IMG/VR virus record: IMGVR_UViG_3300008106_000007
Location: 1-40,681 of that record
Strand: one strand, 5' to 3'
Source: a virus
DNA: 40,681 nt
The notes under the pieces are model-generated. The model was not told the origin of the DNA, did no database searches, and saw only the letters and a list, made by a program, of their open reading frames with translations. The position numbers and the translations under genes are program-made. Positions 1-40,681 of the stretch are shown here, one piece after another (position 1 is the first letter of the stretch; every line of letters begins with the position of its first letter).

Positions 1-13
1 AAATAATTATTTA

Positions 14-122
14 TATATTTGTAACAATTAATTGATGTGAAGCTACATCAAACTATTACAAATGAACGTAAATACTAACTTTTATAGTACAGCCTTAACT
101 GATTTTATTATTGGTTAAGGCT
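14..122 (+). promoter_or_regulatory. Putative promoter and hairpin leader of the head operon
   Basis: TATATTTG at 14-21 matches the Bacteroidetes -7 box TAnnTTTG; no TTG is seen at the right distance upstream, even reading across the window ends. Two hairpins follow before the portal gene: TTGATGT/ACATCAA (32-38, 45-51) and GCCTTAAC/GTTAAGGC (92-99, 114-121, 14-nt loop). The second is followed by a T-rich tract and resembles a weak intrinsic terminator. The same order, -7 box then hairpin then gene, recurs at 6040 and 34946. Confidence 0.4.
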
Positions 123-136
123 TATTTGCTTTATAT

Positions 137-1336
137 ATGGGATTTAATTTTAATCTTGGTTACAATAGTAATAATTTACCTAACTATGTTGAAAGAGATA
201 GTGCTGGGAATTGGTTTTATTCTATATTAGATGCGTTTACAGGAAGTAAAAGGAAAGGATTTAAAAGCGAAAGCCATAAATTAGAAATAATTTTAAATAA
301 TCCAGCTATTTTAAAAATTTTTTGTTTTTTATCAGACACTTATAGCCAAGTTAAAATAGACCAATATAAAAATGATAAATTATTTGAAAAGGATTTTTTA
401 TATATTTATAAGAAAAGTCCTAACGATTGGCAAACGTGGACTGATTTATTTTGGGAGCATAGATTTTGGTTAGCTGCAGGAAATGCTTATTTATATGTTG
501 AAGCTAATACTTGGTATTATTTACGCCCGCAAGGATTAGATTTTACAGACGCACAAAAAAAATCGTTTAGCCAAATATCATTTGCAAGCAAATATAAAAA
601 AGATGTTACTAACCAAACGTTTAAGTACAAAAACGAAAACAATGTAGTTCAAGTTCTTAAATTTTCAAACTTACACGTTTTTACAGATATGTCTGGAGGT
701 GTTAGCGGTAATTGGTTAAAAGGAAATAGCAGAATGGATGCTTTATATCAAATTGCTATTAACTCTCAATATGCGTTACAATCAAAAGGAACTAATTTAA
801 AATATACTGAAAAGTTTTTAGTCAGCGGTCAACACGATGCAAAAGATACCACAAGCCGACCGATGGCAGAAACCGAAAAAGACAGTATTGAACAATCTTT
901 AGAGAATGGTAGAAAAGTAAATGCCACTAAGTCAAAAGTAGATATGCAACAAATGGTGTCTAATTTAGCTCAATTGCAATTAGATGAAGCGTATGAAAGT
1001 GATTTAATAAAAGTTGCTAATATGTATGGAATACCTAAAGATGTTATTGATATTTTAGCTAAAGGTAGTACTTACGAAAACCAAGAAAAAAGTTTAGGTA
1101 AGTTTATTAATTATAATGAAATGCCTAAAGTTCAACAAATGACTGACAGATACGAGGTTATTTTAGATGAGCAAGATTTAAGAGGAAATTTTAAACATTT
1201 ACCATTCAACTCTGTGTTTGAAATTGATAAAATAAACAATCGTAAAATTGAATTAGAGAGTTTGAGGTTGGCGCAAGAGCTTGGAGCAGATGAAAAAATG
1301 ATAACCGATAAATTAAAACAAATTTATGAGTACTAA
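137..1336 (+). CDS. Phage portal protein (HK97/SPP1-type fold)
   Basis: The portal forms the dodecameric ring at the head vertex through which DNA is packaged. At 399 aa it has the usual length. The C-terminal half has the typical portal pattern: a long helical stretch, then IPKDVIDI and STYENQEKSLGKF near residues 300-320, like the STYSN(x)EQ motif of pfam Phage_portal members. It is the first gene after the packaging genes on a circular map and is followed by protease and capsid genes, which is the standard order. Its 3' end overlaps the next small gene by 11 bp. The family is called from motif and position, not from a search. Confidence 0.85.
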   Translation: MGFNFNLGYNSNNLPNYVERDSAGNWFYSILDAFTGSKRKGFKSESHKLEIILNNPAILKIFCFLSDTYSQVKIDQYKNDKLFEKDFLYIYKKSPNDWQTWTDLFWEHRFWLAAGNAYLYVEANTWYYLRPQGLDFTDAQKKSFSQISFASKYKKDVTNQTFKYKNENNVVQVLKFSNLHVFTDMSGGVSGNWLKGNSRMDALYQIAINSQYALQSKGTNLKYTEKFLVSGQHDAKDTTSRPMAETEKDSIEQSLENGRKVNATKSKVDMQQMVSNLAQLQLDEAYESDLIKVANMYGIPKDVIDILAKGSTYENQEKSLGKFINYNEMPKVQQMTDRYEVILDEQDLRGNFKHLPFNSVFEIDKINNRKIELESLRLAQELGADEKMITDKLKQIYEY

Positions 1337-1487
1337 TATCCCAAATATACCACTAACTAGAGTTATAAATGAAACAAGACAAGTTTCTATTTGCGCAAAG
1401 TGTGGTAGTAGTATGATTCGTAAATATTGGATTTACTTTTTTGGTAAAAGAAAATGTATTAATAAACAATGTGGCTATGAATACTAA
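1326..1487 (+). CDS. Small zinc-ribbon protein
   Basis: A 53-residue ORF starting inside the end of the portal gene. It has a four-cysteine pattern, CAKC (Cys23, Cys26) and later Cys44 and Cys49, typical of a zinc ribbon, with a basic segment between the pairs. It overlaps both neighbours (portal by 11 bp, the next small ORF by 11 bp), which suggests translational coupling and supports it as a real gene. Its role is unknown; small zinc ribbons inside head operons are common in Bacteroidetes phages. Confidence 0.55.
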   Translation: MSTNIPNIPLTRVINETRQVSICAKCGSSMIRKYWIYFFGKRKCINKQCGYEY

Positions 1488-1605
1488 ATTGACATTACAA
1501 GAAATATATAAAGAGTTGGCAAAAAAGAATTTAAACCCAGCACTTGAAAAAAGTCTTAAAGATAAAAGAAAAATATTACTAACTGATAAAGTTGTAACAA
1601 AATGA
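1477..1605 (+). CDS. Small basic protein of unknown function
   Basis: A 42-residue lysine-rich ORF that links the zinc ribbon to the protease gene. It starts inside the end of the upstream ORF and its stop overlaps the next start as ATGA at 1602-1605. This chain of overlaps is the main evidence that it is translated. No domain is recognised. Confidence 0.45.
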   Translation: MNTKLTLQEIYKELAKKNLNPALEKSLKDKRKILLTDKVVTK

Positions 1606-2402
1606 TAAACAAAGAAGAAGTTTTAAAAGATATTGATTTTGCAATACATACTAAAAAAGCTGAAATACAAAAAACAGACTTTTCAAATGTAATGTTAGAA
1701 TCAGTTGAAAAAGCATTTACCAACGGAATTGATAAATTAGAAGTATTAATTTATGAGGCGGTAATTAAAAAAGAACGCAATGAAGAAATGTTTAAAAACT
1801 ATCTTAATAATTGGGTTTTAAATCATTCAGTTGGTATGCGTTATGTTAAACTATTATTTTGTTATGATAACGATGCACCTGAATATAGTCAAAACAAAGA
1901 AAACTTTGATAAATATTACCCACAAATATTAAATAAAGACGATGTTAATGATTGTTTTTGGGCAATATTAGAGGCAAAAAATATTGAGGGTTCAGCAGTT
2001 GTTAAGGGTTCAAACTTCTTAACTCCAGTTTTATCAATGGAAGTTATAGATGAAAACACTATTAAGGTTAAATGTGCGGTTTCTCCAAGTAATGTTTTTG
2101 ATTCTCACGGAGATGTTCACTTTCCGTCAATTTGGAAACGTTCTCTAAATGTAGAAAATAAATATGATTTATTACTACAAGAACATAATATGAGAGAGTT
2201 TGAAAACGTAATTGTTGATAGTGTTTCAGGAGATTTAAAAGTATATACAGAAATGATTTCGGTAAAAGAATTATTGTCGAAATTTGAAAATAAAAAGAAC
2301 TTGCCAAATGGCACTTCTAATAAATTTGACTCGTCAACAGACACTCAAGAAACGGAAGAAATTCCACAAAAAAGAAACGTAAATCTATTTATTAAAATTT
2401 AA
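1602..2402 (+). CDS. Probable prohead (capsid maturation) protease
   Basis: 266 aa, directly before the major capsid gene, where HK97-like phages encode the maturation protease. The central part has the prohead-protease-like pattern VFDSHGDVHFPSIWKRS (about residues 164-180), followed by LLLQEHN with a candidate catalytic His. The N-terminal 120 residues are unlike known proteases and may be an extra domain. The C-terminus is polar and Thr/Ser/Glu-rich, like a removable scaffold tail. The catalytic serine is not assigned. Function is inferred from motif and position. Confidence 0.6.
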   Translation: MINKEEVLKDIDFAIHTKKAEIQKTDFSNVMLESVEKAFTNGIDKLEVLIYEAVIKKERNEEMFKNYLNNWVLNHSVGMRYVKLLFCYDNDAPEYSQNKENFDKYYPQILNKDDVNDCFWAILEAKNIEGSAVVKGSNFLTPVLSMEVIDENTIKVKCAVSPSNVFDSHGDVHFPSIWKRSLNVENKYDLLLQEHNMREFENVIVDSVSGDLKVYTEMISVKELLSKFENKKNLPNGTSNKFDSSTDTQETEEIPQKRNVNLFIKI

Positions 2403-2413
2403 AACAAAGAAAA

Positions 2414-3655
2414 ATGGAACCATTTGAAAAGTTTTTACAAACAAAAGGAATTACTTTAGACGCATTTAAAGCGTTAGAAGTTGAAAAACAAGCAGATATT
2501 CAAAATGAATATTTAGGACACATTGAAAAGCAATTGGAAAATTCGGTATCTAAAGAAACATTGGCTACTGAAATTCAAAAAGCTAAAGAAGGGATCTCCG
2601 AAGAGGTTGCAAAACAACTTTTAGACGCTAACAAAAGTGGTGAAAACGCAAACGAAACAGAACTTGTTAAATTCTTTAAAGAATCAGTTGATACTTACAA
2701 AGAAAACGAAAACGACAAACGTTACAATGTTAACACAACAATAAAAGCTGGCGCTTTAATGACTACTGCAAACGTTACGCCAAACGTTACAAATGGATTT
2801 TCTCCATTGTTCGGTAATTACATTGATACTGAACTTGGTTCTACTCCAAAACCAGACCTTTGTATTTTACCTTTAATTACTATTAAAAATCAGCCAGGAA
2901 CAGAGTCAATTTGGCACGTTTCAAGAGTTAGTGAAGAAGGAGATGCTGAATTTATTTCAGAGGGTGCATTGAAGCCATTAGCAAGCGCATCATGGGCTAC
3001 AACTAAAGAGCCAATAAAAGAATTAGCTGTTCGTTGGAAATTTACAAAAAGATTAATGAACCACGCCCCAAGTGTAGTAGTTGACTTTGCTGAACACGCA
3101 AACGAATTAATGGAACAAAAAATGGACGATGGGGCATTAACAGGAGATGGACTAGATAACAACTTAGATGGTATAACTAGTGTTGCTTCTGCTTTTGTTG
3201 TACCTACTGCTTTATCTGAATTTTACAAAGATGCTAATATTTGGGATGTTATTATGGCAGTTGCTACGCAAGTTCGTTTAGCTAACTTCAAAGGGCAACT
3301 TACAGCTGTATTAAATACTGTATGGGAGGCTAAAATGAAAGGATACAAAAATGCTGAGGGTGACTATATTGTGCCACCATTCGTTAGTCCTGATGGAACT
3401 AAAGTTGGTTCTATTAATGTTGTTTTTAATAACAAATTTCCTGACACTTACATTTTATTAGGAGATTTGAAAAAATTCAACTTAGTAATGGCAGAAGATG
3501 TTGCCTACGATGAGGGTTACGAAAATGATGATTTCTCTAAAAACTTAGTTTCTAAAAAATTAGAAGCGTTTATGGGAACATATATCAAAGCTGGCGATGC
3601 TGGTTCAATCGTTTATGATTCAATTGCTGATATTTTAACGGATATTGAAATTTAA
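2414..3655 (+). CDS. Major capsid protein, HK97 fold, with N-terminal scaffold (delta) region
   Basis: 413 aa. Residues 1 to about 100 are charged and helical, like the delta domain that serves as scaffold and is cut off during maturation. The rest follows the HK97-like pattern: an N-arm, a conserved SEGALKP segment near residue 177, a long spine helix (DFAEHANELMEQKMDDGALTGDG) and a compact C-terminal domain. The preceding protease supports maturation by cleavage, probably near residues 100-115. The segment TGDGLDNNLDGI is typical of Bacteroidetes phage capsids. Confidence 0.85.
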   Translation: MEPFEKFLQTKGITLDAFKALEVEKQADIQNEYLGHIEKQLENSVSKETLATEIQKAKEGISEEVAKQLLDANKSGENANETELVKFFKESVDTYKENENDKRYNVNTTIKAGALMTTANVTPNVTNGFSPLFGNYIDTELGSTPKPDLCILPLITIKNQPGTESIWHVSRVSEEGDAEFISEGALKPLASASWATTKEPIKELAVRWKFTKRLMNHAPSVVVDFAEHANELMEQKMDDGALTGDGLDNNLDGITSVASAFVVPTALSEFYKDANIWDVIMAVATQVRLANFKGQLTAVLNTVWEAKMKGYKNAEGDYIVPPFVSPDGTKVGSINVVFNNKFPDTYILLGDLKKFNLVMAEDVAYDEGYENDDFSKNLVSKKLEAFMGTYIKAGDAGSIVYDSIADILTDIEI

Positions 3656-3686
3656 TAATTAAGTATTAATTTAAAATTTTATAAAA

Positions 3687-3923
3687 ATGGCAGAAGAGAC
3701 AAAAAAAACAAAGTCCGAAGTAGCAACTTTTTCAAGTAGAAAAATGCTATTAGAAAACGCTGAAAAGGGGACAAAGATTTTCTATTCAGACAGATTAAAA
3801 GTAGAAATTATTCAAGCTACAAAGCATTATAAAGTAGGAATGGTACTAAGTCCGCATAAAGTTAAAGGATTAGCACTTATTTCACAAGGGATTGCAAAAG
3901 AGTATAAAGAAAAAACTAAATAA
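3687..3923 (+). CDS. Small head-region protein of unknown function
   Basis: 78 aa, between capsid and connector genes. The N-terminal 20 residues are polar and Lys-rich; the rest could form a small beta fold (KIFYSDRLKVEIIQATKHYKVGMVL). Position suggests a head decoration or DNA-entry accessory protein, but no motif proves it. Confidence 0.55.
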   Translation: MAEETKKTKSEVATFSSRKMLLENAEKGTKIFYSDRLKVEIIQATKHYKVGMVLSPHKVKGLALISQGIAKEYKEKTK

Positions 3924-3925
3924 AA

Positions 3926-4546
3926 ATGTATCTAATAAACGAGGCTAATTTCACGAGGGAGTTATCAATTCCAAATTTAACAAGTTCACAAAGCGGTAAT
4001 GCTGTTGAGTTGAATTACTACGCTGATGAAAAGCCTCGTTTGTTATTACAAATGAGTTTAGGAAACGTTTTATTTTCTCAATTAGATAGTCAAGTAACAA
4101 GCGGAATATTAAATGTTGACGCAGATCAAAAGTGGAAAGATTTAGTTAATGGTAAAGAGTATGATGGTAAAGTTTGGAAAGGTTTAAATTACTTAGAAGG
4201 TAGTTTTAAAGTTTCTTTATTGGCTTATTATACTTATTGGAATTGGGTTAACGATAGTTATTTAAGTAACTTTCAAATTCAAGCTAAAAATGCTGATAAC
4301 ATAAACCCAACAAGTACATTAGTTGATATTTGGAACAAGTTTTTAGAAATGTATCAAGGTATAAATAATTACTGCTTACCACGTGTGAGCAATATTTACG
4401 GAACTACTTTTGTAGATTATTTCGTAAACAATAATAGTAAATATGTTTCTTTGTTGCAATTTTTAAAAGACAACCCAACAGACTATTCAAATCCACAACT
4501 TTATACGTTTGAAAATATTAGTAATTCTAATTCATTAGGGCTATGA
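3926..4546 (+). CDS. Probable head-tail connector protein
   Basis: 206 aa, mostly helical. The N-terminus (MYLINEANFTRELSIPNL) resembles the DUF6712-type neck proteins of Bacteroidetes phages. It lies where head-completion or adaptor genes occur, after the capsid gene and before the tail tube gene. Its stop overlaps the next start (4543-4546), indicating coupled translation. The family call is from memory of sequence flavour and position. Confidence 0.5.
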   Translation: MYLINEANFTRELSIPNLTSSQSGNAVELNYYADEKPRLLLQMSLGNVLFSQLDSQVTSGILNVDADQKWKDLVNGKEYDGKVWKGLNYLEGSFKVSLLAYYTYWNWVNDSYLSNFQIQAKNADNINPTSTLVDIWNKFLEMYQGINNYCLPRVSNIYGTTFVDYFVNNNSKYVSLLQFLKDNPTDYSNPQLYTFENISNSNSLGL

Positions 4547-5076
4547 TAATTGCAAATGCTTTAAAGAGATTATTTACTGGCGCAGTTGCAGATTGTACTT
4601 TTTTAGGTATTGAAAGACCAAATACCAGTATTCAATATTGGTACGGCGACCAAAAAGAGTTAATTTCGTGGATTACACAACGTAAAAATTTAGCTAATTA
4701 TCCGCTTGTTTGGTATGTTTTAAACGAATATACAGAATTTCAAGGGTGGTATGAAACAAATGCAAGACTTGTAATAATGCAAGATACACAGCTAAAACAG
4801 TTAAACGATTGGCGTACAGAAAATAGTTATGAAGGTGTTTTGGAACCAGTTTGGAATGTTATCCAAGATAAATTAACTACTAATGGTTATATTGAAGTTA
4901 TGGGAAGTTTTACGGATAGATTTAAACTAAAAGCAGAACCTAACTATGGTATAGCACCACAAGTAAATGACTTAAAAAACACTAACCCTACAAATGAAAA
5001 ATCTATAAATATAGATTTAATAGATTGTTTGGTAGTTGATTTTAAAATGAGAATAAAAGCAAAATGTATTAATTAA
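4543..5076 (+). CDS. Probable neck / tail-completion protein
   Basis: 177 aa. The pattern YPLVWYVL followed by a beta strand with RLVIMQDT fits neck or tail-terminator-like proteins that cap the tail tube at the head. It is coupled to the upstream connector by ATGA. The product is inferred from gene order and is not separable from other connector proteins by sequence alone. Confidence 0.5.
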   Translation: MIIANALKRLFTGAVADCTFLGIERPNTSIQYWYGDQKELISWITQRKNLANYPLVWYVLNEYTEFQGWYETNARLVIMQDTQLKQLNDWRTENSYEGVLEPVWNVIQDKLTTNGYIEVMGSFTDRFKLKAEPNYGIAPQVNDLKNTNPTNEKSINIDLIDCLVVDFKMRIKAKCIN

Positions 5077-5093
5077 ATTAAAAAATAAAAACT

Positions 5094-6020
5094 ATGTCAG
5101 TTTTAATAAATCAAAAAAATTGTCTTACTTCACGTAAGAATTTAGGATTACCAGATTGTATTATTCAAGAAGGTAGACTAACAGGTTTTATCCTTACTCC
5201 AAAGGGTTGGAGTATAGGATTAGATACAGAAACATTTGATAAAGAATATGTAAACGCTCAAATTCAATTAGGTAATTTTATTCCAGTATTAGGAGCTGTT
5301 GAAGTTATTAATAATACTCCAGAGGCAACTACAGAAGAATATGAAGGTGGGGTTATGTCGGTAGTTCGTAATGGATTGCCTCAATATGCGTTTAAATTCT
5401 TAAAAGGTGGCTGGAAATTCGCAAGTGCGTTATACACTTACAATTCATTTCAAGAGTATGATGTATTATTTGTATTTTCAAGCGGTGCAATTGCTGGAGC
5501 TACAAACGGAACAGCGTTTACATCTTTTGACTTAGGTATGTTGAACAATGGAACATATATGTTTACAAATGGATCTGCTTCTGCAAGCGTTACTTGTTCA
5601 ATGCAGTTAATTAACGAAACTCAATTCAATAGAGATGTGGCTATTTTAGATGCTTCTGTTTTGGATTTTTATGTTAATACTGACATTTTACCTATTACAG
5701 ATATTGTTTTAACAGGAACCGCTGATGCTTCTGATAATAAAATTTATGTTGAGGCTGTTTATGCAATTAATCAATCTACTCCATTAGGAGGAATAGAAAC
5801 TCCGAGCTTAAAATTATTTGTACAAGGTGTATCTGATACAATAGTTTCAGTAACTTACAACACTTTGACAGGAAAATACGAAATTGTACCAACCGCTACT
5901 TTAGGGTCTGGAGATAAAGTAGTTGTTCAATTATATGATTCTGTGGCTGTTGTTGATGTGGCAAAGATTGGAACTAAATATTACAAGGGTGCAACTCCAG
6001 AAATTACAGTTGTAGCGTAA
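5094..6020 (+). CDS. Major tail (tube) protein
   Basis: 308 aa, rich in Gly, Thr, Val and short beta segments, placed between neck genes and the tape-measure region where tail tube proteins lie. The C-terminal 90 residues (from about IVLTGTADASDN) could form an extra Ig-like or BIG-like beta domain, common on tube proteins. It is the last gene before a promoter-terminator element at 6040-6098, fitting high expression and a transcription break after the head/tube block. Confidence 0.65.
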   Translation: MSVLINQKNCLTSRKNLGLPDCIIQEGRLTGFILTPKGWSIGLDTETFDKEYVNAQIQLGNFIPVLGAVEVINNTPEATTEEYEGGVMSVVRNGLPQYAFKFLKGGWKFASALYTYNSFQEYDVLFVFSSGAIAGATNGTAFTSFDLGMLNNGTYMFTNGSASASVTCSMQLINETQFNRDVAILDASVLDFYVNTDILPITDIVLTGTADASDNKIYVEAVYAINQSTPLGGIETPSLKLFVQGVSDTIVSVTYNTLTGKYEIVPTATLGSGDKVVVQLYDSVAVVDVAKIGTKYYKGATPEITVVA

Positions 6021-6039
6021 AAGAAAACAATTAATTTAA

Positions 6040-6098
6040 TATATTTGTAACTAACAAGGATGAAAAGGCTATCAATTAATTTTGGTAGCCTTTTTTTA
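6040..6098 (+). promoter_or_regulatory. Putative promoter followed at once by a strong terminator hairpin
   Basis: TATATTTG at 6040-6047 is a full -7 box, and the following bases (TATATTTGTAAC) repeat those at 14-25. No correctly spaced TTG is seen. A perfect 9-bp stem AAAAGGCTA/TAGCCTTTT (6063-6071, 6086-6094; 14-nt loop) then runs into a T tract: a classical intrinsic terminator for the tube gene. If the -7 box is active, its own transcript must pass this terminator to reach the gene at 6110. Confidence 0.6.
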
Positions 6099-6109
6099 AT
6101 TTATAAACT

Positions 6110-6445
6110 ATGGAAATATTTAATGTAATTATTTGGGGTGTAGATGCCGAAAACTTTTGCGCATTATCAAAAGAAGAAAAAATACAATGGATTTTAAAAC
6201 ATACTAAACAAAAAGACTTAAATCAAATTGAATTGTTTTTAGAAAGTCCTATTGTAAAAGCTAAAGAATGTATTTCTTGTGGTGTGTTGAATAATAAAAT
6301 AGAAAACCCTTTTAAAAATGAAAGCAATATCAGCAAAGCAAATGCAATTGAGGTTACAGCAAGTAGCTACGAAGTCGTGGTTGGAGAACCAAGTAACACA
6401 GATAGTGTTAAGCGACCAAGACAAACTAAAAGAGGAAAAAATTAA
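6110..6445 (+). CDS. Tail-assembly chaperone-like protein
   Basis: 111 aa, in the slot between tube and tape measure where tail-assembly chaperones (lambda G-like) sit. The N-terminal 60 residues are hydrophobic and charged; the C-terminus is basic (RPRQTKRGKN). The last 128 bp overlap the next gene in the +1 frame. This recalls the overlapping or frameshifted chaperone pairs of siphophages, but no slippery site was recognised and the next ORF has its own plausible start. Confidence 0.45.
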   Translation: MEIFNVIIWGVDAENFCALSKEEKIQWILKHTKQKDLNQIELFLESPIVKAKECISCGVLNNKIENPFKNESNISKANAIEVTASSYEVVVGEPSNTDSVKRPRQTKRGKN

Positions 6446-6773
6446 CGAGTTTACAAAAGGAGAACGCCCAAATGGTAAAAAGATAGGGGAATATCGCAAT
6501 GCTGAATATGCTATCTTTAAACAACAAATAAACCCTTTAGCGAATGGTTATGTAGATTTATTACTAACAAGACAGTTTAGTAGTAAATTATTCGTTAGAA
6601 CGTTTGGTAGTGGCTTTATGTTTAACAGTACAGATAATAAAACAGGGTCTTTAATTGGTAAGTATGGAATTGATATAATGGGTTTAAATCAAGATTGGTT
6701 TAACAACAGACAAAGAAATATTTACAAGCCAGTTTTAGACTTTGAAATAAGTAGAATTTTAAATAAAAGATAA
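6318..6773 (+). CDS. Conserved tail-region protein overlapping the preceding gene
   Basis: 151 aa. The N-terminus (MKAISAKQMQLRLQQVATKSW) looks like a natural start, so the first 128 bp are coding in two frames together with 6110-6445. The middle has KGERPNGKKIGEYRN and PLANGYVDLLLTRQFSSKLFVR, a pattern seen in hypothetical proteins of Bacteroidetes phages located before tape-measure genes. Its stop overlaps the next start (TAATG). Function is unknown, probably tail assembly. Confidence 0.6.
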   Translation: MKAISAKQMQLRLQQVATKSWLENQVTQIVLSDQDKLKEEKINEFTKGERPNGKKIGEYRNAEYAIFKQQINPLANGYVDLLLTRQFSSKLFVRTFGSGFMFNSTDNKTGSLIGKYGIDIMGLNQDWFNNRQRNIYKPVLDFEISRILNKR

Positions 6774-7369
6774 TGCCAAAATATAACTCGATAGACACAA
6801 TTCCTGCTAAAGTATTCTTTGAAATATTAAAGAGTAAAAACTTTCAATTGCTAAAACCCAAACCAAAAGAAAAAGGATTAGAAGAACTTTTTATGTGTAT
6901 TTATGACGAATTTTTTATTAAGTCAGATAATCCAGAAGCTAACAGATATTTAGAATTAAACAAAGAAATATCTTTTTTGCAATACAAAATAGCCACTTTA
7001 AAACAGGCGTTACATTTTTACTTTTATAATCGCACAACTAAAGAAATGCGAGAATCGTTTGCTAAAAGTTTAAAAGACGGTTTTGGTATTGAATTAAATT
7101 TAGAAGCACCGTTTATTGACGAAGTACAGCGTGTTTTAAGTATTGAGTTAGGAATTATTGAGAACGATTTAAACATGGCAAAGATAGAATTTGATTATAT
7201 GGTTAATAAATGTAAAAACAAAGATTATGATTACTATGAAGAAATAGGGGTTTTAAGCCAAGTTTTACCAAATAACTCACTATTAAAAGAAGAAATGACT
7301 TTAGCTGTTTATGTATCTTTAGAAAAGTTAGCAAAAAAAGTAGTTGAACAACAAAATAAAAAGAAATAA
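6773..7369 (+). CDS. Tail-region protein, coiled, unknown function
   Basis: 198 aa, Lys/Glu-rich and helical, with heptad-like stretches and no cysteine cluster or membrane segment. It abuts the tape-measure gene (stop and start share a base). Such genes are often assembly chaperones or tape-measure partners; that is inference from position only. Confidence 0.5.
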   Translation: MPKYNSIDTIPAKVFFEILKSKNFQLLKPKPKEKGLEELFMCIYDEFFIKSDNPEANRYLELNKEISFLQYKIATLKQALHFYFYNRTTKEMRESFAKSLKDGFGIELNLEAPFIDEVQRVLSIELGIIENDLNMAKIEFDYMVNKCKNKDYDYYEEIGVLSQVLPNNSLLKEEMTLAVYVSLEKLAKKVVEQQNKKK

Positions 7370-10092
7370 TGGCAGAATTTATTGAATTTCTTTCAGCAAA
7401 TGCTTTAAAAGAACTTGAACTTGCTAACAAAGAATTAGTAACTATGGTTGCTAATGTTGACAATGTAGGTAAAAAGATGAAAAATATATCTACTCCGAGC
7501 GGTTCGGATAGTGCCATTAAATCATTAACAGACCAATACAAGCAACAAGAAAAAGTCATACAATCACTTCAACAAAAATTACAACGTGCAAGTGAACAAC
7601 AAGTGAAAAATGTAGAACGTACAAGAATTGCTGAATTAAAACTTGCTCAGGATAGAGAAAAAGCATTCGACAAATTTGAAAAAGGATATGCTAAAGAACA
7701 AAAACTATTAAACGCTTCTTTAAATGTTTATAATAAAACACAAAGACAATTAAATTTAGTTCAAACCGCTTACAATAATTTAGCAACTAGAAAAGAAAGA
7801 TATAATAATTTAAGTGCAACAGAAGAAATGCGTTTAAAAACGCTACAAACTTTAAGTGAAAAATACAATAACACTTTAAAGGCTGTTGATGCAACTGTTG
7901 GAAAGCATACAAGAAATGTAGGTAATTACGCAAGTGCTTTTAATCCTGTTAGTAATTCTGTTAATCAATTAACTAGAGAGATGCCAGCTTTTGCAAATAG
8001 TGTTCAAACGGGGTTTATGGCAATATCTAACAACTTGCCTATTTTCTTTGACGCTATGCAACAAGCAATAGCACAACAGAAAGAATTACAAGCACAGGGT
8101 AAACCTAGTAAAAATGCTTTACAAATATTAGCAGGCGGACTATTTACATTAGGTACTGCATTAAGTGTTGGAGTTACTTTATTAACTCTTTTTGGTCCAA
8201 AAATTGTTGAATTTATAGCAGGTTCAAAAGCTAAAAAAGAAGCAATTGAAGCAGAGAAAAAAGCATTAGAAGAAAAAAACCAAGCAGAAAAACAAGCATA
8301 CGAACAACAAGTACAATATGCTAGTTCAGAAATTAGCAGAAGTAAAATTTTATTAGAAACTGCAAAAAATGTTTCATTAAGCTATAAAGAAAGAGTAAAA
8401 GCAGTTAATGAGTTACAATCTCGTTATCCTGACTATTTAGGTAATTTAAGTAAAGAAGAAATATTAGCAGGTAAAACAGCAGATGCAGAATATCGTTTAA
8501 ATGATGCTTTAATGAAAAGAGCTATGTTTTTAGCTGTTAAAGACAAAATCGCAGAAGTAACTAAGAAATTAGTAGATTCTGAAATGGAATACGCTCAAAC
8601 AATAAATACTTCTACTGATGCAAATGAGTTATATGATATTCAACAAAATAAAAATGCTAAAACAAAAGGTAACTTAAGAATGCTTACTGAACAAGAAGCA
8701 GAAGGTATAAAAGGCAATACCATATTAGCAAATAAGTATAATGAAACATTAAAAAAAGAGGGTATGGCGTATTTAGACGCAAGAACTCGAAAAGCGCTAA
8801 AAAATGTTGAAACAAATAATGAATTACAAATATTATTTAAGTTATTAAATCAATATGCAAAATATGCTAATGTTGTAGTTGAAGATACAAAAAATACTAA
8901 AATAAATACAAAATCAATTAAAGATAATAATGATGCAAGAGAAAAAGTAAGATTTTCACTAGTTGGTTCTGTTGAATGGTTTGAAAAGTTAAAAAGTGCT
9001 TTAATTGAAGAACAAAGTCAGTTATCACAAAATAATGAAAAATGGAGTGAATATCAAAAAAGAATTGATACTGTTCAGGATTCAATTGACAAAATAAAAA
9101 ACGCTTATAAAGAATTAGAGGGTGTTTCTTTAGATTTAGGAGGTTCTGAATTTCTTACCGATGAAGATGGTGACGCATTAATGAAAGCTGGAGAAGAATT
9201 AAGAGCGTTATTAAAAGAGTTTAAACAAGGCTTTATAGACGACTTTTCAAATCAAAGTGGGTTTAGTGGTATTCTTGATATTTTATCAGGTGGTTTAGAT
9301 AAATTTGAGGGGGATGCGGTTTCAACAGCATTAGCAGTATCCGAAGCATTCCAACAAGCGTTTAATACTATTTCTGAATATTCAAATGCTAACTACGAGC
9401 AAATGTATCGTAATTTAAAACAGCAAAAAGATGTAGCAGTACTATTAACTGGGCAAAGCACAACGGCAAGGGAAGAAATAGAAAAACAATATGAAGAAAG
9501 ACGCAGAATAATACAAAGACGACAAGCGGAAAGTCAAAAGCGTTTAGCAATGTTTAATATTGTAACTGATACAGCACAAGCTATTTTAGCAACATTTGCA
9601 AAGTCAGGATTTCTAGAGGGATTGCCTTTAGCTATTGCAATGGGAGCAATCGGAGCAGTTCAGTTAGCAATGGTAGCAAATCAGCCAATACCAGCATTTG
9701 AAAAAGGAGGGATTCACGATGGCGGTTTAATGTTAGTTAATGATGGTAAAGGTTCTAACTATCAAGAAAAAGTAGTAACGCCAGATGGTAAAGTAATCGA
9801 GCCAAAAGGTAGAAATGTAGTAATGAATGCACCAAAAGGAACGCAAATTTTTACACACGACCAATGGCTAAATAATATTCTTTTAAGTAATGGAATTGAA
9901 GCAACTAATCAAACAATTGTAAAAGGTGGAATTTCTAAAGAAGAAATGCGTGACGTAATGTCACAGTTTGCGAATAAAGACAGTTATCATTTTAGCATTG
10001 ACGAGGGCGGAATAAACAAAACTATCATGCGAGGAACAAGTAAAACAAATATTTTAAATAGTAGATTAAGAATTAAATCAAACAATGTATAA
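7369..10092 (+). CDS. Tail tape-measure protein
   Basis: 907 aa. Residues 20-180 are coiled coil (Gln/Lys/Glu heptads). Hydrophobic segments lie near 225-290 (AGGLFTLGTALSVGVTLLTL) and 730-770 (TAQAILATFAKS, LPLAIAMGAIGAVQLA). The C-terminal region has the GGxxxGG-type pattern IHDGGLMLVNDGKG with a later FTHDQWL, typical of Bacteroidetes tape-measure proteins. It is the longest gene of the window; its length should set the tail length. It overlaps both neighbours by one base, as expected for a co-translated tail operon. Confidence 0.85.
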   Translation: MAEFIEFLSANALKELELANKELVTMVANVDNVGKKMKNISTPSGSDSAIKSLTDQYKQQEKVIQSLQQKLQRASEQQVKNVERTRIAELKLAQDREKAFDKFEKGYAKEQKLLNASLNVYNKTQRQLNLVQTAYNNLATRKERYNNLSATEEMRLKTLQTLSEKYNNTLKAVDATVGKHTRNVGNYASAFNPVSNSVNQLTREMPAFANSVQTGFMAISNNLPIFFDAMQQAIAQQKELQAQGKPSKNALQILAGGLFTLGTALSVGVTLLTLFGPKIVEFIAGSKAKKEAIEAEKKALEEKNQAEKQAYEQQVQYASSEISRSKILLETAKNVSLSYKERVKAVNELQSRYPDYLGNLSKEEILAGKTADAEYRLNDALMKRAMFLAVKDKIAEVTKKLVDSEMEYAQTINTSTDANELYDIQQNKNAKTKGNLRMLTEQEAEGIKGNTILANKYNETLKKEGMAYLDARTRKALKNVETNNELQILFKLLNQYAKYANVVVEDTKNTKINTKSIKDNNDAREKVRFSLVGSVEWFEKLKSALIEEQSQLSQNNEKWSEYQKRIDTVQDSIDKIKNAYKELEGVSLDLGGSEFLTDEDGDALMKAGEELRALLKEFKQGFIDDFSNQSGFSGILDILSGGLDKFEGDAVSTALAVSEAFQQAFNTISEYSNANYEQMYRNLKQQKDVAVLLTGQSTTAREEIEKQYEERRRIIQRRQAESQKRLAMFNIVTDTAQAILATFAKSGFLEGLPLAIAMGAIGAVQLAMVANQPIPAFEKGGIHDGGLMLVNDGKGSNYQEKVVTPDGKVIEPKGRNVVMNAPKGTQIFTHDQWLNNILLSNGIEATNQTIVKGGISKEEMRDVMSQFANKDSYHFSIDEGGINKTIMRGTSKTNILNSRLRIKSNNV

Positions 10093-12716
10093 TGGACGGA
10101 ATTAACTTTAAATTTTACCTTAACTTCAAAAATGATTCAATTGGTAGAATAGAAATATCCGAGCCTGTTGGATTTGATGGTGCTACTTTTACAATCGAAC
10201 AAGATTCTAAAAGATATGGTAGAGATGTAGCGTATGGTAGTGAGGAAGTTTCACTATCTTTTTTTGAGGGAGTTTATGATAATGGTTTGACGCATTGTTT
10301 TGATTTATTAGTAAGATATTATTCAGACTATGGTTTTGAAAGCGAAGTTGAATTTATTGTAAATAAAAATGGATTAGACTTTGTAATAGGTTTATTAGAC
10401 TACCAATTAGCAGAAACAGACCAAATAACGCACTTTAAAACTAAAGTAATACAAAATACTAACCAAGCAATTGTAAAGCGTAGAGCTGATGTAAATGTTG
10501 ATGTGTTTAGTGATACAGATTTAGACGACAATCCAATTACACCAGTTACAACGCAAAAGATTTTATTGAAAGCTAAACCAGTTTTGCAAAAAAGCAAGTG
10601 GGAGGTTTCGCAAGATACTTTTTTTACTGAAGCTGGATTTTTTTTACCTACTTTTTGGAATAATATGCAAAACATAATAATTAGCGGTATAGAAGATTCT
10701 TTAACTTTTTTTGATTTTGCAATAACTGGAAATTCAGAAACTCCATTCATTAGAGATGTCGGAAAAATAATTAAGGCAAAAGGAAGTTTAACTAATTTAA
10801 AAATAAAATACACATTTAAAGTTAGTTATAGAGCTGAAGTTATAACGCCAAGTATAGATTATGACCCTTTTCAATTCGCGTTAAAAGTTTTTAAAACTGA
10901 CAATACCTCTTCTGATTGGTTAACTGCTGTAAATACGGCGCACTTTTTATTTATAAGTCCTTTATTTTACGACAACAATGAGGGTACTTATGATATGGTT
11001 TTAGAATACACGTTTCCATCTTTGAATGATGGAGATTATTTATACGTTTTAGGGCAAACTCAGTCAATAGGTGCTTCTGGTAGTCAAAGAGGTATTATAT
11101 TTAATGATATGGGTAGTAAATTAGAAATAGAAGCCACATCAACAGCAATCGATTCGGTTATTGAAGGTGTGCGACACATTGACTATGTGAAACAATGTTT
11201 TAAATCAGCTACAGGATTAAACGTTATTGCTCCTAAATATGATATTGGCGGACAATTTTACAATAACTTTGTTTTTAATGGTAAGTTAATAAGACAATTT
11301 ACAGACCAAGCATTTTACGGAACTATCAAAGAAAATGTATCTCAATTAGTTGAATTAAATAGCGATTATCAAATTAACAAAGACACTGTTTATATCGGGC
11401 AATATAATGATTTTTATACTAACAATGAAATAGGTGCTTTTTTAACAGCTCCAGATCAAAGTTTTAAAAGTGCTTTTAACGATAGATATTCTATTAATAA
11501 AATGGAATATAAATATAAATCATTTGAGCAAGATAAAGACGAGAGCAACACAATAGACGCTATTCATACTTCGACACAATGGCTATTACCAAATAAGCAA
11601 GTTGAGAATAATTTAAAGATAGAAGTTGATTTTGTGCGTGACCCTTTTGAAATAGAAAGTGCAAGACGACAAGGAATATTTACAAAAGATACAACATCTT
11701 TAAGCAATGACGACAAAGTTTATATTATTGATGTTATCGAATTAGCACCAAACACAAGAAATAATTTTACAGCTGTTTTACAATATCAATACTCAAACAA
11801 TGATAATACATTTAAGATACTTACAAATGGTTCTTTTAATTGGACTTTATTAGGGTTTAATGTAGGTAACACAATAAAAGTAAACGGTGTTGATTATGTT
11901 GTGCAAGCGTATGAAGGAAGTGTTATTACTTTAACATATACAGGAACAATCAACAATACAGGTTCAGAAGTATTTACAATTGATTACCCTCTTACGAATG
12001 TAAGATGGCAAAATAGAACAAATCAAGAGTTTAATTTAATTGAAAATATTGAAATTGGTAACAATTTTAGTAACTTACAATATTCAATAGGTCGTAATTT
12101 AGAACATTGGTATTCATATTTAAAAACAGCGTGCAAATTTAGACAATTAGATAAAATAAAAAACACTTACTTTAAATCAAACGGACTTGCAACAACACAA
12201 TTTAGAAGCGGAAATATTATTACAGAAAATGATGATATATTAGTGTCGAATTTGGGTGATCCTATTTTGTCGCCTTATGTTTACACTACTAAATTAGTTG
12301 CCGATTACAACGATGTATTAAACGTTCTTAAATTAATGGAAACTATCAATTTAGACAACTCAATAGGTGGTTTTGTTAGAGTAATGGATAATGAGTTCAG
12401 AATGGCTAAAATTTACCCTACTAAACTACCTTATAAATGGGCTACTGCTGAATTAGATTTAACAGGAGAAGTAAAACAAGATTCTGAATATTTAGAAATA
12501 ACGTCAACCGAAAGCGATTTAATTATTATAGATGAGGTGGGTTACGACACACATATAATAAAACCTTTATCTTTAAGAACTGAAAGCGACTACATACAAA
12601 TATTAGATAAAAGAGGAATAGCTTTAAATAATTTAATAAAATTTGATAAAGTAAGAGTTAATTCAAATATTTTTAGTAATATTGTAGAGCTTTCAGATCA
12701 ACTATTATCGTTGTGA
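10092..12716 (+). CDS. Distal tail / baseplate hub protein
   Basis: 874 aa, immediately after the tape measure, where distal-tail (Dit) and tail-associated proteins are encoded. The first 130 residues (starting GINFKFYLNFKNDSIGRIEISEPVGFD in two parts of the N-terminus) form a beta-rich start typical of hub proteins in this phage group. The remainder is long, beta-rich and asparagine-rich, without obvious peptidase motifs. Assigned from position, size and composition. Confidence 0.6.
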   Translation: MDGINFKFYLNFKNDSIGRIEISEPVGFDGATFTIEQDSKRYGRDVAYGSEEVSLSFFEGVYDNGLTHCFDLLVRYYSDYGFESEVEFIVNKNGLDFVIGLLDYQLAETDQITHFKTKVIQNTNQAIVKRRADVNVDVFSDTDLDDNPITPVTTQKILLKAKPVLQKSKWEVSQDTFFTEAGFFLPTFWNNMQNIIISGIEDSLTFFDFAITGNSETPFIRDVGKIIKAKGSLTNLKIKYTFKVSYRAEVITPSIDYDPFQFALKVFKTDNTSSDWLTAVNTAHFLFISPLFYDNNEGTYDMVLEYTFPSLNDGDYLYVLGQTQSIGASGSQRGIIFNDMGSKLEIEATSTAIDSVIEGVRHIDYVKQCFKSATGLNVIAPKYDIGGQFYNNFVFNGKLIRQFTDQAFYGTIKENVSQLVELNSDYQINKDTVYIGQYNDFYTNNEIGAFLTAPDQSFKSAFNDRYSINKMEYKYKSFEQDKDESNTIDAIHTSTQWLLPNKQVENNLKIEVDFVRDPFEIESARRQGIFTKDTTSLSNDDKVYIIDVIELAPNTRNNFTAVLQYQYSNNDNTFKILTNGSFNWTLLGFNVGNTIKVNGVDYVVQAYEGSVITLTYTGTINNTGSEVFTIDYPLTNVRWQNRTNQEFNLIENIEIGNNFSNLQYSIGRNLEHWYSYLKTACKFRQLDKIKNTYFKSNGLATTQFRSGNIITENDDILVSNLGDPILSPYVYTTKLVADYNDVLNVLKLMETINLDNSIGGFVRVMDNEFRMAKIYPTKLPYKWATAELDLTGEVKQDSEYLEITSTESDLIIIDEVGYDTHIIKPLSLRTESDYIQILDKRGIALNNLIKFDKVRVNSNIFSNIVELSDQLLSL

Positions 12717-12730
12717 TAGCGTAGATTATT

Positions 12731-13882
12731 ATGGACTATTCTTTTATTAGATTTAGCGAAACATTAGCAGAGGCGAACTTACTTAAAGATTCGCCTTTGT
12801 CAAATATTCGCTACAATGAAGTAATACAATTGTTACCTAACGAAATTTATTTACAAAAAACCAATATAGCAAGTGGAATTTCTTTTGATGGGGACTTACA
12901 GGTTTTAGTAGTTGATTGTAGTGATAAAACTTTGGCAGATATTACTGAAAATGTATCCGTTTACGAGTATATCGATAGCGATGGTATTAATCAATTAGAT
13001 ATAGAATTTTATAAATTAGGGGTTGATTTTTATAAAAAGCCAGTACATATAAAATTAAAAAACATCTATACTGATGAATCTTTTTATTCAAATTCTATTT
13101 TTATAACGGAATATGAAAAAGAAAAAACAACCCGATTTGATTATTTTAATCATAAAAAATTTTTTGGAATTTCGTATGACAAAACTAATTTTTACCAATC
13201 AATTAGATTGCAATTGTGGTTTGACAAATTAGAAGATAAAACCGAAGTTAGCGACTATTACCAAATTAGCAACGGAAATACAATTAGCACACGACCACTT
13301 TATAAACAAGTTGAAATATATGCTTGTGAAATGATGTCAAACTTTGTTTTTGAACGTGCAAACATTATGCTTTTGCACGATATTATATTTGTTGATGGTG
13401 TGCGAATGACAAATAAAACCACTCTAAAAAGTGGTGAACGCATCAAAAGTTCTAATATTTTTAAAACGCAAACAAGTATTTTCAAAAACTACAAAGAAAC
13501 TTATTTGCCAATTGCTAATATTTTTGAGCCTTTGGCAATTACTGAAAAATACCCATTTGGAACCTTGACTTTAAGCAGTTTTTTAGAAAAATTAACTATA
13601 ACTTTCAATAGAAACGTTTTTATAGGATTTGGGACGATAAAAATTTACAATAGTTCAGATGTAGTTGTTTTTTCATTTGTGCCTTTGCATAGCGAGGTAA
13701 CTTCAAATGTTTACGAAAAAACAGGAATTACAACGCTTACAAATGGAACTTATAGGGTAGAAATTTCAGAGGGAACTTTTTACAATAGATTAGATATTAT
13801 GCCTTTCACGAGTTGGGAGTTTAAATTAGTTAATGGGGACTATTCAAGCGAAGATTATTCAAGTGATTATTTAATAAATTAA
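12731..13882 (+). CDS. Baseplate / upper fibre structural protein
   Basis: 383 aa with many short beta strands and aromatic residues. No enzyme motif is seen. The C-terminal 110 residues (from about PLAITEKYPFGTLTLSS) look like a separate Ig-like or carbohydrate-binding-like beta domain. It lies between the hub gene and the fibre-type genes, so a structural role at the tail tip is likely. Confidence 0.5.
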   Translation: MDYSFIRFSETLAEANLLKDSPLSNIRYNEVIQLLPNEIYLQKTNIASGISFDGDLQVLVVDCSDKTLADITENVSVYEYIDSDGINQLDIEFYKLGVDFYKKPVHIKLKNIYTDESFYSNSIFITEYEKEKTTRFDYFNHKKFFGISYDKTNFYQSIRLQLWFDKLEDKTEVSDYYQISNGNTISTRPLYKQVEIYACEMMSNFVFERANIMLLHDIIFVDGVRMTNKTTLKSGERIKSSNIFKTQTSIFKNYKETYLPIANIFEPLAITEKYPFGTLTLSSFLEKLTITFNRNVFIGFGTIKIYNSSDVVVFSFVPLHSEVTSNVYEKTGITTLTNGTYRVEISEGTFYNRLDIMPFTSWEFKLVNGDYSSEDYSSDYLIN

Positions 13883-13885
13883 GAT

Positions 13886-14371
13886 ATGACAAAAGCAGAA
13901 ATAGAAAATTTAATAAACACTAATTTAGCCGATGGGTCGGGTATTTTAGCAGAACAACATAGAGAGGTAGAAGATGCTTTGATGAATGAATTGTATGGCA
14001 CTATATTTACTGAAGACAGAGATACTACTTCGGCATCAAGCAGAATTACAACACCAAATGGTCTTAAAACAAGCTTATTATATCGTATTCATATCTTGAA
14101 ACAAGGAAGATTAGTAATTATAAAGGGTTTTGTTTGGAACAAAACCAGTTCTATTATATCAAATAATTTATCAAATTATTTTGTATTTGAAATAGTTGAT
14201 TCAGAATATTTGCCAGACACATCAAGCACTAATACTGCTTTCCCAATAGCACTAGGTACATTTGTTGAACTCAATAGAACTGGTTATCCATCAGAGAATA
14301 AATTTTATTGCAATCAATTAGCATCAGGGCAGAGAATAACTTTTAATATTCAATACTTTACAAAAGATTAA
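13886..14371 (+). CDS. Tail-tip / fibre-associated protein
   Basis: 161 aa. The N-terminus, AEIENLINTNLADGSGILAEQHREVEDALMNELY, is a pattern found at the start of many Bacteroidetes phage fibre proteins, where it probably attaches the fibre. The rest is beta-rich. It is followed after 2 bp by another fibre-type gene. A short fibre or adapter is the best guess. Confidence 0.5.
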   Translation: MTKAEIENLINTNLADGSGILAEQHREVEDALMNELYGTIFTEDRDTTSASSRITTPNGLKTSLLYRIHILKQGRLVIIKGFVWNKTSSIISNNLSNYFVFEIVDSEYLPDTSSTNTAFPIALGTFVELNRTGYPSENKFYCNQLASGQRITFNIQYFTKD

Positions 14372-14373
14372 AT

Positions 14374-15411
14374 ATGGAAAATTTAGTAAACATAACAAAT
14401 CAAGCAAATAGATATTCTAAAAATTTATTTTCAGAACAAAGTTTGATTAATGATAATTCTGTAATTAATTATAATTACAATACTGTTTCAGGTGGTTATA
14501 CATTATCTGAAAAAGACAGCTTTACAGGAGTTTCTAAAGCAATGAAAGCTTATGTATTTCAAGATGTAATTAGTGGAATTAGTGTAGATTTTGATTTGGC
14601 TGATGCGTTAAAATACACAGCGGACAAAGATGGAAATTATATTTTTCAGTATTCTTTTATGTTTACTGAAATTAATGCAAATCCTGACACATTAGTAGAT
14701 TTCAATGTTAAAATGTTTAAAAAAAGTATTTTAGTTGAAACCTTTACAAATACCATTAATTTACACGAATTTGAAATAAACAAATACTATAATTTCGCTC
14801 AAAGTTTTGATTTAGATGAGGGGGATTTAGTGGATTTTTCTTTTTCATTAGAGCGCCCTAGTATAGGTCCCCCAAATTTTAATTTTGAAGTTTGTTTTGA
14901 TGGTTTCAAATTAGAAAAAAATAGCTACAATTTTAGCAATATTGGAATCCCAAGCTTTTATAGTTTGCCAGTTACTAAAATAACAGGGTGGCAAAGTAAA
15001 GTAGATACTATAAATTCACAGAATTTAACCGAAAATACAGATAATTTAATAGCTTTTACAGGAGTTGATGCTTATAACGAAATCAATAATTTAATGGACT
15101 CTGTCGGCAAAATAACGCCTAAAAATGTAAACGATGCTATTTGTGTAGATTTTGTTTTTAGCTTTCCATCTCCGTCTGGAACAAATGATTTCTTAAGCGT
15201 GAAATTAAAAGTAAATGGAATTGTTTATCGTGCTCAAAGTTTTAATATATTAGAACCAATAGGAGAAACAAATTATGTAAGTGTTTCATTCAGTTTATCA
15301 GTAATGGAAGATTTTAAAGAATTTGGCGGATTAATATATGTTAATCCAAGTACAAATATTACTATTTCTAATCGTTATTTGCAAGTAACAAGAACACACA
15401 AAGGGCAATGA
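14374..15411 (+). CDS. Putative tail fibre protein
   Basis: 345 aa. Two beta-sandwich-like halves (about 40-180 and 195-340) show similar patterning, each with a long strand set ending in a Phe/Ser-rich segment (FSFSLERP; VSFSLSVMEDF). This suggests an internal duplication of a carbohydrate-binding-like domain. Its stop overlaps the next start (ATGA at 15408-15411). Confidence 0.45.
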   Translation: MENLVNITNQANRYSKNLFSEQSLINDNSVINYNYNTVSGGYTLSEKDSFTGVSKAMKAYVFQDVISGISVDFDLADALKYTADKDGNYIFQYSFMFTEINANPDTLVDFNVKMFKKSILVETFTNTINLHEFEINKYYNFAQSFDLDEGDLVDFSFSLERPSIGPPNFNFEVCFDGFKLEKNSYNFSNIGIPSFYSLPVTKITGWQSKVDTINSQNLTENTDNLIAFTGVDAYNEINNLMDSVGKITPKNVNDAICVDFVFSFPSPSGTNDFLSVKLKVNGIVYRAQSFNILEPIGETNYVSVSFSLSVMEDFKEFGGLIYVNPSTNITISNRYLQVTRTHKGQ

Positions 15412-16703
15412 TTAAATTACAAATAAGAAGAAAAACGGCTAAAGTTTGGCAACACTTTATAACAAATGGTAGCGACTTTATTATTTCAAAATGCTATTGT
15501 AAAACTAATGGCGATAAGTTTCGAGTTGTCGAAGATGGAGGAACTCAAAAGAATGAATATAATTTTGACGAAATAGAAGTTTATGACGACTTAAATAGCG
15601 GAATAGCTGAAACGTTTACAAGTTCTTTAAAGCTTATGGAACGTTTATCTGCATTAGGATATGTGGGTTTTAATAAAGATGGAGATGTTGTAATAGCTGA
15701 CTTAATCAGTACAGACCCATCTAATGCTATTGAAGAAGGTACTGATAATAAATTATTTGTACCTGTTTCAATTGGTGGTGGTATTGAATCTGTTAATGGG
15801 TCAATGGTAGATAATACAGACCCTTTAAATCCTATAATTGAAAGTGATTCTGATAAACAAGATACTTTAAACGCTATTAATTTAGGTCAAATAATTTCCG
15901 ATGATTTAGCTATTAAATCTACTCCAAGTCCTGATGATAAAATTGTAATATGGAATAGCATTACAGCAGAAGCTGCAACTGCTGAATTTAGTTCTTTTTC
16001 TAAATTTGATATTTTCGACTTACAAAAATATTCAATTTACGCATGGCGACCTTTACCGGATGGCTGGTATGGATTTACAATCCCTGCGGCTGTTGGAAAT
16101 ATAGATTTTATAGGTCCGTCTTTTACTGGGAATGATTTTATAAAAGCAGTTAGGCAAATAAGAAGAAGCTTTTCTACTTCGGGTCGTTCTGTGGAGTTTT
16201 ACGAACCTAGTTCCAGACAAACAAGTGTAGGAGATGGTTTCTATTTTTCTATGAAGTTTGGAAATGAAGATGTGGCTTATGTTGAAAACGCTCGTTTATT
16301 TGCTGGTTTAACAGCAGGATTGGCAGCTATTGGAAACGTTAACCCAAGTACTTTAGCAAGAATAATTGGAGTTGGTGCTGATAGTGGAGATACTAATTTA
16401 CAATTTATGCACAATAATAGTGCTGGAACTGCTGTAAAAGTAAATTTAGGTTCTGATTTTCCAGCTAATACAAATGCAACTGATTTGTATTGTTTGCAAA
16501 TGTATAATATTCCAGCAAGCACTTCTATTTGGTATAAAGTTATTAATATTTCAACTAAAAGAGAAACAGCATGGACAGAAGTTACAACAGAATTACCAGA
16601 GACTAATGTCGCTTTGGTTCCGCATTGTTGGAGAAATAACGGAACAAATGCATTATCTGTTAGACTTGCATTAGTAGATTTAACCATTTATAAACGAATT
16701 TAA
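15408..16703 (+). CDS. Putative receptor-binding tail fibre protein
   Basis: 431 aa. The N-terminal 70 residues form a small beta domain. The central part contains SIGGGIESVNGSMVDNTDPLNP (in two pieces, near residue 120), a linker motif found in many Bacteroidetes phage fibres before the receptor-binding domain. Residues 210-431 form a beta-rich C-terminal domain that may bind a surface glycan. Last large protein of the tail block, where host-range genes usually sit. Confidence 0.55.
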   Translation: MIKLQIRRKTAKVWQHFITNGSDFIISKCYCKTNGDKFRVVEDGGTQKNEYNFDEIEVYDDLNSGIAETFTSSLKLMERLSALGYVGFNKDGDVVIADLISTDPSNAIEEGTDNKLFVPVSIGGGIESVNGSMVDNTDPLNPIIESDSDKQDTLNAINLGQIISDDLAIKSTPSPDDKIVIWNSITAEAATAEFSSFSKFDIFDLQKYSIYAWRPLPDGWYGFTIPAAVGNIDFIGPSFTGNDFIKAVRQIRRSFSTSGRSVEFYEPSSRQTSVGDGFYFSMKFGNEDVAYVENARLFAGLTAGLAAIGNVNPSTLARIIGVGADSGDTNLQFMHNNSAGTAVKVNLGSDFPANTNATDLYCLQMYNIPASTSIWYKVINISTKRETAWTEVTTELPETNVALVPHCWRNNGTNALSVRLALVDLTIYKRI

Positions 16704-16705
16704 TT

Positions 16706-17308
16706 ATGTACACAAGAAGTTTACTTACGAATAAGTTATATTTTGATGGCGTAGAAGTTCCACAAGATGATACGACTGAAATGTTTCAAGATTACTTATC
16801 TTACATTCAAGCCAATGGAATGGTTACAGAAGTTGAAAGCACTCCAGAAGAAATAAAAGCTAAAAAAATTAATGATTTAACGTTAAGAATTACCAATGCT
16901 TTTACTTTATTACGTCAAAGAGCTTTAGCGTCATCAATCGGAAAACCAATTGCTTTAGGTTGGGAATATATCAAAGAGCAAGCCGACCAATACAAGTATA
17001 AATACGCAGTTGTTAATGGCGATATTATAGACGCTAATATGATGGCTTCAATTGAAGATGAAGCGTTAGATTTAGGAATTACGGTACAGCAAATAAAAGA
17101 TTTAATCAAATATAGATTTTTGCAAGGTCAGTCATCTTATTTATTTTTTACAGGAATGATTGAAAGAGGTCGTACAAAGGCATTGACTAAACTCGAAGCG
17201 TTAGATTTTGAAAGCTCCGAAGCTGTTGTTTCTTTAATGGAAAATGTACCCGAAGTTTTATCGATGGAAGATGCACAAGCTTTAAATAACCAAATGTTAG
17301 CGATATGA
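16706..17308 (+). CDS. Tail fibre assembly-like / tail-end protein
   Basis: 200 aa, mostly helical. The first 50 residues read like the start of fibre-assembly proteins (LTNKLYFDGVEVPQDDTTEMFQDYLSYI). The rest is a helical bundle. No known catalytic motif. Overlaps the next membrane-protein gene as ATGA (17305-17308). A chaperone for the fibre is inferred from position. Confidence 0.4.
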   Translation: MYTRSLLTNKLYFDGVEVPQDDTTEMFQDYLSYIQANGMVTEVESTPEEIKAKKINDLTLRITNAFTLLRQRALASSIGKPIALGWEYIKEQADQYKYKYAVVNGDIIDANMMASIEDEALDLGITVQQIKDLIKYRFLQGQSSYLFFTGMIERGRTKALTKLEALDFESSEAVVSLMENVPEVLSMEDAQALNNQMLAI

Positions 17309-17745
17309 TTTACTTAGTTACGGCAATAACACTTTTTATTTTTTGGTATCTAAATAAGAAATCAAAAAATAATTTTTTCTATCAAGATGAAAAAGTAATA
17401 AGACAAAAGTTAAATCTTTGTTTAGAAGTGTGTAATGATTTTGAATGGTCGCCAGTCGATAAAATTAAATTAAGAATATCATTTGAACACTTTATTTTGA
17501 ATCCTAATGAGTTTAACGGAACAAGTGTTATAAATGATAATTGGGTAATAAAAGGTTTAGAGCCTGAAAGCGTAATTCACGATTACGATTGGATAACATC
17601 AAAAAGTTTAAAGCAATTATTAATATCGAATTTAGAGTATGTTAAAAGACTTAGAAAAAGAAATGTGAATTGGTTTTGGTGTTGGGTATTTATTTTTGTA
17701 AGTTTGAATATTGTAGGAATTTTTAAATCAATAAAATATATATAG
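17305..17745 (+). CDS. Membrane protein with N- and C-terminal TM segments
   Basis: 146 aa. Hydrophobic segments lie at about residues 2-17 (IYLVTAITLFIFWYL) and 122-142 (WFWCWVFIFVSLNIVGIF), with a charged soluble middle. It is the first of four small membrane genes before the endolysin. A lysis or superinfection-exclusion role is possible but cannot be chosen from sequence. Confidence 0.5.
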   Translation: MIYLVTAITLFIFWYLNKKSKNNFFYQDEKVIRQKLNLCLEVCNDFEWSPVDKIKLRISFEHFILNPNEFNGTSVINDNWVIKGLEPESVIHDYDWITSKSLKQLLISNLEYVKRLRKRNVNWFWCWVFIFVSLNIVGIFKSIKYI

Positions 17746-17747
17746 TT

Positions 17748-18185
17748 ATGGCAGTATTAAATGGGTGTTCACTTTGCAGACCAGCAAGCTACATAAAAAG
17801 CAAATTAGAAGATAATAAAAGACCGTTTTTGGTTTATTCAATTTTCGTAATACTTTTAATAGAGTGGTTCAGTATTATTTATTTGAAATTATTTCACGGT
17901 GTTACAAATGTAACAACTGATTTTTACGATGCTAAAATAGCTCCATTATTGACTAATTTAGCGTTGTTTATTTTGTTGTTTTCTCTATTCCTTTGGAAAG
18001 ATAGGTTACATTTTTGCTTTAGAAAATCAGCAACTACTTTTTATTTATCATGTTACTACTTGTTTAATGCAATAGCTGTATTATTTTGCCTTAACGCATC
18101 GATTTACTATGAAGTTATCGCTTATGGTTTTTTAGGTGTTGCAACGTTCTTATTTTTTGTTTCATTGTTAAATAGTAGAAAATGA
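17748..18185 (+). CDS. Four-TM membrane protein
   Basis: 145 aa with four predicted membrane helices (about 27-48, 65-85, 94-115, 121-141) and a short cytoplasmic N-terminus carrying CSLCRP and basic residues. Overlaps the next gene (ATGA at 18182-18185). No holin family is recognised; the location next to the endolysin keeps that possibility open. Confidence 0.5.
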   Translation: MAVLNGCSLCRPASYIKSKLEDNKRPFLVYSIFVILLIEWFSIIYLKLFHGVTNVTTDFYDAKIAPLLTNLALFILLFSLFLWKDRLHFCFRKSATTFYLSCYYLFNAIAVLFCLNASIYYEVIAYGFLGVATFLFFVSLLNSRK

Positions 18186-18394
18186 GAATAAGCACAAGAA
18201 GAAAGTTTTTAATATTTATAGGACTATTTATTATGCTTTTACAAACATATAAATATACTACCAACAAATTATTTGATTGGAAAATTGAATTAGTTGTTTT
18301 TATTATTGGATTAGCTTTATTTATAGGCGACCCTAAATATTTGCTAAACTTGTTTAAATCAGTAATAACGAGAAAAAATGAAAGGAATGAGTAA
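18182..18394 (+). CDS. Two-TM small membrane protein
   Basis: 70 aa. A basic N-terminus (RISTRRKF) is followed by two hydrophobic segments (about 9-24 and 33-50), with a basic C-terminus. Size and topology would fit a class II holin or antiholin. Its 3' end overlaps the next ORF by 17 bp. Confidence 0.45.
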   Translation: MRISTRRKFLIFIGLFIMLLQTYKYTTNKLFDWKIELVVFIIGLALFIGDPKYLLNLFKSVITRKNERNE

Positions 18395-18614
18395 CCATAC
18401 GCATCACAATCCTATTGTTTCTGTTTGCTGTGGTATTATAGGAGGAACTTACTCTTTAATACAAAGTCATAGTTTAGATTTATCAGGTTTTTACGAATCT
18501 TTAAGAGCTATTGTTGTGGCTTTCATTTGTGGTATGATTGGTTATTTTGGTAAAATAGTAGCCGAAAGATGGCACAAATGGTTAAAAGAAAAAGCTAAAG
18601 AAAAATGTAAATAA
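18378..18614 (+). CDS. Holin candidate
   Basis: 78 aa: a His-rich N-terminus (NHTHHNP), a hydrophobic segment at about 13-27, a second at about 43-62 (IVVAFICGMIGYFGKIV), and a strongly basic C-terminus (ERWHKWLKEKAKEKCK). Two-TM layout with a charged tail, placed 6 bp before the endolysin, is classic for a holin that lets the endolysin cross the inner membrane. ATG at 18390 is an alternative start. Confidence 0.5.
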   Translation: MKGMSNHTHHNPIVSVCCGIIGGTYSLIQSHSLDLSGFYESLRAIVVAFICGMIGYFGKIVAERWHKWLKEKAKEKCK

Positions 18615-18620
18615 TAAGAT

Positions 18621-19061
18621 ATGAGTAAAATAGTAGAAATAGCAAAAAAAGAAATAGGTCAAGTAGAAGTGCCTAAAAATAGCAACAAAACAAAATACGG
18701 TAAATGGTTTGGTTTTGATGGTGTTGCTTGGTGTGGAATGTTTGTTAGTTGGTGTTATTCACAGGCTGACCAGCAATTACCTAAAATAGGATTCTTAAAG
18801 GGTTTTGCTGGTTGTCAAACCGCTGTGGCTTATTTTAAGAAATCTGGACAAATAACAAAAAAACCTATCGCTGGAGATATTGTTTTCTTTGACTGGAATA
18901 AAGACGGACGTTACGACCATACAGGAATATTTGTAAGATGGTTAAATGAAAATGAATTTGAATCTATTGAAGGGAATACTGCAGTTGGAAATGATAGTAA
19001 TGGAGGACAAGTTATGTTACGCAAAAGAAATAAAAACGTTGCTATATTTGTACATATATAA
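18621..19061 (+). CDS. Endolysin with CHAP-type amidase/peptidase domain
   Basis: 146 aa, a single CHAP/NlpC-like domain that should cleave peptidoglycan peptide bonds. Catalytic residues are visible: Cys38 in VAWCGMFVSWC, His100 in GRYDHTGIFV, and a following acidic/polar residue in IEGNT (117-120). AGDIVFFDW precedes the His, as in CHAP domains. There is no signal peptide, so export depends on a holin. Last gene of the rightward late block; a terminator follows 20 bp downstream. Confidence 0.85.
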   Translation: MSKIVEIAKKEIGQVEVPKNSNKTKYGKWFGFDGVAWCGMFVSWCYSQADQQLPKIGFLKGFAGCQTAVAYFKKSGQITKKPIAGDIVFFDWNKDGRYDHTGIFVRWLNENEFESIEGNTAVGNDSNGGQVMLRKRNKNVAIFVHI

Positions 19062-19080
19062 AATCGCAATATAAGATATA

Positions 19081-19111
19081 AAAAACCGCTACCAATAGTA
19101 TAGCGGTTTTT
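19081..19111 (+). terminator. Intrinsic terminator after the endolysin
   Basis: AAAAACCGCTA pairs with TAGCGGTTTTT around a short loop, with a T tract on the right. The symmetrical A and T tracts mean it may work on both strands. It closes the rightward structural/lysis transcription unit. Confidence 0.8.
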
Positions 19112-19173
19112 ATGTTTAAATTAAGTTTATTTCTTAAATAGAAATCAAATATATAACTATTATTTTAATATAC

Positions 19174-19205
19174 AAAAAAAGCGGTAACAAAAAATGCTAC
19201 CGCCA
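19174..19205 (-). terminator. Intrinsic terminator of the leftward operon
   Basis: On the minus strand, GCGGTA (19203-19198) pairs with TACCGC (19186-19181) and is followed by a run of seven T. It lies just downstream of the last leftward gene (19244) and faces the endolysin terminator, so the two operons converge here. Its stem sequence resembles that of the facing terminator. Confidence 0.7.
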
Positions 19206-19243
19206 AAACTTAACCAAAAACTAAAAAATATGAGAGTGTAAAG

Positions 19244-19456
19244 TTAAGAAATTATTTCCAATTCTTTACCAGTTAATGCGGAATATAAATTTTGAAGTTG
19301 GTGTGCGTACAACTTTAGAAGATCATTTGTTATAAAATCACAATACATTATTTCGTTATTGTTTATTTCAGAACAAATGTCTAAAGCTGTTTTATTAAAT
19401 AACTCAATACATTTTTCTTCTGTTAGTGGGATTGGTTTAGAATCTTGTGCTTTCAT
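19244..19456 (-). CDS. Short IPLTEE-family protein
   Basis: 70 aa. Carries KPIPLTEEK near the start and HQLQNLYSALTGKELE at the end, the two marks of a family common in Bacteroidetes phages and hosts. The gene at 28033-28404 has the same marks (KPIPLTEEK, HQLQNLYFALKGIEL) but an extra N-terminal region. This copy is a shortened paralogue lacking about 50 N-terminal residues. Function unknown. It overlaps the spanin gene by 4 bp (ATGA). Confidence 0.65.
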   Translation of the reverse strand: MKAQDSKPIPLTEEKCIELFNKTALDICSEINNNEIMYCDFITNDLLKLYAHQLQNLYSALTGKELEIIS

Positions 19457-19938
19457 AATATATTTTTTGGTTTAGTAAAATGTTTATAAGCTAAATAAAT
19501 AACAAATAGAATAGCGATTAATAAAAAAAACTCTCTTGCTATTCCTCTAAACAATTCTGTATTATCGCTTTCTTTGTGTTTGGTGGTTTGTTCTAATTTA
19601 GATTCCAAACTTGTTATTTGTTCAGAAAGCTCTTTTATTTGTTGCTTATATTGCTCTAAAGTTGATTCGTCTTTAGTTTCGTTTTTAACAACTAAAGTAC
19701 CTCCTTTGTATTCTTTTCCGTCTACAAAATAAGGCGTTCCAGCTTCGAATGGAGTAAAAGTTAATGTATTTGCTTTATAGTTAATTTTAGTTTCTTTAGA
19801 ACCCTCTAAAACACTTTCTTTCGCTGTTGTTTTAGATGAATCTACTTTAGTTTCAATATCAGTACTAAACTTGTCTTTCTTAATCGAACCGCACCCAATT
19901 AAAGCAAATGAGGTTAGGAGTATTAGTGTTTTTTTCAT
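19453..19938 (-). CDS. Unimolecular spanin (u-spanin)
   Basis: 161 aa with the layout of a u-spanin. An N-terminal lipoprotein signal ends in the lipobox LIGC (Cys16), predicting an outer-membrane lipid anchor. A periplasmic middle carries a coiled coil (about 95-125, EQYKQQIKELSEQ). One C-terminal TM helix lies at about 137-152 (LLIAILFVIYLAY), followed by a basic tail in the cytoplasm. Such proteins span both membranes and fuse them in the last step of lysis. It lies opposite the endolysin across the convergent terminators. Confidence 0.75.
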   Translation of the reverse strand: MKKTLILLTSFALIGCGSIKKDKFSTDIETKVDSSKTTAKESVLEGSKETKINYKANTLTFTPFEAGTPYFVDGKEYKGGTLVVKNETKDESTLEQYKQQIKELSEQITSLESKLEQTTKHKESDNTELFRGIAREFFLLIAILFVIYLAYKHFTKPKNIL

Positions 19939-20015
19939 AATCCTAATTGTTTTATTGCTGATATGGTTAATTCTAAATTAAATTCAACTAAATCTTCTAT
20001 TGATATTAATTTCAT
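19935..20015 (-). CDS. Very small upstream ORF coupled to the spanin gene
   Basis: 26 residues (starts MKLISIEDLVEF, ends KQLGL). Its TGA overlaps the spanin ATG as ATGA, so it may set spanin translation by coupling. It is preceded by an A-rich start region and a -7-like box at 20040-20047. No domain. Confidence 0.4.
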   Translation of the reverse strand: MKLISIEDLVEFNLELTISAIKQLGL

Positions 20016-20039
20016 AATCTTAATTTTTAGTTAGTTATA

Positions 20040-20047
20040 CAAATGTA
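20040..20047 (-). promoter_or_regulatory. Possible promoter (-7 box) for the spanin operon
   Basis: On the minus strand this reads TACATTTG, a full TAnnTTTG box, 25 bases before the small ORF at 20015. No TTG is present at the expected distance upstream. It could give the spanin its own late promoter, apart from early leftward transcription. Confidence 0.35.
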
Positions 20048-20051
20048 ATAA

Positions 20052-20297
20052 TTAAAAAGGTAAAAAGTTTTCTTCTTTACCGAAAGTTTCATTAACTCTA
20101 TACATCAAGCGTGATAATCTTTTACGTGATAAATACTGATTTCTAAAACGATAAGCATCACGCTCTTTGTAATAAGTTAATTTTCTTAAATTGTGTGTTC
20201 TTTTTTTAGGGAAATTTGGCAATTCCCATATATTTTTATTATCATCTACTACTAAATTTTCGTAAATTTTAAAACGATATAAAATATTGATTATCAT
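20052..20297 (-). CDS. Basic protein of unknown function, phage backbone gene
   Basis: 81 aa, rich in Arg/Lys/Tyr. The segment DDNKNIWELPNFPKKRTHNLRKL resembles hypothetical proteins of flavobacterial phages. No attC-like site separates it from the spanin operon, so it probably belongs to the phage backbone just past the end of the cassette array. Confidence 0.5.
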   Translation of the reverse strand: MIINILYRFKIYENLVVDDNKNIWELPNFPKKRTHNLRKLTYYKERDAYRFRNQYLSRKRLSRLMYRVNETFGKEENFLPF

Positions 20298-20309
20298 ATA
20301 ATTGCCCTA

Positions 20310-20337
20310 GTTAGTTACGTGTATATAATAGTTATGC
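20310..20337 (-). repeat. Terminal attC-like half-site
   Basis: Minus strand GCATAACTATTATATACACG just after the stop of 20332-20679. The core matches that cassette's own 5' end (GTTATGCGTTGTTG against GTTATGCGTTATTG). No second arm was found downstream, so the site looks truncated at the end of the array. Confidence 0.45.
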
Positions 20338-20679
20338 GTTATTGTAACGTGCAACAAACAACTTATATGTTTCATTAAAACTTCCTTGTGTTTCATCCAT
20401 TTCAGTTGCTAATCTATCAGATAAGTCTGTATCTATTTCGCAAACCTTAAAGAAGTCCAGAGCACAACATTCACGTTTTATATTTCTGTCAAAGTTTGGA
20501 ATATCTTCTTCCGTTTCTTTGTCTGTATCGTAATATTCTGAACAACTAGCTTCTTTTGCATAAACAGCACCATAATCGCTATCTCCAACTTCTTCGTGTC
20601 TATAAAATGAACAATTAGAACAACAACGCATAACAGTCGTTTTGTCTAATGGCTCGGTTTGGGTATTATCTGAAATCAT
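20332..20679 (-). CDS. Cassette: Cys-rich protein with site-encoded leader
   Basis: 115 aa from the ATG in the loop of the upstream site. The first 16 residues (MISDNTQTEPLDKTTV) are encoded by the distal arm of the attC-like site. The cassette part starts with an in-frame ATG inside the core (GTT-ATG-CGT) and reads MRCCSNCSFYRHEEVGDS. Three Cys near the start and a later RECC could bind a metal. Starts at 20679 (with leader) and 20631 (99 aa, no leader) are both possible. No known family. Confidence 0.6.
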   Translation of the reverse strand: MISDNTQTEPLDKTTVMRCCSNCSFYRHEEVGDSDYGAVYAKEASCSEYYDTDKETEEDIPNFDRNIKRECCALDFFKVCEIDTDLSDRLATEMDETQGSFNETYKLFVARYNNA

Positions 20680-20761
20680 AAGTTTTAAATTTAATGTTAG
20701 TATATATTTGTAAAGTCCAGTCTTAAATTACGCCACTAGACAAAGCGACCGAACGTTAGTA
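20628..20761 (-). repeat. attC-like site, distal arm inside the 20332 gene
   Basis: Proximal arm AACGTTCGGTCGCTTTGTCT (20754-20735) pairs with the distal arm, whose complement reads AACAGTCGTTTTGTCTAATG. The proximal arm has three extra bases after AAC. The loop holds TTTAAATTTAAAACTTATG, the start region of 20332-20679. Confidence 0.75.
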
Positions 20762-20762
20762 G

Positions 20763-21062
20763 CTATTTTGCGAAATGACCTAAATAGGCGTTTATTTTAA
20801 AATAAAACACTCCATTATCTAACACTCTTTTTGGGAATTCCGAAACTCTACTACCTACTAACTTTTTAACAATTCTTGCTTTTAAAATATCTTTTTGATT
20901 TACAAGACCAACTTGTGCATTAAAGTCAACAATATACATATCAGCACCTTTTTTCTTGTAATAAAATTGACAATCGTACCAATGTAGCTTTTTTTGTTTT
21001 GAAGAAAAACAGCTACTAACAGCGTGTATAAAAAATGGCTTTATTTGGCTTAATTTAAACAT
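20763..21062 (-). CDS. Cassette: unknown protein with site-encoded leader
   Basis: 99 aa. The first 15 residues (MFKLSQIKPFFIHAV) come from the loop and distal arm of the upstream site. The cassette begins at GTT-AGT-AGC and has no ATG until residue about 41 (ADMYIVDF), so the leader probably provides the start. The C-terminal part (YIVDFNAQVGLVNQKDILKARIVKKL, split) looks like a small beta/alpha fold. The TAG stop lies next to the proximal core of the downstream site. No family recognised. Confidence 0.6.
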   Translation of the reverse strand: MFKLSQIKPFFIHAVSSCFSSKQKKLHWYDCQFYYKKKGADMYIVDFNAQVGLVNQKDILKARIVKKLVGSRVSEFPKRVLDNGVFYFKINAYLGHFAK

Positions 21063-21147
21063 TGTTTTGTACTTTAATGATTAATAATAAATTTAATGGC
21101 TTGGTTTATCGTGTACGCCACTTCTTATACACGCAAAACGTTATGTG
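21013..21147 (-). repeat. attC-like site, distal arm inside the 20763 gene
   Basis: Proximal arm AACGTTTTGCGTGTATAAGA and the complement of the distal arm, AACAGCGTGTATAAAAAATG, are near-identical apart from the extra bases after the core. The same arm sequence occurs in the rightward array at 32691 (AACGTTTTGCGTGTATACGA), showing that the two arrays share a site family. Confidence 0.8.
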
Positions 21148-21153
21148 AGATTG

Positions 21154-21474
21154 TTACATATCGTTTTTTAATTGAAATTTTTTTCTAATTTCTTTGTTTT
21201 CTAATTTTATACGTTCATTTTCTCGGTTAGTTTTCTTTATTTTTTCTTCTAACTGTCTTACTTTATGTAATTGCCTTGCATTTGCTATTTTTTTATTTAA
21301 CTCTTTTATTTCGTTCTTTTTTAAATCAATTGTATGTTTTAATTCGTCAACATAAGATGATAGCTTACCTATTTCTATTTTAGATTCCTTAACAACATTT
21401 ATTAGATGTAAAACAACTTCGTCTTTACTATAATCTCTTCTTAATTTAATCAAAACATTGTCATCATAACTCAT
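21154..21474 (-). CDS. Cassette: coiled-coil protein
   Basis: 106 aa, almost entirely charged helix with clear heptads (for example KKNEIKELNKKIANARQ and LEEKIKKTNRENERIKLE). No signal peptide, membrane segment or enzyme motif. It has its own ATG downstream of a complete site. The cassette ends match (5' GTTATGTGAGGTTG; complement of 3' GTTATGTGAGATTG). Role unknown; it could be a structural or partner-binding protein. Confidence 0.6.
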   Translation of the reverse strand: MSYDDNVLIKLRRDYSKDEVVLHLINVVKESKIEIGKLSSYVDELKHTIDLKKNEIKELNKKIANARQLHKVRQLEEKIKKTNRENERIKLENKEIRKKFQLKNDM

Positions 21475-21501
21475 AATAATTTAGTTTTAGTTACCCACAA
21501 C

Positions 21502-21641
21502 CTCACATAACACGTGTTTGGCAAGATTCAAGGATTAGTTATTAATTTAAAATTCTGTTTGTGTTTGTTAATTTTGGTCTTGACTCGAAGTATCGGGATT
21601 TACTTTCCTTGAACCTCGCCAAGCACGGGAACGTTAGTGGC
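21502..21641 (-). repeat. Complete attC-like site, 140 bp
   Basis: Proximal arm AACGTTCCCGTGCTTGGCGA continues GGTTCAAGGA; complement of the distal arm is AACACGTGTTTGGCAAGATT continuing CAAGGA. The loop contains TTTAAATTAATAACTAATC, a start-region-like stretch that has no start codon in this copy. Confidence 0.8.
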
Positions 21642-21643
21642 AA

Positions 21644-21964
21644 TTATCGGAACGACACCTCTTCGTAATAACATTTGGTTATATTTTGAAGACTATTCCA
21701 CCTATCAAAGTGCTTTTCAATGTGTTCGTCTGCAATCCATTTCATTCCAAATTTATCTGTTTCAAATTGCTTGTAGTGGTCTTTCCATTTTTTCAGCAGC
21801 TTATTAAACTTGGTGCAGTATTTGGTTGCAGTTGATTTTTTATTGGTAACAAAAACCACAGCACTATAACAGTCATCATACGAGCCACCATAATATCTAA
21901 CCAAATAATAACTGCCACTAACACGGGTTTGGCAAAATGGCTGTTCAGTAATTTTATTTGACAC
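21644..21964 (-). CDS. Cassette: unknown protein, GTG start within the site loop
   Basis: 106 aa from GTG at 21964, in the loop of the upstream site after TTTAAATTAATAACAA. The leader MSNKITEQPFCQTRV is site-encoded; the cassette part begins SGSYYLVRYYGGSYDDCYSA. No ATG exists in frame near the cassette start; TTG at 21904 is the other candidate. The protein is Tyr/Lys/Trp-rich with alternating strands and helices. No family recognised. Confidence 0.55.
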   Translation of the reverse strand: MSNKITEQPFCQTRVSGSYYLVRYYGGSYDDCYSAVVFVTNKKSTATKYCTKFNKLLKKWKDHYKQFETDKFGMKWIADEHIEKHFDRWNSLQNITKCYYEEVSFR

Positions 21965-22040
21965 TTGTTATTAATTTAAAGTTTATTAATTCTATTTAGC
22001 TTTGGGTTCAGCCACTTCGCCAAGCCCGAAACCGTTAGCA
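21915..22040 (-). repeat. Complete attC-like site, distal arm translated
   Basis: Proximal arm TAACGGTTTCGGGCTTGGCG (then AAGTGGCT) pairs with the distal arm, complement TAACACGGGTTTGGCAAAAT (then GGCT). The extra bases after the proximal core are present as in the other sites. Confidence 0.8.
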
Positions 22041-22046
22041 AACAGC

Positions 22047-22262
22047 TTATGACGTAGTTTGCTTAAAAATAAAATTTTCAAAAAATAAAACCTGCTGTTC
22101 AGCTCTTTTTATTAAGGCTTTATTATGTCTTAATCCTTTTTTTAAATTTGAAATATTATCTAAATTAGTATCCTTTAAAAGAATTCTATTAATTCTGTTT
22201 ATCTTTTGTTTTTTTCTTGCTATATAAAGATGCAAGGAGCTGATAATAATTGTTTTATCCAT
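22047..22262 (-). CDS. Cassette: small basic helical protein
   Basis: 71 aa, Lys/Arg/Ile-rich and helical (IARKKQKINRINRILLKDTN). It uses its own ATG after an A-rich stretch. Cassette ends match over GTTAGCAAA. Could bind nucleic acid, judging only by charge. No family recognised. Confidence 0.5.
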   Translation of the reverse strand: MDKTIIISSLHLYIARKKQKINRINRILLKDTNLDNISNLKKGLRHNKALIKRAEQQVLFFENFIFKQTTS

Positions 22263-22287
22263 ATTTATTTGTTTTTAAAAGCCGATT

Positions 22288-22412
22288 TGCTAACATTTGT
22301 TTGTAGCAATAGCTTAGTTAGTGAATAATTTAAAGTTTGTTTTGTTTCAGTTGTGGTCGCTCCGAAATCTGCCGATTTCTTCGCTACTGCTACAAGCAAA
22401 GGAACGTTATGC
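22288..22412 (-). repeat. Complete attC-like site
   Basis: Proximal arm AACGTTCCTTTGCTTGTAGC (then AGTAGCGAAG) pairs with the distal arm, complement AACATTTGTTTGTAGCAATA (then GCTTAG). The loop carries ACTTTAAATTATTCACTAAC, resembling the start regions of other loops but with no start codon. Confidence 0.75.
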
Positions 22413-22473
22413 CTCAGTTTAGAGAACCGAAACACGAAAAAAGAAAATATAATTTAACACTAAATCTAAAAAA

Positions 22474-22620
22474 ATGAATGAGAAACTAATTGAAGCTATT
22501 GAAGAATTGGCTCACGAAATCAAAATGTTAAGAAACGAAAACCAAAAACTCCGAGAAGTTAATGAAGAAATTAGTGCTAAATTATATATTCTAAACGAAC
22601 GAATTAGTACTTTAGAGTAA
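22474..22620 (+). CDS. Cassette: small coiled-coil protein on the opposite strand
   Basis: 48 aa (starts MNEKLIEAIEELAHEIKML), a leucine-heptad coiled coil. It is the only gene in the leftward array that points right, and it converges with 22612-22779, sharing 9 bp at the stops. It has an A-rich start region (AATCTAAAAAAATG). The cassette therefore carries two convergent genes. Oligomerisation or partner binding is likely; function is unknown. Confidence 0.55.
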   Translation: MNEKLIEAIEELAHEIKMLRNENQKLREVNEEISAKLYILNERISTLE

Positions 22621-22779
22621 ATTACAATTTTGTTCTGCAATAACTCTAACTAACAGGAGTAACTCTTTTATTTCAGCATTTGATTTTCCTTTTAATTTTA
22701 AAAGAATTTCACAGGCTAAATTGACATCTTCTTCTTTTCTGTACTTTTTTGTTTCTTCTGAAACTTTGAAATCTGACAT
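22612..22779 (-). CDS. Cassette: small helical protein convergent with 22474-22620
   Basis: 55 aa (starts MSDFKVSEETKKYRKEEDV), acidic/basic and helical with a Leu-rich C-terminal half (AEIKELLLLVRVIAEQN). It has its own ATG after AAATTTAAATTAATTATT-like sequence. Cassette ends match (5' GTTATGCCTTCGGTTT; complement of 3' GTTATGCCTCAGTTT), so this gene and the opposing one travel together. Reminiscent of small two-gene modules, but no toxin family is recognised. Confidence 0.55.
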   Translation of the reverse strand: MSDFKVSEETKKYRKEEDVNLACEILLKLKGKSNAEIKELLLLVRVIAEQNCNLL

Positions 22780-22870
22780 AATAATTAATTTAAATTTGTT
22801 TCCGACTTAAGCGGTGCGGAAGCGAAACCGAAAATTGAAACGTGAAAAAACGGACGTAATAAAACCGAAG

Positions 22871-23003
22871 GCATAACAGCCACTACAACGGATTTGGGCA
22901 TTGAGCTTAATGGAAAAATGGTCTTGTATTTGAGATGATTTGGCTAATCCGAAAATAGGGCTTAATTTAGTCCCAAACCCGGTGTAGTGCCAGAACGTTA
23001 CAA
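22871..23003 (-). repeat. Complete attC-like site; core overlaps a stop codon
   Basis: Proximal arm AACGTTCTGGCACTACACCG (then GGTTTGGG) pairs with the distal arm, complement AACAGCCACTACAACGGATT (then TGGG). The TAA stop of 22998-23351 is part of the core GTAACG. Confidence 0.8.
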
Positions 23004-23351
23004 GATATTTTTCACGACTACTTCGTTAATGTCATATTCGCCCAAAACAGTACCTATTAAACATTTTTTTACACCATCAATAAATCTAAATTTAAAATAC
23101 AAAATAGATCCTTTGTCAGTAATTGTTAGTTCTTTAACTAATAGCAAATCATCTTTCTTTCTTGTAACCTTTAAACACTCCCAATGTTTAGTCTCATAAT
23201 TTCCGGGAAATGCACCTATTCCAATTTGTTTAGGCGGTTTTTCTCGAATCAACATTGTTCTGTTAAAAACTTCCTCAATTTCAAAATCTAAAACATCTTG
23301 TAACTGCGGTTTTGACGCATTGCTTTGTTTAGTGGAATTATCGTTTTTCAT
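22998..23351 (-). CDS. Cassette: unknown protein with site-encoded leader
   Basis: 117 aa from ATG at 23351. Leader MKNDNSTKQSNASKPQL is encoded by loop and distal arm; the cassette starts at residue 18 (QDVLDFEIEEVFNRTML). Cassette ends match (5' GTTACAAGATGTTTT; complement of 3' GTTACAAGATATTTT), placing the boundary inside the reading frame. The only later in-frame Met is residue 33. Beta-rich, with NYETKHWECLKV in the middle. No known family. Confidence 0.6.
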   Translation of the reverse strand: MKNDNSTKQSNASKPQLQDVLDFEIEEVFNRTMLIREKPPKQIGIGAFPGNYETKHWECLKVTRKKDDLLLVKELTITDKGSILYFKFRFIDGVKKCLIGTVLGEYDINEVVVKNIL

Positions 23352-23422
23352 GTTCGTTTAGTTTAAAATATTAATATTAGTTTTCATAAGTCGCAACGAC
23401 GACAAAGCCGAGAAGCGTTACC
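23297..23422 (-). repeat. attC-like site, distal arm inside the 22998 gene
   Basis: Proximal arm TAACGCTTCTCGGCTTTGTC (then GTCGTTGC) pairs with the distal arm, complement TAACTGCGGTTTTGACGCAT (then TGC). Pairing is less regular than at neighbouring sites but arm order and core are the same. Confidence 0.65.
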
Positions 23423-23630
23423 AGCCATACACATAATCAGTACAGTTGGGAGCGTCTAAATCGACAATTATTCTTGGGTCGTTTATTTTTGCATTACAAA
23501 CTTTTGCTGTTCCTCCGTTTTCATTAACAATCTTAACGGTATAATTTTTACATTTAAGGCATTTATAAGTACGGCTGGTAACAGCCAGTTTTGCGTCATT
23601 GCCTTGATTTTCTATTGAACTTTTGTGCAT
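23418..23630 (-). CDS. Cassette: zinc-ribbon protein with site-encoded leader
   Basis: 70 aa. Leader MHKSSIENQGNDAKLAV comes from the upstream site; the cassette part starts at TSRTYKCLKCKNYTV. Cys24 and Cys27 (CLKC) plus Cys45 and Cys63 could bind zinc. The cassette part has no start codon before the CLKC pair, so the leader ATG is needed. Resembles small zinc-ribbon hypothetical proteins; no specific role can be given. Confidence 0.65.
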   Translation of the reverse strand: MHKSSIENQGNDAKLAVTSRTYKCLKCKNYTVKIVNENGGTAKVCNAKINDPRIIVDLDAPNCTDYVYGW

Positions 23631-23711
23631 ATTTTGAACTTTTTATTATTAATTTAACTTTTGTGCTTTACTCAACAACGGCAACGAACGCAAAGCTGGG
23701 CGGACGTTACC
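23577..23711 (-). repeat. attC-like site, distal arm inside the 23418 gene
   Basis: Proximal arm AACGTCCGCCCAGCTTTGCG (then TTCGTTGCCG) pairs with the distal arm, complement AACAGCCAGTTTTGCGTCAT (then TGCC). The TAA stop of 23707-24198 lies in the core. The distal arm encodes GNDAKLAV, almost the same peptide (NDAK) as the site before the methyltransferase. Confidence 0.75.
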
Positions 23712-24198
23712 TGCCATTTAAGACAGCGTTCAGTCCATTATACAAGCGAACGAATTTAGTCCGCTGCTCCTGTTCAGTAATTAAGTGTGCGTATTTGTGA
23801 GCAACTGCTTTGCGACTTTCATCCCACCAAATTCGAGCCTTATCAACGCCAGGCACAAAAAAGTGAGTAGGATGTTTTCGCCATTGGATTAGTTCGCCTT
23901 TTTCTACAAGTTTTAAAATCTCATTTGGTATAAAATTTTCATTTTGATACTTACAAGCGTGAATTTTATCTTCTTCTTTCTCAATTGCTCGTTTTGTTTT
24001 CTCGATACTTTCTTTCAAGTTTCGTATTGCCTCATTTTGCCTTTCCCATCTGTTCAAAGTCGATTGCCCATTTCGCTTATCGTTCAATGGTTGCCCATTT
24101 GCTCTTTTAACATCTGCAAAATGGGCATCAAATCGCTTTTCAAGTTGTTGCTCTTTTTTCACTAAAGAGTTTTTTAATATTTCCAGTCTATTACTCAT
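23707..24198 (-). CDS. Cassette: coiled-coil protein
   Basis: 163 aa from ATG at 24198 (MSNRLEILKNSLVKKEQQLEKRF). The frame is open upstream to 24234 through the site core, but the A-rich context favours 24198. The N-terminal 85 residues are a charged coiled coil; the C-terminal half is more globular with Trp residues (KHPTHFFVPGVDKARIWWDESRK). Cassette ends match over GTTACCTGCC. No family recognised. Confidence 0.6.
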   Translation of the reverse strand: MSNRLEILKNSLVKKEQQLEKRFDAHFADVKRANGQPLNDKRNGQSTLNRWERQNEAIRNLKESIEKTKRAIEKEEDKIHACKYQNENFIPNEILKLVEKGELIQWRKHPTHFFVPGVDKARIWWDESRKAVAHKYAHLITEQEQRTKFVRLYNGLNAVLNGR

Positions 24199-24216
24199 AT
24201 TTCGATAAAAACGGCA

Positions 24217-24314
24217 GGTAACAGCACCTAACAAAAATGGCTGCTATCAAGCCTTGGTTAATAAATTGAAGTTTTGTTTATGCAGCCACTTCTGTTAGCT
24301 GCGGCACGTTAGTG
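24217..24314 (-). repeat. Complete attC-like site, about 98 bp
   Basis: Proximal arm AACGTGCCGCAGCTAACAGA (then AGTGGCTGC) pairs with the distal arm, complement AACAGCACCTAACAAAAATG (then GCTGC). One of the clearest pairings in the array. Confidence 0.8.
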
Positions 24315-24320
24315 GCAATA

Positions 24321-25040
24321 CTACCATTCGTTTCCAAATAGACATTTTTGCTCTGTTTTAGGCTTTTGAACTATTCCCATTGCAATACTGAAAATAGTTT
24401 TACCTGCTTCATAATCTACCAAGTTTCTGGCAATTTTATCTCTCCTTTGTTCTCCTTTGTATTTGTAAAAATCGTAATCGTGAAATTTGCATAATACATC
24501 AACTTCATTTTTCGCCTTGCTTATTATTCCGTTTCCTTCGCTTCGTTCTCCAATGTCATTCGGTAAATTAAAGTTTGTCCAATATAAGTGCCTACCTCGT
24601 TTTTTTGCAGGTATCAATGGCTCATAAAATGGTATTACATTTTCAACTACATATTTTCCTTCAAAATAATTATCTAATAAAACTACTTCTTCATAAAGTT
24701 TAAAGTCCGGGTAAACCGCATCGCAATTTTCTCTATTCTTTTGGCTAAACCTTACTCTTGAATGTGAAGGGCAAGGCGGTGAAGTCCATATAAAATCAAA
24801 ATTCATATAGTTTTTTAATAGATATTCGTGAGCATCAGCCACAATTACCGTATCGTTTGGAAATCTTTCTTGATATAATTTTGCAAGTTCTTCATCCCAT
24901 TCAACTGCTGTAACTTCAATATTTGCCACTTCATCCCATTTGTAACGATTACCTCCTAAACAAGCGTATAGGTTTAAAACCCGTACTGCCTGTAACAGTG
25001 GTTTTGCGTCATTGGGGGCTTTTGTGCTATCTATAATCAT
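24321..25040 (-). CDS. Cassette: C5-cytosine DNA methyltransferase with site-encoded leader
   Basis: 239 aa. Transfers a methyl group from SAM to cytosine C5 in DNA. Motif I is VLNLYACLGGNRYKW (21-35), motif IV is TSPPCPSHSR with catalytic Cys90, motif VI is ENV (133-135), and a motif X-like stretch DYEAGKTIFSIAMGI lies near the C-terminus. The 16-residue leader MIIDSTKAPNDAKPLL is encoded by the attC-like site. No start codon lies between the core and motif I, so translation must begin in the site. Small for the family. No partner restriction enzyme is seen, so it may protect phage DNA from host restriction; that role is inference. Confidence 0.85.
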   Translation of the reverse strand: MIIDSTKAPNDAKPLLQAVRVLNLYACLGGNRYKWDEVANIEVTAVEWDEELAKLYQERFPNDTVIVADAHEYLLKNYMNFDFIWTSPPCPSHSRVRFSQKNRENCDAVYPDFKLYEEVVLLDNYFEGKYVVENVIPFYEPLIPAKKRGRHLYWTNFNLPNDIGERSEGNGIISKAKNEVDVLCKFHDYDFYKYKGEQRRDKIARNLVDYEAGKTIFSIAMGIVQKPKTEQKCLFGNEW

Positions 25041-25123
25041 TTGTGCTTAAATTAAAATTTGTACTATCAATCGGCTTTAGTGCTGGAAATCCCCAACGAA
25101 CGCAAAGCCCCGAACCGTTAGCA
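24990..25123 (-). repeat. attC-like site, distal arm inside the methyltransferase gene
   Basis: Proximal arm AACGGTTCGGGGCTTTGCGT (then TCGTTGGGG) pairs with the distal arm, complement AACAGTGGTTTTGCGTCATT (then GGGGG). The loop holds AATTTTAATTTAAGCACAAATG, the methyltransferase start (shown here as two parts: AATTTTAATTTAAG and CACAAATG). Confidence 0.8.
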
Positions 25124-25128
25124 AACAG

Positions 25129-25509
25129 CTACTCAACCTTGTCGCCAAAATTTATCTTTAGTCTTTCGTATTCTAAAATATCTTGTTCTTCATTTATTTC
25201 ATCAATGCTTTTTACTAATTCAAGTTCACTTTCATCATACCACGAACTACTATTATTTTCAAATAAGTGTTTTAATGAATATTGTTGTTTTCTCCTATCG
25301 TCAGAACCGCCATATTTTTGCGAGTATGAATACTCCACCTGATACAATTTTTCTTTATCTTTATTTACGGATATTTCTGAAAACCAACTGCTAGGTCTTG
25401 ATATTTTAACAATTTCTCCAATATGAAATTTTTGTCCTTCTGGAGTTTCTTTTTTAGGTGGAACTTTTTGCATTAGTTCAGCCACCATTTTATAAGTTTC
25501 TCTATCCAT
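25129..25509 (-). CDS. Unknown protein paired with the XRE regulator
   Basis: 126 aa. The segment FHIGEIVKISRPSSWF (about 28-43) looks like the start of an SH3/Tudor-like barrel, and SSSWYDESELELV closes it; the C-terminus is an acidic helix. It lies 11 bp after the XRE gene with no site between, so the two form one unit. The 3' cassette end (GCTAACGG) does not match the 5' end before the XRE gene (GTTATGCG), which suggests two fused cassettes. Confidence 0.55.
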   Translation of the reverse strand: MDRETYKMVAELMQKVPPKKETPEGQKFHIGEIVKISRPSSWFSEISVNKDKEKLYQVEYSYSQKYGGSDDRRKQQYSLKHLFENNSSSWYDESELELVKSIDEINEEQDILEYERLKINFGDKVE

Positions 25510-25520
25510 TTTGTTGTGAA

Positions 25521-25811
25521 TTAAAAGAACTCGTTAATCATAGCATCTACGGTTGGTTTTAAGAACCTGAAACACTCTCTTTTGTGTTCAGCAATATCAT
25601 CTTCATTTATTCCAAGCCAAAAGATAATCGGCAAAGGAATTTCAAACTCTTTTGATATTGTTTCTAATACGCTAATATTTGGAGTTTTTGCTCCAGTTTC
25701 AATTTGTGATAAGTAAGTTTGAGTAATACCTATCAATTTTGCGAACTCCGACTGATTTAATCGTGGTGTTCGTTCTTTTCTGATGTTTCTAATTGCTATT
25801 CCTACATTCAT
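25521..25811 (-). CDS. XRE-family transcriptional regulator
   Basis: 96 aa. A helix-turn-helix spans residues 4-62: NQSEFAKLIGITQTYLSQIETGAKTP contains the turn and recognition helix, followed by SVLETISKEFEIPL. The C-terminal 35 residues (EHKRECFRFLKPTVDAM) form a family-specific extension. It has its own consensus promoter (25833-25862) inside the cassette, with repeated AAGATAAA-like words around it that could be operators. Could repress itself or phage early promoters; target not shown. Confidence 0.85.
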   Translation of the reverse strand: MNVGIAIRNIRKERTPRLNQSEFAKLIGITQTYLSQIETGAKTPNISVLETISKEFEIPLPIIFWLGINEDDIAEHKRECFRFLKPTVDAMINEFF

Positions 25812-25832
25812 AATTTTATCTTATTTATTAAG

Positions 25833-25862
25833 CAAAGGTAATAATTATTTCTGAAAAAACAA
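25833..25862 (-). promoter_or_regulatory. Consensus promoter of the XRE cassette
   Basis: Minus strand: TTG (25862-25860), exactly 19 bases, then TACCTTTG (25840-25833). This is a perfect Bacteroidetes sigma-A promoter. AAGATAAATTTG overlaps the upstream end and AAGATAAAATT lies before the ATG, candidate binding words for the regulator. It is the only full-consensus promoter noticed inside either array. Confidence 0.8.
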
Positions 25863-25886
25863 ATTTATCTTAAAAATATTAACTAC

Positions 25887-26018
25887 GCATAACACACGTT
25901 TGGCAAAAAAGTGGGTTTAGTGCTAAATTCAACATTCGTACTTCATATTGGCATTTGTGCTAAACCGAAAGTTTGTGCTTTCAAGTCCGCTTCTTCGCCA
26001 AGCGTTTTAACGTTAGCA
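25887..26018 (-). repeat. Complete attC-like site
   Basis: Proximal arm AACGTTAAAACGCTTGGCGA (then AGAAGCGG) pairs with the distal arm, complement AACACACGTTTGGCAAAAAA (then GTGGG). Loop is long and T/A-rich with no clear start region. Confidence 0.75.
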
Positions 26019-26025
26019 GAAATGG

Positions 26026-26370
26026 CTACGATACCGCTTCAATAACAAGAGTTAGGAATTTACCTTCACAATCTTGTAACTCATTAAACAAATCGTGACC
26101 ACCTACAACCAAATGTTCTTCAAGTTCCATAATTGTATAGTCAGAATAGGCATCTAAAACAAATTCTAATTCATCAACATTCCCACCAATTGTTTTTAAA
26201 ATCAATGCTTCTTTTGCTTCGTCTTCTGTAACTTCTTTATCCGTTACATAGTATCTAACAAAAACATTATCACCCTTTTTGAAGTCTGTTTCTACATCTT
26301 CAACTAAATACGAACCACCACATTTCAAGCGACCGTATTCGTCAATTTCTAAAATTCCTTTGTAAATCAT
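26026..26370 (-). CDS. Cassette: acidic protein of unknown function
   Basis: 114 aa, acidic, with a beta-rich first half (GILEIDEYGRLKCGGSYLVE) and an FVRYYVTDKEVTEDEAKEAL segment. The end has VVGGHDLFNELQDCEGKFL. Proteins with this shape (KGILEIDEYGRL...GGHDL) occur as hypothetical accessory genes in Bacteroidetes. Cassette ends match at 14 of 15 bases (GTTAGCAGAAGTGGC against GTTAGCAGAAATGGC). Function unknown. Confidence 0.6.
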   Translation of the reverse strand: MIYKGILEIDEYGRLKCGGSYLVEDVETDFKKGDNVFVRYYVTDKEVTEDEAKEALILKTIGGNVDELEFVLDAYSDYTIMELEEHLVVGGHDLFNELQDCEGKFLTLVIEAVS

Positions 26371-26418
26371 TTTTATTACGTTTTTAAATTAATACCCTTG
26401 TAAATTAACCGCCACTTC

Positions 26419-26532
26419 TGCTAACAAAGGCTTGTAGCAATAGGGGCAGAAGTGCAAGTTTTGAGCCTTAGTACTTCTATTAGGCTGTGGTGCAAGAAAA
26501 CCCCCACATCGCAAAGCCCCGAAACGTTAACA
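26419..26532 (-). repeat. Complete attC-like site
   Basis: Proximal arm AACGTTTCGGGGCTTTGCGA (then TGTGGGG) pairs with the distal arm, complement AACAAAGGCTTGTAGCAATA (then GGGG). Confidence 0.75.
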
Positions 26533-26560
26533 TCAATGCTATATTTATTTTTTATAAGAA

Positions 26561-26911
26561 CTATATTCTTTCCATATAATTCAAAGTAATAGGCAGTCCA
26601 GTTAGTAAGCTTTCATTCACAAAAACTGATTTATTATTTTGTGATTTATCGTGCCAAACTTCAACAATATTTTTATCTACGAAAACGCAAGTAAAATCTT
26701 TTACCATTACTCTTTTTCCTAAAATGTAATTCATTGTATAGCCACGTTTTTTAAGATAATCTTCAATTAACTTTTCGTCAATTTCTTTTACACTTTCTTT
26801 TGAAACTTTACTTTTTGCCTGTATGTAAAGCATTTCAACGTGTTCTTTAACATTGTGTAATGCTTTTTGATAAAGACTTTCAATGTAAGCATCTAAACTC
26901 ATAGTATTCAT
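26561..26911 (-). CDS. Cassette: unknown protein
   Basis: 116 aa from ATG at 26911 (MNTMSLDAYIESLYQK); the frame is open upstream through the site core to 26950 but the start context favours 26911. An N-terminal helical half is followed by a beta half (YTMNYILGKRVMVKDFTCVFVDKNIVEVW, in parts). No family recognised. Cassette ends match only partly (GTTAGCATT against GTTAACATC). Confidence 0.55.
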   Translation of the reverse strand: MNTMSLDAYIESLYQKALHNVKEHVEMLYIQAKSKVSKESVKEIDEKLIEDYLKKRGYTMNYILGKRVMVKDFTCVFVDKNIVEVWHDKSQNNKSVFVNESLLTGLPITLNYMERI

Positions 26912-26941
26912 AAGATATTTTAGTTTTAAGAACCGAACTAA

Positions 26942-27073
26942 TGCTAACACAGGTTTGCAAAAATGGCAAGTTCGGGTTTAATTTAAAGTTGTTTTTTATC
27001 TTTGTGGCTCGGTCTTTAACCAAAAAATAAGGTTTACTTTTTTGCCACTTCTGAAAGCCTGATAACGTAAACA
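26942..27073 (-). repeat. attC-like site with altered proximal core
   Basis: The distal arm complement CTAACACAGGTTTGCAAAAA (then TGGC) pairs with GTTATCAGGCTTTCAGAAGT (then GGC) of the proximal arm. The proximal core is TTTACG instead of xTAACG, so this copy may be weakened. The loop includes ACTTTAAATTAAACC. Confidence 0.6.
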
Positions 27074-27079
27074 AATATA

Positions 27080-27310
27080 TTATTCCGAACTTTGTGTTAA
27101 TTGCTTTCGTGAAATATTACTATTATCAAAAATAAGTTTTAATAATTCTGGATTGTCTTTTTTTGAAATTGAAACTGTATTACTAATTTCACGAGCTACT
27201 TTTATAACTCCAATTTTTAAAATTAGTTGACTCGTAATTTGCATTTTTACAAAATCTTTTTTTTCTGTTGTAGAGTACTCAACATCTCTAATATCAATCT
27301 TCATCTCCAT
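27080..27310 (-). CDS. Unknown protein, second gene of a two-gene cassette
   Basis: 76 aa, mixed alpha/beta (VEYSTTEKKDFVKMQITSQL). It overlaps the gene upstream by 17 bp and shares its cassette, with no site between. No family recognised. Confidence 0.5.
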   Translation of the reverse strand: MEMKIDIRDVEYSTTEKKDFVKMQITSQLILKIGVIKVAREISNTVSISKKDNPELLKLIFDNSNISRKQLTQSSE

Positions 27311-27608
27311 AATGTTCTATTTTTAAAATTGTGGTATATTTTGGCAATGTCAAAGTATGTTTACTAATAGTTCCATCAACTTTTACACGTCTAAACCAAT
27401 ACTTAAAATCTCCAGTATTTGCACCAATGTTATAAATAAAAGCCATAGAATTATCTTTTCCATAATCTCTACTTTGCCACCAAACTTTTACTTTATCTCC
27501 AATCTGAAAAGGACTTTTTAAAATTCTTTGTTTTTCGAGTTCTTTTCTTTTATTGTAGTAATCAGTTTCAATTTCTTTTATTTTAGATAAAAATGTTTCT
27601 TTATTCAT
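27294..27608 (-). CDS. Unknown protein with SH3-like segment
   Basis: 104 aa from ATG at 27608 (MNKETFLSKIKEIETDYYNK); an upstream in-frame ATG at 27629 has a poorer context. A helical N-terminus is followed by FQIGDKVKVWWQSRDYGKD, similar in position and pattern to FHIGEIVKISRPSSWF of the gene at 25129, suggesting a shared SH3/Tudor-like barrel. Function unknown. Confidence 0.55.
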   Translation of the reverse strand: MNKETFLSKIKEIETDYYNKRKELEKQRILKSPFQIGDKVKVWWQSRDYGKDNSMAFIYNIGANTGDFKYWFRRVKVDGTISKHTLTLPKYTTILKIEHYGDED

Positions 27609-27654
27609 AATCTTTAATTTTAAATACATTTGTGACTAATTGATAGTTCGGTTC

Positions 27655-27694
27655 TTCGTAATCCCAAACGGTACATAGCACCATTCGTTATGCG
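27655..27694 (-). repeat. attC-like half-site (proximal arm only)
   Basis: Minus strand GCATAACGAATGGTGCTATG continues TACCGTTTGGGA. No matching distal arm was found between here and the gene at 27608 or inside it, so the distal arm was probably lost by deletion. Confidence 0.5.
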
Positions 27695-27722
27695 TCAGCT
27701 TCGAGCAACTTTGTAACCAAAG

Positions 27723-27914
27723 CTACTCAATCGTTATATTTTCGCATCTTTTCCAATCAGGCGAAGCGTTATCTTCATGTTCCCATATTGGGAGTTCGTA
27801 AATAGCAATTAATCTTTCCTTAAAGTCAACTGAAACTATTGGGTATTCTTTTCCTTTATAAATACATACAGTTTTTACTGAAAATCTTGTATTATCAAAT
27901 TCTTCAAATGTCAT
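27723..27914 (-). CDS. Cassette: small unknown protein
   Basis: 63 aa, acidic (MTFEEFDNTRFSVKTVCIYK at the start), beta-rich in the middle (YPIVSVDFKERLIAIYE) with a Trp-containing C-terminus. It looks like a one-domain beta protein. No family recognised. Confidence 0.5.
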   Translation of the reverse strand: MTFEEFDNTRFSVKTVCIYKGKEYPIVSVDFKERLIAIYELPIWEHEDNASPDWKRCENITIE

Positions 27915-27961
27915 TTTATTTTATTTTTTTAAGTTAATATTTGTGTCAAAAAAAGCCGAGA

Positions 27962-28038
27962 ATATAACAATCAATAAACAATAACAGCCGAAATCGTGTT
28001 GGTGTATAGGCTGTCATCGTTTATTTTTAACGTTATGC
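27962..28038 (-). repeat. Complete short attC-like site, 77 bp
   Basis: Proximal arm AACGTTAAAAATAAACGATG (then ACAGCC) pairs with the distal arm, complement AACAATCAATAAACAATAAC (then AGCC). The TAA stop of 28033-28404 is in the core GCATAACG. Confidence 0.7.
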
Positions 28039-28404
28039 AACATATTGAAGCTCAATACCTTTTAAAGCGAAGTACAAATTTTGAAGTTGATGAACGTATT
28101 CTACATCTAATGATAACCATTGCCCCTCAACTCTTAAAGAAACTCTATTGTCATTAAATATTAAGTCAAAATATCCGTTATAAAATAAAAGTTCATCATA
28201 AATATTTTCAAAACCAAACTTCAACAATTTTTCTTCTGTTAGTGGGATTGGTTTTAATTCATTTGGTTTAAAATCAAATACATCACCTTCATTACCTTCA
28301 AAATCTAATAGTATTTGGTCATCAAAAATTCCGACAACTTTCATTTTAAAATCCATTGGAGTATAAACTAAATTACCTACTCTTAATTCATTTGTTTTTA
28401 TCAT
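28033..28404 (-). CDS. Cassette: IPLTEE-family protein, full-length form
   Basis: 123 aa. Starts MIKTNELRVGNLVYTPMDFK, a beta domain found in many Bacteroidetes hypothetical proteins, followed by KPIPLTEEKLLKFGFE, then a beta-rich part and VHQLQNLYFALKGIEL at the C-terminus. 19244-19456 is a short relative sharing the last two motifs. Cassette ends match (GTTATGCGGCGTATT against GTTATGCAACATATT). Widespread but uncharacterised. Confidence 0.7.
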   Translation of the reverse strand: MIKTNELRVGNLVYTPMDFKMKVVGIFDDQILLDFEGNEGDVFDFKPNELKPIPLTEEKLLKFGFENIYDELLFYNGYFDLIFNDNRVSLRVEGQWLSLDVEYVHQLQNLYFALKGIELQYVA

Positions 28405-28427
28405 TTTAATTTGTTAAAAAATACGCC

Positions 28428-28491
28428 GCATAACAGTGGTTACAATCAAACGGGCGAAATATACTGTGTGGATAGCCAGAAACCGTTAGCA
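28428..28491 (-). repeat. Short attC-like site at the promoter-proximal end of the leftward array
   Basis: Cores GCTAACGG (minus, 28490-28483) and GTTATGC (28434-28428) are 55 bases apart. Arm pairing is weak, so the site is assigned mainly by its cores and by the match between the following cassette's two ends. It marks the junction between backbone early genes and the array. Confidence 0.5.
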
Positions 28492-28992
28492 GCAATCATA
28501 AAAGACATCGCTGAAACGTTTTTCGTAACCATATTTTTTAGTTAGTTTATCAATCAACTCATTCGAGTATTTATGAATTTCCGACTTTGGATAGCAAGTA
28601 GGTTCTTGAACAACGCCAGTTCTTACATCAATTAAGTATGTTTCGTAAACGTGTCCTTCACCTAAAAAATATCCAATCTCATAGTCAAAATGATTATCCC
28701 ATACAACCGCTTCATTAAAAGAAAAGGCTACTTCTTTCACTTTTAATTGGTCAGTAATTGACAAGTCAGATTCTATCAATATTTTGCAAATTTTCATTGC
28801 GCGTTTGTGTGTTTTCATAGAATTAAATTGATTAAATCTCTTCAAATCGTATTTAATTGGTTGTTTTAATTTAGGGTCACATTTTCTTGCGTTTTCTAAT
28901 GCTTGTTCAGTATTCCTTTTAATCACTTCATAAGTAGTCGGAAATCGTTTACCTACTTCTACTATTGTTTTGCGTTTGTTTAGTTTGCTCAT
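28486..28992 (-). CDS. Unknown early protein
   Basis: 168 aa, Lys-rich. Contains DYEIGYFLGEGHVYETYLIDVRTG near the C-terminal third and Cys residues at the very end (FYDCC). Its start overlaps the stop of the upstream HTH gene (ATGA at 28989-28992), so it belongs to the backbone operon, while its 3' end carries the first attC-like core. No family recognised. Confidence 0.55.
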   Translation of the reverse strand: MSKLNKRKTIVEVGKRFPTTYEVIKRNTEQALENARKCDPKLKQPIKYDLKRFNQFNSMKTHKRAMKICKILIESDLSITDQLKVKEVAFSFNEAVVWDNHFDYEIGYFLGEGHVYETYLIDVRTGVVQEPTCYPKSEIHKYSNELIDKLTKKYGYEKRFSDVFYDCC

Positions 28993-29183
28993 AATTTCGA
29001 TGCTACTATTATTGTTTTATTATTCTCTAACCATTCGTTAACGGTATTACTCACAAACCAATAAGAAACACCCATCATTTTAGCTATTTCTTGACAATTA
29101 TTATTTTTGTAAGTAAGATAAAATTCAATTATTCTTATTTTTTTAGAACTGAATTTTTGTAATTTATTTAAAGGCTTTGCCAT
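28989..29183 (-). CDS. Small helix-turn-helix protein
   Basis: 64 aa. KNNNCQEIAKMMGVSYWFVSNTVNEWL (residues about 27-53, in two parts) fits a helix-turn-helix of the kind that reads CQEIAKMMGVS-turn-FVSNTVNEW. A basic N-terminus precedes it. Probably binds DNA; may control early or late genes. Its start overlaps a degraded reading frame upstream. Confidence 0.6.
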   Translation of the reverse strand: MAKPLNKLQKFSSKKIRIIEFYLTYKNNNCQEIAKMMGVSYWFVSNTVNEWLENNKTIIVASKL

Positions 29184-29275
29184 AATTCAAGCTTTTATTA
29201 ACTTTAGTAAAATAATCTTCACAGTCTTCTGCTTCAATTTTAGCTTCTAAGCCACGTTTTGCAATTTCAGAATAA
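29164..29275 (-). pseudogene. Out-of-frame continuation of the 29247 gene
   Basis: Downstream of the stop of 29247-29435, the -1 frame reads SEIAKRGLEAKIEAEDCEDY and on to TAA at 29164, with coding-like composition but no start codon. Two stops lie just upstream in this frame. It looks like the lost C-terminal part of the preceding protein after a frameshift near 29270-29285, or a programmed -1 shift. Confidence 0.4.
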
Positions 29276-29435
29276 ATACTTTACTAAATGCAATTCGTCT
29301 CTCTATTGCGTTCTGTGTGTCTTTTTCAAAAGCTAATTTCATCATTGAGTTAATAGCTAATTCAAAATCTTTTTTTTCTTGTTCTACTGTTTTTTGTTTT
29401 TGCCATTCTTTAAATAGTGTGATAATGTTTTTCAT
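29247..29435 (-). CDS. Small helical early protein, possibly frameshifted
   Basis: 62 aa, charged helix (WQKQKTVEQEKKDFELAINS). The end (FILKLQNVA) differs in character from the rest. The frame shift described at 29164-29275 would extend it by about 35 residues. Function unknown. Confidence 0.45.
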   Translation of the reverse strand: MKNIITLFKEWQKQKTVEQEKKDFELAINSMMKLAFEKDTQNAIERRIAFSKVFILKLQNVA

Positions 29436-29461
29436 AATTCTGTTACTTTAAATTCCATAAT

Positions 29462-29596
29462 TTATAATTTTAATAGTTTTTTTACTTTTTTGATTTTTGA
29501 TTTTGCGTAAACATTTTGAATAATCGCATCGTGAGCTTGCTGTAATAGCTTTTTAATTTCAGCCATTTCTTCTGGAGTTATTATTGTTGAGTTCAT
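29462..29596 (-). CDS. Small early protein
   Basis: 44 aa (starts MNSTIITPEEMAEIKKLLQQ), helical with a basic C-terminus (SKIKKVKKLLKL). Its start overlaps the stop of the upstream gene as ATGA (29593-29596), supporting co-translation. No family recognised. Confidence 0.5.
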   Translation of the reverse strand: MNSTIITPEEMAEIKKLLQQAHDAIIQNVYAKSKIKKVKKLLKL

Positions 29597-29847
29597 TCTT
29601 TTATAAATATTTGAGGTTCGGATAATAGTTTTTTTAATGTACGTATAAAGGGATCATTATTACCAATAATCATCATTAAAGCAGTTTCGTGATTTTCAAT
29701 AAACTTTTTAAACTCACATCGAACACTATAAGGCATTTCTAAATTTTCTAAATACTCAAAAAGTCCAATTGTATAACCGTTTAATTGTTCTTCTTTGTTA
29801 TATGGTGCATTTGAATCGTGTTCTGCACCGAATGGGTAATTACTCAT
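29593..29847 (-). CDS. Conserved small early protein
   Basis: 84 aa. The start MSNYPFGAEHDSNAPYN is a recurring N-terminus of small hypothetical proteins in Bacteroidetes phages. The rest is helical and acidic. Function unknown. Confidence 0.55.
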   Translation of the reverse strand: MSNYPFGAEHDSNAPYNKEEQLNGYTIGLFEYLENLEMPYSVRCEFKKFIENHETALMMIIGNNDPFIRTLKKLLSEPQIFIKE

Positions 29848-29848
29848 A

Positions 29849-29962
29849 TTATTTAATTTTAACTATTAATACTAAACATACACAAGCGCATAAAAAAGAT
29901 AAATAAACGCTTTCACAATGTAATCCGATAAAAGCTAATGATAATCCGATTAGTGTTTTCAT
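29849..29962 (-). CDS. Small hydrophobic protein, first gene of the leftward early operon
   Basis: 37 aa, almost all one or two membrane segments (LIGLSLAFIGLHC and YLSFLCACVCLVLIV). It begins 23 bp after the leftward -7 box. Could be a tiny membrane peptide acting early on host physiology; this is inference. Confidence 0.45.
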   Translation of the reverse strand: MKTLIGLSLAFIGLHCESVYLSFLCACVCLVLIVKIK

Positions 29963-29984
29963 AATTTCTGTGTTTTAATTTTGA

Positions 29985-30014
29985 CAAATGTACAACTATT
30001 TTTTACATAAACAA
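29985..30014 (-). promoter_or_regulatory. Leftward early promoter PL
   Basis: Minus strand: TTG (30014-30012), exactly 19 bases, TACATTTG (29992-29985). Full Bacteroidetes consensus. The -33 TTG lies inside the left arm of the 20-bp inverted repeat, so a repressor bound there would block it. It drives the backbone early genes and, with no terminator noticed on the way, probably the leftward cassette array. Confidence 0.8.
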
Positions 30015-30082
30015 TAAAACAATATTGCTTTATTGTAATTTAGAACAATTATAAACTACGTTGCAATATTGTTTTATTGTTT
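30009..30082. promoter_or_regulatory. Divergent operator: perfect 20-bp inverted repeat
   Basis: AAACAATAAAACAATATTGC at 30009-30028 and its exact reverse complement at 30063-30082, 34 bp apart. Each arm holds the -33 TTG of one divergent promoter. Extra partial copies of the words TTTATTG and CAATTAT fill the spacer. This is the layout of a two-promoter switch controlled by one dimeric repressor that might loop or bind cooperatively. Candidate repressors are the products of 30118 and 25521. Confidence 0.75.
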
Positions 30083-30098
30083 TTTGTTTGTATATTTG
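30069..30098 (+). promoter_or_regulatory. Rightward early promoter PR
   Basis: TTG (30069-30071), exactly 19 bases, TATATTTG (30091-30098): full consensus. The TTG is inside the right operator arm. The first gene starts 20 bases downstream (30118). It probably drives the rightward cassette array and the replication genes up to the terminator at 34931. Confidence 0.85.
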
Positions 30099-30117
30099 CC
30101 TTGTAAAATTTTAACAA

Positions 30118-30333
30118 ATGAAAAATAAGTATTTAAAAATTATGTACAAAGGAGAGTTTTTAGACGATTTATCTAAAGCTCTTAATATTAAAAAAGAAAC
30201 TTTACAAGGCTACTTTACAACTGGTAAATTTCCATCAGTTCATTATCAAAGAATTGATAACGCATTAGATGAGAGATTGAAAGCCGACAATGAGGTTAGA
30301 AATATAAGGCTAAACTGCTATGTTAAATTATAG
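30118..30333 (+). CDS. Small Cro/repressor-like DNA-binding protein
   Basis: 71 aa. FLDDLSKALNIKKETLQGYF and the following TTGKFPSVHYQRIDNAL fit a Cro/C1-type helix-turn-helix (helix, turn at NIKK, recognition helix ETLQGYF). As first gene after PR and next to the divergent operator, a Cro-like role is likely. It lies outside the cassettes: its 5' region has no core matching its 3' core. Confidence 0.65.
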   Translation: MKNKYLKIMYKGEFLDDLSKALNIKKETLQGYFTTGKFPSVHYQRIDNALDERLKADNEVRNIRLNCYVKL

Positions 30334-30340
30334 GATATAC

Positions 30341-30475
30341 TATTAACGTTCTCTAGCTTGCACGACTTGCGTGCCTAAACACAGACGAACACAAAAATTA
30401 ATCAAACTTTAAATTTAAAAATTATGTTTACAAACAAAAACTTATTTAGCAATGTGTGCAAGATGGTGTTATTTG
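30341..30475 (+). repeat. attC-like site, distal arm inside the 30424 gene
   Basis: Proximal arm AACGTTCTCTAGCTTGCACG (then ACTTGC) pairs with the distal arm, complement AACACCATCTTGCACACATT (then GC). The loop holds AAACTTTAAATTTAAAAATT directly before the ATG of 30424. Confidence 0.75.
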
Positions 30476-30696
30476 CAGTTTTTTTATCGCTTTTTACGTC
30501 TTGTTCTGAATGGGAAAATAGTTATGATTTTAGAAATTATTTAAGAGATAAACACCCTTATTCTGAAATAATAAAAATAGATTTAGGTTATAATTTTACG
30601 TACCAAGTAAATGATACAATTAATGGCAAAATTCTAATTTATCATTCAGGATTAGAAAAAGCAAGCGTAAAGTTTCATTGTGTAAATTGCCACTAA
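30424..30696 (+). CDS. Cassette: small lipoprotein whose start lies in the site
   Basis: 90 aa from ATG at 30424, or 77 aa from the in-frame ATG at 30463 inside the distal arm. The cassette begins at the core as VLFAVFLSLFTSCSEW, a lipoprotein signal without its own Met; the lipobox is LFTSC. The Met and positive charge (NVCKM) come from the site. The mature part is about 60 aa, ending in CVNCH. Probably anchored in the periplasm or outer membrane; it could alter the host surface. Confidence 0.65.
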   Translation: MFTNKNLFSNVCKMVLFAVFLSLFTSCSEWENSYDFRNYLRDKHPYSEIIKIDLGYNFTYQVNDTINGKILIYHSGLEKASVKFHCVNCH

Positions 30697-30819
30697 CCTT
30701 TACAGCTTTGCGAGGTTGGGAATGTACTCCCAAACTTTCGATTAATCACAAATTTTAAAAGTACAAACAAGACTTTAAATTAAACAATTAACCCAACTAT
30801 TGTATAGCCGTTGTTAGCA
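30691..30819 (+). repeat. Complete attC-like site
   Basis: Proximal arm AACCTTTACAGCTTTGCGAG (then GTTGGG) pairs with the distal arm, complement AACAACGGCTATACAATAGT (then TGGG). The loop holds GACTTTAAATTAAACAATT, with ATT where other loops have ATG. Confidence 0.75.
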
Positions 30820-30840
30820 GTAGTTAGAATACACAAAACT

Positions 30841-31083
30841 ATGTCAGGATGCACATATAACCCATTAGAAAATAAAGTAGGTATTTTAGTTAGTAAAAAA
30901 AGATGTATTATTAATTCAAACTCAATTTTAATTAAAAAAGGAGTTTCTAAAAAAAATGCAATCATAAAAATAAAAGGTTTGGTAATACCTAAAGAAATAA
31001 ACACTAAAATTTATCAATGTTTATTTGTTGATGCAAAAGATGTTGAGCATATTCCGTTTTTTAACGACAATGTTTCTGAATAA
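30841..31083 (+). CDS. Cassette: small basic protein of unknown function
   Basis: 80 aa from ATG at 30841 (MSGCTYNPLENKVGILVSKK), preceded by a typical A-rich start region. An N-terminal Cys pair region and beta-rich middle (IIKIKGLVIPKEINTKIYQC). The cassette is flanked by a 32-bp inverted repeat (30792-30823 and 31081-31112, one mismatch). No family recognised. Confidence 0.55.
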   Translation: MSGCTYNPLENKVGILVSKKRCIINSNSILIKKGVSKKNAIIKIKGLVIPKEINTKIYQCLFVDAKDVEHIPFFNDNVSE

Positions 31084-31087
31084 TTAC

Positions 31088-31122
31088 TGCTAACAACGGC
31101 TATACAATAGTTGTTGTCAGCA
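31088..31122 (+). repeat. Minimal attC-like site, 35 bp
   Basis: TAACAACGGCTATACAATAG then TTGTTGTCAG forms one short hairpin: AACAAC/GTTGTT and CTAT/ATAG. The loop region of the longer sites is missing entirely. The distal core is GTCAGCA, a variant of GTTAGCA. Confidence 0.65.
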
Positions 31123-31141
31123 GTTATAATACTAAATTAAG

Positions 31142-31300
31142 ATGAAAAAAGAAAAAGATTTTACGGCAGATATTGAACAAGTTCGGTTAGATTTATTAGA
31201 AATTGAAAAACAAATTGAAATAATAAAAGTTAGACTTGAAGAAAAACAAAAACACAAAGATACTTTACAGTATTTTCTTGAAACTATAGATTTTGAATAA
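31142..31300 (+). CDS. Cassette: small coiled-coil protein
   Basis: 52 aa (starts MKKEKDFTADIEQVRLDLLE), a single charged coiled coil. Own ATG after ACTAAATTAAG. Cassette ends match (GTCAGCAGTTATAAT against GTTTGCAGTAATTAT). Similar in type to the coiled coils at 21154 and 22474. Function unknown. Confidence 0.55.
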   Translation: MKKEKDFTADIEQVRLDLLEIEKQIEIIKVRLEEKQKHKDTLQYFLETIDFE

Positions 31301-31302
31301 TT

Positions 31303-31330
31303 ACTGCAAACGTTCGAGTGCTTTAAAAAC
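31303..31330 (+). repeat. attC-like half-site (proximal arm only)
   Basis: ACTGCAAACGTTCGAGTGCT; the expected distal arm before 31338 is missing, and the next cassette's 5' core (expected GTTATGTGAG) is absent. A deletion probably removed the loop and distal arm. Confidence 0.45.
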
Positions 31331-31337
31331 AGAAATT

Positions 31338-31568
31338 ATGATAACTGAAATAAAAGAAAAAATATTTTTAGCAAATATGGATTATGGTTTTGGCAACACT
31401 GAATCTTGGTTAGAAGTTGTAAAAAGAATTGACAATAAAGGAAATGAATATTTAGTTTTTTGTAGGGGTAAACACCACGTACACGCTTGGCATTGCAATA
31501 CTATTAATATCAATGATAGTAGGATTATTGAATTAAAAGAAAAATCTTCTTTTGAAGACGAAATGTAA
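31338..31568 (+). CDS. Cassette: unknown small protein
   Basis: 76 aa from ATG at 31338 (MITEIKEKIFLANMDYGFGN), chosen over an upstream in-frame start because of the A-rich context. Beta-rich, with FCRGKHHVHAWHCNTI near residue 45 containing three His and two Cys that could bind metal. Its 3' end (CTCACATAACG) matches the site before 21154 on the other array. Function unknown. Confidence 0.5.
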   Translation: MITEIKEKIFLANMDYGFGNTESWLEVVKRIDNKGNEYLVFCRGKHHVHAWHCNTININDSRIIELKEKSSFEDEM

Positions 31569-31575
31569 CAATCTC

Positions 31576-31712
31576 ACATAACGTTTTTCATCTTGTAGTC
31601 AGGTGCGGAAAATTGAATACAGTCCACAAAAATAATCAATAAATTTAAAATTAAAAAACAATGATTGCAGAAAATAACCAAACCCCGCACTTGCCACAAA
31701 ATGCTGTTAAAT
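31576..31712 (+). repeat. attC-like site, distal arm inside the 31661 gene
   Basis: Proximal arm AACGTTTTTCATCTTGTAGT (then CAGGTGCGG) pairs with the distal arm, complement AACAGCATTTTGTGGCAAGT (then GCGG). The loop holds AAATTTAAAATTAAAAAACA before ATG. Proximal core ACAATCTCACATAACG equals the one at 21140 on the other strand. Confidence 0.75.
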
Positions 31713-32056
31713 GCAGGTTTTTTGGTCAATATTTAGAACAAATCGTAGCTAAAGAAACAATCTATGTAAATTCTCCAAAGATTAATACTACAATTGTTTT
31801 ATTAATAAATCAATTGTCAAACTATCATTTAGAATTAAAACCACTTTCAAAAATTACTGATGAAGATGCAATGTCTATGTTTAGGGGAATTGTAAGTAAT
31901 TATGTAGATGCCAAGCAATTTTTAGACGATTATAAAGCAATTGGATTTTTAGAACAAAGCGAAGTTGACTTTTTACGCTCAAAAGGTTACGCAGTTCCAT
32001 TTATGAATTATTCAGTTGAAGATTTAATTTCATTCGGTTGGGTGCGGTTGGTTTAA
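31661..32056 (+). CDS. Cassette: unknown protein with site-encoded leader
   Basis: 131 aa. Leader MIAENNQTPHLPQNAV is site-encoded (compare MISDNTQTEPLDKTTV at 20679). The cassette part starts KCRFFGQYLEQIVAKETIYV and continues as an alpha/beta protein ending FMNYSVEDLISFGWVRLV. No start codon follows the core for a long stretch, so the leader ATG is probably used. No family recognised. Confidence 0.6.
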   Translation: MIAENNQTPHLPQNAVKCRFFGQYLEQIVAKETIYVNSPKINTTIVLLINQLSNYHLELKPLSKITDEDAMSMFRGIVSNYVDAKQFLDDYKAIGFLEQSEVDFLRSKGYAVPFMNYSVEDLISFGWVRLV

Positions 32057-32144
32057 ACTTGTCAATTTAGTAGTAACTTAATAAATAACAAAAAAATGAA
32101 TAATAACGCAGAAACTCGGCAATCAGCTATACAACTTGTTAGCG
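32052..32144 (+). repeat. Weak attC-like site, distal arm inside the 32096 gene
   Basis: Cores TTTAAAC (32052-32058) and GTTAGCG (32138-32144). Arms AACTTGTCAATTTAGTAG and, complemented, AACAAGTTGTATAGCTGATT pair only partly. Supported by the match of the following cassette's two ends (GTTAGCGGTT against GTTAGCAGTC). Confidence 0.5.
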
Positions 32145-32296
32145 GTTCGTTGCAAGATATTCAGGAAATAATAGAATTTTTGCAATGGGCATTTAGAAAG
32201 ATAGACAAAGGTGATACACCAGAAGAAACTGTTAGAATGTTGTTAATGAATAGAGCAAAAATTGACAATATAAAGTTCGATAGCAATGACTGCTAA
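32096..32296 (+). CDS. Cassette: small helical protein with site-encoded leader
   Basis: 66 aa. Leader MNNNAETRQSAIQLV is site-encoded; the cassette part is SGSLQDIQEIIEFLQWAFRK and on, a helical, acidic domain. The TAA stop lies in the next proximal core region. No start codon lies between core and SGSLQD. Function unknown. Confidence 0.55.
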   Translation: MNNNAETRQSAIQLVSGSLQDIQEIIEFLQWAFRKIDKGDTPEETVRMLLMNRAKIDNIKFDSNDC

Positions 32297-32423
32297 CGTT
32301 TGTAGCCTTGTGCTGGTGGCTTGAATCAAGACCATTGCCGACAAAAATAAAACAATGATTAAGAATATCCGAGTCATTTCGGACACAAAACCATATGCCA
32401 CTAGCTCAAGACTAATGTTAGTG
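32291..32423 (+). repeat. Complete attC-like site
   Basis: Proximal arm AACGTTTGTAGCCTTGTGCT (then GGTGGC) pairs with the distal arm, complement AACATTAGTCTTGAGCTAGT (then GGC). The loop has AAAAATAAAACAATG, a start region with ATG at 32355 whose 47-codon frame reads through the core and ends inside the acyl-carrier gene in another frame. Confidence 0.8.
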
Positions 32424-32498
32424 GCAGTTAAAATTCACACAAAATATGAAACCATTAAACGATTATCAAAAGAAACAAGTAAGATTAGTATTGTCTGA
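32355..32498 (+). other. Leader-type ORF starting in a site loop, out of frame with the next gene
   Basis: 47 codons starting MIKNIRVISDTKPYATSS. It starts in the loop like the true fused leaders and passes through the distal arm, but runs 53 bp into 32446-32691 in a different frame. It shows that a loop start is kept even where the cassette has its own ATG. Whether it is translated is unknown. Confidence 0.3.
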
Positions 32499-32691
32499 TA
32501 AATTAGGATTTGATTTAGAAGATGTAGTAGATGAAGCAGAATTGTACAACGAGTTAGGAATGGATAGTTTAGATGCTATTGAGCTATTAATGGAATTTGA
32601 AGAAATGTTTAATGTTTCTATTCCTGATGCAGAAGCCGAAAAAGTAGTTAAAGTTTCGGATATATACGATTGCTTGATTAATTGCCACTAA
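32446..32691 (+). CDS. Cassette: acyl carrier protein
   Basis: 81 aa, full ACP length. GMDSLDAIELLMEFEEMF carries the DSL motif, with Ser41 as 4'-phosphopantetheine attachment site. Four-helix pattern and strong acidity (pI low) fit bacterial ACPs (VRLVLSDKLGFDLEDV at helix 1; IPDAEAEKVVKVSDI at the end). It holds acyl chains during fatty acid or related synthesis and needs a host phosphopantetheinyl transferase. An ACP is unusual in a phage. Both cassette ends match at 12 of 13 bases. Confidence 0.85.
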   Translation: MKPLNDYQKKQVRLVLSDKLGFDLEDVVDEAELYNELGMDSLDAIELLMEFEEMFNVSIPDAEAEKVVKVSDIYDCLINCH

Positions 32692-32781
32692 CGTTTTGCG
32701 TGTATACGAGGTACGCCAAACGATAAATTTAAAATTATAAACAAATGCTTGTAGGCGTATCTTGTATATACGCTGTTAGGC
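32686..32781 (+). repeat. Complete attC-like site
   Basis: Proximal arm AACGTTTTGCGTGTATACGA (then GGTACGCC) pairs with the distal arm, complement AACAGCGTATATACAAGATA (then CGCC). The loop has ATAAATTTAAAATTATAAAC, then ATG at 32745; its frame (MLVGVSCIYAVRHS) stops just after the core, at 32789. Confidence 0.8.
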
Positions 32782-32799
32782 ACAGTTAAATTAACGAAG

Positions 32800-33075
32800 A
32801 TGGAATTAGAAACAAACGAACTTATCAGCCCACTTTTGGAGCAGATAGAAAAAGAGTGTGATGATTTAAAAGCATTTATTAAAGGTGGGGATTTCCCTTA
32901 CCACAAATCATATTATTACAATAGAGTAGTGAAACATGCATCTGCAATGCTTTTATTGGCAGGGGAAATAAAGGCAATACATAAATTGCAAGACCACACA
33001 ATAACAGAGAACGAATTTACTTCTCCAAAAGAGGAATTGATAAAGGGATTGTCTGATTGTAGGGTGGACACTTAA
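32800..33075 (+). CDS. Cassette: small helical protein
   Basis: 91 aa (starts MELETNELISPLLEQIEKEC), helical and acidic, with a middle YHKSYYYNRVVKHASAMLLL that could form the second helix of a hairpin. No enzyme motif. Cassette ends match (GTTAGGCACAGTTAA against GTTAGACACAATTAA). Function unknown. Confidence 0.55.
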   Translation: MELETNELISPLLEQIEKECDDLKAFIKGGDFPYHKSYYYNRVVKHASAMLLLAGEIKAIHKLQDHTITENEFTSPKEELIKGLSDCRVDT

Positions 33076-33079
33076 TTGT

Positions 33080-33211
33080 GTCTAACGGTAGGGTATTGCC
33101 GAAGTTGGGGCTTTTAACCACTGAACTCTATTTGAAAAACAAAACTTTAATAATATGCAGACAGATTCTAAAAAGCACAAAAAACCCACTGACGCAAATA
33201 ATGTGTTAGCA
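33080..33211 (+). repeat. attC-like site, distal arm inside the 33155 gene
   Basis: Proximal arm AACGGTAGGGTATTGCCGAA (then GTTGGGG) pairs with the distal arm, complement AACACATTATTTGCGTCAGT (then GGG). The loop has AAAACTTTAATAATATG. Last site of the rightward array. Confidence 0.7.
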
Positions 33212-33298
33212 GCAGGACAAAAAATGTCGCAACTTTCTTTAAACACTATTTTAAAAATGTGCGAAAAACTAAATATTAACCTTGAAATTAAATTGTAG
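33155..33298 (+). CDS. Short ORF with leader, remnant of an HTH-type protein
   Basis: 47 aa. Leader MQTDSKKHKKPTDANNV is site-encoded; the rest (LAAGQKMSQLSLNTILKMCE then KLNINLEIKL) resembles the C-terminal end of XRE regulators (SLxTLLKICEALNVSLxEL). It follows the last site and has no 3' core of its own. It may be the remains of the gene that was interrupted when the array arose, or a truncated cassette. It ends 3 bp before the backbone gene at 33302. Confidence 0.45.
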   Translation: MQTDSKKHKKPTDANNVLAAGQKMSQLSLNTILKMCEKLNINLEIKL

Positions 33299-33301
33299 AT
33301 T

Positions 33302-33835
33302 ATGGAAAAAAACATTGACTGCATGAAGTATCGAAAATCAACTCACTTAGCTGGTGTTGATGTAGAAACAATTATTGACGACAAAGGTAGTTGTATATTA
33401 ACCATCAAAGATGCGTACTATGATAAAGGAGTAGATGTGTCAGGAAATAAAACAGATGGTTACTTTTTGGAATTTGTAGAAGGTGTTAAGCCTATGGTTG
33501 TAAATTCCGTAAATAGAAAAACTATTTCAGATATTGTAAAGAAAACAAAAAACTTAAACTCGGTTGAAAGTAGAAACATTGGTAATTGGATAGGTTTAAA
33601 AATTGAATTACTTTTTGATCCAAATGTTAAAATGATGGGCAAAATTACAGGTGGTATTCGTATAGCTCCAATTTCTCCAATCCCTACTATTTCAGACGTA
33701 AACGGGTTATCGATTATGAACTCTTCTAAAACTTTATTAGAACTGCAAAACAACTGGAGCAAACTAACAAAAGAAGAAAAATCTATTCCGAGTATTGTAG
33801 CTTTAAAAGATAAACTTAAAACTACGCTTAAATAA
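33302..33835 (+). CDS. Conserved replication-region protein
   Basis: 177 aa; start at 33302 or at the Met eight residues on (MKYRKSTHLAGVDVE). KSTHLAGVDV and NWIGLKIELLFDPNVKMMGK are patterns of a protein commonly encoded before YqaJ exonucleases in Bacteroidetes phages. Beta-rich N-terminus, helical C-terminus. Probably part of the recombination module; activity unknown. It overlaps the exonuclease start by one base. Confidence 0.6.
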   Translation: MEKNIDCMKYRKSTHLAGVDVETIIDDKGSCILTIKDAYYDKGVDVSGNKTDGYFLEFVEGVKPMVVNSVNRKTISDIVKKTKNLNSVESRNIGNWIGLKIELLFDPNVKMMGKITGGIRIAPISPIPTISDVNGLSIMNSSKTLLELQNNWSKLTKEEKSIPSIVALKDKLKTTLK

Positions 33836-34539
33836 TGATAAATCATAACTACATAGAACAAAATTCAATTGAATGGCAAGAAATTAAGTGGGGTAAAATT
33901 GGTGGTACTTTATCTAAAGGTTTGTTTATTGATTCAGATACTTTGTTTTTAGAGATTTTTAGCCAACATATTGAGGAGTTCGAAATATCAGAAAGTTTTG
34001 AAAATGAAGCAATGCAAAGAGGTAAAGATTTAGAGCCGTTTGCATTAGAATTTATTTCAGGATATACAGGCATCGAGTTTTTAAAAACAGGTTGGTTAGA
34101 GTGTGAAGAAAATCATTTACTTGGTATTTCTCCAGATGGAATTTCTGAATGCGAAAAGTTTTCAACTGAAATAAAATGCCTTTCAAGAAAAGAACACACG
34201 AAACTTTTAGTAGAAGATGAATTACCAAAAGATAAACTTTGTCAAATTATTCATTATTTTACGGTAAACCCTAAATTAGAAAAGCTTTATTTTATTGCTT
34301 TTAGACCTGAAAGTATAAAACCCTATATTAAAGAATTTACACGTGAAAGTATTATTGATTTAGGCTGGAAAATAAAAGTAGAAGTAAAACAATACGGGCT
34401 TAAAGGTCAAGAAATAAAACCAAAAATAGAAAGTGTTTCTGATGTTAAAACTATTTTGGAATGGTCAAAAATAGCACTCAAAGAAGCTGATAAATTACAA
34501 ATTAAAATAACTGAAACAATAAATAAATTAAATTTTTAA
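33835..34539 (+). CDS. YqaJ-like viral exonuclease
   Basis: 234 aa, PD-(D/E)XK nuclease of the YqaJ/lambda-exonuclease type that makes 3' overhangs for recombination. RGKDLEP (62-68) supplies the first acidic residue (Glu67). GISPDGISE gives Asp101, and TEIKCLS gives Glu112 and Lys114. Start SIEWQEIKWGKIGGT is the typical substrate-entry region. Lies 3 bp before a ssDNA-binding-type gene: a nuclease plus binding-protein recombination pair. Confidence 0.85.
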   Translation: MINHNYIEQNSIEWQEIKWGKIGGTLSKGLFIDSDTLFLEIFSQHIEEFEISESFENEAMQRGKDLEPFALEFISGYTGIEFLKTGWLECEENHLLGISPDGISECEKFSTEIKCLSRKEHTKLLVEDELPKDKLCQIIHYFTVNPKLEKLYFIAFRPESIKPYIKEFTRESIIDLGWKIKVEVKQYGLKGQEIKPKIESVSDVKTILEWSKIALKEADKLQIKITETINKLNF

Positions 34540-34542
34540 ACA

Positions 34543-34920
34543 ATGGAAGTAATCGGAAAAATAAAAGTAATCGGATCAGAACAACAAGTATCTGCAAGTT
34601 TCAAAAAACGCGAATTAGTAGTTACTACAGAAGAGCAATATCCTCAACACATTTTGATTGAGTTTGCACAAGACAAAACAGATTTGTTAAACAATTATAA
34701 TGTTGGAGAACAAGTAAAAGTTTCTATCAATTTAAGAGGAAGAGAATGGGTTAATCCACAGGGTGAAACTAAATTTTTTAACTCTATCCAAGGTTGGAGA
34801 ATTGAAAAAGTGCAAGCAGAAGCGCCAAGTGCACCACAAATGCCACCAATGCCTGCATCAGAAGCTTTTGAGCCAGCAACCAACTTTAAAGAAGAAGAAC
34901 ACAACGATTTACCTTTTTAG
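34543..34920 (+). CDS. DUF3127-type ssDNA-binding-like protein
   Basis: 125 aa. The first 95 residues match the DUF3127 pattern (GKIKVIGSEQQVSASFKKRE, then a strand set with HILIEFAQDKTDLL and NLRGREW). The C-terminus is low-complexity, Pro/Met-rich and ends DLPF, an acidic tip like that of single-strand binding proteins. Probably an OB-fold SSB working with the YqaJ exonuclease. A terminator follows directly. Confidence 0.75.
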   Translation: MEVIGKIKVIGSEQQVSASFKKRELVVTTEEQYPQHILIEFAQDKTDLLNNYNVGEQVKVSINLRGREWVNPQGETKFFNSIQGWRIEKVQAEAPSAPQMPPMPASEAFEPATNFKEEEHNDLPF

Positions 34921-34930
34921 CATTAAAATT

Positions 34931-34964
34931 AAACCGATTTATTTTTTGTATTTCGGTTTTTTTT
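34931..34964 (+). terminator. Intrinsic terminator of the recombination operon
   Basis: AAACCGA (34931-34937) pairs with TCGGTTT (34953-34959), then a T tract. The loop contains the TTG that serves as -33 box of the next promoter, so terminator and promoter are physically merged. Confidence 0.75.
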
Positions 34965-34974
34965 ATTAAATTTG
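34946..34974 (+). promoter_or_regulatory. Promoter of the primase-helicase operon
   Basis: TTG (34946-34948), 18 bases, TAAATTTG (34967-34974): near-consensus (one base short of 19). The start of transcription would be near 34981, giving a leader of about 105 nt before ATG at 35086. Confidence 0.65.
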
Positions 34975-34980
34975 TATTCG

Positions 34981-35080
34981 TCAAGCTCTACTGACAAGAA
35001 AAGTTTAACGTTAAGTATTTAACGTAACCGAGAAACCGACATTAAGTGTAGAGCCTTTTTGTCGGTTTTCTCTTTTTATA
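34981..35080 (+). promoter_or_regulatory. Structured leader with attenuator-like terminator
   Basis: Hairpin ACGTTAA/TTAACGT at 35008-35025. A long stem GAGAAACCGACA (35030-35041) with TGTCGGTTTTCTC (35060-35072), one bulge, is followed by TTTTTATAA, an intrinsic terminator 14 bp before the start codon. Its loop contains GTAGAGC (35048-35054), exactly complementary to GCTCTAC at 34985-34991 in the leader's first bases. That pairing could form a pseudoknot or a competing antiterminator. A conditional on/off RNA switch is likely; the trigger is unknown. Confidence 0.6.
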
Positions 35081-35085
35081 ATATT

Positions 35086-37395
35086 ATGGATTTACAAAAG
35101 CAATTAAAATTTTTAGATAATTTTTCAGTAATTACAGTTGGCGAAAATAAAGTACCAAATTTTAGTTGGACTAAACAACAAACTGAAAAACTATCCGTAA
35201 AAGAACTTACCGAAAGATTAGAATATAAAGGAGGTAAAAAATGGACTGATAAAGAAGGTATAATTCACGAAATTAAGCCAACAACTGCTTTTGGATTGGT
35301 AACAGGTTTTGAAGATTTAGAGGTTATAGATGTAGATTTAAAAGTATTTAGCACCGCAAAAGAGCAAAAAGAATTTTGGAGTGAATATTTGCAAAACTTA
35401 CAGGATAATATTTTAGACTTTGAAGATAAATTTGTAATTTATAAAACAAAAAATGCAGGTTACCATATAATATACAAAACAAAACGTGTTGAAGGAAATT
35501 TAAAACTTGCTAAACTTAAAGGTCATAAAGAAGCTGTTATTGAAACTCGAGGTCGTTATGGTTATATTTTTGCTTATCCTGAAAATAAAATATCAAAAAA
35601 GTCTTATTTTGAACTAGAATATATTTCAGATCAAGATAGAGAAATATTAATTTCATTTTCTAAAATGTATAACTACATTGAAGAGCACCCTATTGATATA
35701 CCTAAAAAAGAAAAATTATCTTTTGAAGTTGGAGAAATTACTCCTTGGCAAGATTTTAACGAAAAAACTAATATTTGGGACATTGTTTCAGATGAATTTT
35801 CAATAGTTTCTAATAACAAAAAACACATTATAATAAAAAGGCATGGCGCTACTTCTGTACACAGCGGTTATATTTTCAAAGATAGTGGTTGTATGTATCT
35901 ATTTAGTACAGGTACAAATTACCCTAACGAAAAATTAATAACCCCTTTTTTAGCGTATACAATTAAATATCATAATGGGGATTTTTCAGAAAGTACAAGA
36001 ACTTTATATAAAGAAGGCTTTGGAAGTAGAGTTAAAAAAATTCTTAAAGAAGTAGTTTATTTACCAAATAACGAAAAATTAGTTGAGGAATTCAAGTATA
36101 ATAAAACCGATTTAGTATTTCCTATTGATATATTTCCAAATCCAATACAAAGCTATATTTTAGAGTGCAATTCAAAGTTAGATTCAAAAGTTGACTATAT
36201 GGGATGTTCTTTACTTTGGTTGATTTCTGTCAGTATTGGTAACGCTATTGAAATTGAAGTTAAAAGGGGTTGGAATGAAAATGCTACTATATGGATTTCT
36301 TTAGTTGGTAAAGCTGGTATTGGTAAAACGCCAAGTATTAATAACATCATTTTTCCACTTCAAAAAGTAAATAGTCGTGAAATTAAAAACTATTATAAAG
36401 AACTTGAAAAATTTGAGTATTATGATAATTTAAGTAAAAAAGAAAAGGAAGAAAGTATTGAAGTTCAAAAGCCAATTAAAAAACAATTTATTGCAAACGA
36501 TATTACACTTGAAGCATTGGTTGATTTGCACCAAGAAAGCGACAATGCAGTAGGGGTGTTCAAAGATGAGCTAGCTGGTTGGTTAAAAGATATGAATAAA
36601 TATCGTGCTGGTTCAGACCTTGAATTTTGGCTATCTTGTTGGAGTGGTAAATCAGTTTCTTTAAATCGTTTAACCCGAAAAGGTTCTTTTGTTGAAAAAC
36701 CTTTTATTCCTGTTTTGGGTGGTATACAGCCAAATATTTTAAATTCATTTTATACTGAAGAAAATAAAGATAACGGTTTTATGGACAGAATGCTTTTGTC
36801 TTTCCCTGATTCTAAAATTGAATTATACAATGAAAATGAATTAGAATACGAATTACTCGAATGGTATAAAGATAATATGATTTGTTTTTATGATACTATT
36901 AAAACGGTAATAAAAAGAGATAAAGATGAAAATATTGAAAGTTTAACAGCTAAATTTGATGATGAAGCAAAAAAAGAATGGATGCGTATATTTAACGAAA
37001 TATCTAATTTTCAAAATGATGATAACGAAAATGAGTATTTAAAATCAATGTATCCAAAGCAAAAATCTTACATACCACGTTTTGCATTAATTATACACGT
37101 TTTTAATGAGTTTTTTAGTCCGGGTGGTAATACTTTGCTAATTAATAAAGAAAGCGTTTTAAAAGCTGAAAAATTAAGTAAATACTTTATAGCTACAGCT
37201 AAAAAAGTAAAAGTTAATTCTGTTGAATTTTCAAATATAAAATCAACTGCAAAGGCTGGTAAAAATAATTTTGAAAAGTTAAAGTTAATTTATGAAGAAA
37301 ATCCAGAATTTAATAGAAGTCAAACTGCTGAACTTTTAGGAATTAGCAGAACACAAATTTTAAGGCTATTAAAACAGATTCAAGGTGTAACATAG
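35086..37395 (+). CDS. Primase-helicase (prim-pol N-terminus, DUF3987 helicase)
   Basis: 769 aa from ATG at 35086 (an upstream in-frame start at 35059 would lie in the terminator stem). Residues 1-200 are a bifunctional primase-polymerase domain: FGLVTGFEDLEVIDVDLKV carries the Asp82/Asp84 pair, followed by KNAGYHIIYKT. The C-terminal half is DUF3987-like, with Walker A GKAGIGKT (about 407-414), FKDELAGWLKDM (about 490), and SFPDSK. The last 40 residues form an HTH (NRSQTAELLGISRTQILRLL) that could bind the adjacent repeats. It primes and unwinds at the phage origin. Confidence 0.85.
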   Translation: MDLQKQLKFLDNFSVITVGENKVPNFSWTKQQTEKLSVKELTERLEYKGGKKWTDKEGIIHEIKPTTAFGLVTGFEDLEVIDVDLKVFSTAKEQKEFWSEYLQNLQDNILDFEDKFVIYKTKNAGYHIIYKTKRVEGNLKLAKLKGHKEAVIETRGRYGYIFAYPENKISKKSYFELEYISDQDREILISFSKMYNYIEEHPIDIPKKEKLSFEVGEITPWQDFNEKTNIWDIVSDEFSIVSNNKKHIIIKRHGATSVHSGYIFKDSGCMYLFSTGTNYPNEKLITPFLAYTIKYHNGDFSESTRTLYKEGFGSRVKKILKEVVYLPNNEKLVEEFKYNKTDLVFPIDIFPNPIQSYILECNSKLDSKVDYMGCSLLWLISVSIGNAIEIEVKRGWNENATIWISLVGKAGIGKTPSINNIIFPLQKVNSREIKNYYKELEKFEYYDNLSKKEKEESIEVQKPIKKQFIANDITLEALVDLHQESDNAVGVFKDELAGWLKDMNKYRAGSDLEFWLSCWSGKSVSLNRLTRKGSFVEKPFIPVLGGIQPNILNSFYTEENKDNGFMDRMLLSFPDSKIELYNENELEYELLEWYKDNMICFYDTIKTVIKRDKDENIESLTAKFDDEAKKEWMRIFNEISNFQNDDNENEYLKSMYPKQKSYIPRFALIIHVFNEFFSPGGNTLLINKESVLKAEKLSKYFIATAKKVKVNSVEFSNIKSTAKAGKNNFEKLKLIYEENPEFNRSQTAELLGISRTQILRLLKQIQGVT

Positions 37396-37636
37396 TGTAA
37401 CTACTATGTTATACATAGGTTACAGTAAAAATTCAATAAAATAAAGGGTTAACGGTGTTTTTAAGTGTAACGTGTAACCTGTGTTACAGTAGGCAAAATA
37501 AAAATAAAAATAATAAAAAATAATTTTTGTGTAACATAAGTGTAACCGTTACAGTAAAAACGGTGTTAAGTACTGTAAACATTGAAAAATAGGTGTAACG
37601 TATAGGTGTAACGTAGGTTACAGTAACGTTACAGTA
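37385..37636 (+). repeat. GTGTAAC/GTTACAG iteron cluster, candidate replication origin
   Basis: GTGTAAC occurs at 37385, 37395, 37465, 37472, 37529, 37540, 37593 and 37606. The inverse words GTTACAG or GTTACAC-like occur near 37419, 37481, 37548, 37618 and 37628. In between is a very A/T-rich stretch (37495-37528). The first two copies encode the end of the primase-helicase. Repeats plus an AT-rich unwinding-type stretch next to a helicase with a C-terminal HTH are typical of a phage origin. Confidence 0.65.
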
Positions 37637-37649
37637 AAAAAAATAAAAT

Positions 37650-37790
37650 ATGCAATACAATTTACTACAAAAAAGTTATGATTTGCAATGTGAATTATTT
37701 ATAAACGGATTTATAAAATGGATTGATTTTGTAAAATTAGAAAATGAATATTTTAAACGAAAAGAAACTTTTACAATATGCTTAAATTAA
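37650..37790 (+). CDS. Small protein after the iterons
   Basis: 46 aa (starts MQYNLLQKSYDLQCELFING), helical with aromatic residues. A-rich start region (AAAAAAAATAAAATATG, within the origin end). It is followed after 6 bp by the nuclease gene. No family recognised. Confidence 0.45.
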   Translation: MQYNLLQKSYDLQCELFINGFIKWIDFVKLENEYFKRKETFTICLN

Positions 37791-37796
37791 ATAATT

Positions 37797-38270
37797 ATGA
37801 ATAAAGAAAACAAAAAACTACTTGAAGAATTATATTTAAAACATACTAAAATTAATTATCCTAATTTTCCAGCCTTTGCAATACCTCCAGAAAAATTTAG
37901 TGATACAACAGCAAATGAACTAACAAAGACTATTTGTAAATTTATTAGCTATATTGGTGGACAGGCTGAAAGAATTAGCAATCAAGGTCAGTATAGAGAT
38001 AATACTAAAGTTGTTACTGATGTGTTAGGTAGAAAAAGAACTATAGGTTCAGGTACTTGGACAAAAGGACAAGGAACAAACGGAACAGCAGATATAAGCG
38101 CAATATATCGTGGTAAATCTTATAAAATAGAAGTAAAGATTGGAAAAGACAGAATGAGCCAAGCGCAATTAAAATACAAACAAGAAGTCGAACGTGCTGG
38201 AGCTATTTATATTATAGCTCGTAATTTTGACGATTTTATTAACGAATTTAGAGAATACGCAAAAAAATGA
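37797..38270 (+). CDS. VRR-NUC-type nuclease
   Basis: 157 aa. The C-terminal half is a PD-(D/E)XK VRR-NUC fold: GTADISAIYRGKSYKIEVKI gives Asp99, Glu112, Lys114, then DRMSQAQLKYKQEVERAG gives Gln122/Gln124 and the helix of the family. Such nucleases act on branched DNA, for example resolving junctions before packaging. Overlaps the next gene as ATGA. The N-terminal 60 residues are family-variable. Confidence 0.8.
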   Translation: MNKENKKLLEELYLKHTKINYPNFPAFAIPPEKFSDTTANELTKTICKFISYIGGQAERISNQGQYRDNTKVVTDVLGRKRTIGSGTWTKGQGTNGTADISAIYRGKSYKIEVKIGKDRMSQAQLKYKQEVERAGAIYIIARNFDDFINEFREYAKK

Positions 38271-38527
38271 AACTATTCTACATTATTAAAGAAAACAGAA
38301 TATACACAGACCTACGAAATCAAACCGCACCAAGTGGAAGACCTTTCAGGCTTATATCGGTTGTAAAAGAAACTCGTAAGCCTTCAAAGTTTATTAATAA
38401 ATCTGAAAAATGGAACTGGTTTTTAGAATATAGGTATACAGATAAATTAAACTTACAAGAAGGATTCGATATTGAAATTGATTATAATGATAATTTTGTT
38501 ACCTTTGTAAAAATACAAACAGATTAA
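38267..38527 (+). CDS. Small protein coupled to the VRR nuclease
   Basis: 86 aa, beta-rich and basic (IKENRIYTDLRNQTAPSGRP at the start). Coupled to the nuclease gene by a 4-bp overlap, so it may work with it. No family recognised. Confidence 0.5.
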   Translation: MKLFYIIKENRIYTDLRNQTAPSGRPFRLISVVKETRKPSKFINKSEKWNWFLEYRYTDKLNLQEGFDIEIDYNDNFVTFVKIQTD

Positions 38528-38598
38528 AAAAAATTAGATTATTTGTATTATGGTATTAAATAAAAATGTAAATTTTTTTAACTTAAATTATATAGATT

Positions 38599-38685
38599 AT
38601 GGAATGTACTTGTAAAATACTTATTACTGATAAAAAAGGAATTCAAAATATCAATAAAGATTATGGCAAGACCGAGCGAATATAA
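38599..38685 (+). CDS. Very small ORF before the terminase genes
   Basis: 28 aa (starts MECTCKILITDKKGIQNINK) with a CTC pair of cysteines. It overlaps the small-terminase start by 23 bp. It may be real or only a leader that couples translation; the evidence is its A-rich context and position. Confidence 0.3.
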   Translation: MECTCKILITDKKGIQNINKDYGKTERI

Positions 38686-39076
38686 CTATGAATTATGCGA
38701 AGAAATTTGCAACGAACTTGCAGAAGGGCAAAACATAAAACGCATACTTGATTCAAAATATGAATATCCTGATTGGACTACTTTTAGGCGTTGGAAGAAT
38801 CAAAATGAAGAATTACGCACCCTGTATATAAATTCACAGCAAGACAAAGCTATTGCATTAGAAAACGAATTAGATGATTTAAGGGATATGCTAACTTCAA
38901 AAGAAATTGACGCATCTACTTACAATGTATTAGCTCAAACTATTAAATGGAAAATGGCTAAATTTTATCCTAAAGTTTTTGGAGATAAAACAGATATTAC
39001 AAGCGGTGGGGAGAAAATTAATACGATTTCAAAAACTTTAGAAGTTACAATAGTTAAACCATTAGAAGAAGATTAA
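38663..39076 (+). CDS. Terminase small subunit
   Basis: 137 aa. The N-terminal HTH-like part (YNYELCEEICNELAEGQNIK, then TTFRRWKNQNEEL) recognises DNA; the middle LRTLYINSQQDKAIALENELDDL is the coiled oligomerisation region usual for this family in Bacteroidetes phages. The C-terminal tail is basic/polar and may contact the large subunit. It directly precedes TerL and shares a base with its start. Confidence 0.8.
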   Translation: MARPSEYNYELCEEICNELAEGQNIKRILDSKYEYPDWTTFRRWKNQNEELRTLYINSQQDKAIALENELDDLRDMLTSKEIDASTYNVLAQTIKWKMAKFYPKVFGDKTDITSGGEKINTISKTLEVTIVKPLEED

Positions 39077-40623
39077 TGAATTTTAAAGCTACTATTGTTT
39101 ATCAAAAAAATTACGATGCTATTAATAAAAAATGCTACATCGTTAAAAGAATTAAAGATAATATCTTTGACTTTTTTGTTATTGATAACAATGGGACTTA
39201 TAAAAAACATTCTCAATACGAAGTTGATTTAATAAAATATCAATTAGACGAGTTTTCTGAATATTCTTTTTTATCAATTATAAAAGATAAAGAATTTCCA
39301 ACTGAATTAATTTATAATCGTTATAGATATATTTGTAACAAAGGGAGTTCAAGAAGTAGTAAAACTATTTCTTTGATTGATTTATACGATACTTATGGTA
39401 GAGCGCATTTAAACAAACGAATGACTGTTTGGCGTGACACTAAAACAGATTGTAAGAAAACAGTTCTTAACGATGCTTTGAAGCGTTTAAAAACTACTAA
39501 TCGTTATAAAGTTGATAGTGACTTTAATAAAACTGAAAGCATAATTACTTACAATACAGAAAGTACTTTTGAAATACATGGAACAGATGACGAAGAGGCA
39601 GTACACGGATTAGAACAAGATTTAGCCTGGTTTAATGAGCCATATAAAATATCTAAAGACACGTTTGATCAAATCGACATGAGAACAAAAGACTTTGTTT
39701 TTATTGATTTAAACCCTAAAAAAGACCATTGGACTGACGACATAGAAAAAGACCCAAGAACTATATTAATACATTCTACTTTTAAGGATAATCCATTTTG
39801 TCCTTTAGAACAAAGAACAAAGATTTTAGGTTATCAACCAGTTAGACGAAGCTATGTAGTTGAAAACAATTTAATTCAAGAAGTTGATTGTTTTCAATAT
39901 GATTTTGAGGCGAATAATCTAAAATTTGAAAGCAAACACCTAAGAGAATTATTGCGTTGTGTGCTTAATGAAGAAAAAAGAAGCGCAGATGTTGTTAAGT
40001 GGGATATTTATGGATTAGGAGTTAAAGCAGAAGTTCCTGAAAGAATATTTAATTGGGATGAAATAGATTACTTTGATTATTTAAGATTACAAACAAATAC
40101 AATTCTTTATGGTGTTGACTGGGGTAAAGTTGATAAATTTGGAATAGTTGAAGCTAAATATTATGATGGAAACCTATACTTACATGAATTAAACTATGAT
40201 AGTGAGGATCAGTGGAAAAAGAAAATAACACCACAAGAACGAAATTTAATTAAAGACAGGAGTGAGGGTTTTGTCACTTGGATTTTCCAAAAATTAAACA
40301 TTCCATATGATAAAGACATTATTTGCGATAATAATAGACCTTTAAAAATATTAGCATTACGTGATAACGGATGGGATAACGCAATAGGTATAGTTAAGAA
40401 GAGTGGAAGTATTATTGATGGGATTGATTTACTTGATAATTTAAACGTTTATTATACTTCAACATCATTAAATATTAAATATGAGCAAGAGAATTATAGG
40501 CGTTCAAAAGATAGATATGGAGTTATTCAGGACGAACCAGTTGACGCAGATAATCACTTAATTGACCCAGCGAGATATATTGCTTTATATTTACAACAAG
40601 AAGGAATTATTAATGTAGTTTAG
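39076..40623 (+). CDS. Terminase large subunit
   Basis: 515 aa, the ATP-driven packaging motor and headful or site nuclease. Walker A-like loop is GSSRSSKT (90-97); Walker B-type DLAWFNEP (182-189) ends in the catalytic Glu. The C-terminal RNase H-like nuclease has YGVDWGKVD with Asp348, IICDNNRP (about 415-420) and DADNHLIDPARYI near 485-500. The portal gene follows on the circle after about 195 bp of junction sequence. The first 70 residues are an extra N-terminal domain with many Lys and Tyr. Confidence 0.9.
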   Translation: MNFKATIVYQKNYDAINKKCYIVKRIKDNIFDFFVIDNNGTYKKHSQYEVDLIKYQLDEFSEYSFLSIIKDKEFPTELIYNRYRYICNKGSSRSSKTISLIDLYDTYGRAHLNKRMTVWRDTKTDCKKTVLNDALKRLKTTNRYKVDSDFNKTESIITYNTESTFEIHGTDDEEAVHGLEQDLAWFNEPYKISKDTFDQIDMRTKDFVFIDLNPKKDHWTDDIEKDPRTILIHSTFKDNPFCPLEQRTKILGYQPVRRSYVVENNLIQEVDCFQYDFEANNLKFESKHLRELLRCVLNEEKRSADVVKWDIYGLGVKAEVPERIFNWDEIDYFDYLRLQTNTILYGVDWGKVDKFGIVEAKYYDGNLYLHELNYDSEDQWKKKITPQERNLIKDRSEGFVTWIFQKLNIPYDKDIICDNNRPLKILALRDNGWDNAIGIVKKSGSIIDGIDLLDNLNVYYTSTSLNIKYEQENYRRSKDRYGVIQDEPVDADNHLIDPARYIALYLQQEGIINVV

Positions 40624-40681
40624 ATACGCACACAGATTTATTGAAAATAATTAACTATATTTATTATATACAAATAATTAT
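40624..40681. other. Noncoding right end, joins to the left end on a circular map
   Basis: 58 bp after TerL without an ORF, AT-rich. The last ten bases AAATAATTAT equal the first ten bases of the window. If circular, the junction reads AAATAATTAT-AA-ATAATTATTT, a 10-bp inverted repeat. No cos or pac site can be named. Confidence 0.4.

Follow-up and report, generated by a model that had tools for sequence, protein, structure and literature searches.

The window analysed here, a stretch of 40,681 nt of viral DNA, contains an ORF for a C5-cytosine DNA methyltransferase (24321..25040, minus strand; 239 aa; stop TAG at 24323-24321) whose start codon, ATG 25040, lies inside a palindromic attC-type site. 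The best-supported reading, to which sequence comparison leads us to give a probability of roughly 80%, is that the methyltransferase is a cassette of an integrase-less integron-type array and is translated from the ATG in the attC loop as a leader fusion. The phage would be Muminvirus-like and of the Flavobacterium type, and its array would be of the integron type without an integrase. In gene direction, the mobile unit would run from an outer core (AA|C) through the attC-type hairpin, the inner core (GTTA) and the gene to a final core (AA|C), and the gene would be inverted compared with canonical integron cassettes, with the attC on its 5' side. The large A-rich loop would double as a translation-initiation region. 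Bacteroidota ribosomes, which do not rely on Shine-Dalgarno pairing, would start at ATG 25040, translate the 3' arm as PNDAKPLL and the core as QAVR, and so reach motif I; the resulting enzyme would carry a leader of 16-20 disordered residues. In vivo, initiation would then take place at the loop ATG.

The site spans 128 nt (24993..25120, minus strand), from the outer core TAACG at 25120 to the inner core TGTTA ending at 24993. In the predicted DNA fold its outer (left) arm, TAACGGTTCGGGGCTTTGCGTTCGTTGGGG (25091..25120, minus strand), pairs with the inner (right) arm, CCCCAATGACGCAAAACCACTGTTA (24993..25017, minus strand), which is translated as PNDAKPLL. The loop start region (25038..25060, minus strand) consists of an A-rich initiation region and the ATG (25040-25038). 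As expected of an attC, this imperfect palindrome folds in single-stranded form and has the ends AAC ... GTT. It has the AAC/GTT ends and the TAACA/CGTTA polarity, while the strict 7-letter boxes RYYYAAC/GTTRRRY are unmatched. A covariance model built from an alignment of 29 sites identified 157 sites in 66 loci (viral, window and bacterial) and matched the window site with 98.7 bits (E 2e-15), this site being itself a member of the model. The stem has 17 bp, with compensatory changes at 15 pairs among the 29 aligned sites. The structural claim rests on this covariation because the z-score of the single-sequence fold of the window site (-0.67) is not significant. Strand preference in the thermodynamic fold was weak, the sense strand being more stable at 20 of the 29 sites (p = 0.015).

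The core reads GTTACAG (7 nt) and is followed by GCA GTA CGG and then by motif I, which therefore begins exactly three codons past the core, as the first-pass annotation had stated. Its observation that no ATG, GTG or TTG lies between the core and motif I is likewise borne out by the sequence. The same annotation regarded the gene as having no start codon of its own; this holds outside the site, but a standard ATG is present at 25040 in the site loop and is the sole in-frame ATG before motif I. The N-terminus of the ORF is MIIDSTKAPNDAKPLLQAVR-VLNLYACLGG. Leader residues 1-16, MIIDSTKAPNDAKPLL, are encoded by the site (24993..25040, minus strand), and residues 1-13 of the ORF read MIIDSTKAPNDAK.

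Translation initiation in Bacteroidota is independent of Shine-Dalgarno sequences and uses A-rich start regions. The composition of the loop start regions fits this pattern, with A at 0.57 and G at 0.07; the start regions of the structural genes of this phage have 0.56 and 0.06, respectively, and the genome has an A content of 0.37. About 90% of the loop start regions have A at -12/-13, and the loop ATG is mostly found 45-57 nt before the end of the core. The unpaired fraction is 0.65 in the start region vs 0.15-0.31 in the arms.

The codon straddling the core in the window is CTG, a weak potential start, and translation could instead begin there (at ATG or GTG in relatives), giving a protein M-L-Q-A-V-R-motif I and making the loop ATG incidental. 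CTG, ATG or GTG is found at this position in all 17 methyltransferase units counted (ATG in six), and the leader would be nearly as short as in free-standing homologues. We nevertheless consider a core start unlikely, since NTG before TTA is a feature of the site that recurs at 105 of 106 other sites in any gene frame, and since 18 of the 47 loop-started genes, being in the other frame, lack this codon, as does the relative in hemulen6-1 and stinky9-1. A core start would furthermore leave unexplained why the arm is open back to the loop ATG. Fusion from the loop, as proposed in the first-pass annotation, is most likely the case here and in many other cassettes; that the enzyme can only be made in this way goes too far, as the core CTG (ATG or GTG in some relatives) is a possible second start for genes in frame 0 (xxG TTA).

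Homologues were collected from 80 viral loci, and additional cassette-borne copies were found with a pattern of the core plus the gene start; units were counted as distinct when they were <97% identical over 110 nt. By this comparison, the arrangement goes well beyond coincidence. Nearly all non-cassette homologues have an ATG that precedes motif I by a few codons, typically in the form MK-(I/V)LNLYACLGG, whereas the cassette-borne homologues lack such an ATG, some of them carrying ATG or GTG exactly at the core. In all ~20 distinct cassette-borne units the frame is open from the loop ATG through the inner arm and the core to motif I. About ten unlike N-termini are found among these units, the leaders being MIIDSTKAPNDAKPLLQAVR, MIINTNVDTTTEALPFAKPMLQAVR, MSNEAQNGNFAKPMLAPVR, MIDRNTNVQTTDEALAFAKPLLQAVR, MLTTEKITDEALAFAKPMLAPVR, MIDKSSIGLLNGNFAKPMLAPVR, MNTNVDTKTETPTCCNVLLAPVR, MQKVENIDETPAFAKPVLQAVR, MLIEEPNSHFAKPVLQAVR and others. 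Two lineages (L039/L040 and L111) have lost the recognisable outer arm and kept the leader. A start of the gene's own between the core and motif I could be rejected for every distinct cassette-borne unit, save for the site-intrinsic NTG. A different cassette type has the same core followed by CAGTACGGGTT; many of its copies have a stop and then their own ATG, and these have no loop ATG in that frame. A bacterial MAG contig (nzgw417) also has the methyltransferase cassette twice (L082:581-699 and 2748-2865), and the two copies differ in hairpin and leader.

The continuous frame also bears on the idea that the loop ATG opens a short leader peptide that clears the attC hairpin, with the enzyme made by termination-reinitiation, as has been proposed for the attC ORFs and the attI1 ORF-11 of class 1 integrons. 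Short attC ORFs that aid translation of the next cassette have been described (PMC8876359), and an open loop ATG is also carried by 22 of the 35 sites whose following gene has its own ATG. Yet neither a stop nor a restart codon occurs between the loop and motif I, and each of the distinct units keeps the frame unbroken, which makes this mechanism highly improbable for the methyltransferase.

The link between loop ATG and start-less genes extends to the site family as a whole. We examined frames open for at least 45 codons past the core and without their own ATG within 45 nt, using short frames as controls (130 unique sites). An open loop ATG was present for 48 of 57 start-less long frames vs 45 of 249 control frames (Fisher p = 4e-21, a nominal value as the sequences are related). 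Frame 0 (xxG TTA) was used 29 times and frame 2 (GTT Axx) 18 times, while frame 1 was never used. The loop-started genes include the window enzyme, Dcm-like and N4/N6-type methyltransferases and one lipoprotein. The window gene had been put forward as the clearest single proof of site-initiated translation, which overstates its weight, the evidence being comparative.

The window has 19 sites and no Phage_integrase match, in agreement with the definition of a CALIN (at least two attC and no integron integrase nearby). On the minus strand, the neighbouring sites 23709-23579 (ORF 23630..23418) and 23420-23301 (ORF 23351..22998) both have a loop start that reads through the core. Loop starts were further found on this strand for the gene 21964..21644 (site 22037-21919; start GTG), the gene 21062..20763 (site 21143-21017) and the gene 20679..20332 (site 20758-20631). 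A divergent second array (30344..33298, plus strand) has loop-started ORFs at 30424..30696 (site 30344-30471), 31661..32056 (site 31579-31709) and 33155..33298 (site 33083-33208), all on the plus strand, and also has sites before ORFs with their own ATG.

Some other cassettes of the window have features of their own. For the lipoprotein at 30424-30696 (plus strand), the n-region of the signal peptide, MFTNKNLFSNVCKM, is site-encoded, and the hydrophobic part and the lipobox (LFTSC) are gene-encoded. An acyl carrier protein, an unusual phage cargo, is encoded by the cassette at 32446-32691 (plus strand; NCBIfam NF002148, above cut-off). One cassette is flanked by an inverted repeat of 33 nt (30794-30826 and 31081-31113; 97% complementary) made up of two half-sites in opposite orientation. 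The region of a cassette for an HTH (HipB/RstR-like) regulator (25521-25811, minus strand) has 94% DNA identity to the cultured Flavobacterium phages hemulen and lillamy; apart from this region, megablast gave no match for the rest of the array.

Judged by its motifs and predicted fold, the ORF product is a compact C5-cytosine DNA methyltransferase. SAM-binding motif I, VLNLYACLGG, comprises residues 21-30 (24951..24980, minus strand), and motif IV, P-P-C, comprises residues 88-90 with the catalytic cysteine C90 (24771..24779, minus strand). Motifs I, IV (SPPC) and VI (ENV) are invariant or nearly so among 47 relatives, with L22, N23, L24, Y25, G29, and G30 of motif I and P88, P89, and C90 of motif IV invariant in all 47 sequences. 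The ORF matches Pfam PF00145 (6.3e-9; 36.1 bits, cut-off 22) over residues 20-99 only, and PHROG 363 (4.7e-15). The AlphaFold2 model of the enzyme has a pLDDT of 81, and residues 1-15, which are encoded within the site, mostly have pLDDT < 50 and are thus predicted to be disordered. The structural neighbours found with Foldseek include DNMT3A (TM 0.56) and M.HhaI (TM 0.54) among many SAM methyltransferases. The window enzyme shares motifs I, IV, and VI and the SAM-methyltransferase fold with the PF00145 enzymes (Dcm/M.HhaI/DNMT), but it is very small, measuring about 219 aa from motif I onward, its target-recognition region is short, its Pfam match spans the N-terminal part only, and it has a site-encoded N-terminal leader.

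The enzyme may be active, although a C5-type motif set is not in itself proof of this. A rival view takes the cassette in the window to be decaying or silent, with an open frame that survives as a relic. The ends of the window cassette are no longer complementary, and the window has no integrase; against decay, the invariant motifs are intact, the ORF is full-length, and full-length relatives with 76% identity share the same N-terminus. A relic is therefore an improbable explanation of the open frame. Anti-restriction is a plausible use of the enzyme, which may methylate the phage DNA against host restriction. Cultured Flavobacterium phages (Nilsson et al., PMC7077304) lend indirect support, which concerns methyltransferase genes of this sort in general and not the present enzyme in particular.

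The borders of the cassette were located by comparing methyltransferase genes that are about 95% identical and found in different contexts. The 5' flank past the outer TAAC and the 3' sequence past the final AAC are at background (~50%), and the upstream hairpins of these genes are 62-97% identical. Integron cassettes have complementary ends. The distal end in relatives of the window cassette, TATTGCCTGTAAC, is the complement of the cassette start, GTTACAGGCAGTA, and the ends are complementary in most relatives. As the conserved block includes the hairpin and the cassette ends are complementary, the hairpin and the ATG appear to be part of the gene's own unit on its 5' side. The two ends of the window copy, whose distal end is TATTGCCACTAAC (24308..24320, minus strand), mismatch (GTTACAGGCA vs TGCCACTAAC), and the distal TGCCACTAAC is of a type seen in other cassettes of the window. 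In the site that follows the methyltransferase (24294-24311, minus strand), two outer cores are found 14 nt apart (TAACGTGCCGCAGCTAAC), perhaps as what is left of a cassette that was partial or had been excised.

The first-pass annotation placed the start in the preceding site. It does lie in the hairpin 5' of the gene, but this hairpin does not simply belong to the neighbour, as conservation continues up to the outer TAAC and the sequences flanking the unit on either side are unrelated. A start borrowed from the upstream neighbour is thus ruled out as a general rule, also in view of the opposite orientation of the host arrays. Hairpin and gene do not always travel together. The hairpin of L004 is 98% identical to that of the window and its gene 78%, while L009 and L140 share a 96% identical gene and a 62% identical hairpin. 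This partial decoupling points to additional exchange at the inner core or to conversion, and to speak of one fixed unit of hairpin and gene would be too simple. It is possible, though somewhat doubtful, that the attC is an exchangeable start module, its loop carrying the initiation region and the ATG owing to the inversion of the genes, in which case hairpins would be swapped independently of the gene at the inner core with the frame kept, and start-less genes would circulate with interchangeable N-termini.

The gene lies on the site strand in a ratio of 235:15 in the viral contigs vs 6:88 in Flavobacteriaceae genomes, and the usual though not strictly defining integron rule, by which a gene precedes its attC and shares its orientation, does not apply in the viral contigs. 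Read in the direction opposite to the phage genes, the sites have the TAACA...CGTTA polarity that the canonical aadA7 attC has in the direction of its own gene. From the strand ratios and the aadA7 polarity, the phage cassettes are therefore inverted relative to the attC. The site family was found in 106 of 199 Flavobacteriaceae genomes (match at E <= 1e-4), and chromosomal arrays of the same hairpin family are present in G158, G053, G100, G217, and G061. The window site at 22874..23000 (minus strand) is 86.7% identical to a chromosomal attC of G158. The phage array and the chromosomal arrays thus share a hairpin family, but the chromosomal genes are oriented opposite to the site and none of the 13 tested starts in the loop. 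Long chromosomal arrays were seen on G158 contig C27 (L167:4276-5208 and 6046-18319), G061:C2, G100:C18, G053:C31 and G058:C13.

Tyrosine recombinases are encoded beside the arrays in G158, G061, G100, G053, and G058. The G158 recombinase scores 208 bits vs NF040815, 'site-specific tyrosine recombinase/integron integrase' (cut-off 220), and 197 bits vs TIGR02249 (cut-off 265), the latter match being broken over about 55 profile positions. No bona fide IntI scored above the TIGR02249 cut-off in the 12 genomes searched. Arrays with XerA/IntI-like recombinases just under the cut-offs and an IntI match in two pieces could possibly represent an integron type that standard finders would miss. A single Phage_integrase match was obtained in 26 related records, and the phage cassettes may be mobilised by a host-encoded integron-type recombinase.

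These arrays also bear on whether the hairpins could be transcriptional or RNA-processing elements between genes and not recombination sites. The hairpins do lie at gene borders and fold as RNA. The site family, however, forms chromosomal arrays in Flavobacteriaceae, some adjoining XerA/IntI-like tyrosine recombinases, the cassettes have sharp borders with unrelated flanks and ends that are complementary as in integrons, and other phage attCs recombine with IntI1 (PMC9892861). We regard such a role in place of recombination as very improbable.

The nearest terminase to that of the window phage is from Muminvirus (39.5% identity), and the proposed loop start can be followed in cultured phages. 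In lillamy9-1, mumin6-4, and hemulen6-1, a loop ATG is the annotated start of seven out of ten methyltransferase CDSs, these annotated starts being predictions. The relative of the window enzyme in hemulen6-1 (3584..2838) and stinky9-1 uses the other permitted frame, with the N-terminus MTKKLNQEQQLNKHAVTGSVYK-ILNLYACLGG and no NTG at the core. The predicted leader MTKKLNQEQQLNK would belong to the methyltransferase of hemulen6-1, hemulen9-1, and stinky9-1, which share the same anatomy. The genes at mumin6-4 5762..4920 (L176) and hemulen6-1 7499..6657 (L177), both on the minus strand, encode the same type of enzyme and have the same upstream sequence. Both stem arms differ between the two, while the ATG, the N-terminal residues MQK(S/T)LFENE and the frame are kept, and at the sequence level this pair is a natural test of stem against coding constraint. 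The Baltic Flavobacterium phages (Muminvirus/Lillamyvirus, PMC7077304) are related to the window phage, and the methyltransferase genes of three isolates include these predicted loop starts; the paper describing them makes no mention of palindromes, hairpins, attC or integrons.

CALINs are already known from phages, as are their methyltransferase cargo and the functioning of their attCs (Qi et al., 2023, PMC9892861). These attC clusters without an integrase were reported in virulent phages, among them the Polaribacter phage P12002L, which carries two DNA methyltransferases and in which divergent attC directions were noted; IntI1 used five of the six attCs that were tested. Those arrays and the present one are alike in being integrase-less attC arrays with DNA methyltransferase cargo, one of them in a phage of a flavobacterium. 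The term 'start codon' is absent from that paper, and its phage section is silent on translation starts inside attC. As our covariance model found no site in P12002L and TJE1, the present site type differs from theirs. Probing the phage collection with VCR gave no match. A closer precedent for translation inside a recombination site is found in class 1 integrons, where short attC ORFs and the attI1 ORF-11 aid cassette translation (reviewed in PMC8876359). In both cases translation would be initiated inside an integron recombination site; the class 1 examples are described as termination-reinitiation or coupling, whereas here the site would supply the start of a continuous fusion, for many genes and in an inverted cassette. 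In the literature that could be searched, to which preprints and most subscription papers did not belong, we found only the leader-ORF idea and no attC loop that an inverted cassette gene must use as its start region. The attC as an obligatory, inverted start module therefore appears to be new.

The finding would give a recombination site a second job, as the same DNA would fold for the recombinase and encode both the start region and the N-terminal residues of a protein. How stem pairing is traded off against reading frame becomes directly testable, and this can be done now because the same anatomy is present in cultured phages. The ACID annotation rule permits an overlap between ORF and attC of at most 15 bp (PMC2674596), and rules that allow so little overlap would mis-start or miss such genes. 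For the phages themselves, the finding suggests a route by which they may gain anti-restriction methyltransferases from integron-type arrays.
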